A DNA stretch of 64,000 nt from Echinicola sp. 20G (GTDB taxonomy: Bacteria; Bacteroidota; Bacteroidia; Cytophagales; Cyclobacteriaceae), in NCBI RefSeq assembly GCF_015533855.1, contig NZ_AP024154.1, positions 1,925,001 to 1,989,000 of the forward strand, given 5' to 3'. This document shows, one piece after another, positions 1 to 64,000 of this stretch. The position numbers were made by a program, and so were the translations under genes. The notes under the pieces are model-generated. The model was not told the DNA's origin. It saw nothing but the letters and a program-made list of their open reading frames with translations, and searched no databases. The stretch's first letter is position 1; each line of letters opens with the position of its first letter.

Positions 1-15
1 AACCCAAAATTATCC

Positions 16-1602
16 ATGGAAATACATGACATACTTCAGCCACTGGATTTTGCAGTAGTCGGCCTTTATCTAGTTACCCTAATTGGCATAGGTTATTGGG
101 TGAGTTTTAAGAAAAAAAGAGATGCCAATGAAAATCTGTTTTTGGCAGGCAATTCCCTGAGATGGCCCAGTATAGGCTTTACCATGTGGGGCACCAATGT
201 CGGCCCATCCATGTTGATTGCTTCCGCCAGTATTGGCTATACGACAGGAGTGGTAGCAGGTAATTTTGCTTGGTATGCTTTCATCTTTGTTTTTTTATTG
301 GCAGTAGTTTTTGCGCCAAGGTATTTGGGGACTCGGGTACAAACGCTTCCTGAATTTATGGGAAAACGCTTTGGACCTTCTACACAGAACATATTGGCAT
401 GGTACACCATCATCACTGTGCTAATCAGTTGGCTTTCCCTGACCTTATTTGCAGGAGGAATTTTGATCCGCCAGATTTTGAATTTGCCACTGTGGCTTTC
501 GGTAGTGATTCTGATTCTTATCGCTGCTTTTTTTACCATTGCAGGAGGACTTAAGGCCATTGCCTATACCAATGTTTTTCAAATGCTGCTATTAATTCTG
601 GTGTCGTTGGTGCTTACACTCACTGGTTTGTATAAAGTCGGAGGAGTTGGAGAGCTTGTTGCGAATACACCAGGGGAATATTGGAACCTGTTGTTGCCAG
701 CGGATGACCCCAATTATCCTTGGGTGGCTATTGCGCTGGGCTATCCGGTGATGGGAGTTTGGTTTTGGTGCACGGATCAGTCCATGGTACAATCTGTTTT
801 GGGCGCCAAAAACCTAAAAGAAGGTCAGCTGGGAGCTAATTTTACTGGTTGGTTAAAGATCTTGGATGTAGCCTTGTTTATTATCCCTGGCATCATTTGT
901 TATGTGTTGTTTCCCGATTTGGACAACCCGGATGAGGCGTACATGACCATGGTGACCAAACTGCTTCCTGTTGGAATGACCGGGCTTGTCATGGCGGTAT
1001 TGATCGCGGCATTGGTGAGTACAATTGATTCAGCATTGAATGCGCTGAGTACTGTTTTTACCATGGACATTTATGTGAAGAGGTATAGACCCGCCGCTAG
1101 CCAAAAGCAGATTGTCAAAGTTGGCCGGGTGGTGACTGTCTTGGGGGCCGTGATCGCCATTTTTCTGACTTTGGCGATTGACAGCATTAAGGGGCTGAAC
1201 CTCTTTGATGTTTTTCAGTCCATTTTGGGCTTTATCGCGCCACCAATGTCGGTGGTGTTTCTTTTTGGCGTGCTTTGGAGAAAAACAACCACCAAGGCTG
1301 CCAATACTGTATTGCTTTTTGGAACCATTTTGAGCTTAAGTATTGGTGTGCTGTATCTTTGGATATTCCCCAATGCCGAATATGTCTTTTGGCCTCATTT
1401 CCTACTGCTTTCATTTTATATTTTCGTGTTTTTGGCCGTGTTGATCATGGTGGTTTCCTATATCGACCGAAATAGAAAAGATCTATATGTAAACACTTTG
1501 GATTATGGAGCCATCCCAAAATTGACGAACCAGGTCAAATGGCTGTGGATTGCCTTGATCATCGTGATGGTAGGGATGTATTTGTTGTTTAATGGGCATT
1601 AG
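16..1602 (+). CDS. Sodium:solute symporter (SSS family), probable sugar transporter
   Basis: A 528-residue, very hydrophobic protein with about 13-14 membrane segments and no signal peptide, the usual size for the SSS family (SGLT/PutP type). The N-terminal part has the family-like run of a first helix followed by a charged loop and a GN-S-R-WPS-GFTMWGTNVGPS segment, typical of sugar-transporting members. It probably imports a sugar across the inner membrane using the sodium gradient. It is the first gene seen of a + strand glycosidase cluster, so the substrate is likely a sugar released by the enzymes downstream (inference). The start at 16 fits the first membrane helix; anything further upstream lies outside the window. 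Confidence 0.9.
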   Translation: MEIHDILQPLDFAVVGLYLVTLIGIGYWVSFKKKRDANENLFLAGNSLRWPSIGFTMWGTNVGPSMLIASASIGYTTGVVAGNFAWYAFIFVFLLAVVFAPRYLGTRVQTLPEFMGKRFGPSTQNILAWYTIITVLISWLSLTLFAGGILIRQILNLPLWLSVVILILIAAFFTIAGGLKAIAYTNVFQMLLLILVSLVLTLTGLYKVGGVGELVANTPGEYWNLLLPADDPNYPWVAIALGYPVMGVWFWCTDQSMVQSVLGAKNLKEGQLGANFTGWLKILDVALFIIPGIICYVLFPDLDNPDEAYMTMVTKLLPVGMTGLVMAVLIAALVSTIDSALNALSTVFTMDIYVKRYRPAASQKQIVKVGRVVTVLGAVIAIFLTLAIDSIKGLNLFDVFQSILGFIAPPMSVVFLFGVLWRKTTTKAANTVLLFGTILSLSIGVLYLWIFPNAEYVFWPHFLLLSFYIFVFLAVLIMVVSYIDRNRKDLYVNTLDYGAIPKLTNQVKWLWIALIIVMVGMYLLFNGH

Positions 1603-1604
1603 TT

Positions 1605-1667
1605 GTGAGACATGAGAAGGGAGTATTGAGTCTTGAGACATGAGACATAAGAACCAAGAGTAAAGAC
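1605..1667. repeat. Degenerate heptanucleotide array (9 units)
   Basis: Nine consecutive 7-nt units beginning 2 nt after the symporter stop codon: GTGAGAC, ATGAGAA, GGGAGTA, TTGAGTC, TTGAGAC, ATGAGAC, ATAAGAA, CCAAGAG, TAAAGAC. Consensus is about TTGAGAC. Related arrays occur in other gaps of the window. Confidence 0.75.
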
Positions 1668-1701
1668 AGGTGGGGTGAGTTTAAGCCTTTTTAAGTGATT
1701 C

Positions 1702-1740
1702 AGTTGAGCTTCTAACTCAACTTTTGAAATGCCAAGGCAT
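1702..1740. repeat. Serial short hairpins
   Basis: Two adjacent perfect hairpins: AGTTGAG/CTCAACT (1702-1708 with 1716-1722) and ATGCC/GGCAT (1729-1733 with 1736-1740). They resemble the serial-hairpin elements at 18024-18147 and 44755-44820. Neither is followed by a T tract, so a terminator role is not evident. Confidence 0.5.
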
Positions 1741-1863
1741 AGTCCACGGCATAACTAAATCTCCATTTTGATGAATTCAGGGGTACGGGAATGTGCAGGA
1801 TGGAGAATTGGGATTAGGATCCCATTTTTAGAACAAATAACCAATTGATACAATAAACCTCCA

Positions 1864-4053
1864 ATGGAAACCCGAAAATATACTCTTCTCCTATTATTTA
1901 TTATGCTGTGTTTTGCCCCATTTAAGACGCAGGCACAGGAATCAGACGCTCAAGCTACGTGGATATGGTATCCTGGAGATTATGAAATCTGGTTAAGCAA
2001 TAAAATGCAAGCCAGAAGGACAGAGCGGGGCGCTTTTTTGCCACCTCTTTGGCGGTATTACAGTCCTTATGCTCTGGTGACTTTTAGGAAAGAGTTTACA
2101 CTTCCTGCCAAAGATGAAATATCCATTGCTACCGAGGGACAATTTAAACTTCAGATCGATGGAATGCAGCAACATGGATCATCCCGAAAGATTAGCATTC
2201 CCGCCGGAAAGCACACAGTCGTTATCAAAGTCTATAACCAAGAACGTGTACCGGCGGTATTTATCCAAGGAGATTACTTGGTAACCGATGAGAGTTGGGA
2301 GGTGACCTATGAGGACAAGGAGTGGATAGACGAAACCGGCAAGGCTTCTGACCAATCTGGTACCAACTGGGAAGCAGTAGGGACCTGGGATTTTAATTCT
2401 GCTGATAATTTGCCTTCGGAATTTCAACTGTCCACCACCCCTCAATTTGCAAAAGCTGTAATGTCAGCAGGCAATGGAGAACTAATTGATTTTGGTAAGG
2501 AGACTTTTGGATATATCCAGTTCCACGGTTTGGAAGGAGAGGGGAATGTCAATGTCTATTACGGTGAATCTGAGGAAGAGGCCATGGACAGCACTTACTG
2601 TGAGACTTTAGATTACCTTCACTTTGACGGTAGCCAAGAGGAGGAGTACACGGTTAAAAACTCCAAGGCTTTCCGCTACGTACAGGTACAGCATGATCCT
2701 GAAGTCAGCTACGATTCCATTTCGATGCTGTATGAATATTTGCCTGTTGAATACCGCGGCGAATGGAATTCCTCCGATGAGCTGCTGAACGAAATTTGGG
2801 ATGTTTCCGCTTACACCATGCACCTGAATACCCGAGAGTTTTTCTTGGATGGAATCAAGCGGGATCGCTGGATCTGGTCAGGGGATGCCTACCAAAGTTA
2901 CCTGATGAACTATTATCTTTTCTTTGACAATGCCTCCGTGCGCAGGACATTGTTGGCCTTAAGAGGTAAGGAACCAGTGTCCAGTCACATGAATACGATT
3001 ATGGATTATTCTTTTTATTGGTTTGTGGGGATTTATGATTATTACCTGTACTCGGGTGATGAGGAATTTATCAAGAACTTTTATCCCCGGATGGTAAGCA
3101 TGATGGATTTTTGTTTGGAAAGAAGAAATGAAAATGGCATGATGGAAGGATTGCCGGGTGATTGGATTTTTATTGATTGGGCAGATGGGTTGAGCAAGCA
3201 GGGTGAAGTAAGTTTTGAGCAGATGCTGCTGGCCAGAAGCTTGGAGGCGATGGCAGTAAGCGCCGAAATAGCAGGGGATCAAGAAGGGCATCAAAAATAC
3301 CAAAAGCTGTCCGATGAGATGAAGAAAAAGCTGTTTGAGGTGTTTTGGTCAAAGGATCACAAAGCTATAATGCATCAGCGTGTCGATGGTAAAGTACTCG
3401 ACAATGTCACCCGTTATGCCAATATGTTTGGGATATTCTTTGATTACTTCTCTGAGGATCAAAAAGAAGCGGTCAAACAATCTGTGTTGCTAAACGATAA
3501 TGTCCAGAAAATCACCACACCTTATATGCGCTTCTATGAACTGGAAGCCCTCTGTGCAATGGGAGAGCAAGAATTTGTACTTGATGAAATTCGTGATTAT
3601 TGGGGAGGAATGCTGGATTTGGGAGCCACGTCTTTCTGGGAAAAGTATGATCCGAATGAGTCTGGAAACGAACATTTGTCCATGTATGGACGGCCTTATG
3701 GTAAGAGCCTTTGCCACGCTTGGGGAGCTAGCCCAATTTACCTTTTTGGCAAATATTACTTGGGTGTAAAACCCCTTTCTGCAGGATATAAAAGCTACGA
3801 AATACGTCCAAAGCTAGGAGGGCTGGAATGGATGGAAGGAAAAGTGCCGACGCCAAATGGAGCTATTTCCGTGTATTGCTCCACTAATGAAATCAAGGTT
3901 TCTTCTGATGAGGGAGAGGGTATCTTGCTATTTAAAAGTAAGTCTAAGCCAAAGACAAATCTAGGAGAAGTCAAAACTTTGGGCGATGGTGAATATAAGC
4001 TTTTCCTAGAGGCTGGGAAGGAATATTTGTTGAAATACAAGGCAGTGGAGTAG
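1864..4053 (+). CDS. Alpha-L-rhamnosidase-like glycoside hydrolase (GH78 type), secreted
   Basis: A 729-residue protein with a signal peptide (residues 1-24, ending TQAQ). N-terminal beta-sandwich modules containing a WIWYPGD motif are followed from about residue 300 by an (alpha/alpha)6-barrel. The barrel entry DGIKRDRWIWSGDA is the degenerate GH78 form of the usual D-R-x-x-GD-A block that carries a catalytic acid; FWEKYDPNESG near residue 590 is the likely second catalytic region. A short C-terminal beta domain closes the protein. GH78 enzymes release terminal alpha-L-rhamnose from pectin side chains or glycosides. Followed 89 nt later by a GH2 gene. Family call is good; exact substrate is unknown. 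Confidence 0.82.
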   Translation: METRKYTLLLLFIMLCFAPFKTQAQESDAQATWIWYPGDYEIWLSNKMQARRTERGAFLPPLWRYYSPYALVTFRKEFTLPAKDEISIATEGQFKLQIDGMQQHGSSRKISIPAGKHTVVIKVYNQERVPAVFIQGDYLVTDESWEVTYEDKEWIDETGKASDQSGTNWEAVGTWDFNSADNLPSEFQLSTTPQFAKAVMSAGNGELIDFGKETFGYIQFHGLEGEGNVNVYYGESEEEAMDSTYCETLDYLHFDGSQEEEYTVKNSKAFRYVQVQHDPEVSYDSISMLYEYLPVEYRGEWNSSDELLNEIWDVSAYTMHLNTREFFLDGIKRDRWIWSGDAYQSYLMNYYLFFDNASVRRTLLALRGKEPVSSHMNTIMDYSFYWFVGIYDYYLYSGDEEFIKNFYPRMVSMMDFCLERRNENGMMEGLPGDWIFIDWADGLSKQGEVSFEQMLLARSLEAMAVSAEIAGDQEGHQKYQKLSDEMKKKLFEVFWSKDHKAIMHQRVDGKVLDNVTRYANMFGIFFDYFSEDQKEAVKQSVLLNDNVQKITTPYMRFYELEALCAMGEQEFVLDEIRDYWGGMLDLGATSFWEKYDPNESGNEHLSMYGRPYGKSLCHAWGASPIYLFGKYYLGVKPLSAGYKSYEIRPKLGGLEWMEGKVPTPNGAISVYCSTNEIKVSSDEGEGILLFKSKSKPKTNLGEVKTLGDGEYKLFLEAGKEYLLKYKAVE

Positions 4054-4142
4054 TGTAATAAATGTCTTGCTTAATAAATCCTCGTTGCGAAGGAGGATTG
4101 GTAAAAGCGGATAATAAATATGAAATATAAGAATCAATCATA

Positions 4143-6995
4143 ATGACCAGATCAATACGAATCCATAAATTTTTTTTAGGACTTGCAGCTGTTTTTGCAG
4201 TGTCGGGGTTGAAAGCCCAAGAAACGGAAATCCAGTACCTGTCCGGTAAGGGTTATCAAGATACCAAGGAGTGGGAATTCAAAATTTCCGGAGGCCGAAA
4301 TAGCGAGGAGTGGAGCACCATCAGTGTGCCTTCTGTGTGGGAACAAGAAGGATTTGGGAAGTACCAATACGGCATTAAATTTTACGGAAAGCCTTTTCCT
4401 GAAGGGATAGCGGATGAAGTGGGTGAGTACAAATATACCTTTGATGTGCCCAAGGATTGGGAGAACAAGTTGGTAAGAATTGTTTTTGATGGATCCATGA
4501 CCGATACAGAAGTAAGGGTCAATGGTCGCTCGGCAGGTGATAGGCATCAAGGAGCATTTTACCGTTTTAAATACGATATCACTGATCTGCTAAAATATGG
4601 AAAGCAAAATCTCCTGGAAGTGACAGTCAGCAAGGAATCTTCCAATGCCAGTGTCAACTTAGCGGAAAGAAGGGCCGATTATTGGAATTTCGGAGGGATC
4701 TTCCGACCAGTGTTTTTGGAAGCTTTTCCCGCAAAATTCATTGACCGTACTGCCATTGATGCGCAAGCCAATGGACAGTTCAGGGCAGAAGTTTTTTTGG
4801 GGCATGCGAGTTCACAAGATATGAAGGTGGTGGCCAAAGTGATCGATAAGGGAGGAAAGCCTGTGGGGAAGCCAATAGAGCAATCCATCACCAAGGGAGG
4901 AGACAAGGTGATTTTGGAAAGCACCTTTCAGGGAGTTGACCTTTGGACAGCGGAAACGCCAAACCTTTATCACATACAGTTTTCCCTTTATGATGGAGAT
5001 AAACTGGTACATCAGATTGATGATCGTTTTGGTTTTCGCTCTATCGAGCTAAAGGCCAGTGATGGTATTTACATTAATGGCCAGCGGGTGCTGATGAAGG
5101 GGGTAAACAAACACAGCTTCTGGCCTGAATCCGGTAGGACGCTGAACAAAGAATTGAACTATGCAGATGCCAAGCTCATCAAGGAGATGAACATGAACGC
5201 CGTACGGCTTTCGCATTACCCATCCGACCCAGAGTTTTTGGATGCTTGTGATGAACTGGGACTATATGTGCTCCATGAGCTGGGAGGCTGGCACGGCCAT
5301 TATGATGAAGCCATCGGTATAAAGCTGGTGGAGGAGTTGGTGACAAGGGATGTGAACCACCCCAGCGTCATCTTCTGGGACAATGGCAATGAGGGTGGTT
5401 GGAACACAGAACTTGATGATGAATTTGCGAAGTGGGATCCCCAGAACCGACCCGTGCTTCATCCGCAGCAATTGCTGAGTGGCGTAGAGACGATGCACTA
5501 TCGCTCCTATGGGGAGACAGAAGAATATTTTAGGGGAGACTATATCTTTATGCCCACGGAGTTTTTACATGGGCTGTATGACGGTGGCCATGGCGCTGGC
5601 CTATTTGACTATTGGGAAATGATGCGCCAACATCCCCGAAGTGGTGGGGGCTTCCTTTGGGTATTTGCCGATGAGGGCATCGCCCGAACTGATCAGGATG
5701 GCCGAATAGATAATCAGGGAAACTATGGAGCGGATGGTATCGTGGGACCTCACCATGAAAAAGAAGGAAGTTTCTTTACGATCAAGGAAGTTTGGTCTCC
5801 GGTGATGGTCATGCATGAGGATCAGTTGGCGAGTGATTTTGATGGTGTTTTTAAAGTAGAAAATAGGTATGATTTTACCAACCTGAAAGCCTGTACTTTC
5901 GAATGGTCTCTGGCGGAATTTTATGATCCGCAAGTAGGCCAAAGTGGCCATAAGGTCATTCAATCAGGTGAACTAAATGGCCCAGATGTGGCTCCACATG
6001 GTGAGGGCAAAATTACAATTTCCCTACCATCCAATTGGAAGGAAGCAGATGTCCTGTACTTGACGGCCAAGAATCCAGAAGGTGAAGCATTGTGGACCTG
6101 GCATTTCACTTGGGGGCAGTCAAAGCAGTATCTACAGGCAGGTGCTGGAACAGTCGAATTGGAAGAGAATGAAGTAAGCTATGTGGTTTCTTCGGAAGAT
6201 TTACAAGTGACTTTCAGTAAGGAAAACGGACAAATTTCCACTATCAAGGAAGGAGGAAAGGATATTACTTTTACTGGTGGACCACGCTTTGTGGCTGCCA
6301 GAAGAGGCGATAGGACATTGGATGGGACGGTAGACCCTGAATTTGAAAAGGGGATGGATAGGATTTACAAGGAATTGGATTTGGAGCAGGAATTAAGGAT
6401 GATCAATGCAGAGAAGAAAGACGGAAATGTGATAGTGAAAGCAAGTTATTTTGGTCCTTTGGAAGAGGTAGTTTGGACCATTCAGCCAGGAGGATTGTTA
6501 CAACTGGATTATACCTATGCTTATAGTGGAGTGGTGGAACTCATGGGGGTAAGTTTTGACTACCCTGAAGAAAAAGTAAAGGGCATCCGTTGGCTGGGAG
6601 AAGGTCCTTACCGCTCTTGGCAAAACCGAATTCACGGTACCACCTTGGATATCTGGGGAAACGATTACAATGATCCTATTCCCGGAGAATCCTTCACCTA
6701 TCCAGAGTTCAAAGGCTATTTTCATGATTGGCATTGGGCGGAATTTGAGACTGAGGAAGGAAAAATCTACATGGCCAATGACCAGCAGGATAATTACCTG
6801 GGTGTTTACACACCTAGGGACGGCAGAGACGCCCTGTTGTACACCTTGCCCCAAACAGGAATTGCAGTCTTTGACGTGATTCCTGGGGTGAGAAACAAGG
6901 TAAATGCTACCGATTTGGTAGGTCCTTCTTCCCAACCCAAGCATGTAAGCGGCTCGAAATCCAGAAGGGTTTATTTTAAATTTAAAGCAAATTAA
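4143..6995 (+). CDS. GH2 family glycoside hydrolase (beta-galactosidase-like)
   Basis: A 950-residue secreted enzyme with a signal peptide ending near LKAQ. Order: GH2 sugar-binding sandwich (SVPSVWEQEGFG), immunoglobulin-like domain, TIM barrel (from about 300), then a C-terminal region resembling the small-chain domain of LacZ (WLGEGPYRSWQNR). The motif WDNGNEGGW supplies the probable acid/base E417, and PTEFLHG the probable nucleophile E473. Known GH2 activities include beta-galactosidase, beta-glucuronidase and beta-mannosidase; the sequence does not decide among them. It lies 89 nt after the GH78-like gene and probably shares a transcript with it. Confidence 0.85.
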   Translation: MTRSIRIHKFFLGLAAVFAVSGLKAQETEIQYLSGKGYQDTKEWEFKISGGRNSEEWSTISVPSVWEQEGFGKYQYGIKFYGKPFPEGIADEVGEYKYTFDVPKDWENKLVRIVFDGSMTDTEVRVNGRSAGDRHQGAFYRFKYDITDLLKYGKQNLLEVTVSKESSNASVNLAERRADYWNFGGIFRPVFLEAFPAKFIDRTAIDAQANGQFRAEVFLGHASSQDMKVVAKVIDKGGKPVGKPIEQSITKGGDKVILESTFQGVDLWTAETPNLYHIQFSLYDGDKLVHQIDDRFGFRSIELKASDGIYINGQRVLMKGVNKHSFWPESGRTLNKELNYADAKLIKEMNMNAVRLSHYPSDPEFLDACDELGLYVLHELGGWHGHYDEAIGIKLVEELVTRDVNHPSVIFWDNGNEGGWNTELDDEFAKWDPQNRPVLHPQQLLSGVETMHYRSYGETEEYFRGDYIFMPTEFLHGLYDGGHGAGLFDYWEMMRQHPRSGGGFLWVFADEGIARTDQDGRIDNQGNYGADGIVGPHHEKEGSFFTIKEVWSPVMVMHEDQLASDFDGVFKVENRYDFTNLKACTFEWSLAEFYDPQVGQSGHKVIQSGELNGPDVAPHGEGKITISLPSNWKEADVLYLTAKNPEGEALWTWHFTWGQSKQYLQAGAGTVELEENEVSYVVSSEDLQVTFSKENGQISTIKEGGKDITFTGGPRFVAARRGDRTLDGTVDPEFEKGMDRIYKELDLEQELRMINAEKKDGNVIVKASYFGPLEEVVWTIQPGGLLQLDYTYAYSGVVELMGVSFDYPEEKVKGIRWLGEGPYRSWQNRIHGTTLDIWGNDYNDPIPGESFTYPEFKGYFHDWHWAEFETEEGKIYMANDQQDNYLGVYTPRDGRDALLYTLPQTGIAVFDVIPGVRNKVNATDLVGPSSQPKHVSGSKSRRVYFKFKAN

Positions 6996-7103
6996 TTCAG
7001 TCTATGGCGGCAGGAAGAGGGAAAGATATCTTTTAGGAGATGACTGAGTGTAATGTTAAGTCATGAAAATACCCGAAATAATTTAATGACTTGATACTTT
7101 TTG

Positions 7104-7111
7104 TATTTTTG
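7104..7111 (+). promoter_or_regulatory. Candidate Bacteroidetes -7 element before the oxidoreductase
   Basis: TATTTTTG fits the Bacteroidetes primary-sigma -7 consensus TAnnTTTG, about 95 nt upstream of the oxidoreductase start. No convincing -33 element sits at the usual distance. Confidence 0.35.
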
Positions 7112-7206
7112 GCCTAAAGTAAAGAGTAGGGCAAGTTTGTATAATATGAGCTTGCCTCTGTCCTAAAATGGCATACTCGATAGGAAAATTTTTAAACGGT
7201 TAGGTA

Positions 7207-8241
7207 ATGAAAATTCAGATCATTGGAGCTGGGGGGATAGTGAGGGATGCCCATTTACCCGCTTACCAATTAGCAAATTTTGAGGTAGCAGGGATTTTTG
7301 ATGTAGATGAGGCCAAGGCCCATAAGCTAGCAGAAGAGTTTTCGATTCCCGATGTCTATTCATCGATCGCTAAAATGACAGCCACTGCCGATAAGGAAAC
7401 GGTTTTTGACGTAGCAGTACCGGGAAAAGTGGTGTTACAGGTTCTGAGCGAATTGCCCGATGAGGCAGTGGTTTTGATCCAAAAGCCCATGGGGGATGAC
7501 TTGGAATCTGCCCAAGCTATTTTAGAATTATGTCGAAAGAAAAAACTTAAAGCTGGCATTAATTTTCAAATGCGCTATGCGCCTTACATTCAAAAAGCGA
7601 GGGAGATCATTTCCTCAGGTCAACTCGGTGAGCTTTGTGATATTGAGATCAAGATTAATGTCTTTACTCCATGGCATTTGTGGGACTTTTTGTTTTCATC
7701 AGAGAGGGTGGAGATTCTTTATCACAGTATTCATTATGTGGATTTGGTCAGATCTTTTTTAGGCAATCCCAATAAAATATATGCCAAGACAGTCAAGCAT
7801 CCCAAAATGCAAAAGCTGGCATCTGTAAAAAGCAATATCATCATGGATTATGGTGAAATGCTCCAAGCCAATATATTGACCAATCATGCGCATGAATTTG
7901 GATTGAAACATCAGCAATCTTATGTCAAAATTGAAGGAACAAAAGGGGCGGTTATGGTGGAAATGGGGCTTTACAAAGATTACCCCAGGGGCACAGCCGA
8001 TAAATTTGAATATTTGATACTGGAAGAAGGGAAAAAGCCTGAATGGCAGGAGGTGAAGATTGATGGGACATGGTTTCCTCATGCGTTTATTGGCACTATG
8101 GCCGAGATGAAAAAAGCACTGGAAGATCCTTCTTATGTCCCTGATAACAGTGTGGAAGATTGTATTTACACCATGGCCTGTGTGGAAGCGGCTTATGCAT
8201 CCAGTGATACCGGAGGTGTCCAGCTAAAGGGCGATTTTTGA
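7207..8241 (+). CDS. Gfo/Idh/MocA-family NAD(P)-dependent oxidoreductase
   Basis: A 344-residue cytoplasmic protein. The N-terminal Rossmann fold shows IIGAGGIVRDAHLPAY (residues 5-20); the family catalytic signature is seen as IQKPMGDD with K93-P94; the C-terminal half is the typical open-sheet substrate domain. Members oxidise or reduce sugars, inositols and sugar lactones; the apiose dehydrogenase ApsD belongs to this family. It is followed by a RuBisCO-like protein and a sugar-acid kinase, suggesting it oxidises a pectin-derived sugar or sugar acid feeding them (inference). It sits 211 nt after the GH2 gene with a possible promoter of its own. Confidence 0.88.
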   Translation: MKIQIIGAGGIVRDAHLPAYQLANFEVAGIFDVDEAKAHKLAEEFSIPDVYSSIAKMTATADKETVFDVAVPGKVVLQVLSELPDEAVVLIQKPMGDDLESAQAILELCRKKKLKAGINFQMRYAPYIQKAREIISSGQLGELCDIEIKINVFTPWHLWDFLFSSERVEILYHSIHYVDLVRSFLGNPNKIYAKTVKHPKMQKLASVKSNIIMDYGEMLQANILTNHAHEFGLKHQQSYVKIEGTKGAVMVEMGLYKDYPRGTADKFEYLILEEGKKPEWQEVKIDGTWFPHAFIGTMAEMKKALEDPSYVPDNSVEDCIYTMACVEAAYASSDTGGVQLKGDF

Positions 8242-8380
8242 AGATTTCATTTCCCTGAAAGCTTTGCCCACTAATCCTGAGTCGACACGAATTTTTTGCT
8301 TCACTTTAATTTTCATAACAACTTGATTAGCTGTTTCTACAAGCAGGTAAGTTCAGGATGCTAAGGCCGTACAAGCTATA

Positions 8381-8388
8381 TACATTTG
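8381..8388 (+). promoter_or_regulatory. Candidate -7 promoter element for the RuBisCO-like gene
   Basis: TACATTTG matches TAnnTTTG exactly, 95 nt upstream of the preferred start codon at 8483. The -33 region is weak. A transcript starting here would carry the hairpin at 8414-8442 near its 5' end. Confidence 0.45.
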
Positions 8389-8413
8389 TTCATAGGGTTT
8401 TATTAGGTTTTTA

Positions 8414-8448
8414 GTAGGACGGGAGCCATACTCCTGTCTTACTTTTTT
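8414..8448 (+). terminator. Terminator-like hairpin in the leader of the RuBisCO-like gene
   Basis: GTAGGACGGGAG (8414-8425) pairs along 12 positions, two or three of them G-U, with CTCCTGTCTTAC (8431-8442), followed at once by six T. It could end read-through from the oxidoreductase gene. Because it lies between a -7-like element and the start codon it might also act as an attenuator. Confidence 0.6.
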
Positions 8449-8482
8449 CATGTGTGAGGCCTTTGTCCTGCCCTTAATACCT

Positions 8483-9730
8483 ATGGAAAGAATTACTGCA
8501 ACATATTATATAGAAACACCCTATGCGGTGGAGAAGGCAGCTCAAGTATTGGCCGGGGAGCAATCCTCCGGCACTTTTGTGGCTGTGCCGGGAGAAACGG
8601 AAGCCATAAAACAGCGCTTTGCTGCGCGTGTGGAAGAAATAGAAGAACTGGAGACAGTTCGTGAGCCAGCCATCCCTGGGGCCATTTCACCATCAGGCCA
8701 ATATCACCGAGCCATGGTCAAAGTGTCCTGGTCCATAGAGAATTTTGGCTATAACCTGCCCACCATGGTTTCTACCTTACAAGGAAACCTGTATGAAATC
8801 ACGCAATTTACCGGGCTGAAGTTAATGGATCTCGAAGTGCCGAGCTCTTTTGCAGCGCATTTCTCCGGACCCAACTTTGGCATTAAAGGCTGTAGGGAAT
8901 TGACAGGGGTGGCTATGGGGAGGCCTTTAATTGGTACGATTATTAAGCCCAGCATTGGCATGAGCCCGGAAGAAACAGCTGCTTTGGTCAAGACCTTGGC
9001 CAAAGCAGGAATAGATTTTATCAAGGATGATGAGCTGATGGGCTCTTCAGCTAATTCACCTTTTGACAAAAGGGTGGAGGCGATCATGAAGGTGATCAAT
9101 GAACATGCCGATAAAACAGGAAAAAAGGTCATGTACGCCTTTAATATATCCGATGAAATGGATGCAATGTACCGCCATTACGACAAGGTTTTGGTAAGTG
9201 GGGGGACATGTGCCATGATAAGCATCAATAGTGTTGGCCTGGCTGGGGTAAAAGCCATTTGTGATCGTGGTGAACTGGCCATTCATGCCCACAGAAATGG
9301 TTGGGGCATGCTGAACCGGCACCCTTTGTTGGGGATAGATTTTAGGGCCTACCAAAAAATTTGGAGGCTGGCAGGGGTTGACCAGCTACATGTCAATGGT
9401 ATCCAAAACAAGTTCTGGGAATCTGATGATTCAGTGGTCAATTCTATAGAGGCTTGTTTAAAACCCATGTTAGGAGGCTATGAGGTGATGCCAGTGGTCT
9501 CATCAGGCCAATGGGGCGGCCAAGCTCCTGAGACTTACAGAAGGACCAGTACTACGGATCTTTTATATATGGCCGGTGGAGGTATCATGGCTCATCCAGC
9601 AGGTCCTGCGGGAGGAGTAAGGGCATTGCAGCAAGCTTGGGAAGCCGCGGTGAATGGGCTGTCTGTCGAAGAGGCAGCGAAGAAATATGAGGAATTTGGG
9701 TTGTCGGTAGAAAAATTTGGTAAAAAGTAA
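8483..9730 (+). CDS. RuBisCO-like protein (form IV/RLP), probable sugar-acid phosphate decarboxylase or transcarboxylase/hydrolase
   Basis: 415 residues from ATG 8483 (MERITATYY); the longer reading from 8450 would begin directly after a terminator-like T tract and adds eleven residues unlike the family. Numbered from 8483, it keeps K155 (IIKPSIG), the carbamylated-lysine metal site K181/D183/E184 (FIKDDE), H268/H270/R271 (HAHRNGW), a loop-6 lysine K310 and phosphate-binding S340-S341-G and G365-G367. It should thus bind Mg2+ and a phosphorylated substrate. It differs from true RuBisCO in these surroundings and there is no small subunit. With the DUF1537 kinase overlapping its stop codon it resembles the OiaX/XacX group acting on 3-oxo-isoapionate 4-phosphate in D-apiose catabolism; which reaction it performs cannot be read from sequence. 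Confidence 0.88.
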   Translation: MERITATYYIETPYAVEKAAQVLAGEQSSGTFVAVPGETEAIKQRFAARVEEIEELETVREPAIPGAISPSGQYHRAMVKVSWSIENFGYNLPTMVSTLQGNLYEITQFTGLKLMDLEVPSSFAAHFSGPNFGIKGCRELTGVAMGRPLIGTIIKPSIGMSPEETAALVKTLAKAGIDFIKDDELMGSSANSPFDKRVEAIMKVINEHADKTGKKVMYAFNISDEMDAMYRHYDKVLVSGGTCAMISINSVGLAGVKAICDRGELAIHAHRNGWGMLNRHPLLGIDFRAYQKIWRLAGVDQLHVNGIQNKFWESDDSVVNSIEACLKPMLGGYEVMPVVSSGQWGGQAPETYRRTSTTDLLYMAGGGIMAHPAGPAGGVRALQQAWEAAVNGLSVEEAAKKYEEFGLSVEKFGKK

Positions 9731-11115
9731 TGTCTTCGAATAAAACCAATTTGCTGCTTGCTTACTATGGGGATGACTTTACAGGCTCCTCCGATGCACT
9801 GGATTTTCTGAGCAGGGCAGGTGTCAAGACGGTTTTGTTCATTACCCCTCCTTCAACCGAGCAACTAGAAAAATATAAAGGTATTCAGGCCATCGGAATT
9901 GCGGGGATGACCCGGTCCATGGGGCCAGGCGATATGGAAAATGAGCTGTCGGAAGCCTTTAGTGCGTTAAAAGTTGCTGGGGCTCCACAGGTGCATTATA
10001 AGGTGTGTTCTACATTTGACTCTTCCCCTAAGATCGGGAATATAGGAAAGGCAATGGAAGTGGGAGCGGCGGTTTTCGATACGGATTATATTTCTCTTTT
10101 GGTAGCCGCTCCTGCTCTAGGCCGTTATTGCACCTTTGGAAATCTATATGCAAGAATGGGCATAGGAAGCCAAGGTGCTATCCATCGCCTTGATCGGCAT
10201 CCCTCCATGAGCAAGCACCCTACCACTCCGGCTGATGAAAGTGATTTGCGCTTACACTTGGCCAAGCAAACCAAGCTAAAGGTTGGCTTGGTGGATATCT
10301 TGGAGTTGGGAGATGATAAAATCCAAAATGCACTCAAAAGAGAACTGGATAAAGCTTCTCAAGTCGTTCTATTCGATGCTTTGTACCCCGATCAGTTGAC
10401 CAATATAGGCAAGACGATTGATCTCGCTGGTAAAAGTAAAATCCACTTTTCGGTAGGTTCTTCAGGGGTGGAAATGGCTCTTGGAGCTTACTGGAAATCA
10501 AAAGGGAAATTGCTCAATGAGGTAAACTGGGCCGATCCAGGAAAAGCAAAACCCATGTTGGTCCTCTCAGGAAGTTGCTCGCCTGTTACTTCGGGCCAAA
10601 TTCAATATGCCCTTCAACATGGCTTTAGAGAAGTAGCTCTTGATCCTGTGAAGTTGATTGGTCAAGGAGAAGGGATTGGCCAGTATCAAAAAGAAGTGGT
10701 GGATAAGCTGAAGGAAGGCAAGCATGTAATTCTTCATACTGCCTTGGGAACCGATGATCCTCGGTTGGCAGAGACAAAAAACTTACTGAGTAATCAAGGT
10801 GTGGCTCAAGAGGATATTTCATCCAAAACCGCCGACTTCTTTGGGCGGGCTTTGGGCAGGATCGCCAGAAATGTTGCAGAAGAAGTACCCTTCAAACGCT
10901 TGATAATAGCTGGTGGAGATACCTCCAGCAAGGTAGCCCGGGCCTTGGGCATAGAGGCGGTGGAAATGATTGCCCCTTTACTACCAGGTGCACCGCTTTG
11001 CAAAGCTTTTGCCCAAGATTCCTCCATTGATGGAATGGAAGTGAATTTCAAGGGAGGCCAGGTGGGGGCTGAAGATTACTTTGTTAAAGTGATGGAAGGT
11101 AGTTTTGAAAGATGA
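9730..11115 (+). CDS. Four-carbon acid sugar kinase family protein (DUF1537; OiaK/OtnK-like)
   Basis: A 461-residue cytoplasmic kinase. The N-terminal substrate domain starts with YYGDDFTGSSDALD (about 12-25); the C-terminal nucleotide domain shows LSGSCSPVTSGQI, IIAGGDTSSKVARALG and KGGQVGAEDYF. These are the characteristic DUF1537 blocks. Members phosphorylate 3-oxo sugar acids such as 3-oxo-tetronates or 3-oxo-isoapionate. Its ATG shares one base with the stop codon of the RuBisCO-like gene (TAATG), so the two are translationally coupled and probably consecutive steps: the kinase makes the phosphate that the RuBisCO-like enzyme uses. Confidence 0.88.
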   Translation: MSSNKTNLLLAYYGDDFTGSSDALDFLSRAGVKTVLFITPPSTEQLEKYKGIQAIGIAGMTRSMGPGDMENELSEAFSALKVAGAPQVHYKVCSTFDSSPKIGNIGKAMEVGAAVFDTDYISLLVAAPALGRYCTFGNLYARMGIGSQGAIHRLDRHPSMSKHPTTPADESDLRLHLAKQTKLKVGLVDILELGDDKIQNALKRELDKASQVVLFDALYPDQLTNIGKTIDLAGKSKIHFSVGSSGVEMALGAYWKSKGKLLNEVNWADPGKAKPMLVLSGSCSPVTSGQIQYALQHGFREVALDPVKLIGQGEGIGQYQKEVVDKLKEGKHVILHTALGTDDPRLAETKNLLSNQGVAQEDISSKTADFFGRALGRIARNVAEEVPFKRLIIAGGDTSSKVARALGIEAVEMIAPLLPGAPLCKAFAQDSSIDGMEVNFKGGQVGAEDYFVKVMEGSFER

Positions 11116-11134
11116 AGGATGACGAATTTTCTGC

Positions 11135-11220
11135 CGTCATTAGGAGGAGGCACTACGAAGCAATCTCGTCTTAAGATTAGAAGATTGCTTCACTTCACTA
11201 TCTTTCCATTCGTAATGACG
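11135..11220. repeat. REP-like palindromic intergenic repeat
   Basis: An 86-nt imperfect palindrome: CGTCATTA (11135-11142) with TAATGACG (11213-11220), and GAAGCAATCT (11157-11166) with AGATTGCTTC (11182-11191). It resembles the widespread bacterial CGTCATTGCGAGG...GAAGCAATC palindromes. It separates the kinase from the racemase-fold gene, where a strong stem could process or attenuate the operon message. Confidence 0.75.
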
Positions 11221-11260
11221 ATACCATTATATATTGAAGATTTTATCGAAATAACCAAAA

Positions 11261-11917
11261 ATGAAAACATTAGGATTGATTCATACCTCGGCCACCTTGG
11301 TGCCCATATTCCAGCAATTATGCGATGAGTATCTTGCTGATGTAAAGGTGTTTAATATCGTAGATGACAGCCTGATCAAGGACGTGATCAGCAAAGGAAA
11401 GTTGACTCCTCAAACGGCCAGAAGAGTGGTGGATTATGTGGGCTCAGCGGAACTTGCAGGAGCAGATCAAATTATGGTGACTTGTTCCTCCATTGGTGCG
11501 GCGGTGGAAGCAGCAGCTGAACTGAGTGAGGTGCCTGTCCTCCGAGTAGATCAGCCCATGGCAGATTTAGCCATTAAAACAGGAACGAAGATCGGTGTGG
11601 TGGCTACTTTGCCGACCACTTTGGAGCCAACAGCTGATTTGGTGAGAAGAAGGGCCAAGGTACTCGGGAAGGATATTTTGTTGACCTCTAAACTTTGTGA
11701 AGGCGCTTTTGAAGCTTTGATGGGAGGGCAACCTGAAACGCATGATGAAATGGTGGCCAAAGCCTTAAAGGAACTTGCTGAGGAAGTAGACGTAATTTTA
11801 CTTGCTCAGGCCTCCATGGCAAGGGTGGTGGATACCTTGGATGAATCGGACAAGAAAGTGCCGATTGTAGCCAGTCCACCGGAAGCGGTGAAGTATTTGG
11901 CGGAAATCTTAAAGTAG
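11261..11917 (+). CDS. Asp/Glu racemase-superfamily protein lacking the second catalytic cysteine
   Basis: A 218-residue cytoplasmic protein of the Asp/Glu/hydantoin racemase fold (two alpha/beta lobes). The first-lobe motif MVTCSSIG carries C75, one of the two usual catalytic cysteines. In the second lobe the equivalent segment reads LLAQASMAR (about 180-188) with alanine/serine where racemases have cysteine. Two-base racemisation therefore looks unlikely; other members of the superfamily with one cysteine are isomerases or decarboxylases such as arylmalonate decarboxylase. Lying between the sugar-acid kinase and a transporter, it may isomerise or decarboxylate an intermediate of that pathway (inference). 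Confidence 0.8.
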   Translation: MKTLGLIHTSATLVPIFQQLCDEYLADVKVFNIVDDSLIKDVISKGKLTPQTARRVVDYVGSAELAGADQIMVTCSSIGAAVEAAAELSEVPVLRVDQPMADLAIKTGTKIGVVATLPTTLEPTADLVRRRAKVLGKDILLTSKLCEGAFEALMGGQPETHDEMVAKALKELAEEVDVILLAQASMARVVDTLDESDKKVPIVASPPEAVKYLAEILK

Positions 11918-12010
11918 CTATATGGACTATAGAAACAAAAGTAAAGAGTAAAGACAAGATCCGTGTCGGTTTTCAATCCGTCGTGGGCCTTAGAAGGCTG
12001 ACTTTGGACG

Positions 12011-12051
12011 AATGACCGATAACAGATAACCATTACCCAATAACCAAGCCC
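12011..12051. repeat. Heptanucleotide array running into a start codon
   Basis: Units AATGACC, GATAACA, GATAACC, ATTACCC, AATAACC, AAGCCCA with a 7-nt period (consensus NATAACC); the last unit ends on the A of the transporter's ATG at 12052. A further short run (AAAGTAA, AGAGTAA, AGACAAG) lies about 70 nt upstream. Confidence 0.6.
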
Positions 12052-13377
12052 ATGAATCACTTTCGTAAACTTTTGTATAAATGCGCCTTAGCCTTGTTCT
12101 TGGTATCTGGTCTGGCCTTGATTATGGGATATGCTCAACTAGGTCAAGGCGCTGTGGTGGCTGCTTGTTTTGCTTTTGCGCTCGGGATGGGAGCTGTGGA
12201 TAAGCTGAAAGGCTATCAATATACCGCTTGGATCATTACTGCGGTGGTAGCAGGAATGGTTTATCCCAATGCTTTTTTGCAATGGGGAGAATTGGACTTG
12301 CGAAACAAGTGGTTGATTCTAATTGTGGTCCAAGCTGTGATGTTTGGGATGGGGATTCAAATGAGTTTAAGGGATTTTTCAAATTTAGGAAGTACTGGCA
12401 AAGGCGTTTTGGTGGGTTTGATAAGCCAATTTTCCATTATGCCCCTGATAGGTTTTTTGCTGACCAAGCTGTTTGACTTTGATCCGGAGATAGCAGCCGG
12501 AATTATCCTGATGGGGGCTTGTTCCAGTGGTTTGGCTTCCAATGTAATGGTTTACTTAGCCAAGGCCAATTTGGTACTATCGGTTACAGTAACGGCCATG
12601 GCAACCATGCTGGCTCCGTTGATGACTCCCTTTTGGATGAAGACGCTGGCCGGAACATTGATCGATATTGAATTTTTTGACATGATGATGAACATCATCA
12701 AGATTGTCTTGGTACCCATTGGAGCGGCATTACTGCATGATTACCTGAAATCAGCCCCAAGAAACCTCAAAATCAGGATTTATTATGGGGCTGCTCTCCT
12801 TGTGGTATATTTGGCATTTCTTCCTTTTGGTTTGTGGGATTATTTTACCCAAAGTCTTTCTTCATCAGCCGTACAATCTTTGGAGATTTTTAGCTTTTTT
12901 ATGGGGGCTATTGTTTTTGGGGTACTTTATCATATTTGCACTCATTGGATCACCCAACTGGACAAATGGATGCCTTATGTTTCCATGTTTGGGATCGTCT
13001 ACTTTACAACCGTCACCACTGCTGCCGGTCGGGATAATCTGTTGCAGGTTGGAGGGTTGTTATTTATGGCCTCTGTATTGCACAATGGACTAGGTTATTT
13101 TTTTGGATATTGGTTGAGCCGATTGCTGGGCTTGGATGTGCCTTCAGCAAGGGCGATGGCTCTGGAGGTGGGTTTGCAAAATGGCGGGATGGCATCCGGC
13201 TTGGCAGGTTCGATGGGGAAACTGGGCACAGTGGGCCTGGCTCCCGCAGTATTTAGCCCTTGGATGAATATCTCAGGATCTATCTTGGCCAATTATTGGC
13301 GAAAGAAATCTCTGAAAGAAGAGAAAATGGAGGCTGATAAAGTGCCTGAGAATTTGTCTGCAAATTACACGAATTAG
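12052..13377 (+). CDS. Bile acid:sodium symporter (BASS) family transporter
   Basis: A 441-residue membrane protein. After two extra N-terminal membrane segments (about 1-80) comes the 10-segment BASS core, with MGIQMSLRDF, the crossing-motif-like LMGACSSGLASNVMVYLAKAN and the second-half repeat ALEVGLQNGGMASGLAGSMG. Family members move bile acids, ketopantoate, pyruvate and other organic anions with sodium. As last gene of the RuBisCO-like module it plausibly imports a sugar acid or exports a product acid (inference). The protein is longer than the usual 300-330 residues owing to its N-terminal extension and a charged tail. Confidence 0.85.
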   Translation: MNHFRKLLYKCALALFLVSGLALIMGYAQLGQGAVVAACFAFALGMGAVDKLKGYQYTAWIITAVVAGMVYPNAFLQWGELDLRNKWLILIVVQAVMFGMGIQMSLRDFSNLGSTGKGVLVGLISQFSIMPLIGFLLTKLFDFDPEIAAGIILMGACSSGLASNVMVYLAKANLVLSVTVTAMATMLAPLMTPFWMKTLAGTLIDIEFFDMMMNIIKIVLVPIGAALLHDYLKSAPRNLKIRIYYGAALLVVYLAFLPFGLWDYFTQSLSSSAVQSLEIFSFFMGAIVFGVLYHICTHWITQLDKWMPYVSMFGIVYFTTVTTAAGRDNLLQVGGLLFMASVLHNGLGYFFGYWLSRLLGLDVPSARAMALEVGLQNGGMASGLAGSMGKLGTVGLAPAVFSPWMNISGSILANYWRKKSLKEEKMEADKVPENLSANYTN

Positions 13378-13550
13378 CTTTTTTTGAACCATTAAGGGAA
13401 TTAAAAAAGAGGGATTTTTTTATAGTCTTTCAAGTCTTTATGGTTCCTTAATTTTTCAATTCCATCAACCTTCAAATCGGGAACATGATAGCACAGGAAG
13501 GTAAAAATCAGGTGTTTTGTAATTTTAGTACATGAATAGAACAGTTGAAA

Positions 13551-17964
<4,414 letters not shown>

Positions 17965-18023
17965 GTAGGGAGTATGAAATGGGATTTGTAATCCCAAAAG
18001 AGTTAGTCAGCTATTCAGTCTCT

Positions 18024-18147
18024 CCATGGTCTACCGGGGGCTGCGTCCCGGTAGATGGTAAAGTTGAGCTTTTAGCTCATATAGTATGAACCACAGGCCT
18101 GCTTGATGCAGACAGGCTCAATTTTAGTGGCCTCGCAGTAGAACTGC
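18024..18147. repeat. Serial-hairpin intergenic element
   Basis: A run of stems: CCAT + CTACCGGG with CCCGGTAG + ATGG (18024-18058), TGAGCT/AGCTCA (18065-18079), GCCTG/CAGGC (18097-18117) and GCAGT/ACTGC (18135-18147). GGGATT/AATCCC lies just upstream at about 17981-17995. No T tract follows any stem. Same style as 1702-1740 and 44755-44820. Confidence 0.6.
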
Positions 18148-18198
18148 TGGGGCAACAATTTGATCAAAAGTAAAGTAAAGCGGCATTCCTAAAAAACT

Positions 18199-18226
18199 GC
18201 CATCTAAAATCTTAAATCTAATGTCT
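18199..18226. repeat. Heptanucleotide array overlapping a start codon
   Basis: GCCATCT, AAAATCT, TAAATCT, AATGTCT with TCT every 7 nt; the fourth unit contains the ATG (18221) of the GH106-like gene. Confidence 0.6.
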
Positions 18227-21200
18227 GGAATAAAGACCCGAAATACCATTTTCTTTTTGTTATTAGCCTTCTTAATCGGGGCATGTAGCAGTCCAGAAAA
18301 GGAAGAAAAAGCTGAAGTCTTCGAACCGACATACGAGAGTTCGCAGCCTTGGGTGTATTGGTATTGGATGTATTCCACTTATTCCAAGGAAGGGATAACG
18401 GCAGATTTAGAAGCGATGAAAGAGGCGGGCATTGGTGGTGCATTTTTGATGTCCATCAAAGGTCCTGCTGATCCACCACTGACGGATGAGCCCACTTTGC
18501 AAGGCTCTAAGGAATGGTGGGAAATGGTACATCATGCGATGAAAGAGGCAGATAGACTTGGACTGAGATTGGCCATGCATGCCTGTGACGGTTTTGCAGT
18601 GGCGGGAGGTCCTTGGATCACCCCAGAAAACTCCATGCAAAAGGTGGTATGGGCTGATACCTTAGTAGCAGGTGGCCGGCAAGTCCATCTGAATATGCCT
18701 ATGCCCGATCACTATGAGGATTATTACAGGGAGTTAGCTGTTTATGCATTTCCTGTAAAAGAAGGTTTTGAGCTTGATGCAGCAGATATGCATCCGAAAG
18801 TTACCAGTAGCTTGGAGGAGAAGAATGTAGACTTTTTGCTTGATGATAAGTCAGACGAGCATTTCGGAACGAATGATGAAGCTTGGATCCAGTATGCTTT
18901 CGAAAAGCCATTTACCTGCCGTTCGATCCGTATTAAGACCAGTGGCAACAGTTATCAAGCCCATCGTTTGAAAATAGCGATCAGCGATGATGGGAAGGAC
19001 TTTGAGGAAGTGACCCGCTTGAAGCCACCAAGGCATGGTTGGCAGGATTGGGATTACGACTATACCCATAGTATCCCAGAAATTACCGCTAAGTATTTCC
19101 GCTTTATTTATGATAAAGAAGGCACTGAACCCGGGGCAGAAGATTTGGATGCCGCAAAATGGAAGCCCTCTCTAAAAGTAAAGACCATTGCCCTTTCTAC
19201 CAGTCCTAAAATCAGCCAGTATGAAGGCAAATCCGCAGCAGCTTGGCGGATGAGTGAACGGACTGATGCTGGAGTGATTCCTACTGAGGATTGTGTACCA
19301 ATGGAGCAAGTACTGGATATTTCAGGCCAGATGGGTGAAAATGGCCAACTGACTTGGCAAGCTCCACAGGGAAAATGGAAAATCATGCGATTTGGTTATA
19401 CCTCTACTGGCCATACCAATTACACCGGAGGTGGAGCTAAAGGTTTGGAAGTGGATAAGTTTAGTGCGGAAGCGGTCAAGTTTCAGTTTGACCAATGGTT
19501 TGGAGAGGCGATCAGAACTGCCGGGCCAGAATTGGCTGAGAGGGTGCTCAAAATATTTCATATTGACAGTTGGGAAGCTGGTAGCCAGAACTGGTCACCG
19601 GTATTCAGGGAAGAATTTCAAAAGCGCCGGGGTTATGATATCCTGCCTTATTTACCTGTGTTGGCGGGCGTGCCTGTGGAAAGTGCAGAGACTTCCGAAA
19701 GGGTTTTATATGATTTGAGAACGACGATTTCAGAATTGATCATGGATAATTTTTTTGGAACCTTGCAAGTGGAGGCGAAGAAGAATGGTATGCAGTTCAG
19801 TTCGGAAAATGTGGCTCCCACTATGGTGAGTGATGGGATGGAGCATTTCAAATACATCGATTTACCGGCCGGGGAATTTTGGCTGAACAGCCCCACCCAT
19901 GACAAACCCAATGACATGCGGGATGCCATATCAGGGGGGCATATTTATGGGAAGCAAATTATCCAAGCGGAAGCATTTACGCAGATCAGGATGGATTGGA
20001 ATGAATATCCTGGGATGCTCAAAACTTTGGGAGATCGAAATTATGCCATGGGCATCAATCGATTCTTCTATCATGTTTTTGTCCATAACCCTTGGCTTGA
20101 CCGAAAGCCAGGAATGACCTTGGATGTCATTGGTTTGTACTTTCAAAGAGACCAAACTTGGTGGAAGCCCGCCAAGGCTTGGGTGGACTATGCACAGCGT
20201 ACTCAGTACCAGTTGCAGAAGGGTAAGCCTGTGGTGGACGTCGCCGTGTTTTCAGGAGAAGATTTGCCAAGTCGGTCTGTGTTACCTGAGCGCTTAGTAG
20301 CCTTTTTACCGGGAATATTTGGAGAGGAGAGAGTTACAGGAGAAGAGGCTCGCTGGGCCAATGAGGATCAACCTACAAGGGTGATTCCAGCGGGAGTAAA
20401 GCATGCTGCCAACATGGCTGATGCTGAAGATTGGACTGACCCCTTGCGGGGGTATCATTATGATTCTTTCAATAAAGATGCCCTGCTGAACCTAGCAGAA
20501 GTGAAAGACGGCAAGGTGGTTTTGCCGGGGGGAGCTTCCTATGCCTTGCTGGTGTTTCCTGGGGTCAGAAAAATGAACCCCAATGCCAATTACATGTCTT
20601 TGGAGGTGGCCAAAAAAATATTTGATTTGGTCCAAGCTGGAGCCACAGTTGTAGTGGATGAAAAGCCACTGGGGACACTTGGTAAAATGGGAGATGACCA
20701 GGCATTGTCTGTTATCGTGGATGAAATATGGAAGGGAGAAGTTAGCGGGCATAGTACAGGTCAAGTCCAGTCTTGGAAAGTGGGTAAGGGAACTGTGGTA
20801 AAATTGCCTTATGTCCAAAGCACCTTTGGTGGTTTAGGTTTAGAACCAGATGTGGTGGCGATAGATAGTCATGACGGTCGGCGGAACCAAGACTTTGCCT
20901 TTGCCCATAGGAAAAGTCACCACGAGGATATTTATTTCATTTCCAATCAGCTTGAGGAGGAGCGAGAGTTCAATCTTTCCTTTAGAATTTCCGGCAAAAA
21001 GCCTGTATTTTATGATCCCGTTTGGGATAAGGAATATCCGGTGAATTCTTGGGAACTGGTGAAGGGAAGGACGCAGCTTCAGGTAAAGTTGCCCGCCAAT
21101 GGATCGCTGTTTGTGATCTTCAGAGAGGCCACTGCAGAAATGGGAAGTGAGCAAGGGGCCAATTGGTCTAATTTTCAACCTATCCAAGAAATCAAGGATA

Positions 21201-21667
21201 TTTGGACCGTTAGCTTTGATACCGCATACAGAGGGCCACAGAAACCCATACAAATGGAGAATTTATATAGCTGGCCAGCCCATCCCAATGACAGTGTAAA
21301 GTACTATTCCGGAACAGCTGTGTATCAAAATACTTTTGATTGGGACGGTGATCCAGAAGGAGAATTCTGGTTACATTTGGGTAAGGTGGCCAATATAGCT
21401 TCGGTGAAAGTCAATGGTAAAGATTGTGGGGTGGCTTGGACTTTTCCTTATCAAGTACCTATTTCCGATGCTTTAAAGGAAGGTAAGAATGAACTGGAAA
21501 TTGCGGTTTCCAATACCTGGACAAACAGGATCATTGGTGACTTGAAGCTACCCAAAGAGAAGAGGTTTACCAGCACCATTGCAGATTTGGACCGAATCGA
21601 AGGTCGGGACTTGTTGGAGGCTGGTTTATTGGAGCCAGTGAAGGTGTTAAAGAGGATAGAAGAATAA
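18221..21667 (+). CDS. GH106-like alpha-L-rhamnosidase lipoprotein
   Basis: A 1148-residue protein with lipobox LIGAC (Cys near residue 22). The first domain begins QPWVYWYWMYSTYSKEGI and GIGGAFLMSI, the hallmark of GH106-type TIM barrels; a central region carries HIDSWEAGSQNW and QAEAFTQIRMDWNEYPG, which hold likely catalytic carboxylates. The C-terminal galactose-binding-like sandwich ends with NTWTNRIIGDLKLP, a common GH106-family ending. GH106 enzymes remove alpha-L-rhamnose from rhamnogalacturonan chains. Together with the GH78-like enzyme it makes rhamnose-rich pectin the best guess for the cluster's substrate. Confidence 0.83.
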   Translation: MSGIKTRNTIFFLLLAFLIGACSSPEKEEKAEVFEPTYESSQPWVYWYWMYSTYSKEGITADLEAMKEAGIGGAFLMSIKGPADPPLTDEPTLQGSKEWWEMVHHAMKEADRLGLRLAMHACDGFAVAGGPWITPENSMQKVVWADTLVAGGRQVHLNMPMPDHYEDYYRELAVYAFPVKEGFELDAADMHPKVTSSLEEKNVDFLLDDKSDEHFGTNDEAWIQYAFEKPFTCRSIRIKTSGNSYQAHRLKIAISDDGKDFEEVTRLKPPRHGWQDWDYDYTHSIPEITAKYFRFIYDKEGTEPGAEDLDAAKWKPSLKVKTIALSTSPKISQYEGKSAAAWRMSERTDAGVIPTEDCVPMEQVLDISGQMGENGQLTWQAPQGKWKIMRFGYTSTGHTNYTGGGAKGLEVDKFSAEAVKFQFDQWFGEAIRTAGPELAERVLKIFHIDSWEAGSQNWSPVFREEFQKRRGYDILPYLPVLAGVPVESAETSERVLYDLRTTISELIMDNFFGTLQVEAKKNGMQFSSENVAPTMVSDGMEHFKYIDLPAGEFWLNSPTHDKPNDMRDAISGGHIYGKQIIQAEAFTQIRMDWNEYPGMLKTLGDRNYAMGINRFFYHVFVHNPWLDRKPGMTLDVIGLYFQRDQTWWKPAKAWVDYAQRTQYQLQKGKPVVDVAVFSGEDLPSRSVLPERLVAFLPGIFGEERVTGEEARWANEDQPTRVIPAGVKHAANMADAEDWTDPLRGYHYDSFNKDALLNLAEVKDGKVVLPGGASYALLVFPGVRKMNPNANYMSLEVAKKIFDLVQAGATVVVDEKPLGTLGKMGDDQALSVIVDEIWKGEVSGHSTGQVQSWKVGKGTVVKLPYVQSTFGGLGLEPDVVAIDSHDGRRNQDFAFAHRKSHHEDIYFISNQLEEEREFNLSFRISGKKPVFYDPVWDKEYPVNSWELVKGRTQLQVKLPANGSLFVIFREATAEMGSEQGANWSNFQPIQEIKDIWTVSFDTAYRGPQKPIQMENLYSWPAHPNDSVKYYSGTAVYQNTFDWDGDPEGEFWLHLGKVANIASVKVNGKDCGVAWTFPYQVPISDALKEGKNELEIAVSNTWTNRIIGDLKLPKEKRFTSTIADLDRIEGRDLLEAGLLEPVKVLKRIEE

Positions 21668-21710
21668 GTAGCAACAAGACACAAGTATCACAAATAACCT
21701 ATAAATAGAT

Positions 21711-23132
21711 ATGAAAAAGCTAGTAGCATTTTTGACCCTATGTATCATCAGCCAGTTAGCTTTCGCCGAGGTGAAATTGCCAGCTATTTTTTCAGATAAT
21801 ATGATCCTACAACAGCAGATGGATGCGCCAATTTGGGGTTGGACGAATGCAGGTGAAACAGTAAGCATTACTACATCCTGGAATAATAAAACATATGAAA
21901 CCAAGGCGAACGGGGAAGGAGAATGGAATGTGAAGGTGAGTACACCGGAAGCAGGCGGTCCTTATTCCATTACCATCAGTGATGGTCAGGAAATGAGTCT
22001 TGAAAATGTCCTGATCGGAGAGGTATGGCTGTGCTCTGGCCAGTCCAATATGGAGATGCCCCTGAAAGGCTTTCCTGCTCAACCTGTGATAGCGGGAAAT
22101 GAGGCTATTGTCAACAGCAAAAATTCAACTATTCGCTTGATTACGGTGCCACGAAAATCGACGGTGGAGGTAGCCAAGGATTTTGAAGGGCAGTGGGAAG
22201 AGGCCAAGCCATCCACCACTTCCAATTTCAGTGCCACAGCATGGTTCTTTGGTACACAGATCCAAAGAGTTTTAGATGTGCCCGTTGGTTTGATTCATGT
22301 TTCCTATGGAGGTTCCAATATAGAAGCTTGGATGAGTGAGGCCATGTTGGAGGATTTTAAAGAGGAGATAACCATTCCTCAGCAGCAGGAAGATATTGAT
22401 GTGCCCAACCGTACGGCTACCGCTTTGTTTAATGGAATGCTGTCGCCCGTGATAGGATATGGCATCAAAGGTGCGATTTGGTATCAGGGAGAGTCCAATA
22501 ATGGCCGACCTGAGCAATATGAAGAGTTGATGGTGACTATGGTGCGTGAATGGAGAGAGCTTTGGGATGAGGGAGAGTTTCCATTTTACTATTGTCAGAT
22601 TGCCCCCTTCAATTATGGCATGTTTAATCCCAATGAGGTAATTGAAAAAAACAACTCAGCCTATCTCAGAGATGCACAAAGAAAAGCTACCCAAAGAATT
22701 TCAAATAGTGGAATGGCAGTATTGATGGATATTGGAGAAAAAGAAAATATCCATCCGGCCGATAAAAAGGCAGGAGGTCAGCGATTGGCTTATTTGGCCT
22801 TAAATAAAACTTACGGAGTCGAAGGTTTTGAGTATACTAGTCCTGAATTTGAAGCTATGGAAATCAAAGGGAGCACTGTTATTGTAGCTTTTGATCATGT
22901 GCCCAATGGCATTACGGTTTATGGAAAAGAGGTGACAAATTTTGAAATTGCCGGAGAGGATCGGGTATTTCATCCTGCCACTGCAGTCTTAAGAAGGAAG
23001 TCAGTGATACTGTCTTCTCCCCAAGTAGAAAAGCCGGTGGCTGTGAGGTATGCCTTTAAGGATTTTACGGTTGGAGAAATCTTCAGTACAGGTGGATTGC
23101 CATTGAGTTCCTTTAGGACAGATGACTGGTAA
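21711..23132 (+). CDS. Sialate O-acetylesterase-type carbohydrate esterase (SASA domain)
   Basis: 473 residues with a signal peptide ending at LAFAE. After an N-terminal beta domain comes an SGNH-type hydrolase: block I VWLCSGQSNMEMPL with the catalytic serine in GQSNM, block III AIWYQGESN, and the late Asp/His pair in MDIGEKENIHPADK. Such enzymes remove acetyl groups from sialic acid or plant polysaccharides; in this cluster, deacetylation of pectin side chains is the reasonable reading. It follows the GH106-like gene by 43 nt and precedes a strong terminator, so it is the last gene of the cluster. Confidence 0.85.
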   Translation: MKKLVAFLTLCIISQLAFAEVKLPAIFSDNMILQQQMDAPIWGWTNAGETVSITTSWNNKTYETKANGEGEWNVKVSTPEAGGPYSITISDGQEMSLENVLIGEVWLCSGQSNMEMPLKGFPAQPVIAGNEAIVNSKNSTIRLITVPRKSTVEVAKDFEGQWEEAKPSTTSNFSATAWFFGTQIQRVLDVPVGLIHVSYGGSNIEAWMSEAMLEDFKEEITIPQQQEDIDVPNRTATALFNGMLSPVIGYGIKGAIWYQGESNNGRPEQYEELMVTMVREWRELWDEGEFPFYYCQIAPFNYGMFNPNEVIEKNNSAYLRDAQRKATQRISNSGMAVLMDIGEKENIHPADKKAGGQRLAYLALNKTYGVEGFEYTSPEFEAMEIKGSTVIVAFDHVPNGITVYGKEVTNFEIAGEDRVFHPATAVLRRKSVILSSPQVEKPVAVRYAFKDFTVGEIFSTGGLPLSSFRTDDW

Positions 23133-23148
23133 ATAAAATTTTATCATT

Positions 23149-23179
23149 GCCCACTTTCCAATTTGGAGAATGGGCTTTT
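23149..23179 (+). terminator. Rho-independent terminator closing the carbohydrate cluster
   Basis: GCCCA (23149-23153) pairs with TGGGC (23171-23175), extended inward by TTTCCAA against TTTGGAGA, followed by TTTT. Confidence 0.7.
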
Positions 23180-23310
23180 AGCATGAATAGGAACTGTGTT
23201 TCTGGCTCTATGGCTGTGAGCGGACATGAATTTATTTCAATAGCTGACAAATCATTGTATTTCAGGTCTTTTTCTTAAATTGGTTACCCTTACTTTAAAA
23301 GATACTGCAA

Positions 23311-24225
23311 ATGATTATCACACATGATATTCGATTGAGTAGAATTGTCAGTGGCACCTGGAAAAACACACTCTTGGTCGCCTTCACCTGTTCGATGTCC
23401 TATTTTGTGTATTGGTACTTTATCCAATACCATTTTGAGATGCCGGCCATCATCCCCACTATTTTAGGTACTGCCTTGGCATTTTTTATCGGCTTCAATA
23501 ACAATCAGGCCTATGACCGTTGGTGGGAAGCCCGCAAAATATGGGGAGTATTGGTCAACAGCTCCAGAACCTGGGCCAGAAATGTCATCCACTTGCCCTC
23601 GGCCACAGACAAAATCACGGGTAGCAACCTAGAGCTTATGAAGGAATATGCTGTCAAAAGGCACATTGCATTTCTTTATGCCCTCAAAGAAACTCTGCGA
23701 GGGACCAAGGATGAAGAGTATAAAAAGTACTTGATTCAGAGTGATTTGGACATTATTAAAAATGAAAGTAATAAGCACAATGCCATTCTGAGCTTGCAAA
23801 CTACGGAACTCAAAAGTTGGAAAAGAGATGGACTGATTGATGGGTTTGAATTTCTGGAGCTCAACGGGGAAATCACCCGGTTTTGTGATGAGATGGGCAA
23901 ATCTGAAAGGATTAAAAATACCGTCTTCCCCACCACCTATAATTACTACACCAAAGGGTTTATTTGGTTGTTTAACATTGCCTTTACCCTGGCTGTTGCT
24001 CCCAATGTAGGTTGGAGGGCCATTATTTTTGCGACCGTTATTGGTTATGTTTTCCATACCATCCATTTTATCGGCCATTCTATAGTGGATCCTTTTGAGC
24101 CCATTCCCACTGGAATTCCATTGGACCAAATTACCCGAACGATTGAAATCAATTTGTTGGAGATGATTCGAGAAGAGCATATACCAGCTCCGATCAGTCC
24201 GGTCAATGAGGAGTATGTGATGTAG
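23311..24225 (+). CDS. Bestrophin-family (UPF0187) ion channel
   Basis: A 304-residue membrane protein with the bestrophin layout: an N-terminal segment ending in SGTWKNTL, a helix pair around residues 22-65, and the conserved NNQAYDRWWEARKIWGVLVNSSR stretch (quoted here only in part as AYDRWWEARK). Paired helices follow near residues 215-255, then the DPFEPIPTGIPLDQI neck/tail motif. Bacterial homologues are pentameric cation or anion channels of the inner membrane. It has its own leader after the cluster terminator. Confidence 0.9.
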   Translation: MIITHDIRLSRIVSGTWKNTLLVAFTCSMSYFVYWYFIQYHFEMPAIIPTILGTALAFFIGFNNNQAYDRWWEARKIWGVLVNSSRTWARNVIHLPSATDKITGSNLELMKEYAVKRHIAFLYALKETLRGTKDEEYKKYLIQSDLDIIKNESNKHNAILSLQTTELKSWKRDGLIDGFEFLELNGEITRFCDEMGKSERIKNTVFPTTYNYYTKGFIWLFNIAFTLAVAPNVGWRAIIFATVIGYVFHTIHFIGHSIVDPFEPIPTGIPLDQITRTIEINLLEMIREEHIPAPISPVNEEYVM

Positions 24226-24226
24226 G

Positions 24227-24282
24227 GGGAGTATTGAGTCTGGAGTCAGTAGACAAGAGAGGGGAGACATTAGATTTGATAC
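24227..24282. repeat. Degenerate heptanucleotide array (8 units)
   Basis: Begins 1 nt after the bestrophin stop codon: GGGAGTA, TTGAGTC, TGGAGTC, AGTAGAC, AAGAGAG, GGGAGAC, ATTAGAT, TTGATAC. Closely matches the array at 1605-1667. Confidence 0.75.
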
Positions 24283-24337
24283 GTAGGTATTCAATACAAA
24301 AACCTAAAGCCTTATACCTGGAGTCTAATTTCAGCCC

Positions 24338-24871
24338 TTAAAAAGCACTGGTAAATTCAGGTTCGGGCCAGAGGAAAAGTTGGGTGGTGTCACGCTCTAT
24401 CGTGATGGGGTCAAAATACATTCTGAGTCGGATACTTTCAGGAACTTCCTCTCGGTAATAGTCCATCAGTGTAGAAACGGCTTCAGGTTTTAGGACGCTG
24501 ATATTAACGGGAGCTAAGCCCATTTGAATCATTCCAAGCTTTTTGGCAGCGCCTTTGGCCAGATCAATGGTTCTTCTGGAATTTTGCGGTAGGCGGTCAT
24601 TGATTTTTACGATGATTTCCTTGCCATTTTTTAAGTTGGTCACCCTGACCATCGTACCAAATGGCAGGTTTTTGTGTGCAGCAGTCATGCCCTCCATATC
24701 AAATATTTCACCATTAGCGGTCTTCCGATTATGGAAAAATCTTCCATAATAACTCGCTATTCCCTTCTCAATTAGCAGGGTTGAATCTGGCTCTATCAGA
24801 GTTGGTTGGGAGTATGCCTTAAAGCCAAATAAGGCCAACAAGCAAAGGACCAAAAAACATGTTTTTTTCAT
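24338..24871 (-). CDS. rlpA: RlpA-like septal ring lytic transglycosylase (DPBB domain)
   Basis: 177 residues from the internal ATG at 24871, which begins a clean signal peptide (MKKTCFLVLC...FKAYSQ); a start 66 nt further upstream would bury it behind 22 charged residues. A double-psi beta-barrel follows: GIASYYGRFFHNRKTANGE, AHKNLPFGTMVRVTNL, IVKINDRLPQNSRRTIDLA. RlpA proteins cleave peptidoglycan strands lacking stem peptides. There is no SPOR domain. Divergent from sbcD. Confidence 0.85.
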   Translation of the reverse strand: MKKTCFLVLCLLALFGFKAYSQPTLIEPDSTLLIEKGIASYYGRFFHNRKTANGEIFDMEGMTAAHKNLPFGTMVRVTNLKNGKEIIVKINDRLPQNSRRTIDLAKGAAKKLGMIQMGLAPVNISVLKPEAVSTLMDYYREEVPESIRLRMYFDPITIERDTTQLFLWPEPEFTSAF

Positions 24872-24999
24872 AAGGATCGGCCTACTCAATTTGAATGCCA
24901 AATACGGCCATCGCCTTGAAATAGGTTTGCTTACCAAGTTTTAAGCGCCTAAATTTAATCTGAAATTAGTTTAAAACGAAAATTTCGCATTTTTAAATT

Positions 25000-26238
25000 A
25001 TGTTAAAAATCTTACACTCAGCGGATTGGCATCTTGGGAAGCGACTCCAGGAATATTCCAGGTTGCCAGAACAGCAGCTGGTTTTGAAGGAGATTACGGA
25101 GATTGCCGAGCGCGAAAATGTGGACTTGGTCTTACTGGCAGGGGATCTCTTCGACACTTTTAACCCCAGTCATGAGGCAGTGGAGTTGTTCTATAAAACC
25201 CTCAGGAGGCTTTCCAATGAAGGAAAACGTCCCATTGTGGCCATTTCAGGTAATCATGATAGCACCCAGTTTGTCAGTGCCCCCAACCCTTTGGCCAAGG
25301 AATTGGGTATATTGTTCTACAGTCAGTATGACCAACAATTTACTCCTGAAAAACTGGATAGTGGACTGGAGATTACAAAATCCACATCGGGCTTTGTTGA
25401 ATTGAAATTGCCCCAATTGGAATTTCCTGTGCGGATTATTTTGGCCCCTTATGCCAATGAAGTCTTGCTTAAAACTTATCTGGGTGAAGAGGACAAGGAA
25501 GCCGAATTGCGGAAGGTCTTGGGACAGCAATGGCAAAAAGTTGCTGATGATTTTTGTGATGAAGAGGGTGTCAACCTGTTTATGGGGCATTTCTTTTTTA
25601 TGAAGGAAGGAGAAAAACCAGAAGCAGAACCAGAAAGTGAAAGGCCAATCCTCCATGTAGGAGGTGCTCAGGCCATCTACACCCACTTGATCCCCTCTTC
25701 TATGCAATATGCTGCTCTGGGACATCTCCACCGTTATCATGCCGTGGATCAATCTCCTTGCCCGGTGGTGTACAGCAGCTCTCCCCTCGCTTACAGTTTT
25801 AGTGAGGCGAACCAAGAAAAGAAGGTGGTCTTAATTGAAGCATCACCTGCCCAAGCTGTAAAATACCAAGCCATTCCGCTTAAACAGGGCCGGCCGCTTT
25901 ACCAAAAAAGCTTTAGCACCTTGGCCACCACGCTTGAGTGGCTTAGTGAAAATCCTTATTGTTTTGTGGAAGTGATTTATGAGACGGAAACTTCCATCGA
26001 TGCCGAAACGCGTAAGGCCATTATGAAAGCCCACGATGGTATTGTCAGCTTGATCCCAAAACTTACAGGGGATCATCAACTCGAAGATGGCAGCCTTCAG
26101 GCTGAAGATTTGGGACAAGATATGGGAACCCTGTTTTCCCGCTATTACCAAAGCGCAAAAGGCTTGGAACCCAACGAAGAGATCAAATCACTTTTTAATG
26201 AAATTATCGGACAAACCGACAACGAAGAAACAGCATGA
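25000..26238 (+). CDS. sbcD: Exonuclease SbcCD subunit D
   Basis: 412 residues; Mre11-type calcineurin-like phosphoesterase. Metal-binding motifs are intact: D9/H11 in SADWHLG, D49 in AGDLFD, N85-H86-D87 in SGNHDS, then MGHFFF and ALGHLHRYH. A C-terminal capping domain follows. With SbcC it forms an ATP-dependent dsDNA exonuclease and hairpin endonuclease. Its stop overlaps the sbcC start (ATGA). Confidence 0.95.
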   Translation: MLKILHSADWHLGKRLQEYSRLPEQQLVLKEITEIAERENVDLVLLAGDLFDTFNPSHEAVELFYKTLRRLSNEGKRPIVAISGNHDSTQFVSAPNPLAKELGILFYSQYDQQFTPEKLDSGLEITKSTSGFVELKLPQLEFPVRIILAPYANEVLLKTYLGEEDKEAELRKVLGQQWQKVADDFCDEEGVNLFMGHFFFMKEGEKPEAEPESERPILHVGGAQAIYTHLIPSSMQYAALGHLHRYHAVDQSPCPVVYSSSPLAYSFSEANQEKKVVLIEASPAQAVKYQAIPLKQGRPLYQKSFSTLATTLEWLSENPYCFVEVIYETETSIDAETRKAIMKAHDGIVSLIPKLTGDHQLEDGSLQAEDLGQDMGTLFSRYYQSAKGLEPNEEIKSLFNEIIGQTDNEETA

Positions 26239-29200
26239 TCCCAATTAAACTGGAAATTGAAGGACTTTATTCCTACCGAGAAAAACAGCTGATTGACTTT
26301 ACACAACTTACTGCCGCCGGGCTTTTTGGCATCTTTGGGGCAGTGGGCAGTGGGAAATCTTCCATTTTGGAAGCTGTTTTGCTGGCCCTTTATGGCACCA
26401 CAGAACGCTTGGCCAGTAAGGGAGAGAAAAACAGTATGGTCAACCTTCAAAGCCCTGGGATATATATCAACTTTGAGTTTAAGGCGGGAAAGAACAATGC
26501 CCAAACGTACAAGGCCAGCTACTTGGCCAAGAGAAATACCAAAAACTTTGATGATGTCAAGCCAGCAACCCACACTTTTTATGAAATGAAAGAAGGCAAT
26601 TGGGTGCCTTTGGAGGCCAGGGGGGAAGACTTGGTAGGGATGAAAATGGGTCACTTCAGGCAAACAGTGATCATTCCGCAAGGAAAATTCAGGGAGTTTA
26701 TAGAACAGAAGCCCAAAGACCGGGCGGATATGATGAAAGAGCTTTTTGGTTTGGAACGGTTTGACCTGTCCGAAAAGACCAGAAGGCTGCTTTCTGCGGA
26801 AAAGGAAAAGAAGATCAAACTGGAAACCCAGTTGGAAGGATTGGAGGCTTTTTCCAAAGAAGCCTTGCAAGAGGCAAAGGAAAAGGAGCATGCCCTAAAG
26901 CAGGAAAAAGCAAAATACGAACACATCTTAAAAGAGAAAGATGCCGCTCTTCAACTGGCAAAAACGGTAAAAGAAAAGGCCGAGCAGCTGACTGCTCAGC
27001 GGCATCAATTGAGGGAGTTGGAAAGTCAGCTTCCAGCTTTTGAGCAAAGGAGAAAGCAGCTGGACCAATACCGGAGGGCTTTGACCTTTCTCAAGCCGAT
27101 CATTGATCAGCTTCAAGAGCAGGAGATTGATTTGGAGAAGTACCAAAAGAGTGTGGGAGAGTGTGAGCGATTTAAAATTAGCTTGGCTGAAGAGGTTCAA
27201 CAAAAGGAAGCGCGGTACCAAAAACTTTATCAGGATTTTACTACAAAAGGAGAAAAGGAAGCCCGCATCAGGGATTTGCTCCAGATAAAAGCGCTCAATG
27301 AATTGGCTCTTCAAGAAAGGAAACTGCAAGAACAGCTAAATGTTTTAAAAGAAAAAACGGCCTCTTTCCAAAGTCAAAAGCTAAATCAAGAAACCCAAAT
27401 TCAGGAAATTGAAAAGGAAATAGAGCAGTTGGAAGTGCCAGAGGTGGAGCTTATCAGCCAACTGGAATCTACTTCCCTAGCTCTAAAACAAAACACCGAA
27501 TCCGTCAAAAGACTGTCTGGGCAAATAGAGTCCTTGAAAGCGGAAATGGCCAATCATCAAAAAGAGATGCGCTTGCTTCTTGATGATGCTGATCTTCAGG
27601 ATAGTCATTTTAGCGATAAGCTGGAAGCTGCCCAAAGTGAATGGAATGACCTGCAGAAAGAAAGGGAAATACTTCTGCAGCAGCAAGGACTTTATAGCTA
27701 TACGCAGAATTTGCAAGATGGTCAAGCATGTCCGTTATGCGGATCAACGGAACATCCAGACCCGCTTTCCCACCAGTTTGACTCAGAAAAGCTGACTCAA
27801 AATGAAGTTCGTGTAAAGGCATGCAAGTCTTATCAGGAAAAGCTTCAGAAAGCTAAAGCGGATTATGAAAAGAAGCAGTTGCTATGGGAAGGGCAGCAAA
27901 AGACCTATCAGGAAAAGCAGGAGGAACTTGAGGGACTTTCCTCCCAAAATGAAAGACTGATTGCTTCCATTGAGGGGGTGGACGGCCTGTACGGAATAGA
28001 GCAGTTACTTCAAAAAGCCAAGTCGGATTTTCAGCAGGAAAAAGCACTTCAGCAAAGGTTAAAAGAGCGAAACATAGCCTACAAGCAATTTTTGACAGAT
28101 TCAGAAAAAGACCTGGAAAAAGTCCAAGAGGCGGAACAATCCATCAAGACCTTGCAAACCCAAGTGGATACTAAGTTGAAAGAAATCAATTATCCGGATT
28201 TGCTGGAGAAATACCGTGATGTCCATGCGGATAAAATTGAGCAGGATATCGCCAAGGTAAAGGAATACCTGGAAAACTTGGAAGTCAACCTGCCCAGGGC
28301 ACAGGATGCACTCAAAGAAATACAACAAAAGCAGACCACCAATTTGGCCAATTTATCCACCTACCAACAGCGCTTGGAAGAGGTAAAGACAAAGCTTGCC
28401 CAACTGAAAGACAGGCTTTCCCTGGCTATGGCCGAGCATGGCTTTTCTGATAGTGTGGCAGTTCGTGAATTACTGGAAAGCAAGGTAGAGCCAGCCCTAC
28501 TTGAAGAACAAATTAAGGCGTTCGACAGGCAACTGGATCTTACCAAAGCCAAAATTCAGGAACTGTCCAGTGATGAAGCGGTGGCCAATTTTGATGCAGG
28601 TCAGTTCCAGACTATCATCACCGCTTTTGAAGAAGCCAAGCAAGAGCTGGAAGACTCGCAAAAGACCCTTTCACTCCTAGTAAACCAAATTGAAGAAATC
28701 AAGTCCAGACTTGAGGAAAAGGCAAAACTGGCCCAGCAGTTTAAGCAAGTAGAAAACAGGGAAGCCAATTTAAAGGAACTGGCAGGTTTGTTTCAGGGTA
28801 GTGGCTTTGTAAAATACATCAGCAACATTTACCTCAAGGAGCTGGTGCAGACCGCCAACCTACGCTTTATGAAATTGGCCAAAAACAGTTTAAGCTTGGA
28901 GGTGGATGAAAATAATACCTTCTGGGTGCAAGATCACCTCAATGGAGGAAAGAAGCGTTTGCTGAAAACCCTTTCAGGCGGACAGACCTTTCAGGCGTCC
29001 CTCTGTTTGGCCTTGGCCTTGGCCGAAAAGGTAAAATCCCTGAACAGGGCGGAACAGAGCTTTTTCTTTTTGGATGAAGGTTTTGGTGCCTTGGACAAGA
29101 ATGCATTGAGAACGGTGTTTGATACTTTAAAATCCTTAAGACACGAAAACCGGATCGTGGGCATCATTTCCCATGTGGAGGAGCTCCAGCAGGAAATCGG

Positions 29201-29261
29201 TGTTTTTGCCCAAGTTGAGCTTGATCCGGAAACTGGCAGCCAAGTAAGTTATTCCTATTAA
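26235..29261 (+). CDS. sbcC: Exonuclease SbcCD subunit C (SMC-like ATPase)
   Basis: 1008 residues, Rad50-like. Walker A is GAVGSGKSS (K41); long coiled coils run from about 190 to 840 around a zinc hook CPLC (C499, C502); the ABC signature LSGGQTFQASL and Walker B FFFLDEGFGALD lie near the C terminus. It is the ATPase partner of SbcD and overlaps it by 4 nt. A terminator follows at 29291-29320. Confidence 0.95.
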   Translation: MIPIKLEIEGLYSYREKQLIDFTQLTAAGLFGIFGAVGSGKSSILEAVLLALYGTTERLASKGEKNSMVNLQSPGIYINFEFKAGKNNAQTYKASYLAKRNTKNFDDVKPATHTFYEMKEGNWVPLEARGEDLVGMKMGHFRQTVIIPQGKFREFIEQKPKDRADMMKELFGLERFDLSEKTRRLLSAEKEKKIKLETQLEGLEAFSKEALQEAKEKEHALKQEKAKYEHILKEKDAALQLAKTVKEKAEQLTAQRHQLRELESQLPAFEQRRKQLDQYRRALTFLKPIIDQLQEQEIDLEKYQKSVGECERFKISLAEEVQQKEARYQKLYQDFTTKGEKEARIRDLLQIKALNELALQERKLQEQLNVLKEKTASFQSQKLNQETQIQEIEKEIEQLEVPEVELISQLESTSLALKQNTESVKRLSGQIESLKAEMANHQKEMRLLLDDADLQDSHFSDKLEAAQSEWNDLQKEREILLQQQGLYSYTQNLQDGQACPLCGSTEHPDPLSHQFDSEKLTQNEVRVKACKSYQEKLQKAKADYEKKQLLWEGQQKTYQEKQEELEGLSSQNERLIASIEGVDGLYGIEQLLQKAKSDFQQEKALQQRLKERNIAYKQFLTDSEKDLEKVQEAEQSIKTLQTQVDTKLKEINYPDLLEKYRDVHADKIEQDIAKVKEYLENLEVNLPRAQDALKEIQQKQTTNLANLSTYQQRLEEVKTKLAQLKDRLSLAMAEHGFSDSVAVRELLESKVEPALLEEQIKAFDRQLDLTKAKIQELSSDEAVANFDAGQFQTIITAFEEAKQELEDSQKTLSLLVNQIEEIKSRLEEKAKLAQQFKQVENREANLKELAGLFQGSGFVKYISNIYLKELVQTANLRFMKLAKNSLSLEVDENNTFWVQDHLNGGKKRLLKTLSGGQTFQASLCLALALAEKVKSLNRAEQSFFFLDEGFGALDKNALRTVFDTLKSLRHENRIVGIISHVEELQQEIGVFAQVELDPETGSQVSYSY

Positions 29262-29569
29262 TCGTAAGGAGAATATCATGATCTTGCAAAGGCTCTATCT
29301 ATAGATGGAGCCTTTTTTTATAGAACTGCTCCGTAGTTATATTTTTTAGCCTATCACCTTTTCTATAAATAAGGAAAGGGAGATGTCTCCAAGAAAACTT
29401 TTGACAAGCCCAATAAAATGTATTCCAGTCAAAATTATTTACCTGAAAAAATTAAAAATACAGATGGTTTACAATTCAATACAGTGGCTGTTAGAATAAA
29501 ATTATTCTTGATTAATATAGTTTCTACATACGACAAACACAGTCAAACTAGAACCAAAAAATTACAATT
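29262..29569. other. Intergenic gap between sbcC and the lipoprotein gene
   Basis: Contains the sbcC terminator and then about 250 nt of AT-rich sequence that presumably includes the promoter of the next gene. I found no exact TAnnTTTG element with a good partner, no gene and no repeat. Confidence 0.5.
29291..29319 (+). terminator. Terminator after sbcC
   Basis: GGCTCTATC (29291-29299) pairs with GATGGAGCC (29304-29312) around loop TATA, followed by seven T. Confidence 0.85.
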
Positions 29570-30304
29570 ATGAGCCGAACAAAAATTTTTAGAAATCTCC
29601 TCTTGGTATTTTCTATAAGTGCCCTGATGGCTTCATGTAGCCAAAACGACGAAATGCCTGAAGTTCAAGAAAGTGAAGTTGTACTTTCTGCTAAGGTGAG
29701 CACCAATTTCCCGTCAGATGCAGATGATGGAAGCTTGGTCTTTAAAAATGTGACCGTTACTGATGTGAGTATTTCCGTGAAAGACGTAAAAATGCATCTC
29801 AGAATAGCGGAAAATAAGTCACAGCCTATTAGTATCATCACTCCAAACAAAGGCCCGAAATTTGTGGTCCCTTTAGTGACAGATGAGCATATCTTGCTTT
29901 CTAGAATGGGAAGTTTCCTTGCTCCAAATGGTTTTTATACCAACTTGACTTTTGACCTTACCAAGGCGATGGACCTTCCGGAATCTTCTCCCATGTATGG
30001 GAAGTCTGTTATGGTCAAAGCAGACTGGAAGGGTATTCCCTCTCTGATGTACATGGATTTGGAAGATAAAATTGATATCAAATTTAATGCAGCTACTGAG
30101 ATCACAGCCACACAAGAAATTGTACTTGAACTCTATATGGATCAGTTGCTTATGGGGATTGACCCGGCATTGGTACAAGATGGGGATGGTGATGGTATGA
30201 TCATTGTAGGACCCAATGGGGAAGATGGAAATGAAGCCGTGTATGACATGATTGAAGCCAATCTTGAAGATGCACTTAAGTTGAAAAATGGAGAATTCAA
30301 ATAA
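29570..30304 (+). CDS. Small lipoprotein with acidic Asp-rich loop
   Basis: 244 residues with lipobox LMASC (Cys 23) and an acidic start to the mature part. The body is beta-rich (VTVTDVSISVKDVKMHLRIAENK). Near the C terminus EIVLELYMDQLLMG is followed by DGDGDGMIIVG, an EF-hand-like calcium-loop pattern, and NLEDALKLKNG. The lipoprotein at 53979-54686 has the same layout and a similar ending (LNFNLNKLLENVD ... NLENALSISND), so the two are probably paralogues. No recognised family; location is the periplasmic or outer membrane face. Confidence 0.7.
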   Translation: MSRTKIFRNLLLVFSISALMASCSQNDEMPEVQESEVVLSAKVSTNFPSDADDGSLVFKNVTVTDVSISVKDVKMHLRIAENKSQPISIITPNKGPKFVVPLVTDEHILLSRMGSFLAPNGFYTNLTFDLTKAMDLPESSPMYGKSVMVKADWKGIPSLMYMDLEDKIDIKFNAATEITATQEIVLELYMDQLLMGIDPALVQDGDGDGMIIVGPNGEDGNEAVYDMIEANLEDALKLKNGEFK

Positions 30305-30329
30305 GATTTAAACCCACATATAAACCCTT

Positions 30330-30361
30330 AAAAGGCCTCCAGGTAATTCTGGGGCCTTTTT
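30330..30361 (+). terminator. Terminator after the 29570 lipoprotein gene
   Basis: AAAAGGCC-T-CCAG pairs with CTGG-GGCCTTTTT around GTAATT. It may serve both strands, as the GH127-like gene ends at 30391 on the other strand. Confidence 0.8.
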
Positions 30362-30390
30362 GGTTTTAGGATCTCAAAAGATGTTTATGA

Positions 30391-32430
30391 TCAATTTCTC
30401 TCAAAGGGCATCCAGACCAGCATCTCTCCCTTTCCGCGATTTGCCCAACTGTAGTAGGGTACCAAACGGATAGTTCCTTGATCATATTCCTGAGGATTCA
30501 CAGCCCGATAAAGTGTTTGTTCCCAATTGTCCTCCTGCTGGAAATATACATTTCCCTTTAGACTGATCAGTGTACTTTGACCAATTTCGAAAGGTTCGGG
30601 AGTCCAGTCTTCCTTCAAAGAAATAACGACATCGTCCACAGTTTTGCCTGCGGGTAAGTCCATGGACTCAACACAATAGACCAGTGGCCCTCTTTTTACG
30701 GCTACTTGACCTCTGGTTGCCTCTACCAAAGGGTTGGCTTCCAGAAATTTTATGGGCATTTTTAAGGTCAATTCCACTTGGTCACCTTGTTTCCATTTTC
30801 TGGCAACTTGTGCATATTCTCCAGATTTGAACTGCAGGGGTGCTTCTTCTCCATTAACCTTCAGAACAGATTGATCGCACCAGCCAGGTATCCTTAAAAA
30901 TAAGTTGAAATTATCGGAGGGTATTTTAAGCAAATCCAAAGTGATCTTTTCATCCCATGGGTAGGATGTCCTTTGCTGGATCTCTATTTTTTCACCTTTT
31001 GAATTTGCTGTTTTCAGTTTGTTGCTGCCATATAGATTAATGTATAAACCTTTCTCGGAAAGGCTGTAGGCATAATTGGCTACTTCTGCCAATGTTCTGG
31101 TGACATTGGGGGCACAGCAATTGGAGATGGAGATATAACCTTCACGGACATTGGGCCATCTCAGGGTGTAGTGAAGGTCATCTTTGGCGCTTAAAGGGTT
31201 GGTGTAGAAAAATTCAGTTCCATTCATGCCAATGCCTGAAAGGATGCTGTTATAGAGGTTTAATTCCATCACATCCGCATATTTGGCATCTCCGGTTACT
31301 TGGAGCATTCTCCAGTTCCATAACACATTGCCGATATTGGCGCAGGTCTCATTGTGCGCTGCCGCATTGGGAAGTTGGTAGGGCTTACCATAGGCTTGAT
31401 GGATTTTCTGTACCACAGTGGGATTATAGGATGTCCCATTAGGAGATACCCCATCGTAAAGTGCACCACAACCTCCCGTAATGTACATTTTGCGATAGAC
31501 CACATCTTCCCAGATAGATTCTAGGTTTTCCAATAACTTTGCTTCACCGGTCTCTGCATAAAGATCGGCCACTCCCGCATATAAATAATTGGCCCGAACG
31601 GCATGTCCCATGGCTTCTGTTTGCGCTCTAAAGGGCACACGATCTTGGTTGTCGTCGGTACCATCATCCGTCTTGCCCCGGATATCGATAAGGTTCTTGG
31701 CAAGTTCCAGGTACCTTGGGTCTCTGGTGGTACGGTACATTTCCACCATGCCCATATAATGACTTGGGCAGATGGCATTTCTAGCCAATTGAGGAGAGGC
31801 TTTTTGGTAAAAATCATAGAGGAAATTGGCTACTCCTTTAGCTACTTGAAGGAAATTATCTTTGCCTGTGGCCCGGTAATGAACGCAAGCAGCGGTCATC
31901 AAATGCCCCATATTGTACTTCTCAAATCCCAGTTGCTTTTGCAGCTCTTCCTCACCCAGGGTACCCCAGCGCTCCTCGATCAAAACGGGAGTATGCAAAT
32001 AGCCGTCTTCACGCTGGGCTTGGGCAATAAGGGCAATGGCTTCGTCCATCTGTCGGTCCAGAGCGGGATCTTGGGTTTCTGCATATAGGGCAGCCATACC
32101 TTCAAAGATTTTATAAAAGTCCCCATCATGAAAAGAGGGACCATCAAATTCTCCCTTCATCAATCCAGCGGCAATTTCAAAATTTCGTACGGCATGCGTG
32201 GTCTCCGCATCATGGTATAAGTCCCACATGAAAGGGACCGTTTTTTCTTGGCTCATCTTGAACTTTTCACCCCAAAAACCTCCTGTCCAAGTAACCTCCT
32301 GCAAACCCACGCTCCTTAACTTTACATAAGGGCTTTGGGAATTGTCCATCAGGCCTTTTTGCTGGGCCATGGCCTCATGGGAGGAGCAAAAACTTATTCC
32401 TATTCCTGCAATCACATACTTTAGGTTCAT
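30391..32430 (-). CDS. GH127-like glycoside hydrolase (DUF1680)
   Basis: 679 residues with a signal peptide ending at MAQQ. The (alpha/alpha)6-barrel bears DGDFYKIFEGMAALYAETQD, MGHLMTAACVHYRATGK and PFRAQTEAMGHAVRA, all typical of the family. The catalytic region has E361 and C363 (HNETCAN) and C438-C439 (SNCCAPN). In the characterised beta-L-arabinofuranosidase HypBA1 the motif is C-x-C-C with three zinc-binding or catalytic cysteines; here the first position is serine (S436). Known activities include beta-L-arabinofuranosidase and, in Bacteroides, release of aceric acid from rhamnogalacturonan II. It lies 53 nt after the DUF5703-like gene in the same direction, so they form one transcript. 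Confidence 0.87.
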   Translation of the reverse strand: MNLKYVIAGIGISFCSSHEAMAQQKGLMDNSQSPYVKLRSVGLQEVTWTGGFWGEKFKMSQEKTVPFMWDLYHDAETTHAVRNFEIAAGLMKGEFDGPSFHDGDFYKIFEGMAALYAETQDPALDRQMDEAIALIAQAQREDGYLHTPVLIEERWGTLGEEELQKQLGFEKYNMGHLMTAACVHYRATGKDNFLQVAKGVANFLYDFYQKASPQLARNAICPSHYMGMVEMYRTTRDPRYLELAKNLIDIRGKTDDGTDDNQDRVPFRAQTEAMGHAVRANYLYAGVADLYAETGEAKLLENLESIWEDVVYRKMYITGGCGALYDGVSPNGTSYNPTVVQKIHQAYGKPYQLPNAAAHNETCANIGNVLWNWRMLQVTGDAKYADVMELNLYNSILSGIGMNGTEFFYTNPLSAKDDLHYTLRWPNVREGYISISNCCAPNVTRTLAEVANYAYSLSEKGLYINLYGSNKLKTANSKGEKIEIQQRTSYPWDEKITLDLLKIPSDNFNLFLRIPGWCDQSVLKVNGEEAPLQFKSGEYAQVARKWKQGDQVELTLKMPIKFLEANPLVEATRGQVAVKRGPLVYCVESMDLPAGKTVDDVVISLKEDWTPEPFEIGQSTLISLKGNVYFQQEDNWEQTLYRAVNPQEYDQGTIRLVPYYSWANRGKGEMLVWMPFERN

Positions 32431-32483
32431 TGTTTATTTTTTTTGTAATGACTATTCATTCATGTATCTTTTCTCCCTACCAG

Positions 32484-34829
32484 CTATTCGCTAAATTTTA
32501 GCTTTTGCTCCAAATTCCAGCCCAACATATTTACCACATCCTTTTCCCTTTCCTTTGGAAGGACGATCAACTCTTTGACCACTCCATTTTCTAATACTGC
32601 TTCAATGGTAGTTTGGTAAGGTGCGTAAAGTTTGAAATGTACATCCCAGTCCATGGGCCAGGCTGGAAAAAGGTAGATTTTCTCTTGATTGGTTTGCAAA
32701 AGCATTTCCTGCATACCGATCATGCCTGATCCTCCCCAATTATGGTCTGGCACCCAATCAAAGCCTGGTCCCCAAAATGCAGGAAAGCGCTTTTCGGAAT
32801 CCCCCATTTTTCTTAAGCTGAGCTGGGCAGCTTCTGCGGTCAAGCCTAACCTGGCGGCGAAAATATTATCCTGCTTCCAGCCTATATGACTTCGGAATTT
32901 CAAGGCGTCAGGATCATAGCGGTAAGTATTGATTGCTGTCTGCAAATCGGACCTGCCTATTCCATAAATGCCCCAAGGGAAAACGGGGTAAAGTTGGGGT
33001 ACTTCTGTGTTATTGATCCTTTCCCATAGCTTTGCAGGAGCAAGGAGTTGGTGCCCCTCTATTTCCCTAAAGTTCAGTGGAGGAATTCTCTCCAACATCT
33101 CCCCCCAATGTGCCTGCTGATCTGCCGATAGATAAGGCAATTCTAACAGTCGTTCAAGCACTGTTTGTAAGGCCGAAATGGTTGAGTTGGCATTGTAGGC
33201 CATTTTGTAGGTTTCATTGGCAGAGCCCGGGAAAAGTACCAGGTCACCCTGTTCGTCAAAGGTCTTGGCACCTCTTTGCTTGGCCAAGTATTGGTAATGC
33301 TCATCAAAAAATCGAAGACAACTCTCTATAAAGGGAATGTGTTTTTCCACATTTTCGCCTGTGTACCTTTCCTGTTCCAGCATCATCAAGCAAAATTCCA
33401 AGACCGTGTCCCATTGGTATTCCAGCCAGGCATTGTACTGCATGCCCGGGTCGTAACCCTCAGGCCGATTCCAACCATACTCAGCAGGGTTGGGCAAACC
33501 GAAGTTTTCTATCTGTTCGGTAAAGCTGCCTCCCCCGTGCCCCCAATACACCTGACTTCTCAATTCAGCGTTTTTGAGCATCCTCATGTAGAAATCAAAT
33601 TGCGGTTTCATCATTTCAAAATCGCCTGTCTTGAGCATGGGAAAATAGACCAAACGCTGGTTTTGGGCCGTCATCGTTCCCCCACCCCAATTACGGTGGT
33701 CCGGTGTGAAAGGCATGTCTGTCTTGGTGTAAATGGGATCGACGGTAAACAAACCACCGTTGAATTTGGTAGGATAGCTTCCAAAGGCATTACAGCCCAG
33801 CATATAGCGAAAAAGTTGATAGTTTCGGCCAATCTGCCAAATGGTGTCATTTGTAGCCTCCTTGTTTGGGTCGGTGATGATGAAGCTTCGGTCCCAGAAC
33901 TCCCGCCACCAGGCTACAGAGCTAGCTTTGACCTGCTTGGTGTTTTTGTTCTGTACGTAGATCAAGCTGTCCAGTCCTTTTTGCCAGGTAGCCTGATCTG
34001 AGGTTTGCTGGGTATGCAAGTAAATTTGAAAGCTTTGTTTTTTGGCAGGCTTCTCACTGGTAAGAGTCCAGGCTTTGAAATCTGTATCTTGATAGCGCCC
34101 TTGGCTGGTTTTGGCAGGTTGTAGATGTTCTCCCACTAGTTTTCCTCCAAAGGTCAAGTTAGAGAGTGGGTTCATCATTTGGTCTTTGACTGATTGCATT
34201 TGTTGTTGGGCTACTGCCACATCAAAAACAGTGTTTTCCCTATTCTGGTGGTAGAAAAGCACAGCGTTTGACTCAAATTTCACGGAGTCTTTGTAGGTAA
34301 TGATTTCTCCCTGTGGAGCCCATTTGTAGGAGTTGGCATTATTGGCCGCCCCTTTGACAGGCCTGTTTTTATAGCGCCAATTTTCATAGTTGACCTGCAT
34401 GCTAAGGGGGCTTTGACTTTCTGTCTCCACATGAATAATGGGCTGATGCACATCCACCCATAATTTAAAGGTGGTGGGCTGTTCTGTAGCGCCACCATGA
34501 ACCAAGATATAACCTTCCTTCAGGTGAAGTTCTTGCCGGAAGTTGTTTTCGGTATCAAAAGGATTGGGGGTTAATCTGACCCTTACCCTTCCCGATTTTA
34601 ATAGGGTGTTGTGCTCATCAAAGGTGCCGCTTCGGGAAAAATAAAAGAGCAGTTCCCCCTCCTCCATCCACACATTCATGCCGATATCCCCACCGCCTAG
34701 TGGCATGGACTCACTGGCATTCTTGCTAAAAGAATTCCAAACGGGGTTATAATGGGACAGGTCCTGTGCCCTGCTTGACCCTAAGCCCAGACACAACAAA
34801 CCACATAAGGTCAAAAATACAAACTTCAT
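32484..34829 (-). CDS. DUF5703/GH95-like secreted glycosidase-type protein
   Basis: 781 residues with a signal peptide ending at SSRAQ. The N-terminal beta-super-sandwich starts YNPVWNSFSKNASESMPLGGGDIGMNVWM, the hallmark of DUF5703 proteins (quoted in pieces: SESMPLGGGDIGMNVW); an (alpha/alpha)6-barrel follows with LFRYMLGCNAFGSYPTKF, WGGGTMTAQNQRL and FPGSANETYKMAYN, then a C-terminal beta domain. The layout resembles GH95 alpha-L-fucosidases/galactosidases, but the activity of the DUF5703 group is not known to me. It is the first gene of the minus-strand pair with the GH127-like enzyme. Confidence 0.78.
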   Translation of the reverse strand: MKFVFLTLCGLLCLGLGSSRAQDLSHYNPVWNSFSKNASESMPLGGGDIGMNVWMEEGELLFYFSRSGTFDEHNTLLKSGRVRVRLTPNPFDTENNFRQELHLKEGYILVHGGATEQPTTFKLWVDVHQPIIHVETESQSPLSMQVNYENWRYKNRPVKGAANNANSYKWAPQGEIITYKDSVKFESNAVLFYHQNRENTVFDVAVAQQQMQSVKDQMMNPLSNLTFGGKLVGEHLQPAKTSQGRYQDTDFKAWTLTSEKPAKKQSFQIYLHTQQTSDQATWQKGLDSLIYVQNKNTKQVKASSVAWWREFWDRSFIITDPNKEATNDTIWQIGRNYQLFRYMLGCNAFGSYPTKFNGGLFTVDPIYTKTDMPFTPDHRNWGGGTMTAQNQRLVYFPMLKTGDFEMMKPQFDFYMRMLKNAELRSQVYWGHGGGSFTEQIENFGLPNPAEYGWNRPEGYDPGMQYNAWLEYQWDTVLEFCLMMLEQERYTGENVEKHIPFIESCLRFFDEHYQYLAKQRGAKTFDEQGDLVLFPGSANETYKMAYNANSTISALQTVLERLLELPYLSADQQAHWGEMLERIPPLNFREIEGHQLLAPAKLWERINNTEVPQLYPVFPWGIYGIGRSDLQTAINTYRYDPDALKFRSHIGWKQDNIFAARLGLTAEAAQLSLRKMGDSEKRFPAFWGPGFDWVPDHNWGGSGMIGMQEMLLQTNQEKIYLFPAWPMDWDVHFKLYAPYQTTIEAVLENGVVKELIVLPKEREKDVVNMLGWNLEQKLKFSE

Positions 34830-34936
34830 CGCTCCTTCAATCTGGTCTCAAAATAGAAAAATCAAACCGCGGGACCTTCCTGTGCTATGCTGTTAAATGG
34901 TGTTTAGATCTGAAAGAAAGGGGATTTTAAAATTTC

Positions 34937-35707
34937 TTAATCCTTAAAGGCCATTATCCTTAGCCGTTTGTAATCTGCATACCATTTGTTTTCCCTAAAA
35001 AGCCTTGGACGGAGTGCCTGCTGCACTTCTTCCATGATTATTTCCTGATCCACTAAAGAGACCCCGTCAAAGAATTTTCCTCCAAACATGGCCAACCAGT
35101 CTTTGATGCCTGTAGCTTCATCAGCCAATGCTGTAGGCCGGTCAAAGTGCTGTGCAAAAGTCACCCGGAAACCCGCTTTTTCAAGTTCACTGCTGTACGC
35201 TCCAATGGAAGGAAAATACCAAAGTTGGATTTGGCTTTGCTGGAGGTAGCCATGCCTGGCCAAGGTGTCTTTCAGGGTCCTCTCTATTTGTTGCACGTTT
35301 CCTTTTCCACCAAATTCCACAATCAGCCGTCCTCCAGATTTAAGATTTTTATACATGGCCTGAATGGCCTTTTGATACGACAAGACCCAGTGCAAAGTAG
35401 CATTGGAAAAGATGGCGTCGAACTTCTCCCCAAAGCTGAAGTCTGCTGCATCGCCTACCTTGAACTCAATGGCCGGATAAAGACTTTGGGCCTTGGCCAC
35501 CATTTCGGGCGATTGGTCCAACCCGATGACTTTCGCTCCGGATTCGCTGATTTGATGGGTAAGCTGCCCGGCACCACAACCCAGGTCCAAAATACGTTCT
35601 CCTTTTTGGGGTGCCAATAATTCGAGTAGCTGTGCTCCATAAGCAAATACAAAAGAATGTTTGTCATTATAGAGGTTAGGGTTCCAAGTGGGGTTTGATG
35701 GTGTCAT
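34937..35707 (-). CDS. Class I SAM-dependent methyltransferase (trans-aconitate methyltransferase-like)
   Basis: 256 residues. Motif I is ILDLGCGAGQLTHQI with the acidic end of strand beta-2 in VIGLDQS; AIFSNATLHWV and LKSGGRLIVEFGG are the later core motifs, as in Tam-type methyltransferases acting on small carboxylic acids. No signal peptide, so cytoplasmic. The substrate is not indicated by its neighbours. Confidence 0.82.
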   Translation of the reverse strand: MTPSNPTWNPNLYNDKHSFVFAYGAQLLELLAPQKGERILDLGCGAGQLTHQISESGAKVIGLDQSPEMVAKAQSLYPAIEFKVGDAADFSFGEKFDAIFSNATLHWVLSYQKAIQAMYKNLKSGGRLIVEFGGKGNVQQIERTLKDTLARHGYLQQSQIQLWYFPSIGAYSSELEKAGFRVTFAQHFDRPTALADEATGIKDWLAMFGGKFFDGVSLVDQEIIMEEVQQALRPRLFRENKWYADYKRLRIMAFKD

Positions 35708-36157
35708 GATCGAAAAATGGTTGCTTGCCCAATTTAAGGAATCTTTTATTTATGCCTTGAATGAAAATAACACACCGATCATTTTTGTTGGTACCAAGTG
35801 GTTCGCCAATATCATTTGGTAGTGGACAGAAAGGTGTATTCCGATAGTAATATGATGCAATTTAGACCCAGCTGTGGAATAAGCTTGTATATTAACCCGA
35901 AATATGCATTAGCCTATCTATTCCGGCCTTAAAGTGCTTTAAAATCAGTCGCTTTGCTTTAGTTTTCGACATAACCGTAGCGATGCTACGCCTATGTCTC
36001 CAAACTAACTGATTTTCTTGCACTTTCAGACCTCACTACGATCGCTAATGAATAATCCGGGATTAAGAATTGGTGAAATGGTAGAATTTGGGATAATTTA
36101 TTTGCAAAGATCAGCGTTTTTATAGACTATAGTAGTAGGGTTCAAGATTATATAAAA
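35708..36157. other. Intergenic gap holding a large palindromic element
   Basis: No gene is seen. The main content is the element at 35907-36050. The last 100 nt should hold the promoter and leader of the thioredoxin-like gene, but no exact TAnnTTTG was found. Confidence 0.55.
35907..36050. repeat. Nested palindromic element (about 144 nt)
   Basis: Concentric inverted repeats: CATTAGC/GCTAATG (35907-35913, 36044-36050), AAAGTGC/GCACTTT (35931-35937, 36020-36026), AAAATCAGT/ACTGATTTT (35941-35949, 36008-36016), TTAGTTT/AAACTAA (35959-35965, 36002-36008), GACATA/TATGTC (35968-35973, 35993-35998), GTAGC/GCTAC (35977-35981, 35985-35989). It would fold into one long interrupted stem in RNA or single-stranded DNA. 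Confidence 0.8.
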
Positions 36158-37282
36158 ATGAAATACCTGATGTCTTTTCTTGGCTGTCTGTGCCTGGCAG
36201 TTGCCTTTTCCAATGCGCAAAGCTTGAAGGTGGCTGAAAAGATCAGTGAAAATCAGATAGCCCCCTTGGCAGATCAAAAACTGCTGGTGATTGATTTTTG
36301 GGCTACTTGGTGTGGACCATGCATCCCAGCCACCAAGCAAATGGAGATTTACCAGGATTTGTATAAGGAGGAGGTCTATTTTATGGCGCTGTCCGATGAA
36401 TATTATGGCACCATCAGTACCCACCTGAAGAAGCATCCCATCCAACTGGCGGTATTCCAAGATGCAGAGAATTACACTTTTAGTAAATACCAAGTGACCA
36501 GTCGTCCTCATGTGGTGGTGTTGAACGCCAAGGGTAAGCTCCTTTGGCAAGGGAAGCCGGGAGACCTTCGGCCTGCAGATTTCGATAGGTTTCTTAAACG
36601 AGAAGCCAACACCAATAATAAAGATTTAGCTGAATTGATCAATTATCAAGTGGTCAATAAAGAAGTGGTGCCCGATGAAATTGTCAGTACAGTCCAAATA
36701 GATTTATGTGAGGGGGCTTGTTATGATCGTATGGAGCTTACACCTCAGTATATTGATTTTCAGGGCCACCTTTCCCATTTATTGGCTGAGCTCTACCAAG
36801 TGTCAGATTTTGAGGTGGTCATGGAATATCCTGATGTCCAAGTCATGTTAAAAGCACCTTATCAAACTTGGAGTGAAGCGCCTGATGACATTGTTCGTCA
36901 ATTGGCTGATCAGTTTGGTTTGGAGATTAAAAAGCAGTCGAGAAAGATGAATATCCAAGAACTTGACATCGTGGATCGCTCCAAACTTTGGGACGACCAA
37001 CAGATCGACTGGGGCAATCCACAAGGGAATTTTTTGGTAGGCAACAGTAGGATGGAAGGAGATAATTTAAGCCTCAAAAGCCTGGCCAGACTTTTGTCCA
37101 AAGAGAAAAAGACACTTTACAAATACCAAGGAAAAGATAAGCTCTTACGGGATTGGAACTTTCATTACCTCTATGATGACCTTATGAAAAGTGAGTTGCT
37201 GGATCAATTTGGCATTGCCATCCGGCCTACAGTAGCTGATGTAGAAGTGATCCTGGTCAATGAATTTTCAGCTTTTCAATAG
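36158..37282 (+). CDS. TlpA-like thioredoxin-fold protein with an extra C-terminal region
   Basis: 374 residues with a signal peptide ending at FSNAQ. The thioredoxin domain (about 25-155) has the redox motif DFWATWCGPC with C52 and C55, and the cis-proline segment VTSRPHVVV. Residues about 165-374 form a second region (LLAELYQVSDFEVVMEYPD, IVRQLADQFGLEIKK) that recalls short STN/DUF3738-like modules found after TlpA domains, but I cannot name it. Probably a periplasmic thiol:disulfide reductase. Monocistronic, convergent with the OmpA-family gene. Confidence 0.8.
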   Translation: MKYLMSFLGCLCLAVAFSNAQSLKVAEKISENQIAPLADQKLLVIDFWATWCGPCIPATKQMEIYQDLYKEEVYFMALSDEYYGTISTHLKKHPIQLAVFQDAENYTFSKYQVTSRPHVVVLNAKGKLLWQGKPGDLRPADFDRFLKREANTNNKDLAELINYQVVNKEVVPDEIVSTVQIDLCEGACYDRMELTPQYIDFQGHLSHLLAELYQVSDFEVVMEYPDVQVMLKAPYQTWSEAPDDIVRQLADQFGLEIKKQSRKMNIQELDIVDRSKLWDDQQIDWGNPQGNFLVGNSRMEGDNLSLKSLARLLSKEKKTLYKYQGKDKLLRDWNFHYLYDDLMKSELLDQFGIAIRPTVADVEVILVNEFSAFQ

Positions 37283-37304
37283 AATACCTCTTTGGAAAAT
37301 TTAA

Positions 37305-37351
37305 AAAGGATATACCCTAACCATAAAAAAATGATTAGAGGCATATCCTTT
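37305..37351. terminator. Long hairpin between convergent genes
   Basis: AAAGGATAT (37305-37313) pairs with ATATCCTTT (37343-37351), with an inner CTAA-CAT/ATG-TTAG stem. It lies between the 3' ends of two convergent genes and may act on both strands, although T tracts are short. Confidence 0.55.
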
Positions 37352-37406
37352 ACCTAACTGACAGACTATAACTGTAAATATGTGGTTGATTTAATTGAGG
37401 CGGAGA

Positions 37407-38531
37407 CTACTGAATAATCCTAAACTCTGTCCTTCTGTTTTCATGGTGCATGGACTCAGGGCAATCCACGCCATTAGCACATTTATTGATCAGGCGGGTT
37501 TCACCATAGCCTTTGGCCACCAGTCTGTTCCTACTGATCCCTTTGTTGACCAGGTAATTGACCACAGATTGCGCCCGCTGCTGAGAGAGGGACATGTTAT
37601 AGTCATCACTTCCCCTGGAGTCGGTATGGGACATGATTTCTATCCTCAGGGCTGGGCTATCCTCCATCAAGGCCAGTAAGTGTTCATCTATGATATCTTC
37701 AGATTCAGGGGTAAGCCTGGCACTGTTGAGCTCATAAAGGATAGGCAGTAAGTTGATATTGCCTACCAGCTCGCAGTCTACTTCTTCCCAAACGGTCATG
37801 CCGCCTTTGTTGACCAAGACGGTTTTGGTGATGGTTTTGGTCACAGCAGGTACTACCTCTTTTTCTGTTCTGGCAGGCTGGTCAACCACTTGGCGGGTGA
37901 TGGTGGCATATTCTGCCGGGATCTCTATTTCTTCCATTCTGGCAGGAGTTCTGACCACTTGTTTTTTATAAGTAGCATTTTCTTCAGGAATGGGAATCGG
38001 CGAGGTGCTGGCATCGGCCACCAAGGTTTGGGTGGGGACTGTTTCACTTTTAGAAGGATATTCTACATAGCAGGCGACCATACAGTCTTCCTTGTCGACC
38101 GATGGACAGTCTTCCAGTATGCGATATTCCCATCTACCCACCATGGGATAGGTTTCTACTTCCTCCAAATCATCACCAAAAGAAGCAGGGATTACCTTAA
38201 GGTTTTGGGCCTCTTCCTTGGAAATGTAGGGAACCTCGATGGTCTCATAAAGCGCAGGAACATACCTAAGTTCCTTGGAAGCTTCCTTGACGACCACCCG
38301 ATCTTCCACCGTCTTGTAGGTGGCGGGGTAAGTGACCAGCACGGAGTACTCCGGCTCAACGATCACGGTAACCGTCTCATCCTGGAATTCATCAGGTGTG
38401 ATACATTTTACATAGCATTTTCCAGGTGATGGGCTTTCAGTAGGGGCTTCTTCTAGAGGGGGCTGACTTTGGGCTGTTGCATAGCTAATGGCCCCCACTA
38501 AGACAATAGTGGTTAATGTAAAAATTTTCAT
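37407..38531 (-). CDS. OmpA-family outer membrane protein with repetitive N-terminal region
   Basis: 374 residues with a signal peptide ending near ATAQ. The C-terminal third is an OmpA peptidoglycan-binding domain: NSARLTPESEDIIDEHLL, RIEIMSHTDSRGSDDYNMSLSQQRAQ (shown in part: SHTDSRGSDDYNMSLSQ), GISRNRLVAKGYGE, NRRTEFRI. The N-terminal part repeats a Pro-Ala-centred unit (YPATYKTVEDRVVV, VPALYETIEVPY, TPARMEEIEIPAEY, QPARTEKEVVPAV) and contains several cysteines (KCYVKC, EDCMVACY). It probably links the outer membrane to peptidoglycan; the role of the repeats is unknown. Confidence 0.88.
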   Translation of the reverse strand: MKIFTLTTIVLVGAISYATAQSQPPLEEAPTESPSPGKCYVKCITPDEFQDETVTVIVEPEYSVLVTYPATYKTVEDRVVVKEASKELRYVPALYETIEVPYISKEEAQNLKVIPASFGDDLEEVETYPMVGRWEYRILEDCPSVDKEDCMVACYVEYPSKSETVPTQTLVADASTSPIPIPEENATYKKQVVRTPARMEEIEIPAEYATITRQVVDQPARTEKEVVPAVTKTITKTVLVNKGGMTVWEEVDCELVGNINLLPILYELNSARLTPESEDIIDEHLLALMEDSPALRIEIMSHTDSRGSDDYNMSLSQQRAQSVVNYLVNKGISRNRLVAKGYGETRLINKCANGVDCPESMHHENRRTEFRIIQ

Positions 38532-39269
38532 TTTTTGTGTATGGTTGGTTTGGACTATACTAAAATAATCATAATAAATCTGTTTTAAATGTTAAAAATA
38601 GCTTTAGGTGATATCTGAAATGATTTAGATTATGGAAGCGTTATTTTTGATGATAAAAAAAGTTTTGAAGGTTTAGTATTAAAAGTTTAATAATGAAATG
38701 GTCAGGGTTGTATTGGGAGTTGCTTGCTTAAGGTGTTGATTATGAAGGATAAAATTATGTGGGTAATGGGCGGTGGATTATGGAATGGTTGTCAGTGATA
38801 GCTAAGACTAAGCTTATTTAAGAAAGCTTAACTTTTTTGATTTTTAAGTGTGTCTGGAATTCGGCTATTTGAATCATTGATAATTCTTTATGACTATTCG
38901 CAATGCTGCACGTAGCTATATTTTCTTTGGTTTATGCTTTTATGATTCTTTTTCTGTCCTTTTCCATTGATGAAAAGGACCAAAAATCTAGGCCGGTGGT
39001 GAGGCATTTAAATTGGGTATACCGATTTATCTTTAATATAGGAATCCTCTATCCCAATTTAATTTTAAGAAAACTGTTCCGGCCTAAAAATGAGCGGATC
39101 TCGCTGTTCCACGACGCGAGCTAGCTCATTTTCTTAACAGCCTGCCCATTTTCCTTAAAACCTGCCCCACCAAGGGCCATCCTTACTTTTCGATACCATA
39201 TTATGCCTATAAACCAGTACGTGCAAAATTACGGATACACATATAATTCTTTGAACTAAATGCTTTTTT
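38532..39269. other. Long intergenic gap with a composite repeat
   Basis: The first 350 nt are AT-rich and should include the OmpA-family promoter on the minus strand. From about 38950 to 39140 there is a composite repeat: a TCCTTTTC/GAAAAGGA hairpin (in tccttttccattgatgaaaa, near 38957) followed by 'ccaaaaatctaggccggtg' and then the stem-loop at 39074-39140. A 73-codon ORF (38903-39124) crosses both hairpins; I treat it as non-coding. Confidence 0.55.
39074..39140. repeat. Nested stem-loop element
   Basis: CTGTT/AACAG (39074-39078, 39136-39140), AAAATGAGC/GCTCATTTT (39087-39095, 39124-39132) and CTCGC/GCGAG (39100-39104, 39116-39120). It shares the 'ttccggcct' entry and nested design with the element at 35907-36050 but not its core. 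Confidence 0.7.
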
Positions 39270-40382
39270 ATGATCCAATGGAGATATGTTTTGTTTTTGG
39301 GATTGATGCTAGCTTCTTGCCATAAGTCAAAACGAGCTACTTTTAGTGGAAAAGTGGAAATCACTCATATTAAAATCCCTATTACCCACAAGCAGTTGAA
39401 TACTTATCCTATTAGTCATGCTTTTGAGGAGCAGGGAATCCCAAAGTTGGTAGGATACAATAAGCCTGCCCATGCTTTGAATTTCTTTGACCTGGTGGCC
39501 GAGAAAGCGGGAGAAGTGGTTCCTCTGGAAAAGCAAGGTCCCAATGGGATCGGTGACATCAAGTCCATCTATTACCATAATCAGGATTCAATATTTTTAT
39601 ACGAACAAGGGAAACTACAAATCGTCAATCTTCAGGGCAGATTGACCCAGTCTATGGATCTGTTCGAACTGGTGGATGTGAAACAATATGGCATGCCTGT
39701 TTGCAATTTGTTCTTTAAGCTGAATTATCAAGCAGAAAACCATACATTACTTTTTACGTTGATCAACCAGAAAAAGCCTATTGAGGGGAGTTTGGTAGCT
39801 GCACTGGACATCAAGAACAGCCAAGTAGCTTACCTACCTATTTCCCATACGCAGGTATTTAAAGACAGGAAAGGACAGGTGGGCTATATGCGAAACATAG
39901 GTTTCTATGGTTATTGGCAGGGTAAAATTCTTTATAACTTCCAGTATGCTTCTTCCCTTTTTCTATATGACCCTAATGGCCCTGAGCCCCTTATCCAATC
40001 AAGTGGTTTGGAAACAGCGGAAGCGGAAACGGTCGCGATGCTAGAAGATAAAGCTCCAAGCGAAGCCTACGATCAGCATATGCTTCAAAGCACCTGGTAT
40101 TTTACGGTGATGCCCGACCCATGGCGCAACTTGGTATATAGGTTGGAATGGGGCGCACCCAATCCGAAGTATGAGCACCCCAGCAATATGGAGAAGTCTA
40201 TGATTTTTTCTGTCTTTGATAAGCAGCTGCAATACCTTTACAGCTATCCCTTACCGGATCATACCTATGAACTCAACAATTGGTTTGTTAATAAAAATGG
40301 CCTTTACCTCAATGCATCCCATCCAAAGAACACAGCTTCCGGTGAAGACTTTATGGAGTTTGATGTGTTGAAGTTTAAATAG
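39270..40382 (+). CDS. DUF4221-like lipoprotein (beta-propeller type)
   Basis: 370 residues with lipobox MLASC (Cys 17). The mature protein is beta-rich with loops such as LEKQGPNGIGDIKSIYYHNQDSIFLY (shown in part: GPNGIGDIKSIYYHNQDS), the pattern of DUF4221/six-bladed-propeller lipoproteins found in many copies in Bacteroidetes. The lipoproteins at 49042 and 50342 share this style. Function is unknown; cell-envelope location is expected. Confidence 0.75.
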   Translation: MIQWRYVLFLGLMLASCHKSKRATFSGKVEITHIKIPITHKQLNTYPISHAFEEQGIPKLVGYNKPAHALNFFDLVAEKAGEVVPLEKQGPNGIGDIKSIYYHNQDSIFLYEQGKLQIVNLQGRLTQSMDLFELVDVKQYGMPVCNLFFKLNYQAENHTLLFTLINQKKPIEGSLVAALDIKNSQVAYLPISHTQVFKDRKGQVGYMRNIGFYGYWQGKILYNFQYASSLFLYDPNGPEPLIQSSGLETAEAETVAMLEDKAPSEAYDQHMLQSTWYFTVMPDPWRNLVYRLEWGAPNPKYEHPSNMEKSMIFSVFDKQLQYLYSYPLPDHTYELNNWFVNKNGLYLNASHPKNTASGEDFMEFDVLKFK

Positions 40383-40442
40383 CAAGTTAGGTTATGTTGC
40401 TTGTAATGATGAAGCATTGTCCCGATATTCATGGTATAACTT

Positions 40443-40477
40443 TAAATCTAGCGTCTATAATCTAAAATCTGATATCT
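40443..40477. repeat. Heptanucleotide array (5 units)
   Basis: TAAATCT, AGCGTCT, ATAATCT, AAAATCT, GATATCT: TCT recurs exactly every 7 nt. It is the same family as 18199-18226 and 44826-44930, about 65 nt before the RND adaptor gene. Confidence 0.7.
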
Positions 40478-40541
40478 CCCCCTAGTTTCTTTTCTTTTAC
40501 TTAATAATTTAGTTAATTAAGGATTCGAAAATTTTAAATAC

Positions 40542-41621
40542 ATGAACTTAAAGCCACTTTTTTTTCTACCACTACTGGCAGTATCGGCCTTCTTTTCCTG
40601 CGAAACCAAAGGAGACAAAGCAGAGGAGATTCCCATAGAATCCATGCGCAAGGAGGTAGCGGGAACCAAGGTCACCGTAGCCAAAGCAGAAAAGCGCTCT
40701 TTTGATTACCTGATCAATGCCTCGGGCAAGGTGGAGGCCGCCCAGCAGGTGACCGTAATCATCCAAAGACAGGGATACCTCAAGGAACTGGGCATCAAGG
40801 AAGGCCAGTCCGTGCAGGCAGGCACCCTTATCGCCCAGCTCGACAATACCAACAATATCTTCCAAAAGGAAAAGGCCTTGGTCCAGTTAAAAAATGCCCA
40901 GGCTTCTTACAACAGTGAAAAGCTGGGCTATGCCACTATCTTTGAAGGAGAAAATACCGATCAGATTACCATGTTGGAGGAACAGCTCAAGGCCAGCAGT
41001 GGCTTATTGTCCGCAGAGATCGAACTCAAAGAGGTAGAAATGGAACTGGCCAAAGCGGCCATCAAGGCCCCGATATCCGGCAAGGTGGCTGACCTGAAGA
41101 TCAAGCAGGGCAGCTTGGTCAATGCCGGGGATGCGCTTTGTGAAATCCTCAGCACCAACCTTCTGGAGCTCCATGTCAAAGTACTGGAATCCGATATTCC
41201 CTTTATTGCTTTGGGACAAATAGCAGAAGTCTATCCGGTTTCCGGAGGCGCAGGCAGCTTAAGCGGAAAGGTCGGCAGCATCAACCCTAAAGTGGACGAA
41301 AATGGTCTGGTAGAAGTGGGGATACAGCTTTCGGGCGCATCCAAGCTCCTTCCCGGGATGAATGCCCGTGCCGTCATCCGAGCCCCACAGACCAACAGTG
41401 TTGTAGTGCCCAAACAGGCACTGGTATACCGTTCTGGCAGACCGGTGGTCTTTACCCTCAATGGTAAGGAATCCAAATGGAACTATGTGGAGGTCGGCAA
41501 GGACAATGGTCGCGAAATCGAAATCCTGGATGGGGTAAAGGATGGGGAAACGGTCATTACCAGTAATAACCTCCAGCTTGGCCACCAAGCCCAGGTTCAG
41601 GTAGTAGAAGAAAATAAATAG
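40542..41621 (+). CDS. RND efflux periplasmic adaptor (membrane fusion protein), lipoprotein
   Basis: 359 residues with lipobox FFSC (Cys 20). Lipoyl/barrel-sandwich halves are visible around INASGKVEAAQQVTVIIQ and APISGKVADLKIKQGSLV, split by a short coiled-coil hairpin (about 105-165); beta-barrel and membrane-proximal domains follow (LLPGMNARAVIRAP, VVPKQALVYRSGRPVVF). It links the RND permease to an outer-membrane channel. Three nucleotides separate it from the first permease gene. No TolC-type gene is present nearby. Codons look richer in G and C at third positions than those of neighbouring loci. Confidence 0.9.
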   Translation: MNLKPLFFLPLLAVSAFFSCETKGDKAEEIPIESMRKEVAGTKVTVAKAEKRSFDYLINASGKVEAAQQVTVIIQRQGYLKELGIKEGQSVQAGTLIAQLDNTNNIFQKEKALVQLKNAQASYNSEKLGYATIFEGENTDQITMLEEQLKASSGLLSAEIELKEVEMELAKAAIKAPISGKVADLKIKQGSLVNAGDALCEILSTNLLELHVKVLESDIPFIALGQIAEVYPVSGGAGSLSGKVGSINPKVDENGLVEVGIQLSGASKLLPGMNARAVIRAPQTNSVVVPKQALVYRSGRPVVFTLNGKESKWNYVEVGKDNGREIEILDGVKDGETVITSNNLQLGHQAQVQVVEENK

Positions 41622-41624
41622 CCC

Positions 41625-44600
41625 ATGGTCAGATTTTTATTGGCAAGGCCCATCGCAGTGACCATGGTTTTCCTGGCCCTGATGGTCTTTAGCCTGATAG
41701 CATTCACCAAACTTCCGATATCCCTGCTGCCACCGATAGATGTACCCCAGATCGTGGTCAAGGTCAGCTATCCCAATGCTTCCCCGGAGGCCATCGAGCA
41801 AAATGTACTGCTACCGGTGCGCGAGGGACTGCTTACCCTCAATGGCCTGGAGGACATGGAAAGCAAGGCGGGCAGCGAAGTGGGCACAATCCGCCTGCAA
41901 TTTGCCTTTGGCACTTCCATGGAGCTGGCCTACATCGAAGTAAACGAGAAGATCGATCGCCTGACCAATAGCCTGCCGGAAGAGTTGGACCGTCCTCAGG
42001 TTATCCGCATCAACACCAATGACATTCCCATGGTCCGCATTCAGGTGACGCCCAAAGAAGGCATCGACCATGCGGAAGTGACCAAGTTGGCAGAAAATGT
42101 CCTCAAGAAAAGGATCGAACAGCTGCAGGGCATTTCTCTCGTGGACATCAACGGCAAGCAGGAAAGGGTCATCACCGTAACGCCCAATAAGGCCGTCCTG
42201 GCAGGACTGGGCATGACCGAGCAAAATGTCATCAATGCCATACAGTCCGGCAACCGCGAGTTGCCCGGCATCAGCGTAAAGGATGGGCAGTACCGTTACT
42301 TTTTAAGACTGGCCAGCAGGGTGGATAGCCCTACTGACATTGAGGGTCTTCCGGTCAGTGCAGCGAATGGCCATACAGTGGCACTGGGAAAAGTGGCCCA
42401 AGTGCAGTATGAAATGGGCGAAACCATGGGCTACCACCTCTATGGTCAGCAGGAAGGCTTGGTGGTCACGGTCCACAAGCAGGCTGCGGCGAAGATGAAT
42501 GAACTGATGGAAAAGGTCAGGGCGTCCGTGGAGCTGTTTAAAAAGGATTACCCACAAGTGGACTTTGCCATGACCCAGGACCAATCTACCCTGCTCAATG
42601 CCGGGATCAGCAACCTGCAGACCAGTTTGCTTTTTGGTGGGATCTTTGCCTTTGGGGTGCTCTTTGTCTTTATGGGCAATTACCGCATGCCCATTATCAT
42701 TGGACTGAGCTTGCCCACTTCCTTGGTGATCAGCTTTCTGGTCTTTTATGCCTTTGGCATCTCCATCAATGTGATTTCACTCAGTGGCCTGGCACTGGGC
42801 CTGGGCATGTTGATTGACAATGCCATCATTGTACTGGACAATATTACCCGCAAGCGGCAGGAGGGCCTCCCCATATTTGAGGCTTGTGTGACCGGGGTCA
42901 ATGAGGTGATGTCAGCCCTGATTTCCTCGGTATTGACAACCTTAGCGGTATTTGTGCCCTTGGTCTTTCTAAGTGGGATTTCAGGAGCTTTGTTTTTTGA
43001 CCAGGCAGTATCTGTGGCAGCTATTCTCTTTGTGTCCTTACTGGTAGCCTTTGTACTTTTACCTTTGCTTTACAAACTGTTTTTTGCCAAACAGGAATGG
43101 AGTTCAAACAAGGAGGACAGTCGCTTTTTCAAGGCCATTCTCAAACTATACAAAGGAGCTTACCAAAAACTCATGGCCCATAGAAAGCTCAGCTTGGCCT
43201 TGCTTTTCGCTTTGATTCCGCTCTTTCTGCTGGTTGGACTGGCACTGCCCACAGCAGGTTTGCCGCCCATCGATAAAAAAGATGCTGTACTGGAAGTGGA
43301 TTGGAACGAGCCCATCGGGGTGGAGCAAAATCGGGACCGGATCAAAAATATCATGGCCAGCTTGGAGGGGCAATATGAGCAAGCAGAAGCAGATATAGGG
43401 GTAAGGCAGTTTTTGCTTTTTGATGGGGAAAATGCGGTACAGCAGGCTACCGTCTACATGGACTTTGAGAACATGGAAAGCAAGGAAACTCAGATGGAGC
43501 AATTGGAAGGTCTCCTGACTGAAAATTACCCCATGGCGAGCATAGAGATCAAGGATGCCCCCAATGCCTTTGACCAGCTGTTCAAGGCCAGTATCCCCTA
43601 TTATGAGTTGCGCTGGAAAATGCTGGAAAGCAAACAGCCCGTGGAGGCCAGCACCATGGGCCCTTGGTTGGAGAAACTGCCTTTGCAGGATTGGAAAAAA
43701 GGACCGGGCCTGCAAGAGGAATCAGCGGTGATTTTCCGTATTGACCTGGAGAAGCTGGCCCTGTATGAAGTGGAGATCGGTGCGCTGACGGGGGCTGTGG
43801 AGAAGCTCTTTGGCCATTACCCCATCGATGAGATCAAGCACTTCAATGAGGTCACCCCAATCAAGCTTCAAGGCAATAAAAATGATTTTGGGCAAATCCT
43901 CAATAACAACTACCTGCAAGGCAAAGAGGGGCAGCGATATGCCTTGGCCAATTTTATCCGGGTAAATTATGAGAACCACTATAAATACGTGACGGCAGAC
44001 AAAACAGGCGTGTACCAATCTCTGGAGTTGACAGGGGAAAACCCAGCGGAAAAGGAGCCGGACTTAAAGCAATGGGGCAAGGACAGAAGCCTGACTGTTT
44101 CCTTTTTTGGGCAGTACTTTAAGGACCAGGAAAATGTCAAGCAGCTGATGGGGATACTGGGCGTTTCGGTGCTCCTACTGTATTTTATTTTGGCTGCCCA
44201 GTTTGAAAGTTTTGTGCAGCCCATGATCGTGATATTCACCTTGCCCTTGGGAATTGGCGGGGCATTGTTGGTGCTTTGGCTGACAGGGACTTCCCTGAAT
44301 GTGATGTCAGCCATTGGTTTGGTGGTGATGTTGGGTATAATGGTCAATGACGCCATCCTGAAGATCGATACCATCAACCGCTTAAAGGTAAAATATAAGG
44401 AACAGGAAAAGGAATGGTCGCAGGCAAAAGTATTGGACAGGGCCCTGTATGAGGCAGGAGAAATCAGGTTGAAACCCATCCTGATGACCTCCATTACCAC
44501 GATCTTAGCCCTCTTACCGGTGATCTTCAGTGCCGGCTTAGGAGCCGACCTGCAAAGGCCACTGGTGTACAGCGTTATCGGTGGCCTGACCATCGGTACC

Positions 44601-44657
44601 CTGACGGCATTGTATTTTGTCCCATTGGCGTATTGGGCGGTAGGTAGGAAGGAGTAA
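41625..44657 (+). CDS. RND-family efflux permease (AcrB/MdtB type), first copy
   Basis: 1010 residues. N-terminal helix, then LPPIDVPQIVVKVSYPNASPEAIEQ, the porter-domain beginning (in part: VSYPNASPEAIEQ); 12 membrane helices in the 1+5+1+5 RND pattern. The helix-4 proton-relay motif is GMLIDNAIIVLDN (one Asp kept, the second being Asn), and helix 10 has GIMVNDAILKID in place of the AcrB lysine. It exports amphiphiles by proton antiport with the adaptor just upstream. The stop codon lies within a heptad array. Confidence 0.92.
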   Translation: MVRFLLARPIAVTMVFLALMVFSLIAFTKLPISLLPPIDVPQIVVKVSYPNASPEAIEQNVLLPVREGLLTLNGLEDMESKAGSEVGTIRLQFAFGTSMELAYIEVNEKIDRLTNSLPEELDRPQVIRINTNDIPMVRIQVTPKEGIDHAEVTKLAENVLKKRIEQLQGISLVDINGKQERVITVTPNKAVLAGLGMTEQNVINAIQSGNRELPGISVKDGQYRYFLRLASRVDSPTDIEGLPVSAANGHTVALGKVAQVQYEMGETMGYHLYGQQEGLVVTVHKQAAAKMNELMEKVRASVELFKKDYPQVDFAMTQDQSTLLNAGISNLQTSLLFGGIFAFGVLFVFMGNYRMPIIIGLSLPTSLVISFLVFYAFGISINVISLSGLALGLGMLIDNAIIVLDNITRKRQEGLPIFEACVTGVNEVMSALISSVLTTLAVFVPLVFLSGISGALFFDQAVSVAAILFVSLLVAFVLLPLLYKLFFAKQEWSSNKEDSRFFKAILKLYKGAYQKLMAHRKLSLALLFALIPLFLLVGLALPTAGLPPIDKKDAVLEVDWNEPIGVEQNRDRIKNIMASLEGQYEQAEADIGVRQFLLFDGENAVQQATVYMDFENMESKETQMEQLEGLLTENYPMASIEIKDAPNAFDQLFKASIPYYELRWKMLESKQPVEASTMGPWLEKLPLQDWKKGPGLQEESAVIFRIDLEKLALYEVEIGALTGAVEKLFGHYPIDEIKHFNEVTPIKLQGNKNDFGQILNNNYLQGKEGQRYALANFIRVNYENHYKYVTADKTGVYQSLELTGENPAEKEPDLKQWGKDRSLTVSFFGQYFKDQENVKQLMGILGVSVLLLYFILAAQFESFVQPMIVIFTLPLGIGGALLVLWLTGTSLNVMSAIGLVVMLGIMVNDAILKIDTINRLKVKYKEQEKEWSQAKVLDRALYEAGEIRLKPILMTSITTILALLPVIFSAGLGADLQRPLVYSVIGGLTIGTLTALYFVPLAYWAVGRKE

Positions 44658-44711
44658 TGAGTAGATAGTATTGAGTACAAAGTAGGGAGTATTGAGTATC
44701 AGAAAACTGAG
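44656..44711. repeat. Heptanucleotide array after the first RND permease
   Basis: Eight units starting inside the stop codon: AATGAGT, AGATAGT, ATTGAGT, ACAAAGT, AGGGAGT, ATTGAGT, ATCAGAA, AACTGAG. In inverted orientation to the array at 44826-44930. Confidence 0.75.
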
Positions 44712-44754
44712 TTTGTTGTGCCGATCCGCCATGGTAGACAGCACAGTTAAAGCA

Positions 44755-44820
44755 GAGCTTTTCGCTCGACAAATGAGCCACAGGCTCAGGTTTAATTGGT
44801 CCATCAGCGCAGCTGAATGG
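44755..44820. repeat. Serial hairpins between the RND permease genes
   Basis: GAGC/GCTC (44755-44767), TGAGCC-ACA-GGCTCA (44774-44788) and CCAT-CAGC/GCTG-ATGG (44801-44820). Same design as the elements at 1702-1740 and 18024-18147. Confidence 0.6.
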
Positions 44821-44825
44821 ACAAC

Positions 44826-44930
44826 AAGTACTCAATACTCACGACTCACGACTCAATACTCATTGTACATGTCTCAAATCTAAAGTCTATTGTCTAACAT
44901 CTATAAAATAACATCTAGCATCTAAAATAT
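44826..44930. repeat. Heptanucleotide array (15 units) abutting the second RND permease start
   Basis: The longest array in the window: AAGTACT, CAATACT, CACGACT twice, CAATACT, CATTGTA, CATGTCT, CAAATCT, AAAGTCT, ATTGTCT, AACATCT, ATAAAAT, AACATCT, AGCATCT, AAAATAT. The consensus shifts gradually from CAATACT to AACATCT, and the last base is the T of the TTG start codon. Confidence 0.8.
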
Positions 44931-47900
44931 TGAATTCATTCAGAATAGTCATATCGTTTTTTGTCCTTGCCATTATTGGTTTTGCCTTGGTGCCCAAGCT
45001 GACAGTGGAGCTCAACCCTCGTGAGCAGCAGCCGGTATTGACCGTTTCTTTTTCCGTGCGGCAATCCGCTCCCGAATTGGTGGAGAAACTGGGGACAGCG
45101 CCTTTAGAGGGACTTTTTAGCCAACTGGCAGATCTCAAGAAGATTGAGTCGGTATCCAATTATAACAATGGCCGGATTACCCTGCGCTTCGACAAGCATA
45201 CGGACATGGAGTTCAAGAAATTTGAAGTGGCCTCGCTGATCAGGCAGGTTTACCCTTCTTTGGACCGGAAGGTCAGCTATCCTTTGATCTACCAGTCTGC
45301 CCAGCGCAATGATGAGCCTCCTATTCTCCAGTACAGCATCAATGCTCCCTTTGCCGCTTTTGAAATCAAAAAGGTCACGGAAGATGTACTGAAGTCCGTG
45401 ATCAACCGGTTTGATGAAGTGGAGGAAATCCAGGTTTACGGAGCCAATGACCTGCAGCTGTATGTGACCTACGACATCCAGAAAATGCAGGCTTATGGGG
45501 TCAACCGGGGCATGTTGACTGGCATGCTGCGCAGTGCCTTTGGGACCAGTTATCCGGGGATGGCGCTGAACCATCAGGGTGAAGCCTTATTTATCCAAGT
45601 GGATCGGTCATTGACTGATGTGGAGCAACTGGAAAACCTGCGAATTACTACCAGAGGAGGCAAGGAAGTGTACCTCCGCGACCTGGCCAAGCTGACCTTG
45701 GAGGAGGCAGAGCCGAACCGCTATTACCGCATCAATGGCAATAACTCGGTGACCATGAGCATTACCAGCCGCGCCGGGGTCAACAAGGTAGTGTTGGCAC
45801 AAAAGCTTAAACAGGCGATGGAAGAAGCTTCGGAATTGTTGCCTGCTGATTATGATGTGCGATTGGAGCAGGATGATACCGAATACCTGTCCAAAGAGCT
45901 CCATAAGATCTATCAACGCTCTGGGCTTTCCATTTTGATTTTGGTGGTCTTTATCTTTTTGATCAACCGCAATTGGCGTTACCTGACAGTATTGTTTTTG
46001 GGGATCTTGGTCAACCTAAGTGTCACGGGCATTATCCTCTATGCTTTGGGGACCCATTTGCACCTCTATTCCATTGCGGGATTGACCATTTCTTTTGGCT
46101 TGATCGTGGACAATGCCATCATCATGATCGACCACCTCCACAAGCATAAAAACAGAAAGGTCTTTTTGGCTTTGTTGGCGGCTTCCTTGACGACCATTGC
46201 CGCTTTGCTGATGGTGTTTTTATTGCCGGAAGATGATCAGAAGAACCTGACGGACTTTGCGGTGGTGGTGGCCGTGATGCTGGCAGTGTCGCTGCTGGTA
46301 GCCCTCCTGTTTACCCCGGCCATGTACCAAATGCTTTTTGGGGACAAAGTGGGGCAGGGAAGAAAAATTACTTTTATCAAGCTGAGGAGACGGGTACGGT
46401 GGTTTGGAAGGTACCAAAGGGTCATTGGCTTTGCTGCCCACTATCGAAAGACTTTTATCATTCTCTTGGTCCTGCTTTTTGGACTGCCCATATTTTACCT
46501 GCCGGCCAAATGGGAAGGACAGGAATGGAACAACAAGACCATAGGCAGCACGGTTTACCAAGAGGATATCAGGCCTTATGTGGACAAGGCCTTGGGAGGT
46601 TCTTTGCGCATGTTTGTTCGTGGGGTATTCGAGAAGTCAGGTTATCGGGAGGCTGCCCAGACCCGTTTATATGTCAATGTACGCCTGCCTTTTGGCAATA
46701 CTTTGGACCAAATGGATTTTATTGTCCGTGAATTTGAAGAGTTCCTAATAGGAGTGGAAGGGGTGGACAAGTTTGTCAGCAATGTTTCTTCTGGACAACA
46801 AGCTTCTATCACCATTACCTTTAAAGAGGCCTACGAAAACTCAGCAGTGCCTTATCAGCTCAAGGGAAGGTTGTCCGTCAAAGCCACGGACTGGAGCGGG
46901 GCAAATTGGGGTATTTATGGGGTCGGGCAAGGCTTTAGTGCCGGGCCGGGAGGAGAAGGCATTCCCTCTTTTACGGTGATGATGAAAGGCTATAACTTTG
47001 ACGAACTGGAAAGACAGTCAGAAGTCCTGGCAGAAAAGCTACTCAAACATAAAAGGATTCAAGAAGTCAATACCAATGAACGCTTGTCCTATGGCGAAAA
47101 AAGCTCCGAGGAATTGGTGCTGCGCTTTGATCAGCAAAAATTGGCTCTACAAGGTACCAACCAATATGAAGTGATCGGGGCATTGCAGGATGTATCCAAA
47201 CCCAGCGGCCCCGCCCTGTATTTGAACCTGGATGAGGTAAATTATGGGGTGATGGTTCGGGAAAAAGCGGCTGAGGATTTTTCCCGCTATGATTTGGAGG
47301 AGACTACGTTGATTGGCAGTGAAGAGCGAATGTTCAAGGTGTCCAGCTTTGGATCATTGGACAAGGAAACCACCACCAATTCCCTGCACAAGGAGGATCG
47401 CCAGTATATCCGTCGCGTTGCCTTTGAGTATATGGGCTCCAGAAAATTCGGAAATGAATACCTGGAGGAAGTCCTGGAAGAGATGAAAAGGAGTATGCCT
47501 ATTGGCTACTCTGCAGAAACCTCCTCCTATGGATGGGGCTATGGCAAGACCAAAAGGCAATATACTTTGCTCTTGGTGCTGATTTTGGCCATTTTCTTTA
47601 TTTGCGCAGTGTTGTTTGAAAACTTGAAGCAGCCTTTCTACATCATTGCCGTGATCCCTATTGCCTTTATAGGCCTGTTCCTGATCTTTTCGGTTTTTGA
47701 CTTTTACTTTGACCAAGGGGGCTATGCTGCCTTTGTGATGCTGGGAGGCTTGGCCGTCAATGCCGCCATCTTCATTGTCAATGACCTCAACAGCCGGGAA
47801 GCTTTTGGGGTGTACAACCGTAATGTGCTGAAGGCCGTAGCCGGAAAGGCCATTCCCATTTTGCTGACGGTGCTGTCCACCTGTTTTGGGCTGATTCCTT

Positions 47901-48037
47901 TTATCATGGAAGGTCAAAACGAGATCTTTTGGTTTTCACTGGCCATCGGCACCATCGGTGGCTTGGTTTTCAGCATGGTCGGGGTGTTTTTGGCTTTGCC
48001 CGTGTTTTTATGGAGAAAAGGGAGAAGGAAGCAATAA
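44930..48037 (+). CDS. RND-family efflux permease, second copy (TTG start)
   Basis: 1035 residues from TTG 44930; the first membrane helix begins within four residues (MNSFRIVISFFVLAIIGFAL), so the start is near the right place and no ATG is available in frame before the porter domain. The 1+5+1+5 helix layout is complete. Helix 4 reads GLIVDNAIIMIDHLHKHK and helix 10 GGLAVNAAIFIVNDLNSR, so the relay residues differ from those of AcrB and from the first copy. Two unlike permeases behind one adaptor suggest a heteromeric MdtBC-like pump or two alternative pumps (inference). Confidence 0.88.
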   Translation: MNSFRIVISFFVLAIIGFALVPKLTVELNPREQQPVLTVSFSVRQSAPELVEKLGTAPLEGLFSQLADLKKIESVSNYNNGRITLRFDKHTDMEFKKFEVASLIRQVYPSLDRKVSYPLIYQSAQRNDEPPILQYSINAPFAAFEIKKVTEDVLKSVINRFDEVEEIQVYGANDLQLYVTYDIQKMQAYGVNRGMLTGMLRSAFGTSYPGMALNHQGEALFIQVDRSLTDVEQLENLRITTRGGKEVYLRDLAKLTLEEAEPNRYYRINGNNSVTMSITSRAGVNKVVLAQKLKQAMEEASELLPADYDVRLEQDDTEYLSKELHKIYQRSGLSILILVVFIFLINRNWRYLTVLFLGILVNLSVTGIILYALGTHLHLYSIAGLTISFGLIVDNAIIMIDHLHKHKNRKVFLALLAASLTTIAALLMVFLLPEDDQKNLTDFAVVVAVMLAVSLLVALLFTPAMYQMLFGDKVGQGRKITFIKLRRRVRWFGRYQRVIGFAAHYRKTFIILLVLLFGLPIFYLPAKWEGQEWNNKTIGSTVYQEDIRPYVDKALGGSLRMFVRGVFEKSGYREAAQTRLYVNVRLPFGNTLDQMDFIVREFEEFLIGVEGVDKFVSNVSSGQQASITITFKEAYENSAVPYQLKGRLSVKATDWSGANWGIYGVGQGFSAGPGGEGIPSFTVMMKGYNFDELERQSEVLAEKLLKHKRIQEVNTNERLSYGEKSSEELVLRFDQQKLALQGTNQYEVIGALQDVSKPSGPALYLNLDEVNYGVMVREKAAEDFSRYDLEETTLIGSEERMFKVSSFGSLDKETTTNSLHKEDRQYIRRVAFEYMGSRKFGNEYLEEVLEEMKRSMPIGYSAETSSYGWGYGKTKRQYTLLLVLILAIFFICAVLFENLKQPFYIIAVIPIAFIGLFLIFSVFDFYFDQGGYAAFVMLGGLAVNAAIFIVNDLNSREAFGVYNRNVLKAVAGKAIPILLTVLSTCFGLIPFIMEGQNEIFWFSLAIGTIGGLVFSMVGVFLALPVFLWRKGRRKQ

Positions 48038-48040
48038 GAA

Positions 48041-48075
48041 TTTAGACATTAGACGCTAGACAAATGACTTTGAGT
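48041..48075. repeat. Heptanucleotide array (5 units)
   Basis: TTTAGAC, ATTAGAC, GCTAGAC, AAATGAC, TTTGAGT, starting 3 nt after the second RND permease stop. It is the reverse complement of the AATCTAA-type arrays upstream of start codons. Confidence 0.7.
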
Positions 48076-48258
48076 CTAGTCATTTAAAAGGTTGAAAACG
48101 TTGAGTGTCAATTACTATGTTAAAAGGGGAGTTAAGTTTTTGTTGATATAAGAAAGAGATAATGGTTGGTTACGCCTTATTACGGCTGGTAGTATACAAG
48201 TAACTTCAGGTCTGAGTTAGGTTATGAATTATTAACTTTTTAGAAATTCTAAGTGGCC

Positions 48259-48951
48259 TCAATCAAGTAATATCCTAACAGCTACACCAGGTCGGAGAAG
48301 CTCGAATGGACTGCGTCGGGGATGAAAGTAATACGCTCCCTCAGAATCGTAGGAGGTGTCCTTACTGGTAAGGTATTCCGTGATGGCGGAATGGAGATAG
48401 TCCATTCTTAGTTCCAAGGAAAGCCTTCCCCAACTTTTAGGAGTTAGGACCATACCCGCTCCGAATTGCCAAAACTCTGCCCAGTCATAGAATTCCGTTC
48501 CTTCAGAATAGGGTTCGGAGAACCGGTCTTCCCTGACTTTTGATCGGGTATAGGTGTGTAGCCCTCCTAATTGCCCCTCAATAAAAGGCCTGACAATGCC
48601 AGGTAGTGCTGGCATCACGCGAACGATACCTGATAGGGTGACAAAGTTATTGTTCCTACGGATTCTCCAGCTTTGCTCTACTCCATCAATGATTTCATGG
48701 TCTATGGTGAGCTTGGTGCCATATTGGCCATAACTCAAGGCAGAGCCAATGAATATGGGTGTTTCTGGAACTTGATAGAGGACATCTATGCCTAAGCTTG
48801 GTAAAATAAGCGTGCCAGCATCCTTTTTCAACTCTCCATGGCTTATGCTCGGGCTAAGGGTGGCTCCAAAGTAAAAATCTTGAGCATGGCTGGGTAATCG
48901 GCAACCTAAAAATGTCAATAGAAAGAGCAAAAACAGTAAAGGACTTCTCAT
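48259..48951 (-). CDS. Outer-membrane beta-barrel protein
   Basis: 230 residues with a signal peptide ending at SHAQ. Alternating amphipathic strands (DFYFGATLSPSISHG, FIGSALSYGQYGTKLTID, FVTLSGIVRVMPAL, WGRLSLELRMDYLHSAI) fit an 8-10-stranded barrel of the outer-membrane beta-barrel/porin-like group, ending in the hydrophobic VAVRILLD. Function unknown. Monocistronic, convergent with the RND locus. Confidence 0.7.
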   Translation of the reverse strand: MRSPLLFLLFLLTFLGCRLPSHAQDFYFGATLSPSISHGELKKDAGTLILPSLGIDVLYQVPETPIFIGSALSYGQYGTKLTIDHEIIDGVEQSWRIRRNNNFVTLSGIVRVMPALPGIVRPFIEGQLGGLHTYTRSKVREDRFSEPYSEGTEFYDWAEFWQFGAGMVLTPKSWGRLSLELRMDYLHSAITEYLTSKDTSYDSEGAYYFHPRRSPFELLRPGVAVRILLD

Positions 48952-49041
48952 GTTTCAAAGAATTTATATGCTGTTTTATACGTCCTGCGCTGATTTAAGT
49001 TGGCTTTGGTGGTTGTGCCTTTTTTGAAGCATAGAAGGGTG

Positions 49042-50202
49042 CTATTTCAAATGATACTTTACCAAAATACTTCCGGAATCTCGGTTGAGTTGCTTGGCCA
49101 TTTTGGTGAAAGCATTATTAACCTGTGATAATTGTTCTTGGTGTTTTTCATAATGTTCCATCAGTGATTCAGGAGAAAAGTTGCCCAAAATAATGTTGTC
49201 CTGGAGGAACCTGGGGTGCAGGTATTCCGGTCCCAAGTCAATATCGTTTTTGAACTTGGTACTCGAAATGGATTTTCCAGTGTTTCTATTATAAATTAAA
49301 GTACCGTTGCCATTTTCCAGGTAAGATGTGATCATATAATCCTTGCTCACAAAGAGTCTTGCAAAATGATAAATATACCTTTCTCTTGTGCTGGGCTGGT
49401 TCAGTAATTCGACCAAATCATTTTCTTGTAAAAGCTTCATGGGGATCAGTTTGTTTCTAAACTCTAGATGATATTTTTGGACTACTTGATTGTCCATGAC
49501 CCAGTAGATGGAATCGGTAAATGATTTGGTGAAGAAGTAATCCTTATTTACTTTTTTTAAGATATTAGGTTCATTCATATAGGGTAATTCCCCCTCATAA
49601 GGATTGGGCAAAATGGGTGTTAAATCATTTGTATTGGCGTTCCACTGATACAGTAAATAGTTGCTTAAGGATTCATCATTTTTAGTTACAACGCTTTTTA
49701 CCCAAGGGTGGATATGAATGATATAATTATCGTTTTGAATGTGCTCCAGCTTGGAAATACTATAGGGCACTTTGAATTCTTCGATAAAATTTCCCTTAAA
49801 ATCAAAGCGAAGAAGCTTGTGATTAGAAAGGATGTCAAGGCTTTTCCAGGAACTATTGATGCAGGCATCAGTGATATACTGGTATTCACCTGGCCCCTCT
49901 CCATAGTTTTCGATGGTTCCCGTCAAATTAAAATCTTTATCAAGAATAGCTATTTTATAAGTATGTCCAAAGTCACAGAAGAAATAGGACTCCCCTGTAA
50001 AAAGGATTTCGTCCACAAAGGAGAAGTTGAAATTATCAGGTAGCGCAACATATTCGATCTTGCTGATGATCTCACTCATGGGGACTTCTCTTTTCTCGGA
50101 CAAAGAAATGATGATGGTGTTTTCATCCGATTGAGATGGCTTTTCACAGGAAAGGCAGATAAATAGGATATAGAAAAATGATACGACAGAATTATATTTC
50201 AT
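49042..50202 (-). CDS. Six-bladed beta-propeller lipoprotein (BF3164-like)
   Basis: 386 residues with lipobox CLSC (Cys 19). The mature part begins with VPMSEIISKIEYVALPD, then blade repeats such as IAILDKDFNLTGTIENYGEGPGEY and LLRFDFKGNFIEEFKVP, the pattern of the 6-bladed beta-propeller family common in Bacteroidetes (quoted elsewhere as GEGPGEY). No enzymatic motif seen. Divergent from the related lipoprotein starting at 50342, with only 139 nt between them, so they may share control. Confidence 0.78.
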   Translation of the reverse strand: MKYNSVVSFFYILFICLSCEKPSQSDENTIIISLSEKREVPMSEIISKIEYVALPDNFNFSFVDEILFTGESYFFCDFGHTYKIAILDKDFNLTGTIENYGEGPGEYQYITDACINSSWKSLDILSNHKLLRFDFKGNFIEEFKVPYSISKLEHIQNDNYIIHIHPWVKSVVTKNDESLSNYLLYQWNANTNDLTPILPNPYEGELPYMNEPNILKKVNKDYFFTKSFTDSIYWVMDNQVVQKYHLEFRNKLIPMKLLQENDLVELLNQPSTRERYIYHFARLFVSKDYMITSYLENGNGTLIYNRNTGKSISSTKFKNDIDLGPEYLHPRFLQDNIILGNFSPESLMEHYEKHQEQLSQVNNAFTKMAKQLNRDSGSILVKYHLK

Positions 50203-50341
50203 ATTAGTAAATGTAGGTATGTTAATATATAAAAACTATATAAATAGTTTTGAAACTAAAAGATTTTTAATACGTTTTCTTAACTTGTTGTTAAAATACA
50301 ATCGTTTTGTAACTCTCTTAAAAATCATATTATCCATCACT

Positions 50342-51547
50342 ATGAAATTTCCACATATTCAGTATAGTTATGCCCTTACTTTAGTTTTAGGGCTATTTGC
50401 CTGTAATACATCTGAAAAGAAAAAAGAACAAGGTCCCACTTCACCGCTTGAACTGGAGGTAGTGGATTCACTGGTAGTGGATGAGCTGGAACCTTTGGTG
50501 ATGGATGATCATATGGCCAGTTTGGGTTATTACCTTTTAAGAAACACCAAAAGTCGTCAACCGCTTTTGGTAGATGAGAAAGGGACAGTCATCAAAGAAT
50601 TCGATATTCTCCATGATGGTCCCGACGGCATAGGGAGTTTTGGTACGGGGTACAGGTTGTTGGATGATAGCCGGTGGGTCGCCCAAAACCTAATGACAGG
50701 CTATCATATATTTGATTATCAAGGTAAGAAGATCAAAGAGCTTCCCGCAGAGAGAGCTGGGCTTTTCTCTATTTCCATTTATAGCAATAGGACTACATTT
50801 ACACCTTATGTCAAAAAATTTGGCGGACAGACTGAGAACTACATTATTGGGGAAGAACCCAATGCTTTTGACCACAAGGAGATCAGTGCCGAGGAGTTGG
50901 GACCTAAATTTTATAGCTTGGCCGAGACCATATTTAACTATGATATTGAAAAAGAAAAGCAGGAAATGATTACTACTTTCCCAGAGGTTTGGGAGCCTAG
51001 GGCCAATGAAAGGTTTGTAGGTCAGGCTTTCCCTTTGGTGGCTATTAATAGAAAAACCATGGAAATGGCCCTGTTGCCCACAGTAGGCAATCAGTTGTTC
51101 ATTTATGATTATATGGGCGAAGCGCCCATATTGATCGATACTGTGCGGCTGACTCACCGTCACAGGCCTGATGAGGCTCGGGAAGTGGACCTGAATGCTG
51201 AAAGATGGTCTGATGATTATCCCTTATTTACAGATTTGAGGGTGTTTGGAGATGGTTATCTGGTAGGTTTTTATACCCGTATTCCATCAGATGTTATCAA
51301 AGAGCTTCGGGCCAAAAGTGAGGAATACTATAAGTTACCGGAATTTCAAGAGGCAAATGATCAGTATGCCAAGCCTTATTATATCTATGTCAAAGATGGT
51401 GAGCAAATAGGAGTCATTGACAAGCTGCCAGTACATGGCGTTGTGGACTTCGCAGATGAAGATGGAGTCTTATTTGTGAATGACAATGGAGACCCGGAAA
51501 TAGAGCGAGATTACAATGTTTTCTATAAAATCAGGATCAAGGAATAG
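50342..51547 (+). CDS. DUF4221-like/propeller-type lipoprotein
   Basis: 401 residues from ATG 50342, which begins a lipoprotein signal (MKFPHIQYSYALTLVLG, lipobox LFAC, Cys 20); the frame extends 123 nt upstream but would add 41 residues before the signal. Blades include TVIKEFDILHDGPDGIGSFG and YHIFDYQGKKIKELPAE. The GPxGIG loop is shared with the 39270 lipoprotein. Function unknown. Confidence 0.75.
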   Translation: MKFPHIQYSYALTLVLGLFACNTSEKKKEQGPTSPLELEVVDSLVVDELEPLVMDDHMASLGYYLLRNTKSRQPLLVDEKGTVIKEFDILHDGPDGIGSFGTGYRLLDDSRWVAQNLMTGYHIFDYQGKKIKELPAERAGLFSISIYSNRTTFTPYVKKFGGQTENYIIGEEPNAFDHKEISAEELGPKFYSLAETIFNYDIEKEKQEMITTFPEVWEPRANERFVGQAFPLVAINRKTMEMALLPTVGNQLFIYDYMGEAPILIDTVRLTHRHRPDEAREVDLNAERWSDDYPLFTDLRVFGDGYLVGFYTRIPSDVIKELRAKSEEYYKLPEFQEANDQYAKPYYIYVKDGEQIGVIDKLPVHGVVDFADEDGVLFVNDNGDPEIERDYNVFYKIRIKE

Positions 51548-51738
51548 TTTTTTTAACCGTAGGAAAAAATATTTTTTCGGGTGTGAAATTTTGAATATTG
51601 TAAATAATCAGTGAAAATGGTGCTTTAAACTGTGGTTCGGATGCGTTGCAAACGGTTTCGGGTTGAGAATATTGAATTATTATTTCAAATTACTGATTAT
51701 TGCTAAATTGTTAATAATGAATATTTATTGTTGTGGAA

Positions 51739-51770
51739 TTTGCAATTTTAATATCTCTTATTTACGTTTG
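51739..51770 (+). promoter_or_regulatory. Bacteroidetes-type promoter of the first secreted paralogue
   Basis: -33 element TTTGC (51739-51743), 19-nt spacer and -7 element TACGTTTG (51763-51770), matching TTTG/TAnnTTTG. It predicts a start near 51776 and a leader of about 127 nt. A perfect palindrome AATCACGTGATT (51777-51788) lies at the predicted start. Confidence 0.7.
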
Positions 51771-51782
51771 AGGTACAATCAC

Positions 51783-51863
51783 GTGATTAACTAATTAATA
51801 GTACCTGCCCAAAGTAATTAGCCTCAGTAATATCTGGCTGTTCGGACGGACAGCTGGGAGGTT
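51783..51863 (+). promoter_or_regulatory. Conserved structured 5' leader (candidate cis-regulatory RNA), copy 1
   Basis: Shares GTGAT..AA and CCCAAARTAATTAGCCTC with the leader before 53337. An outer helix AGCCTC (51820-51825) with GAGGTT (51858-51863) encloses a hairpin GCTGTTC-GGAC-GGACAGC (51837-51854). The outer strands are identical in both copies, while the inner stems differ in sequence but both pair. Confidence 0.6.
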
Positions 51864-51902
51864 TGAAAGAGTTATTTTATTAACCCTTAAAATTTTAAAA
51901 CC

Positions 51903-52508
51903 ATGAGATTAATTATTGCAACAATGATGGCGCTTTGCATTTCACTCAGTGCAACAGCCCGTACCGCAGGTCACACAGACCTAGAGAAAGAAGAAAAAGA
52001 AGCTAAGGCGGTCCTTGAGAAAATTGGGGACAAGAAAGTTCAGCTCAAATTTTTGACCGAACCAAGCGGAAAAGTTATGGTAAGGATCAAAAATTCACAC
52101 AAGGGTGTGATCTACAAGGAAATCATCAAGTCAGACAAAGAATTTAAGAAAAACTACGATTTGTCTGCTTTGGCTGAAGGTGATTATGAAATTGAGGTGT
52201 TTACCCGTGATCAAGGAACCATTAACAATTTCGAAGTAACCTTAGGTAAAGAAAAGTCTGCTGGATCCAATTATTTCACCAAAGTGAAAGTGATTGACGA
52301 AAAAAATGTCGCGCTTTTGGTGAAGTCTAGAGGAGAAGACAAAAAGTACATCCGTATTATGGATAAAGGTCATGTGATCTTTGAAGATTCCTTTGAGGGA
52401 AACAAGTACGGTAAACTATTCAAATTCGAAAAAGTAGCTTCTCTTGATGACCTTGTATTTGAGGTAAGAGACGAAGATGGAGATGGAAAATACCTTTCTG
52501 CTCTGTAA
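51903..52508 (+). CDS. Small secreted beta-rich protein, paralogue 1
   Basis: 201 residues with signal peptide MRLIIATMMALCISLSATA. The mature part has two similar beta modules: KIGDKKVQLKFLTEPSGKVMV...YDLSALAEGDYEIEVFT and KVKVIDEKNVALLVKSRG...FKFEKVASLDDLVFEVRDEDG. Its sequence is very like the gene at 53337 and more distantly that at 55292. The modules recall DUF3244 or type IX secretion C-terminal-like beta-sandwiches, but I cannot assign a family. Strong promoter, long folded leader and clean terminator suggest a well-expressed single-gene unit. Confidence 0.75.
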   Translation: MRLIIATMMALCISLSATARTAGHTDLEKEEKEAKAVLEKIGDKKVQLKFLTEPSGKVMVRIKNSHKGVIYKEIIKSDKEFKKNYDLSALAEGDYEIEVFTRDQGTINNFEVTLGKEKSAGSNYFTKVKVIDEKNVALLVKSRGEDKKYIRIMDKGHVIFEDSFEGNKYGKLFKFEKVASLDDLVFEVRDEDGDGKYLSAL

Positions 52509-52533
52509 AACTAAAACCAACAAAGAATTTGGA

Positions 52534-52562
52534 GGCTGTCTAATTATAGGCAGCCTTTTTTG
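52534..52562 (+). terminator. Terminator after paralogue 1
   Basis: GGCTGTCT (52534-52541) pairs with AGGCAGCC (52548-52555) around AATTAT, followed by a T tract. Confidence 0.85.
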
Positions 52563-52747
52563 TGCGTCCATGTTTATGAGTTGGCGTTATTGGATCAATT
52601 TACGTTTTTTGATGAATTGATTCAGAATTAAAATACTGGATTTATTCAGATTTCTGCGGGAGTGATAAATCAGTCATAAGCTTTATGGGGCTACTTTCTT
52701 AAAACAATTTTTGAAATACTTAGATAGAAGTCTGTCTTACTACTAAG

Positions 52748-52813
52748 CAAGCCAACACAGATGTGATTATAATTCCGATAAAATCTGTGTTCCTCCTTTT
52801 TATCTGTGGCTTG
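52748..52813. repeat. Palindromic repeat with CACAGAT/ATCTGTG words
   Basis: CAAGCCA (52748-52754) pairs with TGGCTTG (52807-52813); AACACAGAT (52754-52762) pairs with ATCTGTGTT (52783-52791), and ATCTGTG recurs at 52802. It resembles the common intergenic 'acacagat...atctgtgtt' repeats of many bacteria. Confidence 0.55.
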
Positions 52814-53188
52814 AATAATATTGAATGATTTTCATTAGGTCTATTATAAGATGCATTATCACCAGTAGTTGGCATAAGACTTAAGTAGGAGTTCCTATTA
52901 AATCCTGAATTCTAATTATTTCAATGATTGAATTAAAATAGGTTTGATTTGAAACGAGGAAACTACCGAAAACGATTGCGGTTTTTACGGGATAAATGTA
53001 GTTAAAACTTTTTTTCAGATATTTTATAAATGGTTCTGTGTCGAGTTATGGTTTATTTTCGGAATAATATTTTGTTTCGGGGTTGGCTTTGTCAATTTCT
53101 GTTTTTAAAACTGAAAAATACAAAATAATTAATAATTAGCTTATTGTGTTGCTGAATTGTTAATTAATAATAATTTTTATTGAGTATT

Positions 53189-53220
53189 TTGTAATTTAAT
53201 AGTCTTTGGTTTACATTTGT
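53189..53220 (+). promoter_or_regulatory. Bacteroidetes-type promoter of the second secreted paralogue
   Basis: -33 element TTTG (53189-53192), 20-nt spacer and -7 element TACATTTG (53213-53220). Paired TGATCA words (tgatcaatgatca, 53225-53237) sit where copy 1 has its palindrome. Confidence 0.7.
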
Positions 53221-53223
53221 AGT

Positions 53224-53301
53224 GTGATCAATGATCAAACAAAGCACCCAAAATAATTAGCCTCTAGGAAAATACAAGTGCTCATCAGAGACTTGGAGGT
53301 T
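53224..53301 (+). promoter_or_regulatory. Conserved structured 5' leader, copy 2
   Basis: AGCCTC (53259-53264) with GAGGTT (53296-53301) encloses CAAGT-g-CTC / GAG-ACTTG (53275-53283, 53288-53295) with loop ATCA. The inner stem is unrelated in sequence to that of copy 1 yet keeps pairing. GAGGTT is about 36 nt before the ATG, too far to be a ribosome-binding site. Confidence 0.6.
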
Positions 53302-53336
53302 TAAAAAAATTCAAAACCTATTAACATTTCTAAAAA

Positions 53337-53921
53337 ATGAGATTAATTATTGCAACACTAGTAGCGTTAAGTATTTCAGTAAGTACATTCGCGAAAACAG
53401 GTTCTGACCTGGATGAAAAAACAGTAAAAATTGAGAAAGTAGGAGACAAAAAAGTTGAGTTGAAGTTCTTGGCTGTACCAAGCAGCAAAGTACTTGTAAG
53501 AATCAAGGATGAAAACAGCTCAGTTATTTTCAAAGATATCATTTCAAGCGACAAGCTTTTCGCTAAAAAGTATGACCTTTCTGCTTTGGCTGATGGAGAG
53601 TACAAGTTTGAAGTATTCACTCCTGAGCAAGGAACTATTCAGAACAAAGACCTTTTTGTAGGTACTAAAAAAGTAAAAGCAGACTTCTTTACAAAGGTAA
53701 AAGTCCTTGATGATAACAACATCGCTTTCTTGGTGAAGTCTACAGATGAGTCCAAGAAGTTTGTAAGAATCCTTGACCAAGGTAACGTGATCTTCGAACA
53801 AGAATTTGACGGAAACAAATTTGGAAAAGTTTTCAAATTCGAAAAAGTAGCTTCTCTTGATAACTTGGTATTTGAAGTTAGAAATGAAGAAGGACAGGGT
53901 AAATACATCTCTGCTCTTTAA
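53337..53921 (+). CDS. Small secreted beta-rich protein, paralogue 2
   Basis: 194 residues with signal peptide MRLIIATLVALSISVSTFAK. Two beta modules match paralogue 1 nearly motif for motif: KVGDKKVELKFLAVPSSKVLV, YDLSALADGEYKFEVFT, KVKVLDDNNIAFLVKS, FKFEKVASLDNLVFEVRNEEG. Codon choice (AAC, ATC, GTA, TCT, GAA) looks biased as in highly expressed Bacteroidetes genes. Secreted or periplasmic; function unknown. Tandem duplicate of 51903, including promoter and leader. Confidence 0.77.
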   Translation: MRLIIATLVALSISVSTFAKTGSDLDEKTVKIEKVGDKKVELKFLAVPSSKVLVRIKDENSSVIFKDIISSDKLFAKKYDLSALADGEYKFEVFTPEQGTIQNKDLFVGTKKVKADFFTKVKVLDDNNIAFLVKSTDESKKFVRILDQGNVIFEQEFDGNKFGKVFKFEKVASLDNLVFEVRNEEGQGKYISAL

Positions 53922-53938
53922 TCATAATACAAGACAAC

Positions 53939-53973
53939 AAAAAGGCGCTTTGATTATTTCAAAGCGCCTTTTT
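53939..53973. terminator. Bidirectional terminator
   Basis: GGCGCTTTGA (53944-53953) pairs with TCAAAGCGCC (53959-53968), flanked by A tract and T tract, between convergent genes ending at 53921 (+) and 53979 (-). Confidence 0.9.
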
Positions 53974-53978
53974 CATTT

Positions 53979-54686
53979 TTAGTCATTGGAGATGCTCAAG
54001 GCATTTTCCAAATTGCCTATAATGGTCAGGTAAATATTCCTGTTGCCATCCATGTTGGTAGGCTCGATTTCAATGGTTCCATTATTATTGCCGTCCACTG
54101 CCAAAGTGAGGTCTACATTTTCTAGTAGCTTGTTCAGGTTAAAGTTGAGATAAAGATCTTGACTCCCTTCAATTTTTATGCTTCCTCCTTCTGCTTTGGC
54201 CGCAAGCATTTCCTCTGTGTCTGTATAAATGGTAAACAGTTGCTCATTTACATTTCCCTGAATTTGCAATGTTTTGTTGAACATGTCATCACCTTCTTGC
54301 AAAACATCGTCACTTTGGAACTGGAATGAGATTTTGGAGTAAGTTCCCTGGTCTACCATAATATTCCCGAGGCTTTGACTAAGAGGAAGGGCGCTTTCTA
54401 TTAATCCCAAGTTGATAGTGGCTCCTTGTTCAATGGGTACTTGCATTCCTGAATTGTTTTCACTTTCTCCTTGAATACTTAGGTTGGCAATAGAAGCATT
54501 GGCACTGATAATATTGGCTCCTGAGATCATTCGAGCATTTTCATCCGGTTGGCTGTTGGTAGCGATAGCTCTGGCTTTCACTGATACACTCGCTTTTGGC
54601 TTTTCACCCTCATCATTGTTGTCACATGATACAAAGGCAAAAGATCCCGCGGCCAAAAGACCAATCAACAATAATTGCTTTTTCAT
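53979..54686 (-). CDS. Lipoprotein paralogous to the 29570 gene
   Basis: 235 residues with lipobox FVSC (Cys 21). The mature part begins with acidic residues and a VSVKARAIATN segment, then beta-rich ISANASIANLSIQGESENN and GTYSKISFQFQSDDVL; the C-terminal part LYLNFNLNKLLENVD, DGNNNGTIEIEP and LTIIGNLENALSI parallels the ending of the 29570 lipoprotein, including an EF-hand-like loop. No recognised family. It lies between the second and third secreted paralogues on the opposite strand. Confidence 0.7.
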   Translation of the reverse strand: MKKQLLLIGLLAAGSFAFVSCDNNDEGEKPKASVSVKARAIATNSQPDENARMISGANIISANASIANLSIQGESENNSGMQVPIEQGATINLGLIESALPLSQSLGNIMVDQGTYSKISFQFQSDDVLQEGDDMFNKTLQIQGNVNEQLFTIYTDTEEMLAAKAEGGSIKIEGSQDLYLNFNLNKLLENVDLTLAVDGNNNGTIEIEPTNMDGNRNIYLTIIGNLENALSISND

Positions 54687-55291
54687 AATATAGTTGGTTT
54701 AGTTTCGAGGCAACAGGCCAATCACTATGCCATATTGCTCCAAATGGTTTTCAGTTCGGTAATTATGGTTTTTAGTTCATGAGATGGTCAAAAAGCACTT
54801 GATAAAAGAGTTAGTCTGAGAGGTTTGAGGAAGAAATTGAGTCAATTATGCGTGCCAAACTATAGACGGGACGGTGAAAATATGCTTGATTTTGTGTCAC
54901 ATTAGTACAGTAATCTGTCCGATATAGAACAATCGTACAGTCTTTTTTGAGGAAGGGCAAAATAAATTTAAGAGAAAATTAAAATAATAAATATTAATTT
55001 TTTGATGTTAGAACAATAATTTGAAAGACGGATTTTAGCGCAGAATCGATCAAACGTGTACTGTTTTCGATCAATTTTGCGAACAGTTATCCTGTATTGA
55101 TACAGGTGTATGGATTTTTGCCCCATGCCAAAGAGGGGGAAATCAATAACTTTTAACATTTTAGTCATTTTGAAAAAATAAATTTTTCCAAATAAAAGAG
55201 GGTGAAATTGGTATGGTACGCAATTGGTGTTAGTGGATGTACAACTGAAATCAAAAACAATAACATTCAAAAAAAATAAACAAACACCGTC
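54687..55291. other. 605-nt divergent intergenic region
   Basis: Very AT-rich, between divergent genes. It holds the perfect inverted repeat CCTGTAT-TG-ATACAGG (55091-55106) and scattered related words (tacag, tactg, atcgat). No gene, no exact TAnnTTTG and no AGCCTC/GAGGTT leader like that of the other two paralogues. Confidence 0.5.
55091..55106. promoter_or_regulatory. Candidate operator palindrome
   Basis: CCTGTATTGATACAGG: perfect 7-bp arms separated by 2 nt, about 185 nt upstream of the third secreted paralogue. Shape fits a dimeric repressor site. Confidence 0.35.
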
Positions 55292-55882
55292 ATGAAAGCA
55301 TTATTAACATCAATTTTTGTATTTGGAATGATATTCCTAGCAAAAGCTTCAGAACCAGAAACACCAGCGAAAGAAAGTCTTATGGCCGTAACCATGGTCG
55401 AGGCAACCAATGAAAAAGTAAACATCACTTTTAAGGTACCAGTAGGCAAAGTAATAGTCTCCATTTTAGATGAGGACAATAAGCTCCTAGCGCGAAATAA
55501 ATACAATGCGAAGACCCCTATGAAGATTCCTTACAATCTTTCAGAATTACCAGAAGGGGATTACTCTATCAAAATCAAAACTAAGGACGAAGTAGCCATT
55601 TATAACGTAGAAACTGAGGAGAAAAAAGTGGTTTTTGAAATGCCGATTGTGGCCTTCGGTAAAGCTTCGGATAATCACACCATTAACCTGACTGTTATTG
55701 GTATTGAGCAGGCTGGTACTCAAGTAGATATTTTCGATGAGAGCAACAATAAAATTGCCAGTGATCATGTGAAAGTTGAGAAAGGCTTTGAAAGAGATTA
55801 TAAAATTACCAACAGAAATGTGGAAGGTTTATATGTACGGATCAAGGATGCCCAAGGGAGAAAGAAATACATTTATTTCTAA
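55292..55882 (+). CDS. Small secreted beta-rich protein, diverged paralogue 3
   Basis: 196 residues with a signal peptide ending at AKAS. Two beta modules as in paralogues 1 and 2: VNITFKVPVGKVIVSILDEDN with YNLSELPEGDYSIKIKT, then INLTVIGIEQAGTQVDIFDESN with LYVRIKDAQGRKKYIYF. Similarity to the other two is limited to module pattern and the ydLSeLpeGdY motif. Function unknown. Confidence 0.7.
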   Translation: MKALLTSIFVFGMIFLAKASEPETPAKESLMAVTMVEATNEKVNITFKVPVGKVIVSILDEDNKLLARNKYNAKTPMKIPYNLSELPEGDYSIKIKTKDEVAIYNVETEEKKVVFEMPIVAFGKASDNHTINLTVIGIEQAGTQVDIFDESNNKIASDHVKVEKGFERDYKITNRNVEGLYVRIKDAQGRKKYIYF

Positions 55883-55908
55883 TCCCAAATTAGCATAGGT
55901 TTGGGCAT

Positions 55909-55942
55909 GAGGCTGTCAGTATCAGGGGCAGCCTCTTTTTTT
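55909..55942. terminator. Terminator between convergent genes
   Basis: GAGGCTG (55909-55915) pairs with CAGCCTC (55929-55935), followed by seven T; the minus-strand E1 gene ends at 55946. Confidence 0.85.
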
Positions 55943-55945
55943 GTT

Positions 55946-57943
55946 TTAATATTCCAGTAAGCGTTGAAGTTTTTCTTTGAAGCGATTTTTGGGAAGGAAG
56001 TTCTCTTCCAAGTTTGAACTGAAAGGTATTGGGGTGTCCAAACTGGCTTCCCTCATCACTGGTGCATCCAGTGACTCAAAACAGTGTTCACCTATCCAAG
56101 CTGCGATTTCTCCGCCAATTCCTCCAGTAAGGCAATCTTCATGTAGGATAATTACCTTGCCCGTTTTTTCAACAGTTTTCCTTACCGCCTCTTTGTCCCA
56201 AGGCAGCAAGGTTCTTAGGTCCAGTAAATCTCCATTGACATCCATTTCCTCCATTGCAGCCTTGGCCCAATGTACCCCCATGCCATAGGTAATGATGCTT
56301 ACATCCTTCCCTTCCCTGACCCAGTTTGCTTTTCCAATTTCCAAGGTGTAATAATTATCAGGAACCTGCTCGCTGATGGCCCTGTAAAGTGCTTTGTGTT
56401 CAAAGAATAAATAGGGATTGGGGTCTTCAAGGGCTGTGGCAAGCAGTCCTTTGGCCTCAAAAGGAGAAGATGGATAGACAATTTTTAAACCAGGAGTGTG
56501 AAAAAACCAAGCTTCATTGGATTGGGAGTGAAATGGACCAGCTCCAACGCCTGCGCCAGTGGGCATGCGAATGACCACATCTGCATGTTGCCCCCATCGG
56601 TAATGGATTTTGGCTAGATTGTTTACGATTTGATTAAAACCACAACTGACAAAATCGGCGAACTGCATTTCCACCATGGCTTTATGCCCATTGATGGAAA
56701 GCCCCAGGGCCGTCCCGATGATAGCACTTTCGCAAAGTGGGGTATTCCTGACTCTTTCTTTACCAAATTCATCAATAAAGCCATTTGTGATTTTGAATAC
56801 ACCACCATAGGTGCCGATATCTTGACCCATAAGAACCAGCTCAGGGAATTTTTGCATGCTTTGCCTTAACCCATCGCTGATTGCATCAACAAATCTTTTC
56901 TCGCTGGTTTGATTGTGATCGGCTGCACTAGGATTGAAAGCAAAAGGCTTATAAAGGTCGCCGATTTCTTCTTCACTATAAGCTTCACTCTTCATTTCTG
57001 CAAAAGCACTTTCCAGTCCCTTTTCAATCTTTATTGAGATTTCATTGATAATCTTTGATTGGGATTTCGGATTTAAGACGCCCTCCGATATCAAGAAAGC
57101 TTCAAAGTTCTCCACAGGGTCTTTTGAGCTGCCTTCTTCGAAATAAGTTGTAGGTACGTACTTAGTGCCAGAAGCTTCTTCATGGCCCCGCATTCGATAG
57201 GTCATGGCTTCTACTAAAATGGGACGTGGTTTTTTGCGGATGTCTTTTGCCAGTTTGCTCAGACACTGGTAAGTCTCTAGAATATCATTGCCATCCACTT
57301 TGATGGCTTCCATCCCATAACCTGGGCCTTTATCAATAAACTGCTTAAATATGAATTGCTCCTCACTGGGAGTTGAAAGACCATAGCCATTGTGTTCTAC
57401 TACAAAAATAACGGGAAGTTGCCAGACAGCAGCCACATTGAGTGCTTCGTGGAAGTCTCCCTCAGAAGTGGCACCATCTCCAGTAAAAACCAGTGTGGCC
57501 TTCGGATTTTTTTTGAGCTTATGGGCTAGGGCAATTCCATTGGCTACGGCCAGTTGAGGGCCGAGATGGGAAATCATTCCTACGATATGATGGGGTATTG
57601 ATCCAAAATGAAATGATCGATCACGGCCTTTGGTAAAACCTGACTTTTTTCCTTGAAACTGGGCAAAGAGCCTTTCCAAAGGGATATCCCTACCTGTAAA
57701 TACACCCAGATTTCGGTGCATGGGCAATATAAACTCGTCTTCTTCCAAGGCCTTCACCGCGGCAATGGATATGGCTTCCTGACCCCATCCGCTAAACCAT
57801 TTGCTGATTTTTCCCTGCCTCAGGAGGATAAGCATTTTTTCTTCTATCTTTCTGGGAAGAAGCAAAGAGCGGTAGAGATCCAAAAGCGTTTTGTCATCCA
57901 TGGATTTTCGGTCAAAGGTCATCTTGATAGTCTTATTGCTCAT
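55946..57943 (-). CDS. 2-oxoacid dehydrogenase E1, alpha/beta fusion (branched-chain type)
   Basis: 665 residues from ATG 57943 (MSNKTIKMTF); a start at 57994 adds 17 residues of no family character. The first half is E1-alpha: WFSGWGQEAISIAA, PMHRNLGVFTGRDIPL, and the thiamine-diphosphate motif GDGATSEGDFHEALNVA. The second half is E1-beta: LMGQDIGTYGGVFKIT, TPLCESAIIGTALGLSI, MPTGAGVGAGPFHSQSNE and LHEDCLTGGIGGEIAAWI. Fused E1 proteins of this size are usual in Bacteroidetes and act in branched-chain 2-oxoacid decarboxylation feeding branched fatty acid synthesis. E2 and E3 genes are not next to it. Confidence 0.9.
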   Translation of the reverse strand: MSNKTIKMTFDRKSMDDKTLLDLYRSLLLPRKIEEKMLILLRQGKISKWFSGWGQEAISIAAVKALEEDEFILPMHRNLGVFTGRDIPLERLFAQFQGKKSGFTKGRDRSFHFGSIPHHIVGMISHLGPQLAVANGIALAHKLKKNPKATLVFTGDGATSEGDFHEALNVAAVWQLPVIFVVEHNGYGLSTPSEEQFIFKQFIDKGPGYGMEAIKVDGNDILETYQCLSKLAKDIRKKPRPILVEAMTYRMRGHEEASGTKYVPTTYFEEGSSKDPVENFEAFLISEGVLNPKSQSKIINEISIKIEKGLESAFAEMKSEAYSEEEIGDLYKPFAFNPSAADHNQTSEKRFVDAISDGLRQSMQKFPELVLMGQDIGTYGGVFKITNGFIDEFGKERVRNTPLCESAIIGTALGLSINGHKAMVEMQFADFVSCGFNQIVNNLAKIHYRWGQHADVVIRMPTGAGVGAGPFHSQSNEAWFFHTPGLKIVYPSSPFEAKGLLATALEDPNPYLFFEHKALYRAISEQVPDNYYTLEIGKANWVREGKDVSIITYGMGVHWAKAAMEEMDVNGDLLDLRTLLPWDKEAVRKTVEKTGKVIILHEDCLTGGIGGEIAAWIGEHCFESLDAPVMREASLDTPIPFSSNLEENFLPKNRFKEKLQRLLEY

Positions 57944-58086
57944 AGTATTGGGGCCATGCTTAGTCCAAAATAAGGGAAGATTATTTGAAAGCAAAGCTAT
58001 TAATGGATTAGGATTTTATCTAACCTTAAGTGATGTAGAGAAAGAAAATTTCCGAACTTCCTGTAATAAAGATCAGTTTATAGAGT

Positions 58087-58653
58087 ATGTCAGAGATTTT
58101 GATCAAAAATATGGTTTGCCCACGCTGCATCATGGCAGTTGAGGGTGTTTTTAGCAAATTAGAGGTGCCGATCAGTAGGATTGAATTAGGGAAGGTGACT
58201 GTCTCTCATGCCCTGACCAATCAGCAGGAAAAACATTTGGAAGGTGAATTGGAGTCCTTGGGCTTTGGGCTGATTAGGACGAAAGAGAGCCGACTGATTG
58301 AGAAGGTCAAAAGTAAGCTTTATCAGCTGCTTCAGGAGGAAGAGATCCCTACATCTTTGAATTTGTCAAGTTACCTGATCAATGAAATCAATGAGGATTA
58401 CAGTAAGCTCAGCCATTTATTCAGCCAAGATCAGGGAATAACCATTGAGAAATTTTTTATTCGGTTAAAACTGGAGAAGACCAAGGAGTTACTTTTTAAT
58501 CAAGAATTACAGCTTAGTGAGATTGCTTGGAGGCTAGGGTACAGTAGTGTGCAGCATCTTTCCAATCAATTTAAAAAAGTAACAGGCATGACGCCCTCAG
58601 CCTATAAGAAAATGAAAGAAAAACCTCGTGTAGGCTTGGATGAGATAAAATAA
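58087..58653 (+). CDS. HMA-domain/AraC-type HTH regulator
   Basis: 188 residues. Residues 1-62 form a small ferredoxin-like metal-binding domain with MVCPRC (the M-x-C-x-x-C motif of copper chaperones and P-type ATPases). From about residue 90 an AraC/XylS DNA-binding domain follows: TIEKFFIRLKLEKTKELL, LSEIAWRLGYSSVQHLSNQFKK (part: LSEIAWRLGYSSVQHLS), GMTPSAYKK. Such fusions are likely metal-responsive regulators. Divergent from the E1 gene with 143 nt between starts. Confidence 0.85.
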   Translation: MSEILIKNMVCPRCIMAVEGVFSKLEVPISRIELGKVTVSHALTNQQEKHLEGELESLGFGLIRTKESRLIEKVKSKLYQLLQEEEIPTSLNLSSYLINEINEDYSKLSHLFSQDQGITIEKFFIRLKLEKTKELLFNQELQLSEIAWRLGYSSVQHLSNQFKKVTGMTPSAYKKMKEKPRVGLDEIK

Positions 58654-58655
58654 AA

Positions 58656-58691
58656 ATGCGGATGGAAAATCATTTTCCATCCGCATTTTTA
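58656..58691. terminator. Strong bidirectional terminator
   Basis: ATGCGGATGGAAAA (58656-58669) pairs perfectly with TTTTCCATCCGCAT (58673-58686), flanked by A and T tracts, between the convergent regulator and barrel genes. Confidence 0.9.
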
Positions 58692-58707
58692 TCAATGGCT
58701 TTTTGGC

Positions 58708-59298
58708 TTAGAACAACCTGAGGCCAAGGGATAGTATCAGTTGATTTTGTCTTTGATCAGTTTCCAGTCCAGCAATGCTTTCTGCCTGCTTGCTTAGAGA
58801 TCCTTCATATTTCAGGTCAATGATCATGTTGGCGATGTCTACACCTATACCGGCCTGATAGCCGATGGTCGAGCTTTTATAATCTGGAACAGTTGCACCA
58901 TTAAGTTCGTCCTCAAATTCTGAATTCAGAAGAAAGCTGGCCACTGGACCTCCTTGGATTCTAAAGACATCTCCTAACTTAAATCCTAGCATCACAGGTA
59001 CATCAAGACGGTTGAAGGATGCTTCATAGGTTTTTTCTTCCATTCCTTGGGTTTCTTTGATTTCACCACCTGTATTTACATAAAGAACTTCTGGTTGGAG
59101 ATAAAGTGAGTTGCCGCCCATTCTGACAAAGGCACCTACATGATAACCGAACTTATCACTTCCGCTTTCATATCCATCACCATTTACTTTGATGTTTCCT
59201 TGAGAAATACCCAGCTTAGGGCCAATGGAAAAGTCCTGAGCTTGAAGAGAAGCACTGATCCCCAGGATTGCGATAATTACAAGACAAATTTTTTTCAT
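58708..59298 (-). CDS. Porin-family outer membrane beta-barrel protein (PorT-like)
   Basis: 196 residues with a signal peptide ending at LQAQ. Strands such as FSIGPKLGISQGNIKV, FGYHVGAFVRMGGNSLYLQPEVLYVN (part: GYHVGAFVRMGG), VPVMLGFKLGDVFRIQGGP, and the ending LILSLGLRLF fit the outer-membrane beta-barrel 'PorT' group. Function is not predictable from sequence. Confidence 0.82.
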   Translation of the reverse strand: MKKICLVIIAILGISASLQAQDFSIGPKLGISQGNIKVNGDGYESGSDKFGYHVGAFVRMGGNSLYLQPEVLYVNTGGEIKETQGMEEKTYEASFNRLDVPVMLGFKLGDVFRIQGGPVASFLLNSEFEDELNGATVPDYKSSTIGYQAGIGVDIANMIIDLKYEGSLSKQAESIAGLETDQRQNQLILSLGLRLF

Positions 59299-59349
59299 TA
59301 CTGTGGAGCTTTTACTTGATAAGATTTATATACTATCGCCATTAAATTC

Positions 59350-59383
59350 AAATACCTTGCCATTTAAGTATGGCAAGGTATTT
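59350..59383 (-). terminator. Hairpin at the end of the AGCS symporter gene
   Basis: AAATACCTTGCCAT (59350-59363) pairs with ATGGCAAGGTATTT (59370-59383) around TTAAGT, 20 nt beyond the symporter stop on the minus strand; T-rich sequence follows. Confidence 0.75.
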
Positions 59384-59403
59384 AATAAACGAAAGTTTAT
59401 GCG

Positions 59404-61023
59404 TTACATTTTTTTGATAGCATCAGTGTATCTCTTCAGTTCCTTCTTCACTTTAGGGAAAAGGAAGAAAAGCCCGATCATGTTCGGGAATACCAGTGCC
59501 AAGATCATGGCATCTGAGAATTTCACGACAGCATTTAAGGTAGTGGATGCACCAATCACAATAAAAGCAATGAAGAGCATTTTATAAGTAAGGTCGGCTG
59601 CTTTGCTTCTTCCGAATAAGAATTTCCAAGATTGAAGCCCATAATAAGACCAGGAAATCATGGTAGAGAAAGCAAACAAAATAATAGCTACAGTCAATAC
59701 ATAGGAGAAATGAGGGATTACTGCGTCATAAGCCATAGTGGTCAATTCTACTCCACCGACAGATGCGCCGCCGTCTTTTAAGATTACATTTCCACTTCCA
59801 TCTCCACCATAATTAAAGATGCTTTCTACATTTTTCAAACCACCGTCAATATTGAAAAAGATAATGACCAAGGCGGTCATGGTACAAACGATCACGGTAT
59901 CGATAAGTGGTTCCAATAAGGCTACCACCCCTTCACTGGCAGGAAATTTGGTTTTTACAGCGGAGTGGGCAATGGCTGCAGATCCAGCTCCCGCTTCATT
60001 GGAGAATGCCGCACGTTGGAAGCCTACAATGATGACACCCATCATCCCGCCAAGTCCGGCCATTGGTGTGAATGCTCCTTCAATGATCAAACCAAAGGCA
60101 TCGTCAATATAGTCATAATTGGCTCCTAGGATGACCAATGAGGCCAATACATAGACACCGGCCATAAAGGGAACGATCTTTTCAGTAATGTTAGCGATTC
60201 TTTTGATACCACCAATGATCACAATGGCTACCAAAACGGCAAGTCCAACGCCTATCCAAAAACCATTGGTTTGGAAATTGATACCCAATAAATTTGAAAG
60301 CTGGGAAGCTGCCTGGTTAGATTGGAAAGCATTACCGCCACCAAAAGAAGCCCCCACACAAAGTACAGCAAATAGGCCTCCCAAAAACTGTCCCAAACGA
60401 CCTTTCTTCAAGTCATGGCCCAAGCCGCGAGAAAGGTAGTACATTGGTCCGCCGTGTACCGTTCCGTCATCTTCAATATCTCTATATTTTACTCCGAGTG
60501 TACATTCAACAAATTTTGTACTCATACCTAAGATACCACAAGCAATCATCCAGAAAGTGGCTCCAGGCCCACCAAGGGCAATGGCAACAGCTACACCAGC
60601 GATATTTCCAAGTCCCACTGTTCCAGAAACTGCAGTGGCCAAGGCTTGAAAGTGACTTACTTCTCCTCCTTTGCTTTCATCTACTACGATATCGCCGCTT
60701 TCAGGATCTTTATAAGTCTTCTCCATATCGTCATATTTGCCTCTGACCGTGTTGATCGCTAATGGCATCTTTGTGATACCTGGGGCGGCAAAATAAATGG
60801 TGAAGAAAGTAGCACCTACTACTAGTAAAATAAGGATGAAGGGGATGTTGTATTCGCCAATTGGAATGGGATAAAGTACCAGACTTTCCCAAGCGTCTGC
60901 AACTGGCTGAAAGGATTGGTCTATTCTTTGTCCAAAACTTAATTCTTCCGTAGGAGCAGCCTCTTGGGCAAATAGAGAAACGGGAAGTAGAAAAATTAAG
61001 AAGGATAGAAGTTTTCTATACAT
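59404..61023 (-). CDS. Alanine/glycine:cation symporter (AGCS family)
   Basis: 539 residues. A signal-peptide-like N terminus (ending SLFAQ) and a short soluble stretch precede the usual AGCS core with 10-11 helices: HFQALATAVSGTVGLGNIAGVAVAI (part: GTVGLGNIAGVAVAI), KFVECTLGVKYR, GGPMYYLSRGLG, FSNEAGAGSAAIAHSA and MISWSYYGLQSWKFLFG. It imports alanine, glycine or D-alanine with sodium. The periplasmic leader is longer than in E. coli-type members and common in Bacteroidetes. Confidence 0.92.
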   Translation of the reverse strand: MYRKLLSFLIFLLPVSLFAQEAAPTEELSFGQRIDQSFQPVADAWESLVLYPIPIGEYNIPFILILLVVGATFFTIYFAAPGITKMPLAINTVRGKYDDMEKTYKDPESGDIVVDESKGGEVSHFQALATAVSGTVGLGNIAGVAVAIALGGPGATFWMIACGILGMSTKFVECTLGVKYRDIEDDGTVHGGPMYYLSRGLGHDLKKGRLGQFLGGLFAVLCVGASFGGGNAFQSNQAASQLSNLLGINFQTNGFWIGVGLAVLVAIVIIGGIKRIANITEKIVPFMAGVYVLASLVILGANYDYIDDAFGLIIEGAFTPMAGLGGMMGVIIVGFQRAAFSNEAGAGSAAIAHSAVKTKFPASEGVVALLEPLIDTVIVCTMTALVIIFFNIDGGLKNVESIFNYGGDGSGNVILKDGGASVGGVELTTMAYDAVIPHFSYVLTVAIILFAFSTMISWSYYGLQSWKFLFGRSKAADLTYKMLFIAFIVIGASTTLNAVVKFSDAMILALVFPNMIGLFFLFPKVKKELKRYTDAIKKM

Positions 61024-61268
61024 AGTGAGTTTAAATTTGAATTGTATATTTGAGTCTAAAACTTAGATTTTTAATTATTTATAGTTCATAAACCCAATTC
61101 CTATCTTTCCACTTTTCTATTTCCATCCTTCCAATATATCAGACTGCCAATAGGCGCTTTCCTTGGTTGGGAATGCATCCTTCATAGCATAGATAATAAC
61201 TTATTTTGGGAGTGAATTTCATAGTAGAGGAGAAGAAATTGGACTTCTTCAAATAAATATTAATTTTT

Positions 61269-62201
61269 TCAATTAGCTAAATTAAGTTGTTTTGCTAGAA
61301 TATCAATCCCTTCATTGAAACTTTTTGGCTGATAATTCAACTGAGTTTTAGCTTTTTGAATGTTAAAACCTGTTTTTAGGGGTCTTTTTGCTGGCTGGGT
61401 AAAGGTACTTGAGTTTGTTCTATTGATCTTGGATTTGTCCAATTTAAAAAAGTCAGCCGTCTTTATTGCCATGTCGTAAGGGGTCAATAACTCTTCCCCG
61501 GAGATGTTAAAAATACCCCTAGCCTTTTGTTCTGCCATCAAAATACAACCCTCGGCTAGGTCCTCGGCCAGCGTAGGGGTTCTGAGCTGGTCGTCTACCA
61601 GTTGTAGGTCTTTGCCCTGTTCGATAGAGTTCTTCACCCAAAGTACAATGTTTGAGCGGCTCATATCGTGGGAAATACCATAAACCAGCACGGTCCGGGC
61701 AATCCCCCAATTGATGTTTGAGTGTTGGATCAGCTCTTCTGCCAATAATTTGGTCTCACCATAATAATTGACCGGGTTTGGCTTGGCAGCCTCATCATAA
61801 GGCCCATCTTCCCCATCGAAAATAAAGTCAGTAGAGACATGAACCATGTAGGAGTCATGTTGCTCACAAGCTTTGATGATATGTTGCACTGCAGCCACAT
61901 TCTGTTGGTAGCATGCCTCTTTTTCTGTTTCACATTGGTCCACATTGGTCATGGCAGCACCATGAATGACTAGGTCCGGTTGGAATTTGTTAAAGACACT
62001 TTTGACATCTTCCTGAGAAGTGATGTCCATAGAAGCATAGGTGTAATCCTTCCAAGAGGCAGGAAGCCTGCAAGCTCCCCTTCCCGTAGCGATAATTTCA
62101 AATGAACCTTTTTCGATCAAGCGCTTTACCAGCTTTTGTCCCAAAAGTCCATTGGCTCCAGTAATTAAGATAGATGGTTTATTGTTCTTCTGCGTATTCA
62201 A
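61269..62201 (-). CDS. SDR-family NAD-dependent reductase (RmlD-like dTDP-4-dehydrorhamnose reductase)
   Basis: 310 residues. Nucleotide-binding TGANGLLGQKL (residues 14-24), S123 in HVSTDFIFDG and the Y147-x3-K151 pair in YYGETK are as in RmlD-type extended SDRs. It probably makes a deoxysugar nucleotide or similar product; no other rml gene is near, so the exact role is open. Its start overlaps the end of the peptidylprolyl isomerase gene by 23 nt, so it is co-transcribed with it. Confidence 0.82.
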   Translation of the reverse strand: MNTQKNNKPSILITGANGLLGQKLVKRLIEKGSFEIIATGRGACRLPASWKDYTYASMDITSQEDVKSVFNKFQPDLVIHGAAMTNVDQCETEKEACYQQNVAAVQHIIKACEQHDSYMVHVSTDFIFDGEDGPYDEAAKPNPVNYYGETKLLAEELIQHSNINWGIARTVLVYGISHDMSRSNIVLWVKNSIEQGKDLQLVDDQLRTPTLAEDLAEGCILMAEQKARGIFNISGEELLTPYDMAIKTADFFKLDKSKINRTNSSTFTQPAKRPLKTGFNIQKAKTQLNYQPKSFNEGIDILAKQLNLAN

Positions 62202-63021
62202 AACCGTATTCTTTGGTGATTTTTTTCTTTGAGATGTTTTCTACTTCTACCGTGATATAGACAGGATCAACTGGTACGTCCATATCGTCTGTCTTTTCAG
62301 CAGCGATCTTCTCCACCACATCCATTCCTTTGATGACTTTGCCAAATACAGTATATTCTTCGTCTAGATGAGGTGTGCCACCGACAGTGGTGTAGGTGTC
62401 AATTTGTTGTGGCGTGAGCTTTTTGTCCAAGTTGATATTGAGGAACTCTTCCATTTCGCCTTTCTTGGAAAGCATCAATTGGGTCATTCCATTAAAATCT
62501 CCAAAGTTATATAGTTCCACGTAGCGCTTGGCCAAGTCCTTTCTACTTTCCAAAGTAATGTATTTCATGAAATACTTTTGTAGCCGTTTCATGTCTGTGG
62601 TCAACTCTAACTCAGTATAAACTTTTCCTTCCACAATATAAAACTGGCTGCCATTGGAGCGTTGTTCCGGGTTGATGTTGTCACCCTGGCGAGCAGCTGC
62701 TATGGCGCCTTTTTCATGGATGAGATTTTTGTTGAACTCCGCTGGAATGGTGTATTGTTCAGATTCCGGTAATACTTCCTTGGTAAAAACATCGCCTCCT
62801 TGAATCATAAAATCTTCAATGACCCGATGGAATTCAGTAGAATCGAAACGGCCGGATTCCGCTAGATCGATGAAGTTGGCTTTATGTTTTGGGGTTTCGT
62901 CGTACAGGATCGCATAGATGTCTCCATGACGTGTGTGAATTTTGATTAAAGCATCTTTTTCAGAAGCACATGAGAATACCAATGGTAGCAAGCAGGCAAA
63001 CCATAAAAGTTTCTTGTTCAT
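62179..63021 (-). CDS. Cyclophilin-type peptidylprolyl isomerase, lipoprotein
   Basis: 280 residues with lipobox VFSC (Cys 18). Cyclophilin core: HRVIEDFMIQGGDVF, EKGAIAAARQGDNINPEQRSNGSQFYI (part: RSNGSQFYI), EYTVFGKVIKGMDVVEKIA. An insertion of about 70 residues (about 150-215) between the two halves enlarges it beyond the usual 165-200. Catalyses proline cis-trans isomerisation during envelope protein folding. Middle gene of hemC-ppi-rmlD-like, 3 nt after hemC. Confidence 0.9.
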   Translation of the reverse strand: MNKKLLWFACLLPLVFSCASEKDALIKIHTRHGDIYAILYDETPKHKANFIDLAESGRFDSTEFHRVIEDFMIQGGDVFTKEVLPESEQYTIPAEFNKNLIHEKGAIAAARQGDNINPEQRSNGSQFYIVEGKVYTELELTTDMKRLQKYFMKYITLESRKDLAKRYVELYNFGDFNGMTQLMLSKKGEMEEFLNINLDKKLTPQQIDTYTTVGGTPHLDEEYTVFGKVIKGMDVVEKIAAEKTDDMDVPVDPVYITVEVENISKKKITKEYGFEYAEEQ

Positions 63022-63024
63022 AAG

Positions 63025-63960
63025 TTACTTGTTAAGGTTCCTTTTGATTTCTGCTAATATTCTGTCTCCACCGGATTGGATCACTTTTTCTGCCAGCATT
63101 TTGCCAAGCTCTTCAGCTTTTTCAGCAGCGCCAGAAATACTGTGCTGTATTCTTTCTTGGCCGTCTAGGCTTACAATGCCACCGTTGAGGGAAATTGTCC
63201 CATTTTGATAGTTGGCCAAGCAGAAGACAGGAATGCTGCATCCACCTTCCAATACTTTTAGATAGCTGCGTTCTGCAACCAACCTATACCCTGTCTCTTG
63301 ATGGTGGGTGGCTGCAATGATAAGTTTTTTAAGGTCGCTGTCCAGTCTGTGCGAAGCTTCTACTGCTATGCTTCCCTGACCTACCGCAGGGGTAAATTCA
63401 TCCAGAGAAAGTTCATGACGGATCATGTCATCATACCCCATTCTATGCGCTCCAGCATAGGCCAAAAGTAAGGCATCACAAACTCCGGATTCCATTTTTT
63501 TAATACGGGTCTGTAGGTTGCCCCTTACTTCTACGGTTTGGATATGGGGATAGAAATGCTTCAACGTGGCAACTCTCCTAGTAGAAGAAGTGCCCAGTAA
63601 TAAAGGTTTTTCCGGGTTTTTATAATCAATGTCAGTTTTGTGGCTGAGAATAATGTCATTTACTTTTTCACGCTCCGTAAAAGAGATTAACTCAAAACCT
63701 TCAGGTAAACTGGAAGGCATGTCTTTGGCGCTGTGAACAGCAATATCCACTTCGCCAGATGCTAACTGGTCTTCCAATTCTTCAGTGAAAACCCCTTTGC
63801 TTCCGATTTTTGAAATGGAGACATCGAGAATTTTGTCTCCTTTGGTTTCTATCGTGACAATTTCTGTTTGAAGTCCTTTTTCCTTAAGCAGGTCTGCAAT
63901 GTGATAAGCTTGATACAGGGCAAGTTTGCTACCTCTGGTTCCTATTTTGATAGGCTGCAT
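63025..63960 (-). CDS. hemC: Hydroxymethylbilane synthase (porphobilinogen deaminase)
   Basis: 311 residues. IGTRGSKLALYQ at the N terminus, HSAKDMPSSLPEGF, TSSTRRVATLKHFYP and VRGNLQTRI are conserved active-site blocks; LEGGCSIPVF holds the dipyrromethane-cofactor cysteine C241. It polymerises four porphobilinogen molecules in haem biosynthesis. First seen gene of a minus-strand operon. Confidence 0.96.
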   Translation of the reverse strand: MQPIKIGTRGSKLALYQAYHIADLLKEKGLQTEIVTIETKGDKILDVSISKIGSKGVFTEELEDQLASGEVDIAVHSAKDMPSSLPEGFELISFTEREKVNDIILSHKTDIDYKNPEKPLLLGTSSTRRVATLKHFYPHIQTVEVRGNLQTRIKKMESGVCDALLLAYAGAHRMGYDDMIRHELSLDEFTPAVGQGSIAVEASHRLDSDLKKLIIAATHHQETGYRLVAERSYLKVLEGGCSIPVFCLANYQNGTISLNGGIVSLDGQERIQHSISGAAEKAEELGKMLAEKVIQSGGDRILAEIKRNLNK

Positions 63961-64000
63961 TATTCTTTGATTTTTCTTTTAGTTGTTTTTTTGTTGGCGG

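Follow-up and report, generated by a model that had tools for sequence, protein, structure and literature searches.

The window, that is, the whole stretch of 64,000 nucleotides analysed here, contains a core unit of four genes on the + strand at positions 8483-13377, which encode a RuBisCO-like protein (RLP), a DUF1537 kinase, a one-cysteine protein of the Asp/Glu-racemase fold (RacF) and a BASS transporter (Table 1). The genes that a sequence-only reading had named in the interval 7207-13377 are open frames that lie, all on the + strand, where it had placed them, and its family names are backed by Pfam matches (RuBisCO_large, SBD_N with NBD_C, Asp_Glu_race and SBF). The GH78, GH106 and GH2 proteins and the esterase that it had named were likewise found at the flanks with Pfam or NCBIfam models, and its pectin setting holds, the context being of the rhamnogalacturonan II (RG-II) kind. 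That reading had let the module begin with an oxidoreductase; the RLP, the kinase, RacF and the BASS transporter stay in it, whereas the oxidoreductase, whose family is represented at only 5 of the 80 named RacF loci, does not. Its interval also leaves out a GH127 gene that is relevant to the interpretation. All four core genes are present in 71 of the 80 loci, and in 59 they are consecutive and on the same strand, so that their grouping is not due to chance. In the window, the kinase frame overlaps the RLP stop by one base, and the RLP has an alternative in-frame ATG upstream, at 8450. Hereafter, type A denotes the RLP type of this module and type B the other RLP type.

Table 1. Features of the window, with positions counted from its first nucleotide.
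Feature	Position	Strand	Remarks
SSS-family symporter	16..1602	+	PF00474; cluster context
GH78, alpha-L-rhamnosidase-like	1864..4053	+	PF17389, PF21209; family in 19/80 loci; context
GH2	4143..6995	+	Pfam/NCBIfam match; context
GFO/IDH/MocA oxidoreductase	7207..8241	+	Neighbour, not core; same family in 5/80 RacF loci
RLP, type A	8483..9730	+	RuBisCO_large, 221.7 bits; proposed substrate, phosphorylated aceric-acid ketose
DUF1537 acid-sugar kinase, OiaK-like	9730..11115	+	SBD_N and NBD_C, the two DUF1537 kinase domains, over cut-off
RacF, proposed aldose-ketose isomerase	11261..11917	+	PF01177, 85.6 bits (cut-off 31)
RacF Cys75 codon	11483..11485	+	Invariant in 35/35 aligned; codon position confirmed
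RacF Gln183 codon	11807..11809	+	Invariant in 35/35 aligned; codon position confirmed
BASS (SBF) family transporter, proposed acid importer	12052..13377	+	PF01758, 109.6 bits (cut-off 24.3)
Protein with weak GH130-like match	13545..14726	+	PF04041 under cut-off; family in 9/80 loci; context
GH2, beta-galactosidase-like	14716..17964	+	NCBIfam Bga2A, 994.6 bits (cut-off 999); context
GH106 alpha-L-rhamnosidase	18221..21667	+	PF17132, 595 bits; family in 29/80 loci; context
SASA-type carbohydrate esterase	21711..23132	+	PF03629, 59.2 bits; family in 21/80 loci; context
GH127, aceric-acid-hydrolase type	30391..32430	-	5mqo, 838.3 bits; next structure, 381.2
DUF5703 protein beside GH127	32484..34829	-	PF18961, 402.7 bits; family in 32/80 RacF loci

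What might be the substrate of this module? By sequence comparison, the GH127 protein of the window is of the BT1003 type: among GH127 proteins of known structure it is nearest to PDB 5mqo, which we take to be BT1003, and both it and its counterpart in locus L089 score 838 bits to that structure, with the next structure at 375 or 381 bits. In the passages of PMC5698469 and PMC10850190 available to us, BT1003, a GH127 protein of B. thetaiotaomicron, is described as an aceric acid hydrolase. The module tracks GH127 of this type. First, with presence defined as at least 50% identity to the window protein, GH127 was found in all eight RacF genomes of the phylum sample versus 12 of 387 without RacF, and in all eight type A RLP genomes of the family sample versus 5 of 188 others; only 2 of the 18 type B RLP genomes have it. 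Second, GH127 lies within 35 of the 80 RacF loci, and in 18 of the 80 its gene immediately precedes the RLP gene on the same strand, the two frames overlapping or lying at most 64 bases apart in 14 of these 18. Third, among the 45 named loci with no GH127 in the fetched flanks, 20 genomes were tested, and the gene was present in 19 and missing in one. The genome of locus L147 has RacF and no BT1003-type GH127 (best match, 34%); its RLP reaches just 52%, and its BASS frame is split. In the window, the GH127 gene is 17 kb from the module, on the opposite strand. Because the sampled genomes are related, the co-occurrence counts are not independent events, and because GH141, used as a further RG-II marker, is also enriched (6/8 type A genomes versus 2/188), part of the GH127 association is with RG-II in general.

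L-Aceric acid, 3-C-carboxy-5-deoxy-L-xylose, is a branched acid sugar of side chain B of RG-II. Considering gene content, order and conservation, together with family relations, kept residues and co-occurrence, we favour, on balance, the view that positions 8483-13377 encode a self-contained four-gene route for this sugar. In the scheme that we propose, aceric acid would be liberated by the BT1003-type GH127, and its anion would be taken up by the BASS transporter, whose nearest NCBIfam models are PanS (195.4 bits) and bass (183.9 bits), both under cut-off. RacF would then turn the aldose into the ketose HOCH2-CO-C(OH)(COOH)-CH(OH)-CH3, the methyl homologue of 3-oxo-isoapionate; by analogy with OiaK, the DUF1537 kinase would phosphorylate its primary hydroxyl; and the RLP would act on the phosphorylated beta-keto acid, most likely decarboxylating it in the manner of OiaX, a 3-oxo-isoapionate-4-phosphate decarboxylase. 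The product would be 5-deoxy-L-xylulose 1-phosphate, which an aldolase of the rhamnulose-1-phosphate type could cleave into dihydroxyacetone phosphate and acetaldehyde. In the genome itself, two equally scoring matches to class II aldolase lie in frames of 708 residues each, and the frame scored is a bifunctional rhamnulose-1-phosphate aldolase/dehydrogenase. Because aceric acid already has a branch carboxyl, dehydrogenase, lactonase and oxidoisomerase would be unneeded, and isomerisation alone would make it fit enzymes of the kinase and RLP kind.

The scheme assigns an unusual role to RacF. No member of the Asp/Glu racemase superfamily is known to us as an aldose-ketose isomerase, and none is named as such in the portions of the literature consulted. 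The predicted structure model of RacF (pLDDT 95.6) has glutamate racemase as its best Foldseek match (E 1.9e-9), and the TM-scores by query length to racemases are 0.64-0.77 among the 50 matches listed. Cys75 is its only invariant cysteine, the other, C146, being merely near-invariant in the 35 aligned sequences; Gln183 sits where racemases have the second catalytic cysteine and aligns with a Cys of 1jfl. The description of RacF as a one-cysteine protein is thus true of the catalytic positions, and with Gln183 at the second site it lacks the two catalytic cysteines of a two-base racemase.

The role of RacF as an early step is suggested by loci of another kind. In two Draconibacterium genomes and one Bacteroidetes MAG, RacF-BASS and GH127 are kept, no RLP match was found in any of the three, and transketolase genes followed by an aminotransferase gene lie upstream of RacF-BASS. 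These genes would be predicted by the same ketose, since a transketolase acting on it would leave 3-hydroxy-2-oxobutanoate, which an aminotransferase would convert into (allo)threonine. Because RacF is kept where transketolase and aminotransferase replace RLP and kinase, it appears to be the shared early step. We tentatively propose that two aceric acid routes in Bacteroidota and their kin might share the importer and RacF, the latter possibly the first aldose-ketose isomerase of its superfamily and one with a single cysteine, and that the ketose might then pass either to the kinase and cleavage by the RLP or to a dedicated transketolase, which would split it into a two-carbon unit and 3-hydroxy-2-oxobutanoate, and on to the aminotransferase, yielding (allo)threonine. 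It is unlikely, though worth serious consideration, that RacF instead performs another one-base step, such as a decarboxylation, and that a host isomerase makes the ketose. Arylmalonate decarboxylase, in the part of PMC4996985 available, also has a single catalytic cysteine, at the second position (G74/C188). However, the retention of RacF in the RLP-free loci speaks against such a role, as does the finding that, among annotated neighbours, the commonest isomerase-like family (an AP_endonuc_2-type TIM barrel) occurs in 12 of the 80 loci.

The likeness of the RLP and the kinase to OiaX and OiaK, put forward in the sequence-only reading, was borne out: these are their best NCBIfam models, at 522.8 bits (NF042437) and 423.2 bits (NF042436), both under the cut-off of 700. 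Rhizobium OiaX scores 786.7 bits with NF042437, the type B RLPs tested score 439.2 and 456.4 and that of Microvirga 453.2; with the OiaK model, 480.1 bits are reached by the kinase adjoining a true OiaX and 575.4 by the Microvirga kinase. Since that kinase next to OiaX and the type B RLPs also fall below 700, the missed cut-offs are weak evidence. In a quick tree, the type A RLPs form one clade (SH-aLRT 91); one OiaX row comes out as its sister with support of 99, although on a branch that is long, at 2.07. The carbamate lysine, metal ligands and catalytic lysines of RuBisCO are kept in all 25 type A rows (K155, K181, D183, E184, H270 and K310), and the distant family members L027 and L029 carry the same residues, except K310 in L029. 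The RLP has W312, G345, R354 and T355 in common with 3/3 OiaX proteins. At positions 26, 102, 303 and 340, numbered as in the window protein, the type A (25/25) and type B (13/13) proteins have the RuBisCO letters E, N, H and S, where the three OiaX proteins carry D, G, Q and G, which points away from plain OiaX chemistry and towards a reaction more like that of RuBisCO.

With aceric acid kept as the substrate, the RLP could be OiaT-like, that is, a transcarboxylase/hydrolase that would give 3-phosphoglycerate and lactate rather than CO2 and a deoxypentulose phosphate, so that no aldolase would be needed. The RuBisCO letters would suit this reaction, and the accessible part of PMC6302742 describes RLPs of this kind for each of the two reactions with 3-oxo-isoapionate 4-phosphate as substrate. 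We nevertheless consider it improbable, because type A shares the four other letters with OiaX and scores higher with the OiaX model than do the type B and Microvirga proteins tested.

The sequence-only reading had itself taken the module for a pectin-linked pathway for apiose or a related branched acid; in a D-apiose pathway via isoapionate, RacF and the BASS transporter would stand in for missing steps. The best NCBIfam models of the RLP and the kinase are in keeping with this, apiose is a component of RG-II, and the tested member of a family found in 9 of the 80 loci has an apiosidase-like domain. However, we regard apiose as quite unlikely, for three reasons. First, PF16896, presumably the ApnO-type oxidoisomerase (with a PGDH_C domain), has no match in the genome itself, as that reading had noted for the published oxidoisomerase, although that search gave hits in 22 of 196 family genomes; it occurs in 0/8 type A versus 17/18 type B RLP genomes of the family sample. 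Second, next to the module in L113 and L106 lie genes for a FucI-like protein, two transketolase halves and an FGGY kinase, and L089 has the same set minus the FGGY kinase; the transketolase halves of all three share 41-49% identity with those of E. coli SE15. Such a second set resembling an apiose route would make the module redundant for apiose. Third, the GH127 partner is of the aceric-acid-hydrolase type and largely separates type A from type B genomes. As for the lactonase ApnL, of two unverified candidates from a type B locus, one matches 2 of the 80 RacF loci at 28% and the other none. The suggestion of a new variant fared better, in that the racemase-fold protein does mark a distinct one. 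A different branched acid, such as 2-carboxyarabinitol (hamamelonate), which the GFO enzyme would oxidise, is very improbable: its oxidised form would likewise be a beta-keto acid fit for an RLP, but the GFO family is scarce among the loci and the GH127 association would be left unexplained. Finally, the RLP belongs to the same superfamily as the methionine-salvage enolase MtnW, a placement that the sequence-only reading had named as contrary to its own, but at 144.6 bits against the cut-off of 513.6 for TIGR03332, and amid pectin hydrolases, we dismiss that identity.

If the aceric acid route is correct, a gap in pectin breakdown would be filled, RuBisCO-like proteins would gain a new substrate and the Asp/Glu racemase fold a likely new reaction, and the aceric acid question would become testable with four genes. 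The abstract of PMC12168206 presents RG-II as conserved throughout plants. Aceric acid was discovered in RG-II as a sugar unreported before, and the titles, abstract openings and passages searched yielded no catabolic pathway for it.

How does the proposed route compare with known systems? The RG-II system of B. thetaiotaomicron has a BT1003-type GH127, as do the window and loci with the module; the passages of its literature that were consulted cover the release of aceric acid and do not describe its intracellular fate. The isomerase-kinase-transketolase route for apiose comprises apsI, aplK, aptA and aptB in the part of PMC13001218 available, and transketolase halves resembling it occur in L113, L106 and L089, separate from the RLP module. 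The Draconibacterium-type transketolases, encoded upstream of RacF, make up a group of their own, being 80-89% identical to one another and 33-42% identical to the apiose type. The oxidative pathway for D-apiose that uses OiaK and OiaX was reportedly described by Carter et al. in 2018, a study cited in PMC6302742. As in the module, a DUF1537 kinase there adjoins an RLP of a kind acting on a branched 3-oxo acid; the module differs in having RacF and a BASS transporter instead, in a genome without PF16896, and its RLP retains four RuBisCO letters no longer present in OiaX. With arylmalonate decarboxylase, a member of the Asp/Glu racemase superfamily, RacF shares the fold and the single catalytic cysteine, but the cysteine kept is the second in that enzyme and the first (C75/Q183) in RacF.

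The window (G000:C1:1925001-1989000) belongs to a genome of one contig, 5.79 Mb long, which yielded a single match for a RuBisCO-like protein (RLP). The RLP gene is preceded by a GFO/IDH/MocA-type (GFO) oxidoreductase gene and followed on the same strand by genes for a DUF1537 kinase, a one-cysteine Asp/Glu-racemase-fold protein (RacF) and a BASS transporter (see table); the run is bordered by GH78, two GH2, GH106 and esterase genes. Upstream of the window, a 40-kb stretch carries alpha-L-arabinofuranosidase-, GH43-, GH2- and GH141-type genes and two genes from rhamnogalacturonan-lyase families. Echinicola arenosa, the closest named relative in our comparison, shares 92% identity in RacF and 96% in the RLP. 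A search of 196 family genomes for the RLP gave matches in 30: eight of type A (at least 69% identity to the window's RLP, own genome counted), 18 of type B (50-57%) and four at 27-28%. RLP, kinase, RacF and BASS occurred together in all seven neighbourhoods of the other type A genomes. The RacF alignment was scanned against one genome per species (84,980 species), giving 263 relatives; the best 80 were kept as named loci, and therefore this sample leans towards the window's type. In the separate phylum sample of 395 genomes, three RacF matches (E 2.5e-4 to 8.6e-4; 24-37% identity over part of the protein) were discarded as chance. All four module genes were present in 71 of the best 80 loci of the species scan, and in 59 they followed one another directly in the same orientation; counted singly, RacF occurred in 80, BASS in 79, the kinase in 75 and the RLP in 72. 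Because genes in the loci were called by longest open frames, frameshifted genes look split. In eight loci no RLP was labelled. Four of their genomes had a type A RLP elsewhere or fragmented (L097, L125, L129, L134), and that of L147, where RacF stands with a split BASS frame, had only an RLP of 52% identity. Genome searches for the other three (L110, L154, L155) found no RLP match. Some named-locus genomes recur in the genome samples (e.g., L080, G146), and the family and phylum samples overlap partly. Hypergeometric values calculated for the loci take no account of relatedness, and we give them no weight as evidence. We regard the gene content and conservation of the module as firm.

Locations of the module genes and of other features discussed
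Feature	Sequence	Coordinates	Strand
GFO oxidoreductase	window	7207-8241	+
RLP	window	8483-9730	+
DUF1537 kinase	window	9730-11115	+
RacF	window	11261-11917	+
BASS transporter	window	12052-13377	+
GH127	window	30391-32430	
DUF5703 protein	window	32484-34829	
MaoC/CoA-transferase/GFO unit	L033	9936-16868	
Transketolases and aminotransferase upstream of RacF-BASS	L110	4189-9767	
RLP-kinase pair behind GH127/GH146-like protein	L168	2175-6528	
Class II aldolase (L173)	own genome	1747694	
Class II aldolase (L174)	own genome	5472467	

The sequence-only reading had treated the oxidoreductase, RLP, kinase, RacF and BASS as one run. The last four genes stood as a unit, whereas the oxidoreductase, whose family is found in just 5 of the best 80 RacF loci, is a neighbour and was rejected as a core gene. 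In L033 and L032, the module is adjoined by a unit encoding a MaoC hydratase, a solute-binding-like protein, two CoA-transferases, a fuconolactonase-like amidohydrolase, a RhaT-like permease and a GFO oxidoreductase, and part of it lies nearby in L037, up to the end of the fetched stretch. This unit would be a sugar-acid pathway of its own, possibly one that depends on CoA, and the window's oxidoreductase may be a remnant of it. The DUF5703 protein that adjoins GH127 in the window, of a family present in 32 of the 80 loci, is perhaps an uncharacterised glycoside hydrolase of the pectin RG-II.

What might the module degrade? The GH127 family was the commonest neighbour beyond the module genes (35 of the best 80 of 263 loci); in 18 loci it immediately preceded the RLP gene in the same orientation, in one it followed BASS and in one it was adjacent on the other strand. 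Against PDB structures, the window's GH127, found by the own-genome search, scored 838 bits with 5mqo, which we take to be BT1003, versus 381 with the next, and that of L089 838 versus 375. In PMC10850190, BT1003 is the exception among characterised GH127 and GH146 enzymes, an aceric acid hydrolase, and PMC5698469 names it likewise. At a threshold of at least 50% identity, chosen after the scores were known (next identities, 43% in the family and 46% in the phylum sample) and counting a gene with internal stops (G530 in the phylum sample), GH127 was found in 20 of 395 phylum genomes (8/8 with RacF versus 12/387 without) and 13 of 196 family genomes (8/8 with a type A RLP versus 5/188 without); two of the 18 type B genomes had it. 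In 45 loci the flanks contained no GH127; of 20 further RacF genomes picked from these, 19 had the gene, at 51% identity or more (with internal stops in G596 and G603, in two pieces in G584); the remaining one, that of L147, has neither a BT1003-type GH127 nor a type A RLP. In a control, GH141 from upstream of the window occurred in 6/8 type A versus 2/188 other family genomes. RG-II degradation is enriched in general, and the association is complete for GH127 only.

A Croceibacterium plasmid locus (L168) has an RLP-kinase pair behind a GH127/GH146-like protein, with no PGDH_C or racemase gene annotated in the stretch shown. It was rejected as a second case: the 'arabinofuranosidase' before its RLP falls outside the BT1003 type (5mqo, 64.9 bits; best, 5opj, 123). 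No description of aceric acid catabolism was found among the open-access papers listed, including the available portions of PMC6302742, PMC10850190, PMC12168206, PMC5698469, PMC12282258, PMC13001218, PMC4996985, PMC12661438, PMC6353982 and PMC9833052. Aceric acid is the best-supported substrate candidate. The whole statement, that the module degrades it and that the RLP decarboxylates, we hold with moderate confidence; in aceric acid as the substrate as such we are more confident.

In aceric acid, an aldose, C3 carries a tertiary hydroxy acid; 3-oxo-isoapionate has the structure HOCH2-CO-C(OH)(COOH)-CH2OH. A shift of the aceric acid carbonyl to C2 by RacF would give HOCH2-CO-C(OH)(COOH)-CH(OH)-CH3. 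Because this ketose matches the 3-oxo-isoapionate pattern, one isomerase would take the place of three enzymes of apiose degradation (dehydrogenase, lactonase and oxidoisomerase), and the kinase and RLP could act as in the apiose route. Decarboxylation by the RLP with retention would yield 5-deoxy-L-xylulose 1-phosphate, whose 3R,4S centres are those that rhamnulose-1-phosphate aldolase handles. A class II aldolase (Aldolase_II) search of the own genome gave two equally scoring matches, both in 708-residue frames; the one that was scored matched a bifunctional rhamnulose-1-phosphate aldolase/dehydrogenase at 956.6 bits (cut-off, 567.75).

The RLP is near OiaX, the decarboxylase of the oxidative D-apiose pathway, but is no OiaX, because its residues are mixed. 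At W312, G345, R354 and T355, type A has the OiaX letters and type B differs in 13/13 at each position; at E26, N102, H303 and S340, the RuBisCO letters are kept in 25/25 type A and 13/13 type B proteins and lost in all three annotated OiaX proteins compared (L063, L175, L176). With the OiaX model (cut-off, 700), the window RLP scored 522.8, Rhizobium OiaX 786.7, two type B proteins 439.2 and 456.4, and a Microvirga RLP 453.2. A quick tree of 48 rows, in which every third RLP of 400-450 residues from the 80 loci was used, placed type A in one clade (SH-aLRT 91) and type B in another (98), with one OiaX beside type A on a long branch. With the model of OiaK, the DUF1537 kinase of that pathway, the window kinase scored 423.2; since the kinase beside a true OiaX (480.1) also misses the cut-off of 700, this cut-off tells little. 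Judged from the alignment, positions 26, 102, 303 and 340 (window numbering) are a possible marker of decarboxylase versus transcarboxylase kinds, and the RLP reaction may be more RuBisCO-like. An OiaT-like reaction on the aceric-acid ketose phosphate, yielding 3-phosphoglycerate and lactate, seems unlikely; the OiaX letters at one set of positions speak against it, the RuBisCO letters at the other for it.

As for the isomerase proposed for aceric acid, structure prediction gives RacF a racemase fold with high confidence (pLDDT 95.6), and the model matches glutamate racemase (E 1.9e-9). Racemases of the Asp/Glu superfamily use two cysteines for 1,1-proton transfer, as stated in PMC12661438. 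In the alignment, RacF keeps C75, and Q183 occupies the place of the second cysteine. Arylmalonate decarboxylase shows the reverse arrangement, with C188 retained and G74 at the other position (PMC4996985). A one-face proton shift would suit a single base better than racemisation would. RacF homologues (38-47% identity) were found in six plasmid records, whose neighbourhoods gave no clear function. The archaeal homologue on a Haloprofundus halobius plasmid (L078, 38%) lies near a DUF1537 kinase, a class II aldolase and Gfo6, which may be a further pathway for acid sugars that employs the racemase fold. A class II fructose-bisphosphate aldolase is next door to the Deinococcus homologue, an FAD oxidoreductase occurs together with a peptide-type ABC transporter in the neighbourhoods of three rhizobial homologues (with otnK about 8 kb off in one), and a sugar ABC transporter is in the Caballeronia neighbourhood.

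The three loci whose genomes gave no RLP match, L110 (Draconibacterium aestuarii), L155 (uncultured Draconibacterium) and L154 (a Bacteroidetes MAG, ending at a contig end), have transketolase genes, then an aminotransferase gene, then RacF-BASS, with a DUF5703 gene in between in L110 and L155. The transketolase is in two halves in these two loci, and one half is visible in L154; these transketolases form a group of their own, and GH127 is present in all three genomes. A transketolase acting on the proposed ketose would leave 3-hydroxy-2-oxobutanoate, which could be aminated to threonine or, from an L-configured C4, to L-allo-threonine. This version is possibly a second aceric acid route. The main reason for placing RacF at a shared first step is that one intermediate accounts for both versions of the module. 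The combined claim that RacF is the isomerase and that the transketolase variant is a second route goes further than aceric acid with decarboxylation, and we put it forward tentatively.

The D-apiose pathway suggested by the sequence-only reading was not borne out. PF16896 (PGDH_C), its ApnO-type oxidoisomerase, occurs in 22 of the 196 family genomes: 17/18 type B, 0/8 type A and five others. The neighbourhoods agree, with the PGDH_C protein in 11 and RacF in none of the 13 fetched from the 18 type B genomes, and PGDH_C in none of the seven from other type A genomes. Type B is presumably apiose-type, a name that we base on its PF16896 neighbour. Because PF16896 is missing from all eight type A genomes, the classical apiose route was rejected for the module; that it degrades D-apiose is unlikely, and its substrate is likely to be a different compound. 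The RLP as an MtnW was also considered and rejected. Beside the module, L113 and L106 encode a FucI-like protein, two transketolase halves and an FGGY kinase, and L089 the FucI-like protein and two transketolase halves. Compared with E. coli SE15, the halves share 41-49% identity with AptA and AptB and the kinases 37-39% with AplK, names assigned through locus tags in PMC13001218. The FucI-like protein would be the isomerase of such a set, which as a whole resembles the apiose transketolase route.
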